A stretch of DNA of 39,262 nucleotides from Sinomicrobium pectinilyticum (GTDB lineage: Bacteria > Bacteroidota > Bacteroidia > Flavobacteriales > Flavobacteriaceae), in the NCBI RefSeq assembly GCF_003725735.1, contig NZ_RJTM01000075.1:1-39262 (forward strand), read 5' to 3'. This document shows positions 1 through 39,262 of this stretch, in pieces (positions within the stretch are counted from its first letter, which is position 1; each line of letters begins with the position of its first letter). The notes beneath the pieces are model-generated. The model ran no database searches. It was not told the origin of the DNA and worked only from the letters and a program-made list of their open reading frames with translations. The translations under genes were made by a program, and so were the position numbers.

Positions 1-225
1 ACCCATTTAATGGGATTAAACAATTATCGTATTTCCTTCTTAATTTCTACCGGAATCTAAAGTATAGGAAGTCCCCTTTAAACGAGCCCCTGTTCATCTC
101 ATATTTTCCTCTAAATGGTTCAACTTCGTATTTTTACCCGAAATCGAGACGATTTGCACATATCTTGACACGATCGGGACAAATCAATTCCGTACATTTT
201 GGTCATAAATTTCCGCCTTGGTAAT
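1..225. other. Gene-free leader upstream of the HTCS gene
   Basis: No coding sequence was recognised here. The stretch is AT-rich near its start and ends with a promoter-like TACATTTTG at 193-201, which departs from the flavobacterial TAnnTTTG box by one extra spacer base. It probably carries the promoter of the sensor gene that begins at 226. No hairpin with a T-run was found. Confidence 0.4.
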
Positions 226-3200
226 ATGAAACAGCTTCACATTTTTTTTATTCTTATTTGTATTGTAAACAGCCTCTACGGGCAGGATTATTATTTCAGA
301 AATTACCAGGTCGAAAACGGCCTGTCGCACAATAGCATTACCTCCTCTCTCCAGGACCATAAGGGATTTATGTGGTTTGGCACCAAAGACGGTTTAAACC
401 GTTTTGACGGCTACGATTTTAAAGTGTTTCAGCACAATCCCAACGACAGGACAAGCCTTGGCAATAACTTTATAAGCGTACTGCATGAATACGAAAATAA
501 TATATGGATTGGTACGAATGACGGGCTTTACCTTTACAGCCAGGAAAAAGAAGATTTCCGGCTGATAGACGGAACTTCCGGCATGGCCATTTATGACATC
601 GTCCATGATGATAATGGCAACATATGGTATATCGCCTCCGGAAAACTCTACCGTATGGACGCTGCCACGCAACTGCACAAAGGCGTCTATGACTTTGTGG
701 ACTGCGGAAACATTATCAAAGCCCCGGACGGAAGTATCTGGATGTCCAATCCCCGGCAGCTCTTCCGTTATATTCCCTCCAACGATTCTTTCGAAAAGGC
801 GGATATCAGGGATGCCGTAACCGAGGATCCCGGCTTTCACATCCTGAGGCTTTACGCTCCGGATACTTCCTCTGTTTTAATCGGTACCGTGAGACACGGG
901 GCATTCCGTTATGACCTGGAAAGCGGAACGATAAGCAATTATTTTGAGGACATGCAAAAGCCTTTGTTTGTCCGCGATATCCTGAACAGCGATACGGAGA
1001 TATGGTTTGCTACCGAATCGGGGATTTACATATATGACAAACAAAACGGCGGGTTTACCAATTTTCAAAAGAACTACAGTGATCTTTATTCCCTCTCCGA
1101 TAATGCCGTCTACTGTTTTACCCGTGACCGTGAAGGCGGAATATGGGCCGGAACCTATTTCGGCGGTATCAATTACCGCCCCCGCGAGTTTTCACCTTTC
1201 AAAAAATACTTTCCAAAAAAAGGGGAAAACTCGATCAGCGGAAATGCTATCCGGGAAATACACCAAGACAAAAACGGCATTTTATGGATAGGTACGGAAG
1301 ACGCCGGTATCAACAAATTAGACCTTTCCACAGGCGTGTTCGAAAGCTTTCTCGATAAAAATCCCGACGGGAAACCGTTTAACATTCACGGCGTCCTTCC
1401 TGTGGGTAATGAGATATGGGCAGGTACGTTTCAAAACGGTATCCAGGTACTCGATATCCGTAATGGCGACGTACTCCGCCAGTACAGGGAAGGAACACTG
1501 ATATCCGATTTTGTCCTGGACATCTACCGGGCAAAAAACGGGGATATCTTCATTCTCACATCGGAGGGAATACAAACATACGACCCCGAAAAAGACAAAT
1601 TCGAAACCTCGGACCACTTTCCGTCCGGAATTCACTATACCTGCATTATTGAAGATTCCGACGGTACATTATGGGCCGGGAGCATTATGCAAGGCGTATT
1701 TTTCTACAATCCCGGGACCAATGAAAGAGGTGTTCTCAAACATGCGAAAGACAATCCTTCGAGTATCAGCAGCAATTTTATAAACGGTATTTTCCGGGAC
1801 AGCGATAACAACATCTGGATCACTACGGAAAACGGGCTTAACCTGCTGAACCGGGAAGATAATTCGGTAAAACGGTATATGAAATCGGACGGGTTGCCGG
1901 GCAATATCGTCTATACCGTACTGGAAGACAAGGAACACCGGTTGTGGATCAGCACCTCGAACGGGCTGGCGGAGTTTAACCGGAAAAAAAACCGCTTTAA
2001 GGTGTATACCAAGAACAACGGGCTGCTCAACGACCAGTTCAATTATGCATCCGGACTTGTTTCGGGGGATGGGACCCTATATTTCGGCAGTGTTTTCGGT
2101 ATGGTCAGTTTCCGGCCCGATGAATTCAGGGAGAATACGTTTCGCGCCCCTGTACTTTTCACAGACCTGAAGATAAACAATGAAACCGTAAAAATAAACG
2201 ACGTGGGCTCCCCCCTGAAAAAATCCGTTACCTTTTCCGAAGATATCCGGTTGACCCACGACCAGAAGACTTTCAGTCTCAATTTTGCCAACCTCAGTTT
2301 TACCGCCCCCAAAACCACCGAATACTTCTATAAAATGGAAGGGCTGGACCAGGACTGGTACGCCCTGGGAAAAAACCACGCCATCACCTTTACACAGCTG
2401 CCCGCCGGAGATTATACCTTAAAGATACGATCTCAAAACAGTGACGGACTGCAAGGTAAAACCATATCGCTCCATATAAAAATACTGCCTCCGCCGTGGT
2501 TTAGCTGGTGGGCATATCTCATTTATATCCTGGTCATACTACTTGTTACTTTATGGATTGTAAGGCAATATCACCGTTATTCCAAAAGCATATCGGCACG
2601 GGAACTCGCCATCATGAAAAGCAGGAAAGAAAAAGAGGTCTTTCAATCCAAAATCGACTTCTTTACGAATGTAGCCCATGAGATACGGACCCCGCTTTCC
2701 CTGATCCGTGCCCCTCTTGAAAAGCTATCGAATACCGAAAGACTGAATGAAAAAGCATCCTATTACCTGGATATTATGAACAAAAATACATCCAGGCTAC
2801 TCGACCTGGTAAACGAGTTGCTGGATTTCCGAAAAGCAGAAACCGAAAACCTGAAGCTGTCATTTTCATATGCAAATATTTCCGGAATAATCCGCGGGAT
2901 CAGGCAACAATTCGACACCGCAATACGGGATAAAGACATACAACTCATTGCTCGTGAACCACAGCAGGACATCTACGGCTTTGTAGATATAAAGGCTTTT
3001 CACAAAATTATAAATAACCTGTTTAACAATGCCGTCAAATACTCCGATAACAAAATCATCTTAACCCTCTCGGAAGAAGGTGAAAACCTGGAAGTACGTG
3101 TAAAGAATGACGGCAGAACCATTCCCGAGGCACATGCGGAAAGAATATTCGAGCCTTTCTTCCGCATGAGTGAGGACGGGGAACAACCGGGAACGGGAAT

Positions 3201-4215
3201 CGGCCTTTCCCTTGCACATTCCCTTGCGGAACTTCATGGCGGTTCGCTGGTTTACGGAAAGGATGAGGACGGACTCAATCAATTTCTCCTGCAATTGCCT
3301 GTAATCCGTAAACACGAGGAAACCACGGTTACGGAACAACAAGTACAGGCGAATACGGAAGAAGAAACCGGGGAACTCTTACCCTCTCCCTCCGGCACTC
3401 ATTTGCTCATAGCAGAAGACAACGCAGAACTGTTAAGTTTTATCGCCTCCGAATTCCGGGATGATTACCGGGTGCACACGGCAAAAAACGGGGAAACTGC
3501 TCTGCAGGTCATCCGGAACAACGATATCCAGATAGTCATAAGTGATATTATGATGCCGGGGCTTAACGGGCTGGAATTGTGCAAGGCCGTAAAAACATCG
3601 GTAGAAACCAGCCATATCCCCGTCATTCTGCTCACCGCCAAAGGCGCACTGAATGCAAAAATAGAAGGATTGGAAAACGGTGCCGATGCCTATATAACCA
3701 AACCCTTTTCCATGGAACACCTGAAAGTGCAGGTAAATACCCTCCTGGAGAACCGGAAACATATTATGCAGGCGTACTCCAGTAAGCCCCTGGCCTATCT
3801 GAAAAATGTGGCCCCTTCCAAAACCGAAAGCGATTTTATAAACCGGCTGGACGAGGTGATCATAGCCCATATTTCCGATCCGGATTTCAGTATCGAAACT
3901 ATTGCGGACCGGTTAAGTATGAGCAGGGCCACATTATACAGAAAGATCAAAGCCATTTCCGACCTTACCCCGAACGAACTCATCAATATCACCCGTCTGA
4001 AAAAGGCGGCAGAATTGCTGGCCACGGACAATTACAAGGTTTTTGAAGTAGCTTATATGGTGGGGTACCGGAGCCAGAGCAGTTTCGGGCGCAATTTCCA
4101 GAAACAATTCAATATGTCCCCTACCGAATATGTACAACAGGTTAAGGCAAACGGAAAACAGGAGTGCCCCGAACACAAAAAAAACACTAAACCCCATACC
4201 AATGAAAACCGGTAA
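226..4215 (+). CDS. Hybrid two-component system sensor/AraC regulator (HTCS)
   Basis: This is a one-chain sensor-regulator of 1329 residues, the type that controls polysaccharide utilisation loci in Bacteroidota. The order is a signal peptide (1-20), a two-component regulator propeller with repeated IWxGT-like blades (about 25-640), a Y_Y_Y domain (about 690-750) and one membrane helix (about 760-783). A histidine kinase follows, with His818 in a VAHEIRTPLS motif, N-box INNLFNNAVK and G-box GTGIGLSLA. A receiver domain carries Asp1107 in SDIMMPG, and an AraC-type helix-turn-helix spans about 1205-1310. The periplasmic part should bind a glycan fragment. The longer frame opens at a TTG at 199, but the ATG at 226 directly starts the signal peptide and is preferred. 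No SusC/D pair lies beside it in this window. Its target may lie to the left, or be the oxidoreductase downstream. Confidence 0.93.
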   Translation: MKQLHIFFILICIVNSLYGQDYYFRNYQVENGLSHNSITSSLQDHKGFMWFGTKDGLNRFDGYDFKVFQHNPNDRTSLGNNFISVLHEYENNIWIGTNDGLYLYSQEKEDFRLIDGTSGMAIYDIVHDDNGNIWYIASGKLYRMDAATQLHKGVYDFVDCGNIIKAPDGSIWMSNPRQLFRYIPSNDSFEKADIRDAVTEDPGFHILRLYAPDTSSVLIGTVRHGAFRYDLESGTISNYFEDMQKPLFVRDILNSDTEIWFATESGIYIYDKQNGGFTNFQKNYSDLYSLSDNAVYCFTRDREGGIWAGTYFGGINYRPREFSPFKKYFPKKGENSISGNAIREIHQDKNGILWIGTEDAGINKLDLSTGVFESFLDKNPDGKPFNIHGVLPVGNEIWAGTFQNGIQVLDIRNGDVLRQYREGTLISDFVLDIYRAKNGDIFILTSEGIQTYDPEKDKFETSDHFPSGIHYTCIIEDSDGTLWAGSIMQGVFFYNPGTNERGVLKHAKDNPSSISSNFINGIFRDSDNNIWITTENGLNLLNREDNSVKRYMKSDGLPGNIVYTVLEDKEHRLWISTSNGLAEFNRKKNRFKVYTKNNGLLNDQFNYASGLVSGDGTLYFGSVFGMVSFRPDEFRENTFRAPVLFTDLKINNETVKINDVGSPLKKSVTFSEDIRLTHDQKTFSLNFANLSFTAPKTTEYFYKMEGLDQDWYALGKNHAITFTQLPAGDYTLKIRSQNSDGLQGKTISLHIKILPPPWFSWWAYLIYILVILLVTLWIVRQYHRYSKSISARELAIMKSRKEKEVFQSKIDFFTNVAHEIRTPLSLIRAPLEKLSNTERLNEKASYYLDIMNKNTSRLLDLVNELLDFRKAETENLKLSFSYANISGIIRGIRQQFDTAIRDKDIQLIAREPQQDIYGFVDIKAFHKIINNLFNNAVKYSDNKIILTLSEEGENLEVRVKNDGRTIPEAHAERIFEPFFRMSEDGEQPGTGIGLSLAHSLAELHGGSLVYGKDEDGLNQFLLQLPVIRKHEETTVTEQQVQANTEEETGELLPSPSGTHLLIAEDNAELLSFIASEFRDDYRVHTAKNGETALQVIRNNDIQIVISDIMMPGLNGLELCKAVKTSVETSHIPVILLTAKGALNAKIEGLENGADAYITKPFSMEHLKVQVNTLLENRKHIMQAYSSKPLAYLKNVAPSKTESDFINRLDEVIIAHISDPDFSIETIADRLSMSRATLYRKIKAISDLTPNELINITRLKKAAELLATDNYKVFEVAYMVGYRSQSSFGRNFQKQFNMSPTEYVQQVKANGKQECPEHKKNTKPHTNENR

Positions 4216-4278
4216 TTGCGATTTTTCCAAATTGTATACATTCGTTCATTAATGTTTATTTTTTTTAAAAATTAATAA

Positions 4279-4286
4279 TAAATTTG
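4279..4286 (+). promoter_or_regulatory. Candidate -7 promoter box TAAATTTG
   Basis: TAAATTTG fits the Bacteroidota TAnnTTTG box exactly. A TTTA at 4255-4258 sits 20 bases upstream and could be a weak -33 element. It would give the oxidoreductase gene a leader of about 230 bases. The rest of 4216-4518 shows no other clear signal. Confidence 0.4.
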
Positions 4287-4518
4287 AAACTATTCGTAAT
4301 TTAAGCCAGCCATTGGAATCATTTCAATAAAGTGTACATTAATAAGATGAATCGTACCTCGACGACTGAAAAAACACGACAAAATGGGTTCGATGACAGC
4401 GTAAAAAGATATGGCCGGGGATTTATGGAATTTGCCAGGCAGGAGAAAAGTTGCTTTCATGGTCATAAAAAAACAACAGGAAAAAATTTTAACCCAAATA
4501 ACAAAAACAGTTTTAATT

Positions 4519-5991
4519 ATGGAAGACAAGAATGGCAAAGGCCAATCAAAACCTTCAAATTCCAGAAGAAATTTTATTAAAAGTGCTTCTGTTGCCGCTG
4601 CCGGTTTTTACATCGTACCCCGGCACGTTTTAGGCGGTCCCGGTTTTATTGCTCCTAGTGACAAATTGCTCATTGCCGGTGTAGGTGCCGGCGGTAAAGG
4701 CGGTGACGATATCCGTAAATTTGCCGAAGCCGGTAATGCCGAAATAGCATTCCTGTGTGACGTGGATGATCGCCAGGCCAAGAAAAACAGAGAATTATTT
4801 CCAAAAGCCAAATATTATAAAGACTGGAGGGAGCTCTACGATAAGGAAAGTAAACACTTTGATGCCGTTTCGGTAGGCACACCGGACCATACTCATGCGA
4901 TCATTGCATTTCACGCCATGAAAATGGGGAAACACGTCTATGTGCAAAAACCCCTTACCCACGATATTCACGAAGCCTATATGATGGGGGAAGCCGCAAA
5001 AAAATACAAGGTTGTTACCCAGATGGGAGACCAGGGATCTTCCAATGACGGTATTCGTATTATGAAAGAATGGTATGAAGCCGGGCTCATTGGAGACGTA
5101 CATACCATCCATTGCTGGACCAACCGTCCCGTATGGCCGCAAGGTATAAAATGGCCCGACCAGAAACCTCCGGTTCCTGCAGGACTGGATTGGGACCTGT
5201 GGCTGGGAACCGCACCTTACAGGGATTATGAAGATATGGTCGTGCCGTTTAACTGGCGGGGCTGGTGGGATTACGGTACGGGGGCACTCGGCGATATGGC
5301 CTGCCACATCGTAGGGCCTGTATTCAAAGTACTGGACCTGGGCTTCCCTACCGAGGTGAACTGTAGCGTAAGTACGCCATATGTAGATAATTTCAAACCC
5401 GGATATTTCCCCGATAGCGCACCGCTTTCTTCTTCCGTACACTTCACCTATGAAGGTAAAAAAGGCGAAGAGATCAAACTGAACTGGATGGACGGAGGTA
5501 TTCAGCCCGAACGTCCGGAAGAACTGGGCCCCAATGAAATTATGGGCGGCCATAACGATCTGGGCAACGGGGTTATTTTTGAAGGAACCAAAGGAAAAAT
5601 GATGTGTGGTGTTTACGGGGATGACGCCCAATTACTCCCTACAAGCCGCAACCAGGAAATCAACGTTCCCCAGAAATACAAACGTATTCCCGGACAGGCC
5701 AACGGCCATTACAAACAGTGGATAGACGCTTGTATTGCCGGGTACGGACAACAGGAAGTGGACTCCCCGTTCGTAGGATATGCCGTGCCTCTTACACAGA
5801 GTATACTGATGGGTAACCTGGCTATCCGAAGCTTTAACTACAGGAAAGAAGTAGAAGGAAGGATCACCTACCCGGGAAGGGGAATTACCCTGAAATGGGA
5901 CGGTGCCAACCGGAGAGTTACCAATTTTGAAGCCGCAAACCAGTACGTAAAACGCGATTACAGGGAAGGCTGGCCGGAACTGGAACTTTAA
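4519..5991 (+). CDS. Tat-exported Gfo/Idh/MocA-family oxidoreductase
   Basis: This is a 490-residue NAD(P)-dependent oxidoreductase of the Gfo/Idh/MocA family. Members act on sugars, inositols or glycosides. The N-terminus has a twin-arginine export motif SRRNFIK (Arg16-Arg17) followed by a short hydrophobic stretch ending near VLGG. A Rossmann motif GVGAGGKG lies at 54-61, and QKPLTHD carries the usual catalytic Lys144 (EKP in most relatives). The open frame extends up to 4411, but the ATG at 4519 places the Tat motif at a normal distance and follows an A-rich leader typical of the group. The product should act in the periplasm. It lies 303 bases after the HTCS gene and may be its target. 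The substrate cannot be told from sequence. Confidence 0.88.
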   Translation: MEDKNGKGQSKPSNSRRNFIKSASVAAAGFYIVPRHVLGGPGFIAPSDKLLIAGVGAGGKGGDDIRKFAEAGNAEIAFLCDVDDRQAKKNRELFPKAKYYKDWRELYDKESKHFDAVSVGTPDHTHAIIAFHAMKMGKHVYVQKPLTHDIHEAYMMGEAAKKYKVVTQMGDQGSSNDGIRIMKEWYEAGLIGDVHTIHCWTNRPVWPQGIKWPDQKPPVPAGLDWDLWLGTAPYRDYEDMVVPFNWRGWWDYGTGALGDMACHIVGPVFKVLDLGFPTEVNCSVSTPYVDNFKPGYFPDSAPLSSSVHFTYEGKKGEEIKLNWMDGGIQPERPEELGPNEIMGGHNDLGNGVIFEGTKGKMMCGVYGDDAQLLPTSRNQEINVPQKYKRIPGQANGHYKQWIDACIAGYGQQEVDSPFVGYAVPLTQSILMGNLAIRSFNYRKEVEGRITYPGRGITLKWDGANRRVTNFEAANQYVKRDYREGWPELEL

Positions 5992-6015
5992 AAGTCATAA
6001 ATACTGTCATAAGAG

Positions 6016-6065
6016 CGGAATCGGGAAAGGCCTCGGAGTCATTATTCCCCGGTTCCGTTTTTTTT
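6016..6065 (+). terminator. Rho-independent terminator after the oxidoreductase
   Basis: CGGAATCGG at 6016-6024 pairs with CCGGTTCCG at 6049-6057 (one wobble pair), followed by eight T residues at 6058-6065. It lies 25 bases past the stop codon. Confidence 0.7.
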
Positions 6066-6260
6066 AGCATCCCGGAGAATATAAAGAAGTTTTAATGCCT
6101 CTTATGCCCGCTCATCACTTCATACCCGGGGGCACGCGCTCAAACCCGGGCAGCCTGTTTCCGCCGTATTCCCCTGATTTTTCACCTATTTATTTAACGT
6201 GAATAATGTTTAAGCTTTATGGATTATAAGTGCTCAACTTATTTATTTTAAAGTTTTTAA

Positions 6261-6475
6261 AAAGCTCCTCGACTTCGACCCGGCTCAGCACAGCGTCTTG
6301 AGATGAAGGGAGGTGATCCTGATTTCAATCGGGATCGGAGGGTTTGAAATCCCAAACCACGGGAAAAACACAAAGGTTTGGAGATAAATCCGGGGCCGGG
6401 GCCTGGTCAAACTCCCCGCCCCGCAAGCGGGACACCCCTCTTCTCCCGATAGACATCGGGATGAAGAGGGGGAGC
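6261..6475. repeat. Hairpin-bounded dispersed repeat, family A, copy 1
   Basis: This element matches the sequence at the right edge of the window (39088-39262). Shared blocks are GCTCCTC at the left end, GATGAAGGGAGGT (6303-6315), GGAGGGTTTGAAATCCC (6337-6353), TGGTCAAACTCCCCG and the terminal hairpin arm CCCCTCTTC/GAAGAGGGG (6435-6443 and 6463-6471). The middle differs between copies. The right hairpin is lengthened by TCCCGAT/ATCGGGA (6444-6450 and 6455-6461) and is followed by seven T residues, so it may also stop plus-strand transcription. No open frame inside. It fills most of the 508-base gap between the oxidoreductase and the first patatin gene. Confidence 0.75.
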
Positions 6476-6499
6476 TTTTTTTCTTATCCCTTATTCACG

Positions 6500-7492
6500 T
6501 TATTTATTGTCAAAGCCGGTTTCTTCCGTTGTTGCCGAAGATATTTTTTCTACGGATGTAATGGCCCCGTTCACGGGTTCTTTTTCCTTTTCGGCCATTT
6601 GCTCTTCCAGTTTTTCCTGTTTTTCTTTGGCATACACAAGCCCCTGGTCCCACCAGGAAGCCATCAGCTTTTTATTGAATACCAGAGAGTTTTCGGTAAG
6701 CCTGGTCGGGGTATAATAAAGGTTCAGCTTTACATTTTTGTTGATTGCAGATAATTTTCCTTCCACAATATCGTGGAATTCCACCTGGTCCAGCAGAAAC
6801 CCGAAAAGGTTTACCATCAGTGAAAAGGGGTTTTTCCCCAGTACTTTATTGTACTCCATATTCTCGGCTTCCAGAATAATGGCATCTACTTCCGTAGCTC
6901 CTCTTTTAATGGCCTCCCGGATAGGCACCACACATCCCAGCCCGCCGTCGGCATACTCAAAACCGTCCTTCTTGGCCAGGGACATGAAGGGAACATAATT
7001 GCAGGATATCCATATCCAATCACAAAAGTCCGCATAGCTGAAATCGTGAATGGACTTGTACTCCACCCTGTTTTTGGAAAGGTTGGATACGGTAATAATA
7101 ACCTCTTTCCCCTGTTCCTTCACCCTGTAGAACTCTTCTTCCGTGAAGTTCTTTTTGATATTGCGTCTCAGGTTCTTGCTCTCACCAAAGGTTCGTTTTC
7201 CCTTTATCAGCTGCCACATCACGTTAAAATAATTGATGGACACATACTCACGGTCACCTTTTTTGCGGACCACAAAAGGATTGTTGCTGAATATTTTCCG
7301 TTGATTGACGGAAGTGTAAATGTCATATATCTTCGGAATGTTATTATCGGCAAGATGAGGAATCAGCAGACTTCCGGTAGAAGTTCCCACAAACATATCG
7401 TACTGCTTTTTCCGGTGCTCTATAAGGTATTGGGCCACCCCTCCGGCAAAAGCTCCTTTACTTCCGCCTCCGGATATTACTAAAGCTTTCAT
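6500..7492 (-). CDS. Patatin-like phospholipase (tandem copy 1)
   Basis: This is a patatin-fold lipid acyl hydrolase of 330 residues with a Ser-Asp dyad. The oxyanion loop GGGSKGAF is at residues 8-15, the nucleophile Ser38 is in GTSTG (36-40), and Asp182 is in ADGG (181-184). No signal peptide is visible, so the enzyme is probably cytosolic. The family cleaves phospholipids or other acyl esters. The downstream-in-transcript paralogue pattern is clear: it aligns without gaps for at least 190 residues with the protein at 7755-8651. Copy 1 differs by a C-terminal tail of about 32 charged and polar residues after WWDQGLVYAKEK. The start at 7492 is fixed by the motif being right at the N-terminus. 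The two genes are 262 bases apart in the same direction. Confidence 0.9.
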   Translation of the reverse strand: MKALVISGGGSKGAFAGGVAQYLIEHRKKQYDMFVGTSTGSLLIPHLADNNIPKIYDIYTSVNQRKIFSNNPFVVRKKGDREYVSINYFNVMWQLIKGKRTFGESKNLRRNIKKNFTEEEFYRVKEQGKEVIITVSNLSKNRVEYKSIHDFSYADFCDWIWISCNYVPFMSLAKKDGFEYADGGLGCVVPIREAIKRGATEVDAIILEAENMEYNKVLGKNPFSLMVNLFGFLLDQVEFHDIVEGKLSAINKNVKLNLYYTPTRLTENSLVFNKKLMASWWDQGLVYAKEKQEKLEEQMAEKEKEPVNGAITSVEKISSATTEETGFDNK

Positions 7493-7754
7493 AATCTGTG
7501 TTTACTGGTTGTATTCGATATTTTCCCGGAATTACAGGGAATTGCATGTGTTATTCCACACTGCCGGGCGTCCCTGAAATTCATGTTTTTTTTTTCGTGA
7601 GTAATAATTTAATCCTTTTTAAACATGCTCTTAATTATTCTCTTATCAAAATACCGGGTTATTCAGGCAGCACCAGCAAATCCCTTTTCCCCTTAAATAA
7701 CGTAAAAGATCACGATTTATGCTTCTTTTTCATCTCTTTTCTCCTCCTGTCCCA

Positions 7755-8651
7755 TCAGATCTCCGAAGTTCCCTGGTTTTTCATCCTGGCATAATCATAA
7801 CCGTTTTGCCACCATTTTGTCATTTTCTCTTTGTTAAAGATAAGAGAATTTGTGGTTAATACGGTTGGGGTGTAATAAAAATTGATTATCGCATCCTGGT
7901 GCGAAGCTACAAATTTTCCTATTCTTATATTCTGGTGTTCTATCCGGTCCAGCATAAAGCCAAACATGGTAGTCAGCAGGTCAAAAGCATTCCGCGAGGG
8001 CATCCGGTTCATATAATTGACTTCCGTATGGAGGATAATGGCATCAATCTCTTTAGCCCCTCTTCTTATCGCCTCCTCCAGGGGAACCATCGTAGCCAGT
8101 CCGCCATCTGCGTATTCGCACCCGTTTTTCCTGATCAGGCTCATAAACGGGGTGTAATTGCAGGATATCCATATCCATTCGCAAAATTCTTCGTAGTCTA
8201 CATCATTAATGGACTTGTACTCTACCTGGTTGAGGGAAAGGTTGGACACGGTAACCACAATGTCCTTTCGCTGTTCCTTTAACGTATCGAACTCCTCTTG
8301 TGTAAGGGTATTCCTGATAAGGTCACGGAGGTTAAAGCTTTCTCCGAAGGTTTTGCTCCCTCTCAGAAAATTGCGTAGTACGCCAACGTGGTTTATGGCG
8401 ATCTGCTGTGTCCCGTATTTTTCTTTGATCGTAAAAGGACAGTTACTGAAGATCTTATCCTGGTTAACCGAAGTATACACCCTCTTTATCTTCTCTACTT
8501 TCCGAAGTGCCAGATGCGATACCAAAAGGCTTCCCGTTGAAGTTCCGAGATATAACTGGTAGTCTTTCTGCAGGCTTTCGATAAGAAACTGGGCCACCCC
8601 TCCTGCAAAAGCGCCTTTGCTTCCCCCGCCGGATATGACTAATGCTCTCAT
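7755..8651 (-). CDS. Patatin-like phospholipase (tandem copy 2)
   Basis: This is the second patatin-like protein, 298 residues. It has GGGSKGAF at 8-15, Ser38 in GTSTG and Asp182 in ADGG, all at the same residue numbers as in the neighbouring copy. Large stretches are shared, for example TVSNLS, VEYKSI and WIWISCNY. The pair therefore arose by tandem duplication and has since diverged to roughly half identity by eye. It has no signal peptide and ends where the paralogue's extra tail begins. It lies first in transcript order, and the 262-base gap to copy 1 suggests the second gene may have its own promoter. The substrate is unknown. Confidence 0.9.
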   Translation of the reverse strand: MRALVISGGGSKGAFAGGVAQFLIESLQKDYQLYLGTSTGSLLVSHLALRKVEKIKRVYTSVNQDKIFSNCPFTIKEKYGTQQIAINHVGVLRNFLRGSKTFGESFNLRDLIRNTLTQEEFDTLKEQRKDIVVTVSNLSLNQVEYKSINDVDYEEFCEWIWISCNYTPFMSLIRKNGCEYADGGLATMVPLEEAIRRGAKEIDAIILHTEVNYMNRMPSRNAFDLLTTMFGFMLDRIEHQNIRIGKFVASHQDAIINFYYTPTVLTTNSLIFNKEKMTKWWQNGYDYARMKNQGTSEI

Positions 8652-8891
8652 AAGGCGGGAATTCCTATTTTAATATTAAACATGGACTGGTTGTTACAAG
8701 GAGATTTATATGCTTTGGTTTTACTGTGTTTAATAAATTCATTTAATTTTTTGTACCGATACATGGTCTAATTTATTTTTCAGCCTTTCGTAAAGCCCCT
8801 ATCCGGTTCGAATTTTATCCTGTACCGGAGTATCAGTGCTATTTACCCCGGCTCCGGGTTTTATGACTTTATAATCAACTGATAATATCTC

Positions 8892-10985
8892 TTATTCCGG
8901 TATTATCCCTTTCAGAAACTTCCTTTCTTTCTCTCCCAATTTAGGAATTAATTTCCTTACCTCCTCTACATATGTTTCATTTTCCAAAAGACTCTTCAGT
9001 AACGCTCTCGAGCTCTGGGCAAAACTCCAGGTGCGGTGCACACACGCTTTGACCAGGTTTTCCAGCATTTCTTCATCCCCGAGCAGTCCTAACCGGCGCA
9101 GGATGGCAAAGGCATTCTGCCTTGTCTCATAAGGGTAACGTAACGAAGTATACCCTGTCAGTTCCTCCTTCCACGCCTTTTTCTGGCGGAAAACAGTTGT
9201 ATCGCTACCGGACGGGTATACGGGGGATGACAAGGCCAGTGCCAGCCATAAAATACGGATATTCCTGTCTGTAAACCCCCGGATACCGGCCGTTCTGTCA
9301 AGGTAAACAGCTGCATCCTCATGAAAATTCATCCACAGCTTTATCAGTGCATTTTCTATTGTAACGTAACTGGGATCGGATAAAAGGGATTCGTATTCTG
9401 CTTTTAACGAAACCGGAACGGAATCCAGGCTCAGCGCCAGGGCCTGTCGCACGTGCAGATCTCCCGTGCGGAATAGTTCTCTGCTACGGTTCACCGCTAC
9501 CGAATCCCGGTTCATTTGCATAATAATATCCTCTTTTAAAGGATAGTAAACATCAGAATCCAGTAATTCATCTCGTTTTTTCCGGCTGATTTTCCCTTCC
9601 TGAAAATCCGTAAGCTTCCGGATAAATTCATTTTTCCGCAGCGAGGCCATAGCTTCTTCCCGGGGAAAAACACTGTCCCGGAGCCAGCGGTCCGTAAAAC
9701 CGGAAAGGTCCTTACCGGATATTTTTTCTACTTCATCCATAAAATCCGAAGTAACGGCAGTGCCATACTTATTTTTTTCCAGGTATCGGCGTACTCCCCG
9801 GCGGAATGCCCCGTCACCTGCTGTTTCTCTCAAACGGTGTAATACGAAAGCTCCTTTCTCGTAGAAGGTAAGGCTGCCTGCCCCGGCATTTAATACGGCC
9901 TCTCCTTTTCCGTTTTCCGACCGTGCCGCAAGGGTCTCGGCTGATTTATATAATTTCCAGTAATAATAATCTTCCCCGAAAACCTCCCGTTCCGCGAGGA
10001 GAGCATAATAGGTGGCGAAACCTTCCTGCAACCAATGGTGCTCATTGCTGCGCGCCGTTACCATATTGCCAAACCACTGGTGAGCAAGTTCGTGAGCATT
10101 CACATTGAGGTAATTCCGGTCGTTATACCCTACGGAATCTACCATAAAAGTATCGGCAAAAAGGGTGAGCGTGGTGTTCTCCATACCGGCATGCAAAAAA
10201 TCGCGTACGGGTGCCTGTTTGTAGTTCTGCCACGGATAGGGTATGCCAATCTCCTTTTCCAGGAAATCGAATATCCTTTTGGTATACCGGTAAGTGGGTT
10301 CCGCTTTGTCCTTGTCTTCCGGGTAATAGTACATTTCCATAGGTACACCACCCCGCGAAACATCCCTGATCATATCGTATTTCCCTATCGCCAGGGCCAG
10401 CAGATAACTGCTCATGGGGTGCTGCATATTGTATTTCCAGGTGATTAAACTATCCCTTTCCTCAATACCATCTAAATTACCGTTGGCCAACACTTTATAT
10501 TCCCTACCGAATGTAACGAAAAGGTCAAATTCCACTTTTTCGCTGACATCGTCAAAAGAAGGAAACCAGTTGCTCGTATATCTTCCCTGCCCCTGGGTCC
10601 AGACCTGTCTTGTCCCTTCTTCAAGACCCCATCCCGTAAAATACATCGCTTTTTCAGGGATGGCCTTATATGCAAAAGTCAGCCTGTTCTGTTGCGATGT
10701 ATCCTGTGCGGAAAGTATCCACAACCTGGAATTATCATTGCGGAACTTTACTTCTTTCCCGTTGAGTTTCACCTTGTCGAAAGTCATTTTCCGGGCATCA
10801 ATGTAAAAGGAATCCACCGGGTGCAGGACATCGAAAAAATAGGTGACCTCGCCGGTAACTTCCTCCCTGTGCGGATCTATGGCGATATTCCCCTCGGCAC
10901 GGGTGAAATCGATATTCCCGGTCTGTTGTGCAAAAATGTACAGACCGTTAAGGAGCAACATGAAATACAACAGTAATTTCTTCAT
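8892..10985 (-). CDS. Secreted M1-family metallo-aminopeptidase
   Basis: This is a zinc aminopeptidase of 697 residues. A signal peptide covers about residues 1-20 (ends YIFAQ). The M1 N-terminal beta domain follows, then the substrate-recognition motif GMEN at 267-270. The zinc site HELAH is at 298-302, with the third ligand Glu321 in LQEGFATYY, the standard 18-residue gap. The C-terminal part (about 460-697) is helical and shorter than in aminopeptidase N of E. coli (870 residues), as is usual for Bacteroidota M1 enzymes. It should trim N-terminal residues from peptides in the periplasm or at the cell surface. It is on the minus strand, 240 bases from the patatin genes, with no evident operon partner. 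Confidence 0.93.
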   Translation of the reverse strand: MKKLLLYFMLLLNGLYIFAQQTGNIDFTRAEGNIAIDPHREEVTGEVTYFFDVLHPVDSFYIDARKMTFDKVKLNGKEVKFRNDNSRLWILSAQDTSQQNRLTFAYKAIPEKAMYFTGWGLEEGTRQVWTQGQGRYTSNWFPSFDDVSEKVEFDLFVTFGREYKVLANGNLDGIEERDSLITWKYNMQHPMSSYLLALAIGKYDMIRDVSRGGVPMEMYYYPEDKDKAEPTYRYTKRIFDFLEKEIGIPYPWQNYKQAPVRDFLHAGMENTTLTLFADTFMVDSVGYNDRNYLNVNAHELAHQWFGNMVTARSNEHHWLQEGFATYYALLAEREVFGEDYYYWKLYKSAETLAARSENGKGEAVLNAGAGSLTFYEKGAFVLHRLRETAGDGAFRRGVRRYLEKNKYGTAVTSDFMDEVEKISGKDLSGFTDRWLRDSVFPREEAMASLRKNEFIRKLTDFQEGKISRKKRDELLDSDVYYPLKEDIIMQMNRDSVAVNRSRELFRTGDLHVRQALALSLDSVPVSLKAEYESLLSDPSYVTIENALIKLWMNFHEDAAVYLDRTAGIRGFTDRNIRILWLALALSSPVYPSGSDTTVFRQKKAWKEELTGYTSLRYPYETRQNAFAILRRLGLLGDEEMLENLVKACVHRTWSFAQSSRALLKSLLENETYVEEVRKLIPKLGEKERKFLKGIIPE

Positions 10986-11331
10986 ATGCGGAATTTCGTA
11001 AGCCGTGCCCTAAATTACATATTCGGCACCAATCCCAAAATATTTCGGGCAGAATTAACAGGGGAAAATTGGGGATTTCAAGTACCAGGTTTCAGGTTCC
11101 AGGTTTCAAAGAACAAAGCGAGGTGGCTGAGTGTCCCGGCTCCGCCGGGATGTATCGAAGCCACCGGGGTTGCAGGTTCCTGGGCAAAGCCGAAGCGCAG
11201 ATTTGGATCCCCGAGCACCGTCGAAGGGCAGGTTCCGGGTTTCGGATGTGGGTTCTCCTCAACTCCAAAACTCCAAAACTTTTGTACCTGATCCATTCCA
11301 TCCCCGGTACGTACATTTAAGGTTTATTAAT
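10986..11331. other. Gene-free region between M1 peptidase and recG
   Basis: The two flanking genes diverge here, so both promoters must lie in this stretch. It is largely occupied by the family B palindromic repeat and its heptamer tract (11079-11185). After that comes a partly repetitive segment with ACTCCAAAACTCC at 11262-11274. No credible coding frame was found. Confidence 0.5.
11079..11185. repeat. Palindromic intergenic repeat, family B, copy 1
   Basis: A tract of imperfect heptamers (CAGGTTT/CAGGTTC types, about 11085-11109) leads into a nested palindrome. Outer arms GGTGGCT (11122-11128) and AGCCACC (11159-11165) enclose an inner hairpin TCCCGGC-tcc-GCCGGGA (11134-11150). A second copy at 21112-21247 keeps the outer arms but has a different inner hairpin. 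Confidence 0.75.
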
Positions 11332-11339
11332 TATCTTCG
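11332..11339 (+). promoter_or_regulatory. Candidate -7 promoter box TATCTTCG for recG
   Basis: TATCTTCG differs by one base from TAnnTTTG. It ends only five bases before the recG ATG at 11345, so transcription from it would begin almost at the start codon. No good -33 element is seen. Confidence 0.35.
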
Positions 11340-11344
11340 TCCTT

Positions 11345-13450
11345 ATGAATCCTAACCTGTTGCAAACTCCTATTGATTACCTGAAAGGTGTGGGGCCCAA
11401 CCGGGCCGACCTGCTCCGTGGGGAACTGGGCATTCATACCTACCAGGACCTCATTAACCTGTTCCCGAACCGCTATATAGACCGTACCCGGTATTACAAG
11501 ATACGCGAACTGCAGGAAAACACATCGGAAGTGCAGGTTATCGGCAAGATCGTACACCTGAAAACGGTAGAACAGAAAAGGGGAAAACGACTCGTGGCCA
11601 CCTTTGTGGACGATACGGGAGAAATGGAACTGGTATGGTTCCGCGGGCACAAATGGATACGGGAAAGCATACGTATTAATGTTCCCTATGTCATCTTTGG
11701 CCGTTGCAACCGTATCGGGCACCAGTTTTCCATGCCTCACCCGGAGATGGAGCTGCTTACGGAACACGAAAGCAGCCTTCGCACCGCCATGCAGCCCGTC
11801 TATCCGTCAACCGAGAAACTGGCGAACAAAGGGATTACCAACCGGGTTATCAACAAGCTGATGCAACAGTTGTTTACCGAAACAGGCGGCAGATTTACCG
11901 AAACCCTGTCCCCTGCCCTTCTCGGGGAACTAAGTCTGATATCCAAACAGGCTGCCCTTTTTAACATTCATTTTCCGAAAAGCCAGGAGCTGCTTGCCAA
12001 AGCACAGTACCGGTTAAAGTTTGAAGAACTGTTCTATATCCAACTGCAGCTCCTGATAAAAAATCTCATACGGAAACAAAAGATCAAGGGCTATATTTTT
12101 GACCGTGTAGGCGAACATTTTCACAGTTTTTATGACGATCACCTGCCCTTTTCCCTTACGGGCGCACAGAAAAGAGTTATCAAGGAAATCCGGCACGACC
12201 TGGGTACGGGCGCACAAATGAACCGGTTACTCCAGGGCGATGTGGGTTCCGGAAAGACCATCGTTGCCCTTATGGCTATGCTGCTCGCCCTCGACAACGG
12301 GTTTCAGGCCTGTATTATGGCGCCGACAGAGATACTTGCCACACAGCACTTCAACGGCATTAAAGAACTGGTCGGGGACCTGGGGATAAACATCAAATTG
12401 CTTACGGGGTCCACAAAAACTTCGGCCCGGACGGAAATACATGAACAACTCCTGAGCGGGGAACTGCATATTCTTGTAGGTACGCATGCCCTGCTGGAAG
12501 ACAAAGTGAAATTCCACAACCTGGGACTGGCTGTTATTGACGAACAGCACCGTTTCGGTGTGGCCCAGCGGGCCAAGTTGTGGCATAAAAATACCATTCC
12601 GCCCCATATCCTGGTAATGACCGCCACACCCATTCCCCGAACCCTCGCCATGAGCCTGTACGGGGATCTGGACATTTCGGTGATCGATGAGCTCCCGCCC
12701 GGACGAAAACCGGTGAAAACCGTCCATCGTTTTGACAGTAACCGGCTGAAAGTATTCCGTTTCCTCAAAGAAGAGATTGCCAAAGGCCGGCAGGTATATG
12801 TGGTTTATCCGCTGATACAGGAATCCGAAAAAATGGATTATAAAGACCTCATGGACGGTTATGCCAGTATAGAACGGGAATTTCCCAAACCGGAATACCA
12901 GATATCCATAGTGCACGGACAGATGAAACCTGCCGACAAAGATTATGAAATGGACCGTTTTGTACGGGGTGAAACGCAGATTATGGTGGCTACTACCGTG
13001 ATCGAGGTAGGCGTAAACGTACCCAATGCCTCCGTGATGATCATTGAAAGTGCGGAACGTTTCGGACTGTCACAACTACACCAGCTTCGCGGAAGAGTGG
13101 GCCGCGGAGCAGAACAGAGCTATTGTATCCTTATGACCGGCCACAAACTTTCCGGCGACTCCAAAACCCGCCTGGAAACCATGACCCGCACCAATGACGG
13201 TTTTGAAATCGCAGAGGTAGACCTTAACCTCCGGGGTCCCGGCGATATTATGGGAACACAACAAAGCGGGGTACTGCATCTCAAAATAGCTGATATCGTC
13301 AAAGATAACCAGATACTGAAAGCTGCACGCTACTATGCACAACAACTGTTAAAACGTGATCCTTCCCTGGCTGCGGAAGAAAATAAGGTCATACGGTATA
13401 CCTACGGACAGTTAAGCAAACACAAAAATATCTGGAATTATATAAGTTAG
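11345..13450 (+). CDS. recG: ATP-dependent DNA helicase RecG
   Basis: RecG remodels stalled replication forks and branch-migrates recombination intermediates. The 701-residue length is normal. An N-terminal wedge (OB-fold) domain spans about 1-190 and is followed by the superfamily 2 helicase core. Walker A is GDVGSGKT (298-305, Lys304). The DExH-type box is DEQH (399-402) in VIDEQHRFG, and motif III is TATPIPRTLAM. The C-terminal half has VATTVIEVGVNVPNA, QLRGRVGRG and the TRG-region LRGPGDIMGTQQSG. The gene stands alone. Its ATG lies unusually close to the promoter-like box at 11332, so the message may be leaderless, or the promoter may lie further upstream. Confidence 0.97.
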   Translation: MNPNLLQTPIDYLKGVGPNRADLLRGELGIHTYQDLINLFPNRYIDRTRYYKIRELQENTSEVQVIGKIVHLKTVEQKRGKRLVATFVDDTGEMELVWFRGHKWIRESIRINVPYVIFGRCNRIGHQFSMPHPEMELLTEHESSLRTAMQPVYPSTEKLANKGITNRVINKLMQQLFTETGGRFTETLSPALLGELSLISKQAALFNIHFPKSQELLAKAQYRLKFEELFYIQLQLLIKNLIRKQKIKGYIFDRVGEHFHSFYDDHLPFSLTGAQKRVIKEIRHDLGTGAQMNRLLQGDVGSGKTIVALMAMLLALDNGFQACIMAPTEILATQHFNGIKELVGDLGINIKLLTGSTKTSARTEIHEQLLSGELHILVGTHALLEDKVKFHNLGLAVIDEQHRFGVAQRAKLWHKNTIPPHILVMTATPIPRTLAMSLYGDLDISVIDELPPGRKPVKTVHRFDSNRLKVFRFLKEEIAKGRQVYVVYPLIQESEKMDYKDLMDGYASIEREFPKPEYQISIVHGQMKPADKDYEMDRFVRGETQIMVATTVIEVGVNVPNASVMIIESAERFGLSQLHQLRGRVGRGAEQSYCILMTGHKLSGDSKTRLETMTRTNDGFEIAEVDLNLRGPGDIMGTQQSGVLHLKIADIVKDNQILKAARYYAQQLLKRDPSLAAEENKVIRYTYGQLSKHKNIWNYIS

Positions 13451-13486
13451 TGTGTAAAGGGAAACTGTTTCTTTGTTTACTCCTTC

Positions 13487-13614
13487 CTGGTGCTCGTTTG
13501 CAACGAGTGCCCATCGTAAAAGCGTTTGTAACGCCCCTTAAAATAAAAACTACCGAGGTAAAAAAGCATTACAAATGCAGGAAAAAACAGGTACTCGTTG
13601 CAAACGAGCACCAG
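13487..13614. repeat. REP-like element with 22-bp perfect inverted repeat
   Basis: The arms 13487-13508 and 13593-13614 are perfect reverse complements (22 bp) separated by 84 bases. Each arm itself contains a small palindrome-like core, CTCGTTTGCAACGAG. Inside lies a second inverted pair, GCGTTTGTAACGC and GCATTACAAATGC, which match as reverse complements except for two transitions. No open frame lies inside. The element sits between the convergent recG and cbpM genes. Confidence 0.8.
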
Positions 13615-13624
13615 ATTCCCCGAA

Positions 13625-13906
13625 CTATCCCCTCTTGTTCCGAAGTCGTATCACTTCATTCTGCAGTTCATCTATACGCTGTAACAGGTGATGTACGGCA
13701 TTCAGTCCTTCCATATTGATCTGCAGGTCGTAATGTAACCGCATCAGTTTTTCCACATGGGGCAAATGGTTACTGTACAAAAACTCTTCCTTGTCCCGGT
13801 TCACGATCTCCACAAGATCAAAAGCCGCCAGCTGACGGATAAAAGTTACCTCTATTTTATGGGACGTACAAAAAGTAGTGATGGATATTAACTCTTCCTG
13901 GCTCAT
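13625..13906 (-). CDS. CbpM-like chaperone-modulator protein
   Basis: This small protein of 93 residues resembles CbpM, a MerR-related helix-turn-helix-like protein that binds and inhibits the J-domain of CbpA. The N-terminal part (residues 1-50) has the [21 protein letters not shown] pattern around the winged-helix-like fold, split here only for description. The C-terminal part is a predicted coiled coil ([19 protein letters not shown]). Its ATG overlaps the stop of the DnaJ gene by four bases (ATGA), so the two are translationally coupled, and this genetic link is itself the best evidence of function. It ends just beyond the REP-like repeat. Confidence 0.8.
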
Positions 13907-14820
13907 GCTCTCCGTTTTTGAAGTTCCTCAAATAATTTTTTCTCTTCCGCCGTAAGCTGTTTCGGGATTTTGATGTTATAGGTAAGGTAAAGGTCTCCGA
14001 AGCTTCCTTCCTTTTTATACACCGGAAAACCTTTTCCTTTTAATTTTACTTTCGTCCCGTTTTCGGTTTCCGGTTTCACGTTCAGTTTTACTTTACCGTC
14101 AAAGGCAGGCACCGTTATTTCGCCCCCCAGTATTGCAGTATAAAGGTCCAGGTCCGCTTCGGAATAGAGATCGTTCCCTTCCCTTCGGAATGCCGTACTG
14201 TTATTAATGACAAAAGTGATATAAAGATCTCCTTTCGGTCCTCCGTTAATGCCATCCCCTCCGTGCCCGGCTATCTTAATAGTCTGCCCGTTTTCCACTC
14301 CTGCGGGAATGGTCAGGCGGATGTTTTTGCCATTAACCGTCAGCGTACGTTTATGGGTTGTATATACCTCACGAAGGTCCAGGTGAAGTTCCGCATTGAA
14401 GTCCTGTCCGCGGAAACCGGTCGTCCTTCTGCTTCTCCTTCCGGCAGTTCCCCCGAACATGGATTCGAAGAAATCGGAAAAATCTTCGGCATCTCCGCCG
14501 GTATAAGTATACTGCCGGGACCCTCCTCCCGGTCCGGAGCTTCCGGCCCGGCCGGATTGTTGCTGTCTACGCCTTGCTTCTTCGAAAGCCTCCGCATGTT
14601 CCCAGTCTTTACCGTACTGATCGTATTTTTTGCGTTTCTCCGGGTCTCCCAGTACTTCATTGGCTTCGTTGATCCGCTGAAATTTCTGTTGTGCTTCCTT
14701 GTCATTCGGATTGAGGTCCGGGTGATATTTACGGGCCAGTTTCCGGTACGCCTTTTTTATATCATCCTGGCTGGCATTCCTGTCAATCCCGAGTTCTTTA
14801 TAGTAATCTATGTATTCCAT
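13903..14820 (-). CDS. cbpA: CbpA-type DnaJ co-chaperone
   Basis: This is a J-domain co-chaperone of 305 residues without the zinc-finger region of DnaJ proper. The J-domain is at 1-70 with HPD at 33-35 in [11 protein letters not shown] Gly/Ser-rich linker (about 85-130) follows, then two beta-sandwich client-binding domains (about 130-300). It stimulates Hsp70 ATPase activity, and in E. coli CbpA also binds curved DNA. The next gene in the transcript encodes a CbpM-like inhibitor overlapping by four bases, which supports the CbpA assignment over a generic DnaJ. A TATCTTTA box on the minus strand at 14842-14849 is a possible promoter. Confidence 0.9.
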
Positions 14821-14841
14821 ATCAAAAAGCTATTATCACCT

Positions 14842-14849
14842 TAAAGATA
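14842..14849 (-). promoter_or_regulatory. Candidate -7 box TATCTTTA for cbpA-cbpM
   Basis: On the minus strand this reads TATCTTTA, one base off TAnnTTTG, 21 bases before the cbpA ATG. No clear -33 element was found. Confidence 0.35.
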
Positions 14850-14942
14850 CGGACAATTTAACGGTTTCAGGCCGTGTAAAAAAATTAAAATCCCTCAGGA
14901 CAGGGCAAACGAGCTAAAGAATAATGAGAAGCAGTTCAACAT

Positions 14943-15031
14943 CTCCGTGTATCTCTGTGAAATAGTTATTACACAAACCTGTCTGGCCGGCAAAGGCAGG
15001 GTTGCACAAAGAAGCACAGAGTTACACAGAG
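14943..15031. repeat. Imperfect inverted repeat of the CTCTGTGTAACTCTGTG type
   Basis: CTCCGTGTATCTCTGTG (14943-14959) and CACAGAGTTACACAGAG (15015-15031) match as reverse complements at 15 of 17 positions. They could form a long hairpin in the 359-base gap between cbpA and the S9 peptidase gene. The remainder of that gap (14850-15179) shows no coding frame. Short repeats of this wording occur in many bacterial intergenic regions. Confidence 0.6.
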
Positions 15032-15179
15032 CAGAAAAACGACATTAAAAACCATTGATAATCAGTAACGTAAATTCTTAATGCATTTACCCCGGGTACT
15101 TCCTTCTCACCTTAGTATATCACGGGTAAAATTCGTATTTTGGCAACAACTAACTTCAAGTTCAATAATAATCCATGTT

Positions 15180-17198
15180 ATGAAAGTAAACCCTCTGCTA
15201 CTCCTGCTTTTATGCTGTAATGCGCTCTTTGCCCAGATTTCCGGTAAACTGGAACTGAAAGATATATTTGACCTCGAATACATTTCCGGTCCCGCAATTT
15301 CACCGGACGGGAAGAAAATCGTCTACGTACGCCACTTTTCCGATATCATGACGGATAAAAACCTGTCCAATCTCTGGATAATGAATGCGGACGGAAGCAA
15401 CAACAGGCCTTTGACAACGGGCAACCATAACGATACACAACCGGTATGGTCGCACAATAGTGAAATGGTCGTCTATAAATCCGATAAAGACGGTAAGGTA
15501 CAACTGTACCTGCACTGGCCGGATAACGGGAATGAAATAAAACTGACCAATAGCGTAACCACTCCCGGCAGTGTTAGTTTTTCCCGGGATGACAGCTACC
15601 TGGCTTTTAGCATGTTTATACCTTCCCGCAAAAAACAACCCGCCATTCAATTACCCGAAAAACCGGAAGGCGCCACGTGGAACGACCCGCCCAGGTATAT
15701 CGACGATTTAAAATACCGCGCGGACGGAAGCGGGTACCTGAAAGAAGGATACTCCCATATCTTCACCCTGCCTGTTACCGGCGGAACACCGAGGCAACTG
15801 ACTTCCGGGGACCTGAATTACGGTTCCCCCGTATGGGACAAAGACGGCAAGCACCTGCTCTTTGCCGCCAACCTTCACAACGACCGGGAATACGAACCCA
15901 ATAACAGTGAAATCTATCGCATTTCCGTAAGCACGGGTACCATGGATACCCTGACAACGAGAAAGGGGCCGGACAGGAACCCTGTCGTCTCTCCCGATGG
16001 TAAAACCATCGCTTACCTGGGGCATGACGAACGCTATATGGGCTACCAGATAACCCGGTTATACCTAATGAACAGCGACGGCTCTTCACCGGAACTTATC
16101 TCCGGTAATTTTGACCGGGATGTGCGAAACATTTACTGGGCAAAAGACGGAAAATCACTTTATTTCCAGTACGACGAAAAAGGAGATACCAAAATAGGCT
16201 CCATAGACCTGAACGGAAAGGTAAAAACCCTGGTAGAAGGCGCGGGCGGACTCACATTGGGACGTCCGTATAATGCAGCCGATTTTTCCGTTTCCTCCAA
16301 CGGTACCATCGCTTATACGCTGGGCGGAACACAGCATCCGGCAGACCTGGCTGTTCTCAACGGAAAAAGCTCGTCACGGCTGACGGATGTGAATAAAGAC
16401 ATATTCGATTACAAAAAAACGGGAAAGGTAGAAGAAATATGGTATAAATCTTCTTTTGACGGTAAAGACATACAGGGCTGGATCGTTACCCCACCCGGTT
16501 TTGATCCCGGCAAAAAATATCCCCTGATACTGGAAATCCACGGCGGGCCTTTTACCAGCTACGGTTCTGTCTTTTCCGCCGAGATACAAATGTATGCCGC
16601 CCGGGGTTACGTGGTTTTGTACACCAACCCTAGGGGAAGTACCGGCTACGGTGAAGAATTCGGTAACCTGATACACCACGATTACCCGAATCACGACTAT
16701 GACGACCTGATGAGCGGTGTGGACGAAGTTATTAAAAAAGGATATATAGATACGGAAAACCTGTTTGTCACCGGCGGAAGCGGCGGCGGTGTACTTACGG
16801 CATGGATCGTAGGGCATACCGATCGTTTTGCGGCGGCCGTGGTGGCCAAACCGGTAATTAACTGGTACAGCTTCGTACTGTATGCCGATAACCCGGCATA
16901 CTTTGCAAAATACTGGTTCGGTGAATTTCCGTGGGATAACCCGGAACCATACCTCAAACGCTCCCCCCTTAGTTATGTGGGTAATGTGACCACTCCGACC
17001 ATGCTGCTCACGGGAGAATCGGACTTCCGCACTCCCATACCCGAATCCGAACAGTTTTATACCGCGCTAAAACTCCGTAAGGTAGATGCTGCCATGGTAC
17101 GTATTCCCGGAGCTTCGCATGGTATCACATCCAGGCCGAGTAACCTTATAGGTAAAGTTGCCGCCGTATTGTCCTGGTTCGACAAGCACAAACAATAA
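15180..17198 (+). CDS. Secreted S9 (prolyl-oligopeptidase-like) peptidase
   Basis: This is a serine peptidase of 672 residues of the S9 family, of the acylaminoacyl/dipeptidyl peptidase type. A signal peptide covers residues 1-19 (ends NALFAQ). A WD40/TolB-like beta-propeller (about 25-420) has repeated SPDGKxIxY-type blades. The alpha/beta-hydrolase domain (about 430-670) carries Ser534 in GGSGG, Asp615 in GESDFRTP and His647 in GASHG as the catalytic triad. The upstream HGGPF and NPRGSTGYGEEF motifs are also standard. The frame is open from 15081, but the ATG at 15180 begins the signal peptide and is chosen. It probably degrades oligopeptides in the periplasm. No operon partner is evident. 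Confidence 0.93.
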   Translation: MKVNPLLLLLLCCNALFAQISGKLELKDIFDLEYISGPAISPDGKKIVYVRHFSDIMTDKNLSNLWIMNADGSNNRPLTTGNHNDTQPVWSHNSEMVVYKSDKDGKVQLYLHWPDNGNEIKLTNSVTTPGSVSFSRDDSYLAFSMFIPSRKKQPAIQLPEKPEGATWNDPPRYIDDLKYRADGSGYLKEGYSHIFTLPVTGGTPRQLTSGDLNYGSPVWDKDGKHLLFAANLHNDREYEPNNSEIYRISVSTGTMDTLTTRKGPDRNPVVSPDGKTIAYLGHDERYMGYQITRLYLMNSDGSSPELISGNFDRDVRNIYWAKDGKSLYFQYDEKGDTKIGSIDLNGKVKTLVEGAGGLTLGRPYNAADFSVSSNGTIAYTLGGTQHPADLAVLNGKSSSRLTDVNKDIFDYKKTGKVEEIWYKSSFDGKDIQGWIVTPPGFDPGKKYPLILEIHGGPFTSYGSVFSAEIQMYAARGYVVLYTNPRGSTGYGEEFGNLIHHDYPNHDYDDLMSGVDEVIKKGYIDTENLFVTGGSGGGVLTAWIVGHTDRFAAAVVAKPVINWYSFVLYADNPAYFAKYWFGEFPWDNPEPYLKRSPLSYVGNVTTPTMLLTGESDFRTPIPESEQFYTALKLRKVDAAMVRIPGASHGITSRPSNLIGKVAAVLSWFDKHKQ

Positions 17199-17281
17199 CG
17201 ATACCGGAAGATGCCTGAAAACCGGTCAAATCTGTCATTTCGATTGAAACCGGGAAATATATCGGACTAAAAGTCTCTCCT

Positions 17282-17330
17282 GCCACGGATATATGAACAG
17301 CTCCCTTAAAATTATCCGTGTATCCGTGGC
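17282..17330. repeat. Inverted repeat GCCACGGATA/TATCCGTGGC
   Basis: Perfect 10-bp arms at 17282-17291 and 17321-17330 enclose 29 bases, with an extra TATCCGTG at 17313-17320 next to the right arm. A related ATCCGTGGC word occurs on the minus strand near 27452. It lies between the S9 peptidase and the small exported protein. Confidence 0.6.
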
Positions 17331-17495
17331 TAAAATGTATTGAAGCAAGATAACTGCTACAAACTTCTTTTCCTTTTCCCTGAAAGAAACGACGTCACAA
17401 AATCAGGAATATTCTTTCCCCGAATCCGGTTTATGTAAATCCGTATCGTATATTTACATTTTATGAACTCGTCTTGAGTTCTATAATCATTCGAC

Positions 17496-18191
17496 ATGAA
17501 CAACACACTGAAACACCTGCTTTTTATTGCGACATTTATCCTGGGACCGGCAACGGTATGTGCCCAGAAAATATTTGATAACGGGGCCATTACATACAAG
17601 ATGACCACCAGGGCACAGGACCCTCAGGCCGGGGAAATAGCCATGGAAGCCGACGTGGAATTCCATATTGCCGAAAAAGAAGCCAGGACCGCCATGACCA
17701 TGAATGTCATGGGTATGGCCATAAAGATGGAAAGCCTTATCAATTCGGAAAGCCGCACCGGGCTGGTACTTATGGAATTCTTCGGGCAGAAAATGGCCGC
17801 CAGGGTTACACCGGATGACTACGACGACCTGGTTCAAAAGAACAAGGACTTCGAAGTGGAAAAAGTAGTCCCTGCTCATGAAACCAGGGAAATTCTGGGT
17901 TATTCCTGTAAAAAGGCGATAGCCACGACAAAAGAAGGTATGGAACTGGAAGTGTATTACACGGAATCCATAAAACCCGTATCTATCGACGGCCTGGGGA
18001 ACATCAATATGAAAGGTATCAACGGATTGCCCCTGGCGTATACCATGCAGACCCCGGATGCCCATCTCACCTTTGAAGCCACAAAGATTAAAGAAGGTGA
18101 TGTAGACCCCTCGGATTTTAATTACGATATTCCCGAAGGATATGAAGAAATATCCTATTCACAATTAAGCCGGATGAGCAGCGGTATGTAA
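17496..18191 (+). CDS. Small exported protein, DUF4412/GLPGLI-like
   Basis: This is a 231-residue protein with a signal peptide of about 24 residues ending in VCAQ. The mature part looks like an all-beta exported protein. It has a Met-rich amphipathic segment (TAMTMNVMGMAIKMES) and a central GYSCKKAIA motif, the kind found in DUF4412 and GLPGLI-type proteins of Bacteroidota. No catalytic residues can be named. An AT-rich box TATATTTA at 17449-17456 may be its promoter. It converges with the MutS-like gene, only 66 bases away. The function is unknown. Confidence 0.75.
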   Translation: MNNTLKHLLFIATFILGPATVCAQKIFDNGAITYKMTTRAQDPQAGEIAMEADVEFHIAEKEARTAMTMNVMGMAIKMESLINSESRTGLVLMEFFGQKMAARVTPDDYDDLVQKNKDFEVEKVVPAHETREILGYSCKKAIATTKEGMELEVYYTESIKPVSIDGLGNINMKGINGLPLAYTMQTPDAHLTFEATKIKEGDVDPSDFNYDIPEGYEEISYSQLSRMSSGM

Positions 18192-18257
18192 TCCGCAAAC
18201 GGAAATTCTGATTTTCACAACACACCCCGGAAGGTATTATCCGGAAAAGAACCTTGA

Positions 18258-20033
18258 CTAATCATCTATGATTTCCATTTTACGGAGCAGAAAAGAAGCA
18301 TTCATATTCCGGCAGATGCCTTCTTTGAACTTATAGTCGAAATACAGTTCATCCCCGACGATTTCGGCATCAAAATAATGGTTTTTCACCTGCGGGATAT
18401 TCTTTGCGGTCTCACAAAGGCTTAAATCATGTGTGGCTATAATACCCGTTGCATGAGAAGCCACCAGTTTTTCGACAAACTTCCGGGAACCGATGGCCTT
18501 ATCCGTGCTGTTGGTTCCTTTGAGTATTTCGTCAAGTACAATAAAATAATCATCTTTCTTAATCTCGTCCACAACAAATTTCAACCGGCTAAGTTCCGCA
18601 TAAAAATACGAGGCTTCATCTGCCAGAGAGTCTACCGTCCGCATACTGGTAATAAGTTTTACAGGCGTATATTCACAGGTGTCGGCACAGACCGGGAGTC
18701 CGGTATTGGCCATGACAATCTGCAGGGATACCGTACGCAGAAACGTGCTTTTCCCGGCCATATTAGCCCCTGTAATGATAAAGAATTCTTCTCTTTGAAT
18801 ACGGTAATCGTTTTTTACAGCTTCCGCGGGATCGATCAGGGGATGCACGGCCCTGGTAGTCCTGAGGATATTTTCTCCCGAAGTAATATCGGGAAAAACA
18901 TAGCCCGGGTGGTTAAATGCAAAATTTCCGAGGGAATTAAAAGCATCCGTAAAGTGAATAACTTCAAACCAGTCCTTCACTTTATCCCCGTAAGCAGTTA
19001 TCCATTTTTCCAGCTTATAAGACTGGTTCAGGTCCCACAACAGAAAACCGTTGCCTATAGCTCCGAAAATAAGGTTATTACGCTGGTCCAGGGCATCTAT
19101 GGTCTTTGAAAATTCCCGTAAAACAGCCGAAGCTTTCCCGGACGACTGTTTAACCTCCTCCTGCCGTACCCGAAGCAGCTCCGAGGAAAATTCCTCCTTC
19201 TCAATAACCGCAAGCAACTGATAATACTGATGAAAAGTATCCTGCACTTTAGCGACATGCATGGAAAGCTGATTGATCTTTTTCAGCCTGGTTGTGGTTA
19301 TTGCCAGCCCCAGCAGAAAAAACATGAAAACGGTGAACCCGGAAACAAAATCAAGGAAATACAAGCTTATAAGACAGACGGAGATCACCGAAAAAAACGT
19401 TGGAAACCACCGCATAAACGAAGGAAGAAAGGTCCGGTAATTTTTCAGCCAGTCTGTAATAGCCCCTGCGGACGTCTCCGTATTTATCATTCGTGCGATT
19501 GCGGTGAATTCATGGCGGAATTCTATTTTTCCCCCAAGTTCCCGGACAGCTTCCTGTTTGAGAGGAATATCCCCGGTATCGTTTGATGTTAATAACTCCG
19601 CCAGTTTTTTCCTTCCCGAGGTCAGCGCCGTACGGTTCAGGTACTGAAAAAACGAACGGCTCCCAAAAAGATCGATGTCCTGACTAAAGGCATGTGCAGC
19701 ATCCGCAAATTCATTTCCCTCCGGCAGGTGACCGAAAAGACGGTACAGGACCTCTATCTCCGTTTCATTGAGGGTTATCAGCTCCTGCAACTTCCGTTTT
19801 CTCCGTTGCAGATTGGTATGCCGGGATACCAGGAAGAGGAAAATAACAATTCCCGTCAGGATACCCCCCGCCATGAGCCTGATATTACCAAAGAAACTGT
19901 AAACAAGGAACAGAAAAGCGAAAAAGACCACCAGCCGGAAGATACTTGAGACCAGCAGCTGTTTTTTTACCTTGTCCAAGGTTTCCTGATATTGCCTGAT
20001 ATTATTTTGGTAGACCGATAAAGGTGAGCTCAT
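18258..20033 (-). CDS. Membrane-anchored MutS-like ATPase
   Basis: This is a 591-residue protein whose C-terminal half is a MutS ATPase domain. Walker A is GANMAGKST at 422-430, Walker B is FIVLDE at 497-502, and ATHD is at 533-536. The middle (about 85-200 and 255-380) is helical and resembles the MutS lever and clamp. The mismatch-recognition domain of MutS is absent. Unlike MutS or MutS2 it has four strongly hydrophobic segments, two at about 27-70 and two at about 212-248, so it should sit in the inner membrane. No Smr nuclease tail is present. Proteins of this type are annotated as mismatch-repair proteins in Bacteroidota, but a repair role is doubtful. It stands alone, divergent from the AEC transporter gene. 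Confidence 0.88.
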   Translation of the reverse strand: MSSPLSVYQNNIRQYQETLDKVKKQLLVSSIFRLVVFFAFLFLVYSFFGNIRLMAGGILTGIVIFLFLVSRHTNLQRRKRKLQELITLNETEIEVLYRLFGHLPEGNEFADAAHAFSQDIDLFGSRSFFQYLNRTALTSGRKKLAELLTSNDTGDIPLKQEAVRELGGKIEFRHEFTAIARMINTETSAGAITDWLKNYRTFLPSFMRWFPTFFSVISVCLISLYFLDFVSGFTVFMFFLLGLAITTTRLKKINQLSMHVAKVQDTFHQYYQLLAVIEKEEFSSELLRVRQEEVKQSSGKASAVLREFSKTIDALDQRNNLIFGAIGNGFLLWDLNQSYKLEKWITAYGDKVKDWFEVIHFTDAFNSLGNFAFNHPGYVFPDITSGENILRTTRAVHPLIDPAEAVKNDYRIQREEFFIITGANMAGKSTFLRTVSLQIVMANTGLPVCADTCEYTPVKLITSMRTVDSLADEASYFYAELSRLKFVVDEIKKDDYFIVLDEILKGTNSTDKAIGSRKFVEKLVASHATGIIATHDLSLCETAKNIPQVKNHYFDAEIVGDELYFDYKFKEGICRNMNASFLLRKMEIIDD

Positions 20034-20118
20034 GGAAAAGAATTACTTTGGATAAATGGCTAAAATACGTAAAGTTTGTTATTTTTTCGGCTTGGGAGCC
20101 GGGAGTTTTGGAGTGCGG

Positions 20119-20134
20119 GAACAGGCACCTGTTC
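20119..20134. promoter_or_regulatory. Palindrome GAACAGG-CA-CCTGTTC
   Basis: Perfect 7-bp arms surround a 2-bp centre, just upstream of the promoter box at 20166. The tight centre suits a dimeric repressor or activator site better than an RNA hairpin. The same stretch holds GGAGTTTTGGAGT (20102-20114), which is repeated in inverse orientation at 11262-11274. Confidence 0.35.
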
Positions 20135-20165
20135 TTCCTGCTTCGGTTATTTGGTTCATACCTCC

Positions 20166-20173
20166 TATCTTTG
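20166..20173 (+). promoter_or_regulatory. -7 promoter box TATCTTTG for the AEC transporter
   Basis: This is an exact TAnnTTTG match 29 bases before the ATG at 20203. It falls inside the longer open frame that begins at 20056, which argues for the shorter start. TTCG at 20142-20145, 20 bases upstream, is a weak -33 candidate. Confidence 0.55.
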
Positions 20174-20202
20174 CCCTTCGAATAATAACAATTCACCGGC
20201 AC

Positions 20203-21108
20203 ATGACCAATTTTATTCTTATTGCCGTCTGTATCCTCTCCGGTATCCTGGTAAAACGCTATAAGGCGCTGCCTCCGGATAGTTTTAAATCGGTCAATGC
20301 CTGGTTGATCAATATCGCCCTGCCTGCAGTGGCACTGAAATACCTGCCGCAAATGGAGTGGACGGAAGAACTGTTGCTCCCGCTGCTTATGCCCCTGGCC
20401 GTATGGACGGGTGCATACCTGTGTATCCGCGCATTGGGCAGGGCCCGTACTTTGGATAAAGAAACCCGGGCCGTTCTGTTGCTTACTGCAGGACTGGGGA
20501 ATACCTCTTTTATCGGCTTTCCGCTTACACAGGCTTATTTCGGCGATGAAGGGCTTCCCGTTGCCGTGTTCTACGATCAGGTAACTTTTATCATTATCTC
20601 CACCCTGGCTATTTTCACCGCGGTAAAAGCGTCCAATGGCGGCAGTTTTCACCCGCGTGCCACCCTGAGAAAAATATTCTCCTTCCCTCCTTTTATAGCA
20701 TTTATCCTGGCTTTTGTACTGCCCGAGTACTTCTCCTTCGACCCCATACTCCCGGTACTGAATGCACTGGCGGCCACACTCGTACCATTCGCCCTTTTTT
20801 CCGTAGGCATGCAACTCCCCCTGAAAGACTGGAAGACCGACCGCGGACTGATCGCTTTTGCCTTATCCTATAAACTTGTCCTCGCTCCCCTGTTCCTCTT
20901 TGCCATATGCCTGCTCTTCTCCCTGAAAGGACTTACTGCACAGGTTAGCGTATTCGAAGCCTCCATGGCGCCTATGGTCACCGGTGCCATCATAGCCATC
21001 GACCACAACCTGAATCCTCCCCTGGCCAACAAGATACTGGGAATCGGTATACTGACCTCTTTTTTTACTACTTTCATATGGTCGCTCGTACTTCCGGCTA
21101 TTGGTTAG
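20203..21108 (+). CDS. AEC-family transporter (auxin efflux carrier type)
   Basis: This is an inner-membrane transporter of 301 residues in the AEC (auxin efflux carrier) family. Bacterial members export or import small organic acids such as malate. About ten hydrophobic segments are visible, arranged as two halves. The second half opens after a loop near FHPRATLRKIF and includes the conserved LVPFALFSVGMQL stretch and the closing EASMAPMVTGAIIA segment. The frame is open from 20056, but the promoter box at 20166 and the start of the first membrane helix (MTNFILIAV) place the start at 20203. The substrate is not predictable. It is followed by the family B repeat and then pheT, which has its own promoter. 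Confidence 0.88.
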   Translation: MTNFILIAVCILSGILVKRYKALPPDSFKSVNAWLINIALPAVALKYLPQMEWTEELLLPLLMPLAVWTGAYLCIRALGRARTLDKETRAVLLLTAGLGNTSFIGFPLTQAYFGDEGLPVAVFYDQVTFIIISTLAIFTAVKASNGGSFHPRATLRKIFSFPPFIAFILAFVLPEYFSFDPILPVLNALAATLVPFALFSVGMQLPLKDWKTDRGLIAFALSYKLVLAPLFLFAICLLFSLKGLTAQVSVFEASMAPMVTGAIIAIDHNLNPPLANKILGIGILTSFFTTFIWSLVLPAIG

Positions 21109-21111
21109 CGA

Positions 21112-21247
21112 GGGAGGTTCCAAGTTTCAGGTTTCAAGTTTCAGGTTTGGCCTTGGCCTTGCCTGAATAAGGTTGCAAAGCTCCCCACGAAGGTGGCTGA
21201 GTGACAGCCGTAGGCTGTTGTACCGAAGCCACCGGAGTTCCAGGTTT
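21112..21247. repeat. Palindromic intergenic repeat, family B, copy 2
   Basis: Heptamer-like CAAGTTT/CAGGTTT units (about 21119-21148) lead to outer arms GGTGGCT (21192-21198) and AGCCACC (21227-21233). The inner hairpin is ACAGCC-gta-GGCTGT (21204-21218). Compared with copy 1 both sides of the inner stem changed together, so pairing is kept. It fills much of the 326-base gap before pheT. Confidence 0.75.
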
Positions 21248-21347
21248 GACACACGGACATCCGCAGCCAGTAAATTCCCGACTCCCCGATTAAAAATTCT
21301 CCTGCATTATTCGGCAAAGATCACTTTTATAGGAATTTCATAACTAT

Positions 21348-21355
21348 TATCTTTG
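21348..21355 (+). promoter_or_regulatory. -7 promoter box TATCTTTG for pheT
   Basis: This is an exact TAnnTTTG match with TTTT at 21325-21328, a 19-base spacer, as possible -33 element. The leader to the pheT ATG is about 75 bases. The same word plus GCCCTTCG follows both this box and the AEC box (20166). Confidence 0.55.
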
Positions 21356-21434
21356 CCCTTCGGTAGAAGAAGAAAATACGGATAAGACTTCATTCGTCTG
21401 CCGGTTAACCTGTAAGCTACAAATTTCGAAATAG

Positions 21435-23861
21435 ATGAAAATATCCTACAACTGGCTTAAGCAGTTCATTAAACTGGACTGGGAAGCGGAGAAAACCGCG
21501 GAACTCCTCACAGACCTCGGCCTGGAAATAGAAGGCATTACACCTTTCCAATCGGTTAAAGGCGGACTGAAAGGTGTTGTGGTGGGCCAGGTGTTATCCT
21601 GCGAAAAACACCCCAATGCAGACAGGCTTAAAGTAACCAAAGTAGATTTGGGTAATGGCGAAGCGGTACAGATCGTATGTGGCGCCCCCAACGTGGCGGA
21701 AGGGCAGAAAGTGCCCGTAGCGACTATAGGGACTACCCTCTACGATGAGAAAGGGCAGCCCTGGAAAATCAAAAAAGGAAAAATCCGGGGTGAAGAGTCC
21801 CACGGTATGATCTGTGCGGAAGACGAACTCGGCCTGGGAAAAAGCCACGACGGTATCATGGTGCTCGATGAAAATCTCGCGCCCGGAACACCGTGCAGTG
21901 AAATATTCAAGGTAGAGGACGATATTGTTTTTGAAATAGGGCTTACGCCCAACCGTGCCGACGCCATGAGTCACTTCGGTGTGGCCAGGGACCTGCGTGC
22001 AGGACTCATACAACAGGATATTCATCTGGAAATGATAACACCCTCGGTGAGTAGCTTCCGGGTAGACAACAGGACATTGCGGATAGATGTGGATGTGAAG
22101 GACAAAACCCTCGCTCCCCGTTATGCCGGGGTTACCATATCCGGCCTGAAAGTCCTGCCATCCCCCCAATGGCTGCAAAACAGGCTGAAAGCTATAGGGA
22201 TTACCCCGAAAAACAATGTTGTAGATGCGACCAATTATGTACTCCACGAACTGGGGCAACCCCTGCATGCCTTTGATACGGCTAAAATAGCAGGGAACAA
22301 GATCATCGTCAAAACTGCGGAGCCGGGGACAAAATTCACTACCCTCGATGATGTGGAAAGAGAACTCAGCCCGGAAGACCTGGTGATCTGCGATGCGGAA
22401 AAGCCGATGTGTATAGCCGGGGTTTTCGGAGGGGCTCATTCTGGCGTTAACGAAAATACCACGGGTATTTTCCTGGAAAGCGCTTACTTTAACCCTGTAT
22501 CTGTCCGTAAGTCCGCAAAAAGACACGGACTCAATACCGACGCGTCTTTCCGTTTTGAAAGAGGAATAGATATCAATACCGTAGAATATGCGCTCCGAAG
22601 GGCCGCACTGCTCATCCAGGAAGTGGCCGGGGGAGAGATCACCAGCGATGTGGTGGACCTGTACCCTAAAAAGTTCGAGGATTTCCAGGTATTCCTGCAC
22701 TATCAAAAAATAAACCGCCTTATCGGCCAGAACCTGCCCGAAGAAGTGGTAAAATCCATTCTCAGCTCCCTGGAGATCAAAGTAAACAACATCACCGAAG
22801 CCGGAATGGGCCTTACCATCCCCTCCTATCGTGTAGACGTACAGCGGGAAGCGGATGTCATAGAAGAGATACTCAGGGTATACGGATATAACAATGTAAA
22901 ATTCGGGGAAAAACTGAATGCTTCCGTATCGAACTCTTCCCGTTTTGAAGATTACAAGATACAGAACAAAATAGCAGACCTGCTTGTCGCAAGGGGCTTT
23001 TTTGAGATCATGGCCAACTCGCTGACCTCACCGCGGTATAATGAACTGTCAGACAAAATAAAAGAAGAGAACAACGTCACTATGCTCAATCCGCTGAGTA
23101 ATGACCTTTCGATCATGCGAAGGACATTACTCTTCTCCGGACTGGAGGCCATTGCCTATAATATAAACCGCAAGCGGGCCGATCTCAAACTGTTCGAATT
23201 CGGAAAATCATACCACCAGTTCGGTAAAGAACGGGTTGAGAACAAGCATCTCGCCCTGTTCTTTACCGGGAACAAGAACGAGGAAAGCTGGAATACAACG
23301 GCCGATAAAACCGGGTTCTTTCACGCAAAAGGTATCGTAACCGCCATACTGGAACGCCTCGGTTTCGGAGATATGAAATTTACTCCCGTAAAGAACGATA
23401 TCTTCTCCGAAGGGATCACCTTTAACCTGGACAAAGCAAAACTTGTGGATATAGGAGTTGTCCGGAATGACATTCTCAAAGCTTTTGATATTAAGCAGGA
23501 AGTACTGTATGCCGATTTTTACTGGGACAATATCCTCGAATACCTGCAAACTTCGGGCATGAAGTACACCGATATCCCCAGATTTCCGGAAGTACGCAGG
23601 GATTTTGCCCTTCTGCTGGACACTTCTGTGAAATTCAGCGACATCTATACGACTGCAAGGCAGACCGAAAGCCACCTGCTTAAAAATATCAACCTGTTTG
23701 ATGTTTACGAGGGCGACAAACTTCCGGAAGGCAAGAAATCCTATGCCGTAAGCTTCGTCTTCCAGGACGGAGGCAAAACCCTTACGGATAAACAGGTAGA
23801 TAAGATCATGGAGAAATTCCGCGACGCCTTCGAAAAACAATTACAGGCCGAATTGCGTTAG
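21435..23861 (+). CDS. pheT: Phenylalanyl-tRNA synthetase beta subunit
   Basis: PheT forms the alpha2-beta2 phenylalanyl-tRNA synthetase with PheS, and its B3/B4 domain edits mischarged Tyr-tRNA(Phe). The 808-residue length is normal. An EMAP-type tRNA-binding OB domain lies at about 40-150 (HPNADRLKVTKVD, IVCGAPNV). B3/B4 lies at about 215-375, B5 at about 400-475 and the inactive synthetase-like core at about 480-690. The ferredoxin-like anticodon-binding domain lies at about 715-807 (FPEVRRDFALLLD at its start). pheS is not adjacent, as in many Bacteroidota. The gene has its own promoter box and is followed by a terminator with an alternative hairpin. Confidence 0.97.
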   Translation: MKISYNWLKQFIKLDWEAEKTAELLTDLGLEIEGITPFQSVKGGLKGVVVGQVLSCEKHPNADRLKVTKVDLGNGEAVQIVCGAPNVAEGQKVPVATIGTTLYDEKGQPWKIKKGKIRGEESHGMICAEDELGLGKSHDGIMVLDENLAPGTPCSEIFKVEDDIVFEIGLTPNRADAMSHFGVARDLRAGLIQQDIHLEMITPSVSSFRVDNRTLRIDVDVKDKTLAPRYAGVTISGLKVLPSPQWLQNRLKAIGITPKNNVVDATNYVLHELGQPLHAFDTAKIAGNKIIVKTAEPGTKFTTLDDVERELSPEDLVICDAEKPMCIAGVFGGAHSGVNENTTGIFLESAYFNPVSVRKSAKRHGLNTDASFRFERGIDINTVEYALRRAALLIQEVAGGEITSDVVDLYPKKFEDFQVFLHYQKINRLIGQNLPEEVVKSILSSLEIKVNNITEAGMGLTIPSYRVDVQREADVIEEILRVYGYNNVKFGEKLNASVSNSSRFEDYKIQNKIADLLVARGFFEIMANSLTSPRYNELSDKIKEENNVTMLNPLSNDLSIMRRTLLFSGLEAIAYNINRKRADLKLFEFGKSYHQFGKERVENKHLALFFTGNKNEESWNTTADKTGFFHAKGIVTAILERLGFGDMKFTPVKNDIFSEGITFNLDKAKLVDIGVVRNDILKAFDIKQEVLYADFYWDNILEYLQTSGMKYTDIPRFPEVRRDFALLLDTSVKFSDIYTTARQTESHLLKNINLFDVYEGDKLPEGKKSYAVSFVFQDGGKTLTDKQVDKIMEKFRDAFEKQLQAELR

Positions 23862-23890
23862 TAACCGGACTGGTTCCCGATTAAGACAAA

Positions 23891-23941
23891 AGGCAAAACA
23901 GATGAAAAAAGCACATTGTTTTGCCTTTTTTCATCTGTTTT
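23891..23941 (+). terminator. pheT terminator overlapping a rival 17-bp hairpin
   Basis: AGGCAAAACA (23891-23900) pairs perfectly with TGTTTTGCCT (23917-23926) and is followed by a T-run to 23931, a classic terminator. An overlapping and longer perfect inverted repeat pairs 23895-23911 (AAAACAGATGAAAAAAG) with 23925-23941 over a 13-base loop. The two cannot form together. The rest of the 390-base gap to katG holds the palindrome at 24139. Confidence 0.7.
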
Positions 23942-24138
23942 CCCTTTTATACAACTTCCCCTCTTGCTGTTTTCCATGCAGCCGTATCCGAAAAAAGCTG
24001 TTTTCCCCCGGCTTTCTGCGATGCCCTTAAATAATTTTCCGGTCCGTACGTTTTTCGACCCCACAAGAGGAAACCCTGCAATTCCCTAATTTCCCGGGAA
24101 ATTCATAGTTTTTGATAATCACAAAACTATCAATCATA

Positions 24139-24156
24139 ATCAAAATCGATTTTGAT
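24139..24156. promoter_or_regulatory. 18-bp perfect palindrome upstream of katG
   Basis: ATCAAAATCGATTTTGAT is perfectly self-complementary and lies about 96 bases before the katG ATG in an AT-rich tract. It is a natural candidate for a dimeric regulator site, perhaps a peroxide regulator, although it does not match textbook OxyR or PerR sites. A TAATTTTA at 24203-24210 is the nearest promoter-like box. Confidence 0.45.
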
Positions 24157-24248
24157 ATTATAATATTTTATTACCGGAATGGGGTAAAGGCAGTTTTTTT
24201 AGTAATTTTAGACAGGTTAACTTACGTATAATACAACAAAAACAGTAA

Positions 24249-26468
<2,220 letters not shown>

Positions 26469-26527
26469 CCATAAGGATTCACTCTGAAATCACTGGATTG
26501 AAGAGAGGTATTTTTACCGTTACTTGC

Positions 26528-26558
26528 AAAAGGTGGCCTGAAACAGGCCGCCTTTTTT
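26528..26558 (+). terminator. Rho-independent terminator after katG
   Basis: The hairpin AAAAGG-t-GGCCTG / CAGGCC-g-CCTTTTTT has an AAA loop and a run of six T residues (26553-26558). It lies 60 bases past the katG stop. Confidence 0.85.
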
Positions 26559-26594
26559 GATAAGTTTAATACCGGTATCCCCGCAAACATTTCA

Positions 26595-26626
26595 TTTGAC
26601 GGTTCTTATCATTTTTCTTATTTTTG
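26595..26626 (+). promoter_or_regulatory. Promoter TTTG-N20-TATTTTTG
   Basis: TTTG at 26595-26598 and TATTTTTG at 26619-26626 are separated by 20 bases, close to the Bacteroidota TTTG-N19-TAnnTTTG pattern. The ATG of the next gene is 25 bases downstream. This is the best full promoter match in the window. Confidence 0.65.
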
Positions 26627-26650
26627 ATATAACATTTATTTCTTCAAAAA

Positions 26651-27364
26651 ATGCTGTTTCCCAGGGTCAACATAGAGCATAAACTCAAGAAATACAGAAA
26701 CAGGTCGGTCTGCGCTCCGGATATGCTACAACAGGTGGCAAAAATACTGGAGGACGACGAGCGGAAGGAAAACCGTATTGCGGAAGCCTTAAACAAAGGC
26801 ACTTTGGGAATCAACCATATGGATTTTTCACAACTGGATACGGACCGGATCTACCATATTTCACATATAAAAAAGATCTGTACCGACTACAGGCTTCGCT
26901 TCCTTGACACCAGGTATTTCAAAGGAGAATTTCCAAGGGAGGCCCTGACCGAAATAAAAGAACTGGAAAAACAACACCGGACCGAGCTCCGCGGTTTCAG
27001 GATGATAGCCCCGGCAGGCCTGTTCCGCCTGGAAAATGCGGACGATCCCATACTTTTCACCCCGCTGGGGAATGATTATTTTTACCTGGTACACAAATGG
27101 GGAAATGACCTTCATCCTTTCCGGAAATGGTTCATGCTCCCGTTTAAAAACCTGCTCAATCTCTTTTTGCTTATTTCGGTAATAAGTCTTGCCATTACCG
27201 CCGTGATACCGTTAAAGCTCTTTACCCCGCACCCTACCGCTTCCCATTTCTGGATGCTGTACTTCTTCGTCCTGAAATCCGTTTGCGGCATTACGCTGTT
27301 TTACGCTTTTGCACTCGGCAAGAATTTTAACGGGATGGTCTGGGACAGCAAGTATTATAATTAG
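26651..27364 (+). CDS. Unknown protein with two C-terminal membrane helices
   Basis: I do not recognise this 237-residue protein. The N-terminal two thirds are soluble and charged, with a helical EDDERKENRIAEALNKG segment and a GFRMIAPAGLFRLENADDP stretch. It ends with two membrane segments at about 175-195 (LFLLISVISLAITAVIPL) and about 203-222. A short tail, GKNFNGMVWDSKYYN, follows. There is no signal peptide, so the soluble part should face the cytosol. A good promoter lies upstream and katG's terminator separates it from katG, so it is a single-gene unit. The clean start and long frame without a rival on either strand support a real gene. Confidence 0.75.
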   Translation: MLFPRVNIEHKLKKYRNRSVCAPDMLQQVAKILEDDERKENRIAEALNKGTLGINHMDFSQLDTDRIYHISHIKKICTDYRLRFLDTRYFKGEFPREALTEIKELEKQHRTELRGFRMIAPAGLFRLENADDPILFTPLGNDYFYLVHKWGNDLHPFRKWFMLPFKNLLNLFLLISVISLAITAVIPLKLFTPHPTASHFWMLYFFVLKSVCGITLFYAFALGKNFNGMVWDSKYYN

Positions 27365-27430
27365 CGGAAGCAGGTTTGTTTGCTATTTCGCAGCGTTTCA
27401 CAAAACCGAATCATGGGCTTGGAGTCCTTT

Positions 27431-27510
27431 GTGGCAGACCGAAAGTCTGTTTGCCACGGATTCACGAATCATTTTTTTACACTGCTATGGGTTATATACA
27501 GGGATTCGTG
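27431..27510. repeat. Cluster of small inverted repeats
   Basis: GTGGCAGAC (27431-27439) pairs with GTCT and TGCCAC (27445-27457), and CACGAATC (27463-27470) pairs with GATTCGTG (27503-27510). The cluster lies between the convergent unknown gene and murQ. It may be a degenerate relative of the repeat at 17282. Confidence 0.45.
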
Positions 27511-27562
27511 TAATAGTAGCAAAAAGGTTATAGAAACCAAAGTAACTGCAATAATCCCGTTA

Positions 27563-27582
27563 ATCCCGATAATTATCGGGAT
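27563..27582. repeat. 20-bp perfect palindrome ATCCCGAT..ATCGGGAT
   Basis: ATCCCGATAATTATCGGGAT is perfectly self-complementary. Its arms match hairpins in the family A repeat at 6444-6461 and, with one change, at 6315-6336. It lies 32 bases beyond the murQ stop, where it could also help to end murQ transcription. Confidence 0.65.
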
Positions 27583-27613
27583 CGGAAACAGGGTTTGACC
27601 TTTAACCTGATAA

Positions 27614-28438
27614 TCAATCCTTTTTATTCCCGTAGGCATCCATGGCTTTTTTCACGGAACCATACTTCTTAAGCAATTCTTCGGCCTGTTGGTATTCCAG
27701 TTTTAGTTCTTCAGCCAAAAAGCGTGCACCACGGTCCACCAGCTTTACGTTCGTAAGCTGCATATTCACCATCTTGTTCCCCTTTACCCTGCCGATTCTT
27801 ATCATTAAAGCCGTACTGATCATATTTAATACCAGTTTCTGAGAGGTACCGCTTTTCATCCGGGTACTTCCGGTTACAAATTCGGGGCCGACATTCACTT
27901 CTATAGCGATATCTGCCGCAACAGACAATGGAGATCCGGGATTATTGGTAACTCCGGCAGTGAGAATTCCGTTTGCCTTTGCATCTGCAATCCCCCCCAG
28001 CACATAAGGTGTTGTTCCCGAAGCCGCAATACCCACTACCGTATCTTTTTCGTTTATGTCATATTCTTTAAGGTCTTTCCATGCCTGTTCCATATCGTCT
28101 TCGGCATTTTCCACCGCCTTTCGTATAGCCTTATCTCCCCCGGCAATAATACCTATCACCCTGTCATAAGGCAAGCCGTATGTAGGAGGAATCTCGGAAG
28201 CATCTAAAATCCCTAACCTGCCACTGGTCCCTGCGCCTATATAGAACAAACGGCCACCCTCCGTAAACCTCCGGGCAAGTTCATCTACCAGGATTGTAAT
28301 CTGAGGGATGACTGCGCTCACGGACTTCGCTACCTTTGCATCTTCTTTATTGATATTCTGTAAAATGGAAGCTGTTTCCATTTGTTCCAGCTCCGTATAA
28401 GGAGAAGGTTTTTCCGTGATTTTTGTGTATTTCCGCAT
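27614..28438 (-). CDS. murQ: N-acetylmuramic acid 6-phosphate etherase MurQ
   Basis: MurQ removes the lactyl ether of MurNAc-6-phosphate to give GlcNAc-6-phosphate and D-lactate, the key cytosolic step in reuse of peptidoglycan sugar. The 274-residue protein has the SIS-domain sugar-phosphate loop GAGTSGRLGILDASE, with the acidic residue of the family in ASEIPPTYG. GIAASGTTPYVLG and GSTRMKSGTSQKL are also conserved. The length is slightly below the E. coli protein (298) but no motif is missing. It follows the DeoR-type gene in the same direction after 110 bases, and both diverge from the SusC/D operon. No MurNAc kinase is adjacent, so the phosphate must be added by an enzyme coded elsewhere. 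Confidence 0.96.
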   Translation of the reverse strand: MRKYTKITEKPSPYTELEQMETASILQNINKEDAKVAKSVSAVIPQITILVDELARRFTEGGRLFYIGAGTSGRLGILDASEIPPTYGLPYDRVIGIIAGGDKAIRKAVENAEDDMEQAWKDLKEYDINEKDTVVGIAASGTTPYVLGGIADAKANGILTAGVTNNPGSPLSVAADIAIEVNVGPEFVTGSTRMKSGTSQKLVLNMISTALMIRIGRVKGNKMVNMQLTNVKLVDRGARFLAEELKLEYQQAEELLKKYGSVKKAMDAYGNKKD

Positions 28439-28548
28439 GCGTATCGAATAATTAAAGAATATTGTTAATCATTAAATAAAAAACAGGGACCCGTTATTTC
28501 CGGGTATGTGATAAAATTTTTCTTTCCGGGGAAACCCTGTATCCGGGA

Positions 28549-29298
28549 TCAAAGTATGACTATATTCTTATCGCGGAAACTTTCCAGGGCTTTATCTTCC
28601 GGGGCCAGTTCCGTAATAAGGACATCCACATCTTCTATATTGCAAATTTTATATCGCTGAACGGTATTTAATTTCTCGGAAATTACCGGCGCTACGATTT
28701 TTTTTGCTGCCCTGATCATGGCTTTCTTCATCTGTACGATCTCCCAGTCAAATTCCGTAAGCCCCTGGCCCGAATCGATGGAGTTGGTCCCCAGGAAGCA
28801 AACATCCACTTTTATTTCCGAAAGCATGTTTATCGCGGTACCCCCTACAGCAATCTGCGAATCCTTGGATAATTTTCCTCCTATAAGAATCACCTCCACA
28901 TTTTGTTTTGCCAGCAATTGGCTGGCTACGGCAAGACTTGGAGTAAAACAGGTTATGGCCAGACCGGGCGGCAAAACACGGGCCAGTTCCATATTGGTCG
29001 TGCCTCCGCTCAATAAAACCACCTGCCCGCTCTTTAACAGCCCTGTCGCCTTTCGGGCTATCTGTAGTTTCTTTTCAATGGAATATACATTTTTATCCTG
29101 CACATTGTGGTTGTAAAAGCCTAACGAGATTGCCCCTCCATGAACCTTTTTAAGTTTTTTCTCATCGTGTAATTCCTTTATATCTCTCCTTGCCGTATCT
29201 ATGGATACTTTCACAAGTTCGGCTATATCGGTAAGCAGTACCCTGTTGTGCACCATGACCTCGTTGAGGATGATCTGCTTCCTCTCTTCTTTTAACAT
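28549..29298 (-). CDS. DeoR/GlpR-family transcriptional regulator
   Basis: This is a repressor-type regulator of 249 residues. A DeoR helix-turn-helix lies at about 18-55 (LTDIAELVKVSIDTARRDI, then KKVHGGAI). A sugar-phosphate-sensing DeoRC domain follows (about 75-235), with SGGTTN and LGTNSID in the ligand pocket. Members bind a phosphorylated sugar and release DNA. The frame is open to 29364, but that extension is hydrophobic and covers the promoter box at 29341, so the ATG at 29298 is chosen. The gene precedes murQ and diverges from susC, so MurNAc-6-phosphate or GlcNAc-6-phosphate is a sensible inferred effector. In E. coli murQ is instead controlled by the RpiR-family MurR. Confidence 0.9.
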   Translation of the reverse strand: MLKEERKQIILNEVMVHNRVLLTDIAELVKVSIDTARRDIKELHDEKKLKKVHGGAISLGFYNHNVQDKNVYSIEKKLQIARKATGLLKSGQVVLLSGGTTNMELARVLPPGLAITCFTPSLAVASQLLAKQNVEVILIGGKLSKDSQIAVGGTAINMLSEIKVDVCFLGTNSIDSGQGLTEFDWEIVQMKKAMIRAAKKIVAPVISEKLNTVQRYKICNIEDVDVLITELAPEDKALESFRDKNIVIL

Positions 29299-29340
29299 TT
29301 TTTCTTCTCTTTTAGAACATAAAAATAGCACTAATTCCCG

Positions 29341-29348
29341 CAAATATA
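29341..29348 (-). promoter_or_regulatory. -7 promoter box TATATTTG for deoR-type gene and murQ
   Basis: On the minus strand this reads TATATTTG, an exact TAnnTTTG match, 42 bases before the regulator's ATG. A minus-strand TTG at 29367-29369, 18 bases upstream, may be the -33 element. Confidence 0.6.
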
Positions 29349-29378
29349 AGAAAGAAAATACCAAAACAATTTAAAATA

Positions 29379-29433
29379 TTGCAAATAGCTGCAAAATATT
29401 GCATATAATTACAATTAATTGCATACATTTGAA
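29379..29433. promoter_or_regulatory. Array of TTGCA-like motifs with 10-bp period
   Basis: TTGCA (29379), CTGCA (29389), TTGCA (29399), TTACA (29409), TTGCA (29419) and TTGAA (29429) start exactly 10 bases apart, so they lie on one face of the helix. A second pair of TTGCA lies at 29551 and 29561, again 10 bases apart. The array overlaps the susC-side promoter box and lies next to the divergent regulator promoter. It is the likely operator of the DeoR-type protein. Confidence 0.6.
29424..29431 (+). promoter_or_regulatory. -7 promoter box TACATTTG on the susC side
   Basis: This is an exact TAnnTTTG match embedded in the phased TTGCA array, giving a leader of about 180 bases to the SusC ATG. 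The leader contains the second TTGCA pair. A weaker alternative, TTGAC (29573) with TAACTTTT (29593), lies too near the ATG. Confidence 0.45.
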
Positions 29434-29613
29434 AATGAATAAAAACTAATATAAAACCATATATAGTGAAATATAATCTCTAATAATGTTAAAATACAAT
29501 ATATGATACACAATTAATAAAGCCCACTCACCACGGGTATACAACCAGTATTGCAATTTTTTGCAGTAATAATTGACATTAAACTAAATAACTAACTTTT
29601 AAACACTCAAATT

Positions 29614-32600
29614 ATGAAGCATTTCAAAAGGATATTCCTGTTCCTGTTTTGCTTGTTCTCTGCATCTTTACATGCCCAAAACAGAACCATATCGGGTGAT
29701 GTAAAGGATGAAGAAGGAACGCCTTTACCCGGAGCAAGTATTGTTGTAAAGGGTACTTCAACAGGTACGGAAAGCGATTTTGACGGCCTGTTCACCCTGG
29801 ATATTCCACAGAAAGAGAATACCGTCCTGGTCATTTCCTCCCTGGGTTTTATCACACAGGAGGTAGAAGTAGGTAACAAGACCACATTTTCCATATCGCT
29901 CCGGACAGATGTAGAAAGTCTTGATGAAGTGGTCGTGGTAGGTTACGGAACTCAGAAAAAGAAGAACTTAACCGGCTCCGTAGCTACCATAGACTCAAAA
30001 GTACTGGAATCCAGGCCCATTACGGATGTAGGAAGAGGCCTTCAGGGCGTTTCTCCCGGCTTAACCATTACTTCGTCCAGCGGACAAATAGGCCAGGAAC
30101 CTAAAATAACCTTGAGGGGGTCTACCGGAACCCTGGGCACGCCCGGTGGTGCGCAACCCCTTATATTGGTAGATAACGTAGAAATTCCCAGCCTGCAAAC
30201 CATTAATCCCGAAGATATTGAAGATATCTCCGTACTTAAAGATGCGGCTTCAACCTCGATTTACGGGGCCCGGGGAGCCTGGGGGGTGATCCTTATCACC
30301 ACCAAGAAAGGCAGGCGTAATTCCGCTCCCACGATCTCCTATTCCAATAACTTTTCCTGGGCCACCCCTACCAATACCCCTAAAGTTGCCCCGGCAGCAG
30401 AAGGGGCCGAAATGGCCTTTGCTGCAGTACAACGAAGAATACCTTCTTTAGACGCTTTTGGCGTTGTAGGTATGTATATAGACCAGGTTGCCATAGATAA
30501 AATGAGGGAATGGGATGAGCTGTACTCCGGGCAGGACCTCGGTATGGAAATGGTAGAAGGCAGGGATTATGAAATACGCGACGGACGGCTTTTCTTTTAC
30601 CGCTCGTGGGACCCCAGAAAACTGTTCGTAGATAAATGGGCATTACAGCAAAAACACGATGTCTCCATTTCAGGCGGGGGCGAACGGACCAATTATTACC
30701 TGGGACTGGGATATTTAAATCAGGGAGGCGTATATAAAACCAATCCCGATAAATACGAAAGGTATAATGTAAACCTCAGTTTAAACACAACCATAACGGA
30801 CTGGGCAGATGTAAGAGCAAAGATCTTACATACCAATTCCAAAACCACGGAACCTTTCAAATTCGGTTCCGCTACATACGATGCCTGGTATTACACTACC
30901 CGATGGCCTGCCTTTTACCCGTACGGAACCGTGGACGGCAAACCGTTCCGGAACCATATTTCGGAAGTGGAACAGGCCAATATGAACGAAAATAATTATT
31001 CTCTGTCCAGGTTAAACCTAGGCGCTACACTTACTCCCATAGATAATTTATCCCTGAATTTCGATTTCACCCACGACCGTGTGGAAGAGCACGAGCATCA
31101 GGTTGGGGGAACACTCTATGCTTATAATTTCTGGGCCCAGGGTGCTGATTTTTCATATGTGCCGTACAGCAGTCCTTCCTATGACCGCGTGCAATACGAC
31201 TCGGACTGGAGCCGCAGGAATACCGCAAAAGCATTCGGGACCTATGATATTGACCTGGATGACCACCAGTTCAAAATAACCGTGGGAGGAGATATGGAGG
31301 AATACGAGTTCTGGTCCCATTACTCGCAACGAAGAAATCTCCTGAACCCGGAACAGGGAGAACTGGAACTCGCCACAGGAGATCAGTTTGTCGGGGGAGA
31401 CCGGGACAAATGGTCCACGCTCGGTTTTTTCGGCCGGGTAAACTACTCGTATAAAAATAAGTTCCTGGTGGAAATAAATTCGAGATACGACGGTTCGTCC
31501 AGACTGTCTTCGGACGAAAAATGGGCTTTCTTCCCTTCCGCTTCCCTGGGCTATGTACTTTCCGAAGAAGATTTCATGCAACCCGTCAAAAACACATTGT
31601 CCTTTTTCAAACTAAGAGGGTCCTACGGATCTATCGGAAACCAGAATACGTACCTGCGCAATATTTACCGCGTTATGGCATCGACAAATTCCGGCTGGCT
31701 GATAGATTCGAACAACCAGGCCACGGTAGGTACACCGGGTGCCCTTCCCTCTTCGCTCACCTGGGAAACCATAACCACGCTCGACTTCGGCCTGGACGCC
31801 AGGTTCTTCAACAACAAGCTCGGATTGGTATTTGACTGGTACAGGCGTACGGTAAGTGACATGCACAGTCCCGGTGTTACCCTTCCCGCCACTTTCGGAA
31901 CTGCTTCCCCGGTACGAAATTACGGAGAGCTGCAAACCGACGGATGGGAAATTGCACTGGATTTCAGGCACCGGTTTAAAAACGACCTGAATATCAACGC
32001 TACGGTAGCCCTGACCGATTATAAGGAAAAGGTGACCAAGTATGCCAACACCATTCAGGGAATAAACTCAAACTACGAGGGCAAATACCTCGGGGAAATA
32101 TGGGGATATGAAACGGATGGCTTCTTTACCGAAGCCGATTTCAATGCGGACGGAAGCTATGCCGACGGTGTAGCGGATCAGAGCCTTCTCGAAGGCAATT
32201 ACAACTGGTTCAAATACGGTCCTGGGGACATTAAGTTCAAAGACCTTAACGGCGACGGAGTGATTGACTACGGCTCGGAAACAGTCGGAGATTCCGGGGA
32301 TATGAAGGTCATAGGGAACTCCACTCCACGCTATCAGTACAGTATTCAGCTGGGAGCGGACTGGAAGGGATTCGACCTGAATATTTTTATGCAGGGCGTC
32401 GGGAAAAGAGACTTTTGGGCCAACGGTCCGGTCTTCATCCCGGGATTCCGTTACGGCGAAGGCTGGTATGATCATCAACTGGATTACTGGACGCCCGAAA
32501 ACCCGGATGCATACTACCCGAGGCCCAACGACCAGCAACAGTCCAACAAGGCCATGAATTTCTATCCGCAAACCAGGTACCTGCTGGATATGTCCTACCT

Positions 32601-32838
32601 CAGAATGAAGAACATCACCTTCGGATACACCTTACCCGAATCCGTTACAAGCAAACTGAAGATTTCCAGGTGCAGGCTTTATTTCAGCGGGGAGAACCTG
32701 TTTGAGTTCACCCCGGTCCAGATCCCTGTAGATCCCGAAGTGGACTATACTACCGACGGTTTAAATGACACCTCTACATTCGGAAGGGTTTATCCTTACA
32801 GAAGGTCTTTTTCCTTCGGACTTCAAGTTTCCCTGTAA
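29614..32838 (+). CDS. SusC/RagA-type TonB-dependent outer-membrane transporter
   Basis: This outer-membrane transporter of 1074 residues imports oligomers using energy from TonB. A signal peptide (about 1-22, ending SLHAQ) is followed by a carboxypeptidase-regulatory-like beta domain (about 25-100). The SusC motif LDEVVVVGYGTQKKKNLTG and the plug domain (about 110-230) come next, then a 22-stranded barrel that ends in the aromatic-rich SFGLQVSL. Size and layout are normal. The partner SusD gene starts 17 bases downstream. In this setting the cargo is inferred to be peptidoglycan fragments, because murQ and a DeoR-type gene are divergent and muramyl-processing genes follow. No anti-sigma or HTCS gene is nearby. 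Confidence 0.95.
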   Translation: MKHFKRIFLFLFCLFSASLHAQNRTISGDVKDEEGTPLPGASIVVKGTSTGTESDFDGLFTLDIPQKENTVLVISSLGFITQEVEVGNKTTFSISLRTDVESLDEVVVVGYGTQKKKNLTGSVATIDSKVLESRPITDVGRGLQGVSPGLTITSSSGQIGQEPKITLRGSTGTLGTPGGAQPLILVDNVEIPSLQTINPEDIEDISVLKDAASTSIYGARGAWGVILITTKKGRRNSAPTISYSNNFSWATPTNTPKVAPAAEGAEMAFAAVQRRIPSLDAFGVVGMYIDQVAIDKMREWDELYSGQDLGMEMVEGRDYEIRDGRLFFYRSWDPRKLFVDKWALQQKHDVSISGGGERTNYYLGLGYLNQGGVYKTNPDKYERYNVNLSLNTTITDWADVRAKILHTNSKTTEPFKFGSATYDAWYYTTRWPAFYPYGTVDGKPFRNHISEVEQANMNENNYSLSRLNLGATLTPIDNLSLNFDFTHDRVEEHEHQVGGTLYAYNFWAQGADFSYVPYSSPSYDRVQYDSDWSRRNTAKAFGTYDIDLDDHQFKITVGGDMEEYEFWSHYSQRRNLLNPEQGELELATGDQFVGGDRDKWSTLGFFGRVNYSYKNKFLVEINSRYDGSSRLSSDEKWAFFPSASLGYVLSEEDFMQPVKNTLSFFKLRGSYGSIGNQNTYLRNIYRVMASTNSGWLIDSNNQATVGTPGALPSSLTWETITTLDFGLDARFFNNKLGLVFDWYRRTVSDMHSPGVTLPATFGTASPVRNYGELQTDGWEIALDFRHRFKNDLNINATVALTDYKEKVTKYANTIQGINSNYEGKYLGEIWGYETDGFFTEADFNADGSYADGVADQSLLEGNYNWFKYGPGDIKFKDLNGDGVIDYGSETVGDSGDMKVIGNSTPRYQYSIQLGADWKGFDLNIFMQGVGKRDFWANGPVFIPGFRYGEGWYDHQLDYWTPENPDAYYPRPNDQQQSNKAMNFYPQTRYLLDMSYLRMKNITFGYTLPESVTSKLKISRCRLYFSGENLFEFTPVQIPVDPEVDYTTDGLNDTSTFGRVYPYRRSFSFGLQVSL

Positions 32839-32855
32839 CCGCAAAAACGAAAACA

Positions 32856-34568
32856 ATGAAAAAAATATATCATATTTTAACTGTAACCCTATGTTTCACC
32901 CTGTTAACGGGTTGTGACAAAGATTTTTTGGAAGTGCCCCCGAAAGATCAGTTGGTAGACGAAACTTACTGGACGAACGAGGGAAATGTCAGGACATTCG
33001 CGTTTGGTTTTTATACAGCGTATTTTACCGGTTACGGGTCCGGCTATACCTGGGGAAAATATTTTTCCGGCCAGTCCCTTAACGATGATTTTGCCCCTTC
33101 CAATCCTCCCCCCTTTATTCAGCAGGTTCCCTCTTCCGGTGGCGGATGGACCTTCGCATGGGTGCGAAAAGCCAATATATTCATAGACCGGGTACAAACG
33201 GTCCCTATGGAAGAAGAAGCCATTAATCACTGGACCGGGATCGGTCGCTTTTTCCGCGCCCTGGAATATCACGACCTGGTCAAAGCTTTCGGGGATGTTC
33301 CTTATTTCGATACCGAATTAGCCGAAGATGATTACGACATGCTCTATAAACCCAGGGACAGCCGTGTCCTGGTTATGGACAAAGTACTCGAAGATTTTAC
33401 GTATGCCGCCGAAAACGTACGGACTTCCGTAGATAACGAGGGCCTGGAAGTCAACAGGGATGTTGTCCTGGCCTTTATGTCCAGGGTATTTCTCTTCGAA
33501 GGTACCTGGCAAAAATACCACGAAAACAATACACAAAAAGCTGCCGAATACCTGGAAGCCGCCAAATGGGCCGCAGAGCAAGTCATAAATTCCGGAAACT
33601 ATTCCCTGGGGAATTACAGGGAGGTTTTTAATTCTCTCAGCCTGTCGTCCAACCCGGAAGTTATCCTGTACCGGGAATATGAGGAAGGTATGCTTACCCA
33701 TGCGCTCAACAGTTATAACAACAAGGAACCCCAGAGCGGTATTTCCAAAAACGCGGTCGATGCTTACCTGTGCAGCGACGGCTTACCTGTCTCCGTATCC
33801 CCGCTCTACCAGGGAGACCAGGGCATTGAAAATATAATGGCGGACAGGGACGGACGCATCTATGAGACCCTGGTTTCTACCGAACTTCGCCTGAACGGTA
33901 TTGCATTCAATCATTCCACAACGGGTATAGCCACTCACAAATTCCTCAATGAAGAGATAAAGGATGATCCCGTCGGAAGTTCCAATCTGAACCCTACCGA
34001 TGCACCCGTGATCCGCTACGGTGAAGTACTCATGAATTACGCAGAAGCCGCCGCCGAACTGGCTACCGTAGGAGGCGGTAGCCTGAGCCAGGCGGATATT
34101 GACAAATCCATAAATGTTTTACGTGACAGGCCCGGAACAGCCATGCCGCATTTACAGCTGAACGGCGATCAACCGTCCGCCAATGGTGTGACATATGACG
34201 ACCCGGACAGGGACGCCGACGTATCCCCGGTACTTTGGGAGATAAGGCGCGAGCGCCGTATAGAACTGATGATGGAAGGATTCCGCCTGGACGACCTCAA
34301 ACGGTGGAAAAAACTGGAATACGCGGATATGCTGGACAATCCCACCATCAACAGGGGGGCATGGATAAGAAAAAGTGACTATCCCGGCGCCAACCTGGAC
34401 AATATGGTACTCACGGAAGGAAGCGAGGGGTATATCATACCGGCCCCTGCTTCCGAATCCCAAAGGGCATTTGACGACCCGAGAGTCTACCTGAACCCCA
34501 TTCCGCTGGACCAGATCAACCTGTACCTGGAACAGGGATATGAACTGACACAAAACCCGGGGTGGTGA
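32856..34568 (+). CDS. SusD/RagB-type surface lipoprotein
   Basis: This is the surface glycan-binding partner of the SusC protein, 570 residues. The lipoprotein signal ends in LLTGC with Cys20 as the lipidated residue. The SusD fold has an N-terminal TPR-like helical part (AFMSRVFLFEGTWQKYH at about 205-221) and the C-terminal RagB/SusD domain. The family signature ending LWEIRRERRIELMMEGFRLDDLKRWK is near residue 450-485. It follows susC after 17 bases, so they are co-transcribed. A strong terminator follows, so expression of downstream genes may be lower. The ligand is unknown but by context is probably a muropeptide or glycan strand. Confidence 0.95.
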   Translation: MKKIYHILTVTLCFTLLTGCDKDFLEVPPKDQLVDETYWTNEGNVRTFAFGFYTAYFTGYGSGYTWGKYFSGQSLNDDFAPSNPPPFIQQVPSSGGGWTFAWVRKANIFIDRVQTVPMEEEAINHWTGIGRFFRALEYHDLVKAFGDVPYFDTELAEDDYDMLYKPRDSRVLVMDKVLEDFTYAAENVRTSVDNEGLEVNRDVVLAFMSRVFLFEGTWQKYHENNTQKAAEYLEAAKWAAEQVINSGNYSLGNYREVFNSLSLSSNPEVILYREYEEGMLTHALNSYNNKEPQSGISKNAVDAYLCSDGLPVSVSPLYQGDQGIENIMADRDGRIYETLVSTELRLNGIAFNHSTTGIATHKFLNEEIKDDPVGSSNLNPTDAPVIRYGEVLMNYAEAAAELATVGGGSLSQADIDKSINVLRDRPGTAMPHLQLNGDQPSANGVTYDDPDRDADVSPVLWEIRRERRIELMMEGFRLDDLKRWKKLEYADMLDNPTINRGAWIRKSDYPGANLDNMVLTEGSEGYIIPAPASESQRAFDDPRVYLNPIPLDQINLYLEQGYELTQNPGW

Positions 34569-34588
34569 TTTTGAGTTAGTTGTTGTTT

Positions 34589-34627
34589 GAGATTCTTTGA
34601 GAACATTCTCAGGGAATCTCTTTTTTT
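34589..34627 (+). terminator. Terminator between susD and the GHL10 gene
   Basis: GAGATTC (34589-34595) pairs with GAATCTC (34614-34620), with an inner GAGA/TCTC stem, followed by seven T residues (34621-34627). The stop codon of susD is 21 bases upstream. Confidence 0.75.
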
Positions 34628-34634
34628 ATCTTTG
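34627..34634 (+). promoter_or_regulatory. -7 promoter box TATCTTTG after the terminator
   Basis: This exact TAnnTTTG match begins on the last T of the terminator run, 30 bases before the ATG of the GHL10 gene. No good -33 element is visible. It suggests that the downstream three genes can be transcribed apart from susCD. Confidence 0.45.
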
Positions 34635-34664
34635 AAAATATAATCGTTACCCATCATTTAAAAA

Positions 34665-36203
34665 ATGACAAAAAGAAAATCCGTACGGATATACTTCATG
34701 GCACTGCTTGGCATCCTTGTCACCGGGTGCCATTCCGGTTTAAAATCCGTATATACCAATAAAGCCGGCAAGGCCCGGTGGGACCCCGGAACACCTTACG
34801 ATACGGAAGAGTTCAGGGCAGCCTGGATCGCCACCGTAGCCAATATCAACTGGCCCGGTAACCCGGGATTGCCTGTGGATATCCAGAAACAGGAGGCCAT
34901 ACGGCTCCTGGACTTCCTGGAACAACATCATTTTAATGCCGTTATTTTCCAGGTGCGCCCGCAGGCCGACGCTTTATACAACAGTTCCCTGGAACCCTGG
35001 TCGTATTACCTGACCGGTAAACAGGGGGTTGCTCCCGTTCCTTTTTACGATCCGCTTGAATTCTGGATAGAAGAAGCCCATAAAAGAGGTCTCGAATTAC
35101 ACGCCTGGCTGAATCCGTACAGGGCACACCATACGCAGGGAGATGTTATCAGCGATAAATCCGTGATCCGCACCAACAAAGAACTGGTCGTGGAACTCGA
35201 TAACGGCATGTGGTGGATGGACCCCGGATTAAAGGGCACACAGGATCACTCACTGGCAGTGGTTACCGATATCGTTAAAAGGTATGATATAGACGGCATC
35301 CATTTTGACGATTATTTTTATCCCTACGATTCCTATCACAACGGAAAGGATTTTCCCGATGATGTGAGCTGGCAGCAGTACCGGGAATCGGGCGGCAAAT
35401 TATCCCGGAACGACTGGAGAAGAGAAAATGTCAACCGGTTTATAAAAAGAGTATACGACGCGATCAAACGGGAAAAACCTTATGTCAAATTCGGTTTAAG
35501 CCCCTTCGGGATATGGAGACCCGGTTATCCCGGCTCCGTATCCGGTTACGATCAGTACGACAAGCTGTTTGCGGATGCCAGGCTGTGGCTCAACAAGGGA
35601 TGGATCGATTATTTTTCCCCGCAATTGTACTGGAAGATCAATAAAGAAGGCCAGAGTTTTCCGGAGCTCCTGGGATGGTGGCAGGGAGAGAATACCTATA
35701 ACAAACACCTCTGGCCGGGTATCAAAGATGATCATGGCGGGGATATTGCCAATGCGGATGAAGTAGTAAACCAGATTATGATTACCAGGGGTATGTTGCC
35801 GCAAAGCAAAGGTGTCATACACTGGAACGTGGCCCCTCTCATGAAATACGATACCGTATCCGAAGCCCTTGTAAAAGGGCCTTATAAGAACAAGGCCCTG
35901 GTCCCTGCCAGCCCCTGGCTGGACAATACGCCACCGGTCCCGCCTGTCATTAATTTCTCAGATACGGAAGAAACAATTTCCGTATCCTGGACACATCCGG
36001 ATGAAAATGATATCTTTAAATGGGTATTATACTATAAGTATCAAAACGAAAACTGGCAACATTCCATCTTAACCGGGGCCGACAGGGACCATGCCTTAAA
36101 AAAGCTATCGGGGCAAGGGAACAAATTACATAAGATAGGTATAACCGCTGTGGACAGATCCGGCAATCAAAGCAGGTTCTTTCACAAAGAAGTAAACAAT
36201 TAA
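34665..36203 (+). CDS. GHL10-family (DigH-like) glycosyl hydrolase lipoprotein
   Basis: This is a 512-residue lipoprotein with lipobox LVTGC (Cys22). The catalytic domain (about 45-410) is a TIM-barrel of the glycosyl-hydrolase-like 10 family (former DUF187). It shows FRAAWIATVANINWPG, FQVRPQADALYNS, LHAWLNPYRAH and DGIHFDDYFYPY (Asp215-Asp216). A fibronectin type III-like domain closes the protein (about 420-505). In E. coli the relative DigH (YddW) cleaves peptidoglycan glycans that lack stem peptides (established knowledge). The substrate here is inferred. It is probably held in the periplasm or at the surface. It has its own promoter box and is followed after one base by the symporter gene, so the two are likely translationally coupled. 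Confidence 0.9.
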   Translation: MTKRKSVRIYFMALLGILVTGCHSGLKSVYTNKAGKARWDPGTPYDTEEFRAAWIATVANINWPGNPGLPVDIQKQEAIRLLDFLEQHHFNAVIFQVRPQADALYNSSLEPWSYYLTGKQGVAPVPFYDPLEFWIEEAHKRGLELHAWLNPYRAHHTQGDVISDKSVIRTNKELVVELDNGMWWMDPGLKGTQDHSLAVVTDIVKRYDIDGIHFDDYFYPYDSYHNGKDFPDDVSWQQYRESGGKLSRNDWRRENVNRFIKRVYDAIKREKPYVKFGLSPFGIWRPGYPGSVSGYDQYDKLFADARLWLNKGWIDYFSPQLYWKINKEGQSFPELLGWWQGENTYNKHLWPGIKDDHGGDIANADEVVNQIMITRGMLPQSKGVIHWNVAPLMKYDTVSEALVKGPYKNKALVPASPWLDNTPPVPPVINFSDTEETISVSWTHPDENDIFKWVLYYKYQNENWQHSILTGADRDHALKKLSGQGNKLHKIGITAVDRSGNQSRFFHKEVNN

Positions 36204-36204
36204 T

Positions 36205-37653
36205 ATGGGACCGGCCGTAGTTTTTGGGGTTATTGCTATTTATTTTATCCTGTTGATGGTCATCGGGCACCTGACTTCCGGGACGGCAGACAACCGGGCT
36301 TTCTTTACCGCTAACAAACAGTCCCCCTGGTACCTGGTAGCCTACGGTATGGTAGGCGCATCTTTGTCCGGTGTTACCTTTATATCCGTTCCCGGGGAGG
36401 TGGGTAACAGCGGCTGGACATACCTGCAGTTCGTCATGGGGAATATGGTGGGATATGTGATTATAGCATATGTACTCATTCCCCTCTTTTATAAAATGAA
36501 CCTCACTTCCATCTACGAATATCTCCGGACCAGGTTCGGTTACAAGTCGTATTATACCGGGGCTTCTTTTTTTCTGATCTCCCAGACCATCGGGGCTTCC
36601 TTCCGCCTGTTCCTGGCCGCACTTGTATTGCAGCTGGCTTTCTTTAATGCCTTTGGCATTCCCTTCTGGGTAACGGTTTGTGTAACCATAGCCCTGATCT
36701 GGCTGTATACCCGGAAAGGCGGTATCAAGACCATTGTATGGACCGATACCCTGCAAACCACATTTTTACTGCTCGCGGTCACGATCAGTATTTACGTAAT
36801 TATTCGTCACCTCGATATAAGCACCACCCTCCTTATCGATAAAGTAAAGAATTCCCCTATGTCCGGGATCTTCGACTGGGACTGGTCTTCCAATACCTAT
36901 TTTTTCAAAAATTTCCTCGCGGGCATTTTTATTACCATAGCCATGAACGGACTGGACCAGAATGTGATGCAGAAAAACCTGACCTGCAAAAATGAAAAAG
37001 AGGCGCGGAAAAATATTTTCTGGTTTGCCCTTACGTTCTTCATGGCCACCCTGCTCTTCCTGGTCCTCGGAGTTCTGCTGTACGAATATGCGGGGACTCA
37101 CCACATTGCCATCCCCGACAGGACCGACGATCTTTACCCGATGCTGGCCCTGAATCATTTCGGAACACTGGCGGCAATCGTCTTCCTGATCGGTATCGTA
37201 GCTGCAGCGTTTTCCAGCGCCGATTCGGCCCTGACGGCTTTGACCACCTCTTTCTGTATTGATATTCTCAACATAAACAACAAAAGGAAAGATCCGGAAA
37301 AAACACGGCTGGTCGTACATATCCTGTTTACCGTACTGATGTTTGGAGTAATTCTTATCTTTAACAGTTTTAATGACAGCAGTGTAGTCAATGCCGTTTT
37401 CAAGGTAGCAGGATTTACCTATGGCCCTCTGCTGGGCCTGTTCGTTTACGGTATTTTTTCCGGATTACAGGTCCGTGACAGATTTGTCCCCTGGGTCTGT
37501 ATAGCTTCTCCCGTTATTTCCGTTATCCTGGATATAAATTCCGGAAAATGGTTCGGGGGATATGAATTCGGCTTTGAGATACTCCTGGTAAATGCCCTGA
37601 TCACCATTGCCGGGCTACGCTTGCTTTCTTTTAATTCTAAACGGACAAGATGA
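36205..37653 (+). CDS. Sodium:solute symporter (SSS family)
   Basis: This is an inner-membrane sodium-coupled importer of 482 residues with about 13 helices. The SSS core is visible in SGVTFISVPGEVGNSGWTYL, with the first broken helix of the LeuT fold, and in AAAFSSADSALTALTTSFCIDI, which holds the Ser/Ala-rich sodium site. Relatives carry sugars, amino acids or sialic acid. The ATG is one base after the stop of the GHL10 gene, and its own stop overlaps an ATG of the next gene (ATGA at 37650). It is a natural candidate to carry muramyl or anhydro-muropeptide sugars into the cytosol for MurQ. This is inference from context. Confidence 0.92.
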   Translation: MGPAVVFGVIAIYFILLMVIGHLTSGTADNRAFFTANKQSPWYLVAYGMVGASLSGVTFISVPGEVGNSGWTYLQFVMGNMVGYVIIAYVLIPLFYKMNLTSIYEYLRTRFGYKSYYTGASFFLISQTIGASFRLFLAALVLQLAFFNAFGIPFWVTVCVTIALIWLYTRKGGIKTIVWTDTLQTTFLLLAVTISIYVIIRHLDISTTLLIDKVKNSPMSGIFDWDWSSNTYFFKNFLAGIFITIAMNGLDQNVMQKNLTCKNEKEARKNIFWFALTFFMATLLFLVLGVLLYEYAGTHHIAIPDRTDDLYPMLALNHFGTLAAIVFLIGIVAAAFSSADSALTALTTSFCIDILNINNKRKDPEKTRLVVHILFTVLMFGVILIFNSFNDSSVVNAVFKVAGFTYGPLLGLFVYGIFSGLQVRDRFVPWVCIASPVISVILDINSGKWFGGYEFGFEILLVNALITIAGLRLLSFNSKRTR

Positions 37654-37748
37654 AAAACATTTTCCGCAGTCATGCGCAGCCCGAAAAATTACTCCCCTTA
37701 TTCCATATAAGGGATAAAAACAGCACAACCATCCTCAGCTTCAGGCAT

Positions 37749-38966
37749 ATGAAAAATGCAGTAGCGGTATTATCCCTCTGCATACTTTTTGCTATGTCCT
37801 GTACGGAGAACACCCGGTCCGAAGCAACCGGAATTGTGGAAAAAAGCATACTGGCCACCAAAAACCGGTTTGCACCCGACAAAAGGGTTGCCCTCTTCGA
37901 TGTAACCGCAAAAAAAGAGGGAGATGCCTATATATTAAAAGGTGAAACCAACCTCCCCCATGCCCTTAAGGCATTAAAAGCGGAATTGGAACAAAATGGC
38001 ATAACCTGTAGGGACAGTATAACCCTCTTACCTCTCCTTTCTGCGGACAGCAACGGCGTTATCAGGATATCCGTGGCCAACCTCCGGGCAAAACCTTCCC
38101 ATTCTTCCGAACTGGTCACCCAGGCCACATTGGGAACCCCGGTTACTATCCTCAAAGAAAAAAACGATTGGTATTATATACAAACCCCGGACAAGTACCT
38201 GGCATGGGTAGACAAAGGGGGACTGGTGCCCAAAGACAAGGCCGCTTTCGCTGCATGGAACAATTCGTCAAAAATCATCTACCGGGCAGTATACGGAACA
38301 TCATATGCCGGGCCGGAAACCACGGCGTCCCCCGTTTCCGATCTCGTAGCCGGAAGTATACTGGAATACCTGGACGAAACACCGGAGTATTACCGGGTAC
38401 AATACCCCGACCAAAAAACAGCTTATCTCAAAAAGGACGATGCCGTACCGTATACGGATTGGCTGCAATCGCTTTATGCAGACACTACCCGCCTGGTTAA
38501 AACAGCAAAACACCTGATGGGCCTCCCCTATTTGTGGGGTGGGACCTCAACCAAGGGCGTGGACTGCAGCGGATTTACCAAAACCGTATATTACCTCAAC
38601 GGAATGATTCTTCCACGCGATGCCTCCCAACAGGTACACACCGGTACTCTGGTAGACGACTCGGGAGATTTTCAAAAACTGGTACCGGGCGACCTGCTGT
38701 TTTTCGGTGTCCCGGCAAAAGACGGTAAGCCCGAGCGCATCGTACATGTGGGGATGTGGATAGGCGATAACAAATTCATCCATTCCATGGGGGATGTCCA
38801 CATCAGTTCGGTTGATAAAAACTCCCCGGAGTTTGACGAGTACAATTACAATCGTTATCTCCGTACCAAGCGAATCCTCGGCAAAGAAGGACTGGATTTC
38901 AAAGACAAGGAAGGGCACATAACAATCACCTCAAAGCAGGACAATAACTATAGAATTAAAATTTAA
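37749..38966 (+). CDS. SH3b-NlpC/P60 endopeptidase (YkfC-like) lipoprotein
   Basis: This is a cysteine peptidase of 405 residues that should cut the gamma-D-glutamyl-diamino acid bond of peptidoglycan stem peptides. A lipoprotein-like signal ends near FAMSC (Cys18, weak lipobox). SH3b domains (about 90-150 and about 175-235) come before the NlpC/P60 domain (about 250-395). The catalytic triad is Cys273 in VDCSGF, His333 in IVHVGMWIG and His345 in FIHSMG. The frame also opens at 37650, overlapping the symporter stop as ATGA, but that start would put 33 polar residues before the signal, so 37749 is preferred. It closes the operon. SH3b-NlpC/P60 proteins of this layout belong to murein peptide recycling in other bacteria. 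Confidence 0.9.
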   Translation: MKNAVAVLSLCILFAMSCTENTRSEATGIVEKSILATKNRFAPDKRVALFDVTAKKEGDAYILKGETNLPHALKALKAELEQNGITCRDSITLLPLLSADSNGVIRISVANLRAKPSHSSELVTQATLGTPVTILKEKNDWYYIQTPDKYLAWVDKGGLVPKDKAAFAAWNNSSKIIYRAVYGTSYAGPETTASPVSDLVAGSILEYLDETPEYYRVQYPDQKTAYLKKDDAVPYTDWLQSLYADTTRLVKTAKHLMGLPYLWGGTSTKGVDCSGFTKTVYYLNGMILPRDASQQVHTGTLVDDSGDFQKLVPGDLLFFGVPAKDGKPERIVHVGMWIGDNKFIHSMGDVHISSVDKNSPEFDEYNYNRYLRTKRILGKEGLDFKDKEGHITITSKQDNNYRIKI

Positions 38967-39087
38967 TACATGACAAAATTTGTTTTATGCGGATTTATCG
39001 GGATCAATGCACAGCCCAAAGGACAATGTTGTTCAGTTAGTGTTATAGTTGTTTTAAAAAGATAGATGTTCCATATTATAAGTATCT
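38967..39087. other. Gene-free tail after the operon
   Basis: A single 31-codon frame (ATG at 38970) runs through here but has no recognisable content. No terminator is seen before the family A repeat begins at 39088. Confidence 0.4.
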
Positions 39088-39262
39088 AAAGGCTCCTCCT
39101 TTCAGATGAAGGGAGGTACCCGAGCGAAGCAATGGGGGGAGGGTTTGAAATCCCGGATCATTGGTATAACCGCAAATACCTGCGTACTCACGCCAAAGCC
39201 TGGGCTGGTCAAAACTCCCCGTCCCGCAAAGCGGTCCACCCCTCTTCATCTGAAGAGGGGAG
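39088..39262. repeat. Hairpin-bounded dispersed repeat, family A, copy 2 (at window edge)
   Basis: This is the second copy of the element at 6261-6475, in the same orientation. GGCTCCTCC pairs with the GATGAAGGGAGG block to form the left hairpin. GGAGGGTTTGAAATCCC is at 39138-39154, TGGTCAAAACTCCCCG follows, and a perfect 22-bp palindrome (CCCCTCTTCA/TGAAGAGGGG arms, 39239-39260) ends the copy. The central 40 bases differ from copy 1. The window stops right at the terminal hairpin. Confidence 0.75.

Follow-up and report, generated by a model that had tools for sequence, protein, structure and literature searches.

A locus of seven genes at one end of a Sinomicrobium pectinilyticum contig very probably serves the uptake and catabolism of peptidoglycan (PG) fragments under a local DeoR-type regulator. 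The component parts are already known; what would be new is the use of a SusC/SusD pair for PG. No outer-membrane SusCD importer for PG fragments was found in the literature searched.

Gene content of the locus

The window, i.e. the whole stretch of 39,262 nucleotides analysed, is an entire contig (C228), which ends 296 bp past the last gene. Each of the seven ORFs is open at its position in Table 1 and matches its family in profile searches, which bears out the gene assignments of an earlier note on this DNA. Two starts were chosen by reading: the mechanical ORF of deoR extends to a TTG at 29364 (28549-29364), the ATG at 29298 being the more likely start, and that of the NlpC/P60 lipoprotein starts at 37650 and was corrected to the ATG at 37749. 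As in a PUL, susC and susD are adjacent (gap 17 bp) and are linked to degradative enzymes, the GHL10 and NlpC/P60 genes sharing their gene run. Terminator-like sites, the class to which the possible attenuator in Table 1 belongs, show no excess in the region (14, against a shuffle mean of 15.0).

Table 1. Genes and predicted regulatory features of the locus (window coordinates)
Feature	Position	Strand	Basis
murQ, MurNAc-6-phosphate etherase	27614..28438	-	profile matches; solved relative 4s12; tree
deoR, DeoR/GlpR-type regulator	28549..29298	-	DeoRC and HTH_DeoR; orthologues adjoin murQ or diverge from susC
predicted DeoR operator	29380..29423	.	five TGCA-like units, one every 10 bp; unit 4 is TACA
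second predicted site, TGCA-N6-TGCA	29552..29565	.	about 50 bp 5' of susC start
susC, TonB-dependent outer-membrane importer	29614..32838	+	TIGR04056, 871 bits
susD, surface lipoprotein	32856..34568	+	SusD_RagB, 114 bits; LLTGC lipobox by reading
terminator-like hairpin, possible attenuator	34589..34620	+	between susD and GHL10 gene
GHL10 (DigH/Cwp19-type) lipoprotein, putatively glycan-cleaving	34665..36203	+	216.5 bits
SSS-family symporter, inner membrane	36205..37653	+	Pfam SSF, 101.9 bits
SH3b-NlpC/P60 peptidase, putative YkfC-like stem-peptide endopeptidase	37749..38966	+	NlpC/P60 and SH3 domains

The MurQ etherase, a component of MurTKQ-type systems, is present. It scores 370.6 bits against NF003915 (cut-off 168) and 301.7-302.3 bits against the equivalog TIGR00274 (cut-off 302; the lower value is from the genome scan), and falls inside a clade of 13 rows with support of 100/99. 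The best solved relative of the GHL10 protein is Cwp19, and 10 of 13 named Cwp19 pocket residues are identical, while 3 differ. The NlpC/P60 protein matches the solved structures 3npf (1.7e-77) and 3pvq/4r0k (1.7e-74). Its DCSG, HVG and FIH motifs, which we take to be the C40 catalytic Cys/His/His, align with those of 3npf and 3pvq, and this combination with SH3b domains is that expected of a YkfC-like endopeptidase. The symporter falls below the cut-off of NCBIfam TIGR00813 (156 bits against 184); its family is matched, its specificity is not readable from sequence, and it may have a MurT-like role.

Contig C229 was considered as a continuation of C228; it has only chance-size matches to the C228 end, and adjacency is unproven. 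Its first ORF lies 82 bp from the contig edge, and the contig (L228) carries an ORF that on reading resembles the amidase_2 protein of L071, followed by the GH3/beta-lactamase protein of this genome. No metallophosphoesterase tail was matched at the C229 start when four tails were compared by eye.

Gene neighbourhoods of SusCD orthologues

Flanks of up to 10 kb were compared between 80 SusD-orthologue loci and, as controls, 40 loci with other SusD genes, drawn from five genomes of the family; 233 further SusD relatives lie outside this count. Strict PG genes were defined as MurQ, NamZ, amidase_2, NlpC/P60 or epimerase-like. At least one is present at 39/80 orthologue loci and at 0/40 controls. 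The amidase_2 profile had been rebuilt (threshold 1e-6) with seeds that took in proteins of L117, L118 and L133, three that had been missed or left without a label; before this the count was 36/80, with controls at 0/40 before and after. Leaving out the six loci that supplied strict-marker seeds gives 33/74. Individually, GHL10 (40/80), NamZ (23/80), MurQ (20/80), BadF kinase (19/80), epimerase-like (13/80) and NlpC/P60 (11/80) genes were all found at 0/40 controls, and SSS genes at 22/80 against 1/40. GH3 NagZ-like (16 vs 3), GH20 (8 vs 2), NagB (5 vs 1) and NagA (7 vs 1) genes are not clearly enriched, and AnmK and AmpG were found at 0/80. No strict marker was seen at 41/80 loci, and 22/80, including all 7 Chitinophaga loci, have neither a strict marker nor GHL10 nor BadF.

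The arrangement itself also recurs across genera. GHL10 lies directly 3' of susD at 24/80 loci, and the divergent MurQ-DeoR / SusC-SusD-GHL10-SSS block is found again in L096 and in Cellulophaga fucicola (L110); given this recurrence and the 39/80 against 0/40, the layout of the window is more than chance. Orthologues of the window's susC occur in L107-L114 at 71-77% identity. The locus is patchy, SusD being matched at E <= 1e-90 in 10/397 family genomes, its own included. Christiangramia/Salinimicrobium loci (L111-L113, L129, L135, L140) combine epimerase-like, NlpC/P60, MurQ, SusCD, GHL10 and SSS genes, and at L120, L123-L127 and L154 (four loci of Algoriphagus, three of Echinicola) a BadF-type kinase gene adjoins MurQ, divergent from the orthologous susCD. 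These are partners that the earlier note had sought beside the locus. It had also made its reading depend on linkage of homologous susCD pairs to murQ in relatives; the comparison of gene order that it called for finds this linkage at 20 loci and at no control, and the strict-marker counts support PG as the cargo.

Retrieval by GHL10 only gave 14 loci, 8 of them with SusC-SusD upstream (one small gene intervenes in L053 and L076). MurQ is present at 6 of the 14, NlpC/P60 at 7 and epimerase-like genes at 6, and all three are absent from 6 (L067, L070, L073, L076, L077, L079). L079 has NamZ.

Regulatory region

The gap between deoR and susC holds the sole perfect three-unit (TGCA-N6) match in the 5.65-Mb genome. 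Exact TGCA-N6-TGCA occurs three times in the window, each time within this gap, and array units lie near the starts of both deoR and susC. The array is conserved among the deoR gaps compared, namely 19 of 42 deoR-like places plus the window (identity >52%; without L114, a double of L073, and without the cut-off L101). In these gaps 10- and 11-mers with one mismatch are commoner than in shuffles, whereas 9-mers are not. Besides the perfect match, the genome has eight one-mismatch places; two overlap it in the same gap, and of the six elsewhere the one inspected (C32:97090) lies where an ORF ends. Allowing one mismatch, TGCA-N6-TGCA is still absent from the 350 bp upstream of the AnmK, BadF, NagB, epimerase, NamZ and C32 GH3 genes. 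DeoR is predicted to bind the TGCA array. The link between murQ and susCD, which had rested on divergent layout and a shared regulatory region, is strengthened by this common operator-like array.

Kinase candidates and other genes

No MurNAc kinase is encoded among the seven genes, although one shares the operon in MurTKQ systems. For the MurNAc or anhydroMurNAc kinase that the earlier note required, candidate genes are present elsewhere in the genome, a BadF-type kinase on C32 and AnmK on C67, both unlinked. Solved relatives of the BadF kinase include 1zxo (2.1e-48) and 8ow9, a 'putative novel MurNAc kinase' (2.3e-44). It also resembles N-acetylglucosamine kinases (8oqk, 2.5e-37; 8ow7, 4.7e-37), so that its substrate may be either sugar. 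The genome also has NamZ, the GH3-beta-lactamase protein of C229 (61%) and, on C133 and unlinked to the window, an epimerase-like gene (59%). AmpG is absent from the seven genes, and was not found in the genome by one query in a search without positive control.

Proposed pathway and alternatives

We infer a route in which SusD would catch a PG fragment at the surface and SusC would import it, driven by TonB. Cleavage in the periplasm would follow, of the glycan by GHL10 and of the stem peptide by the YkfC-like NlpC/P60 protein, and the SSS symporter would carry a MurNAc-type sugar inward. There the sugar might be phosphorylated by a kinase encoded elsewhere, either the BadF-type enzyme or, if 1,6-anhydroMurNAc arrives, AnmK; removal of the lactate by MurQ would then yield GlcNAc-6-phosphate. 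DeoR would occupy the TGCA sites that separate deoR-murQ from susC until released, probably by a sugar phosphate, and we propose that both transcription units are thereby coupled.

The fragments might come from the cell's own wall, with SusCD recapturing turnover products lost to the medium rather than foreign debris. This is a variant of the preferred reading, with which its odds overlap, and seems less likely than not. Several MurQ of the 13-row clade, together with DeoR, face NagB-AmpG-NagZ-AnmK-type operons, which normally serve self-recycling, and SusCD is found among AmpG, NagZ and AnmK genes in L084 and L103; the latter has SusC-SusD-GHL10-AmpG-NagZ-(untested ORF)-AnmK on one strand and DeoR-MurQ on the other (by likeness to the L036 set). 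On the other hand, the genome is already served by a second full murQ copy (C39, on reading adjoining a dnaX-like gene), and the distribution of the locus is patchy. In relatives there are also amidase_2, NamZ and enzymes that act on phosphodiesters, a set that would fit foreign walls without proving them the source.

A general locus for amino sugars or chitin oligosaccharides, with the PG genes as bystanders and MurQ handling a side product, is improbable. GH20, NagP-like, NagB, NagX and NagA-like genes do recur in relatives, and the seven Chitinophaga loci have a NagA-like gene directly 3' of susD and no PG marker seen, but GH20, NagB and NagA are among the genes not clearly enriched. MurQ acts on MurNAc-6-phosphate, and NlpC/P60, NamZ, amidase_2 and epimerase act on parts of PG that are absent from chitin. 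Chitin as the main reading was rejected because MurQ and NlpC/P60 are PG-specific. It is more improbable still that a DeoR-murQ recycling unit merely neighbours a SusCD operon whose glycan has nothing to do with it. DeoR-MurQ does face differing operons across genomes; in G005, of the same genus, the SusC that it faces is unrelated (25%) and has different neighbours. Against this, GHL10 and NlpC/P60 belong to the SusCD operon itself, orthologous SusCD pairs lie with PG genes at loci that show no DeoR (Christiangramia, Echinicola), and array units lie near both starts.

Relation to known systems

Tannerella forsythia uses MurNAc and muropeptides from outside (PMC5790795, PMC7670621, PMC5388701); its MurT belongs to the sodium symporter superfamily and shares an operon with MurK and MurQ (PMC5790795). 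The Sinomicrobium genome resembles this MurTKQ/AmpG system in having MurQ, candidate MurNAc kinases and a sodium-symporter-type transporter with a putative MurT-like role, but the kinase genes are not adjacent to the locus and the regulator is DeoR, that of T. forsythia being GppX. PMC5388701 makes no mention of SusC, SusD or TonB, and PMC5790795 and PMC7670621 none of SusD.

PULs are usually regulated by SusR, HTCS or sigma/anti-sigma systems. The locus is Sus-like in its SusC-SusD pair, co-directional degradative lipoproteins and linked regulator; it differs in its DeoR regulator, in its enzymes (GHL10 and NlpC/P60) and in its presumed cargo, PG. Murein peptide use of the YkfABCD type in Bacillus combines an SH3b-NlpC/P60 peptidase with an epimerase. 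The peptidase is common to both, and loci of relatives have an adjoining epimerase-like gene; in this genome that gene is unlinked, and an outer-membrane SusCD is added. DigH, like Cwp19, has a GHL10 domain. Cwp19 is a lytic transglycosylase (PMC6016235), and DigH cleaves denuded glycans (PMC12288456). These enzymes serve autolysis and cell separation, whereas the GHL10 gene of the window sits in an uptake operon.

Peptidoglycan is an abundant biopolymer, yet as a food source it is little described for SusCD-type loci. A large PUL survey places the classical PG enzymes mainly outside PULs, GH23, GH24, GH25 and GH73 being strongly under-represented though present in several (PMC6499787). Tentatively, and at somewhat less than even odds, the orthologous SusCD group may be a dedicated PG-fragment importer across much of Bacteroidota, overlooked because the adjoining enzymes lie outside the classical PG CAZyme families. 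In several lineages it is accompanied by a phosphodiester glycosidase and a metallophosphoesterase-PQQ protein; these may remove polymers joined by phosphodiester bonds (e.g. the linkage units of teichoic acids) and might thereby make wall debris of foreign Gram-positive bacteria edible. Were a SusD family linked to PG, it could serve as a metagenome marker for wall-eating bacteria and as a candidate for direct tests of binding.

Organisation of the locus

All seven ORFs that the earlier note assigned to the locus were found where it had placed them and belong to the families named. murQ and deoR run leftward, whereas susC, susD and the genes for the GHL10 protein, the SSS symporter and the NlpC/P60 peptidase run rightward, with intergenic gaps of 17, 96, 1 and 95 bp in order if ATG 37749 is taken as the NlpC/P60 start. 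Lipobox-like signal sequences were read at the N-termini of SusD, GHL10 and NlpC/P60. The window is the entire contig C228 of a 5.65-Mb genome in 235 contigs; hairpin-like repeats at its end may be the reason for the assembly break. A 237-aa ORF without a Pfam match at 0.001 sits between a peroxidase (katG-like) gene and murQ.

Among solved structures, MurQ matches MurNAc-6-phosphate etherases (4s12, 8.6e-75). Two SH3b-NlpC/P60 structures (3npf; 3pvq/4r0k), both YkfC-like Bacteroides enzymes that cleave gamma-D-Glu-diaminoacid bonds, align with the NlpC/P60 protein over a length of 283 residues. Cwp19 was alone among solved structures in matching the GHL10 protein at E ≤ 0.001 (1.9e-72); E. 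coli DigH belongs to the same domain family. Cwp19 is described as a lytic transglycosylase (PMC6016235) and DigH as cleaving denuded glycans (PMC12288456). With an inferred numbering offset of 5, the window protein retains 10 of the 13 Cwp19 pocket residues named in PMC5765458 and departs from Cwp19 at Gly328, Phe367 and Ser368.

Coordinates of features in the window, in other contigs of the same genome (C) and in compared loci (L)
Feature	Sequence	Position
Seven-gene locus	window	27614-38966
TGCA units 10 bp apart, deoR-susC gap	window	29380, 29390, 29400, 29410 (TACA), 29420
Further TGCA-N6-TGCA, deoR-susC gap	window	29552
237-aa ORF	window	26651-27364
Hairpin-like repeats	window	39080-39262
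Calcineurin-like phosphoesterase with PQQ	L155	11776-13632
Calcineurin-like phosphoesterase with PQQ	L123	11755-13623
Calcineurin-like phosphoesterase with PQQ	L124	17477-19312
NAGPA (PF09992)	L159	4382-5254
Locus with two DeoR paralogues	L084	745-15181
Amidase_2-like/GH3 pair	L228 (C229)	82-3995
Another SusC-SusD pair	L095 (C32)	8594-14553

Gene order in relatives

In L096 and L110 the order MurQ-DeoR / SusC-SusD-GHL10-SSS recurs, and a GH3/beta-lactamase-like protein comes next (in L096 with one opposite-strand gene and NagX in between); a GH3-beta-lactamase enzyme is tied to peptidoglycan turnover in PMC6987092. Six loci (L111-L113, L129, L135, L140) carry a run in one direction: ROK, NagP-like, a further ORF, GH20, MurQ, SusC, SusD, GHL10, SSS, epimerase-like and NlpC/P60. 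In Algoriphagus (L120, L123, L126, L127) and Echinicola (L124, L125, L154) the susCD orthologue stands opposite MurQ and a BadF-type kinase; in three more Algoriphagus loci the flank contains the kinase but no MurQ. In L103, SusC-SusD-GHL10-AmpG-NagZ-ORF-AnmK run in one direction and DeoR-MurQ in the opposite one. An NlpC/P60 gene immediately 3' of SSS, the arrangement of the window, was observed again in L151.

GHL10 was matched at E ≤ 1e-60 in 54 of 299 family genomes, and 14 relatives, the window genome not counted, form a group at 57-67% identity. Reading of all 14 loci placed SusC-SusD upstream of GHL10 in eight (L053, L067, L068, L071, L072, L073, L076, L078), with one small gene intervening in L053 and L076. 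MurQ is present in 6/14, NlpC/P60 in 7/14 and an epimerase-like gene in 6/14; all three are absent from six (L067, L070, L073, L076, L077, L079), among which DeoR and BadF kinase genes occur in L067 and L073, and NamZ in L079. Pfam confirmed epimerase-like (MR_MLE), amidase_2, amidase_2-NamZ fusion, NamZ, GH20, ROK and MFS proteins among the tested example neighbours, and the L067 BadF protein matches BcrAD_BadFG below cut-off. The epimerase is named by likeness because it scored 152.7 of 343, below the cut-off, on the NCBIfam L-Ala-D/L-Glu epimerase; the remaining epimerase-like genes were identified from N-termini.

Peptidoglycan genes beside SusD orthologues

A contig scan with four SusD orthologues yielded 313 relatives, and the best 80 (L107-L186) were kept. 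Profiles of peptidoglycan genes, made from retrieved sequences, were applied to these loci and, as controls, to 40 further SusD loci drawn from five genomes of the family, each of which also carries a target locus. At least one strict marker (MurQ, NamZ, amidase_2, NlpC/P60 or an epimerase-like gene within 10 kb) was found in 39 of these best 80 loci versus 0/40 controls, and with GHL10 and BadF added the count is 58/80 versus 0/40; Fisher values for these counts overstate their strength, because the loci share descent and the controls come from the window's family only. Strict markers occur under 17 of the 33 labels for genus or group, and in 33/74 loci once the six that supplied strict-marker seeds are set aside. 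They are absent from 41/80 loci, including all 7 Chitinophaga, 5 Rufibacter, 4 Dyadobacter and 4 Galbibacter, the last of which do hold GHL10, DeoR and BadF between them; 22/80 loci lack strict markers, GHL10 and BadF alike. The profile search found AnmK and AmpG in none of the 80, and GH3 NagZ-like, GH20, NagB and NagA showed no clear enrichment over the 40 controls. The same-strand gene directly 3' of susD encodes GHL10 in 24/80 and a metallophosphoesterase protein in 13/80.

Two further families were observed. An approximately 620-aa calcineurin-like phosphoesterase with a PQQ-type beta-propeller (domains from Pfam on the L155 protein) lies beside SusCD orthologues in 34/80 loci versus 0/40 controls, and is absent from the window. 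The phosphodiester glycosidase NAGPA, which could open phosphodiester-linked wall polymers, adjoins NamZ and SusCD in several loci (11/80 versus 1/40).

The MurQ lineage

The window MurQ found matches in 59 of 60 genomes, the window's own included. Leaving that genome's copy aside, six (G005, G006, G016, G023, G026, G031) hold a separate group at 71-75% identity; other matches are near 63% or lower, or are to the SIS domain only. In G006, G016, G023 and G031 a DeoR-MurQ pair lies opposite a run of NagB, AmpG-type, NagZ-type and AnmK genes, which includes GHL10 in all but G006. By NCBIfam, the NagB-like and AnmK proteins of the L037 set exceed cut-offs, whereas the AmpG-family (174.5 of 350) and NagZ-like (150.5 of 207) proteins fall below. 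In a tree of 46 MurQ sequences the window copy belongs to a 13-member clade (support 100/99) of copies from DeoR-, AnmK- or SusCD-linked loci, and the same genome's second copy falls outside it. L084 has two DeoR paralogues, one facing NagB with MurQ behind, the other facing SusC, which is followed by SusD, GHL10, AmpG, NagZ and AnmK genes.

A TGCA array between deoR and susC

The gap between deoR (ATG 29298) and susC is 315 bp long. TGCA-N6-TGCA occurs exactly three times in it and nowhere else in the 39-kb window. For the pattern of three units with 6-base spacers the genome offers a single perfect match, in this gap; with one mismatch allowed there are 9 sites, of which three overlap one another here, versus 2 for the reversed control pattern. 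Among 20 deoR gaps, the window's included, the best three-unit match has two or fewer mismatches in 14, against 0/64 control regions upstream of large ORFs, and three or four mismatches in the remaining 6; it exceeds all 60 shuffles in 6 of the 20. These statistics are support rather than proof, because the gaps are related and the pattern was derived from them. DeoR would be the protein that binds the array. TGCA-N6-TGCA with at most one mismatch is absent from the 350 bp before the AnmK, BadF, NagB, epimerase, NamZ and C32 GH3 genes of this genome, with starts called mechanically and 81 bp readable before the C229 genes; one single-mismatch match lies upstream of murQ on C39.

Candidate pathway parts elsewhere in the genome

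The earlier note held that a MurNAc or anhydroMurNAc kinase must exist, and candidates are present outside the locus: AnmK on C67 and a BadF-type kinase on C32, which matches L067 BadF at 75%. Solved relatives of the latter include 1zxo (2.1e-48) and 8ow9 (2.3e-44), the second titled "putative novel MurNAc kinase", as well as N-acetylglucosamine kinases (8oqk, 2.5e-37); MurNAc is a likely substrate, not a settled one, because both kinase types are among them. Other contigs also carry epimerase-like (C133, 59%), NamZ (C85) and two GH3/beta-lactamase-type genes (C229, 61%; C32, 44%), and a search with one query found no AmpG in this genome. A complete pathway is therefore feasible, with genes outside the locus contributing some of its steps.

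On C229, a 4.6-kb contig, an amidase_2-like ORF (by reading) overlaps the GH3/beta-lactamase-type ORF by 4 bp at the contig edge, and the pair possibly belongs to the window locus. Another SusC-SusD pair (L095), preceded by FecR- and sigma-like ORFs (by reading) and followed by an epimerase-like gene (36%), is maybe a locus for D-amino-acid peptides.

Peptidoglycan as a probable Sus cargo

In the passages available, GH23, GH24, GH25 and GH73 are strongly under-represented in PULs, yet present in several predicted PULs (PMC6499787), and peptidoglycan-degrading genes in marine samples are discussed without SusCD being named for this polymer (PMC10877868, PMC10811738). Among the literature matches listed, in which subscription journals are thinly covered so that absence is unproven, no publication on SusCD for peptidoglycan was found. 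The peptidoglycan-scavenging interpretation is supported by gene linkage and by a regulatory array that are both conserved among relatives. Cargo, direction and regulation are inferences, and the locus is most likely a Sus-like one with peptidoglycan as its cargo.
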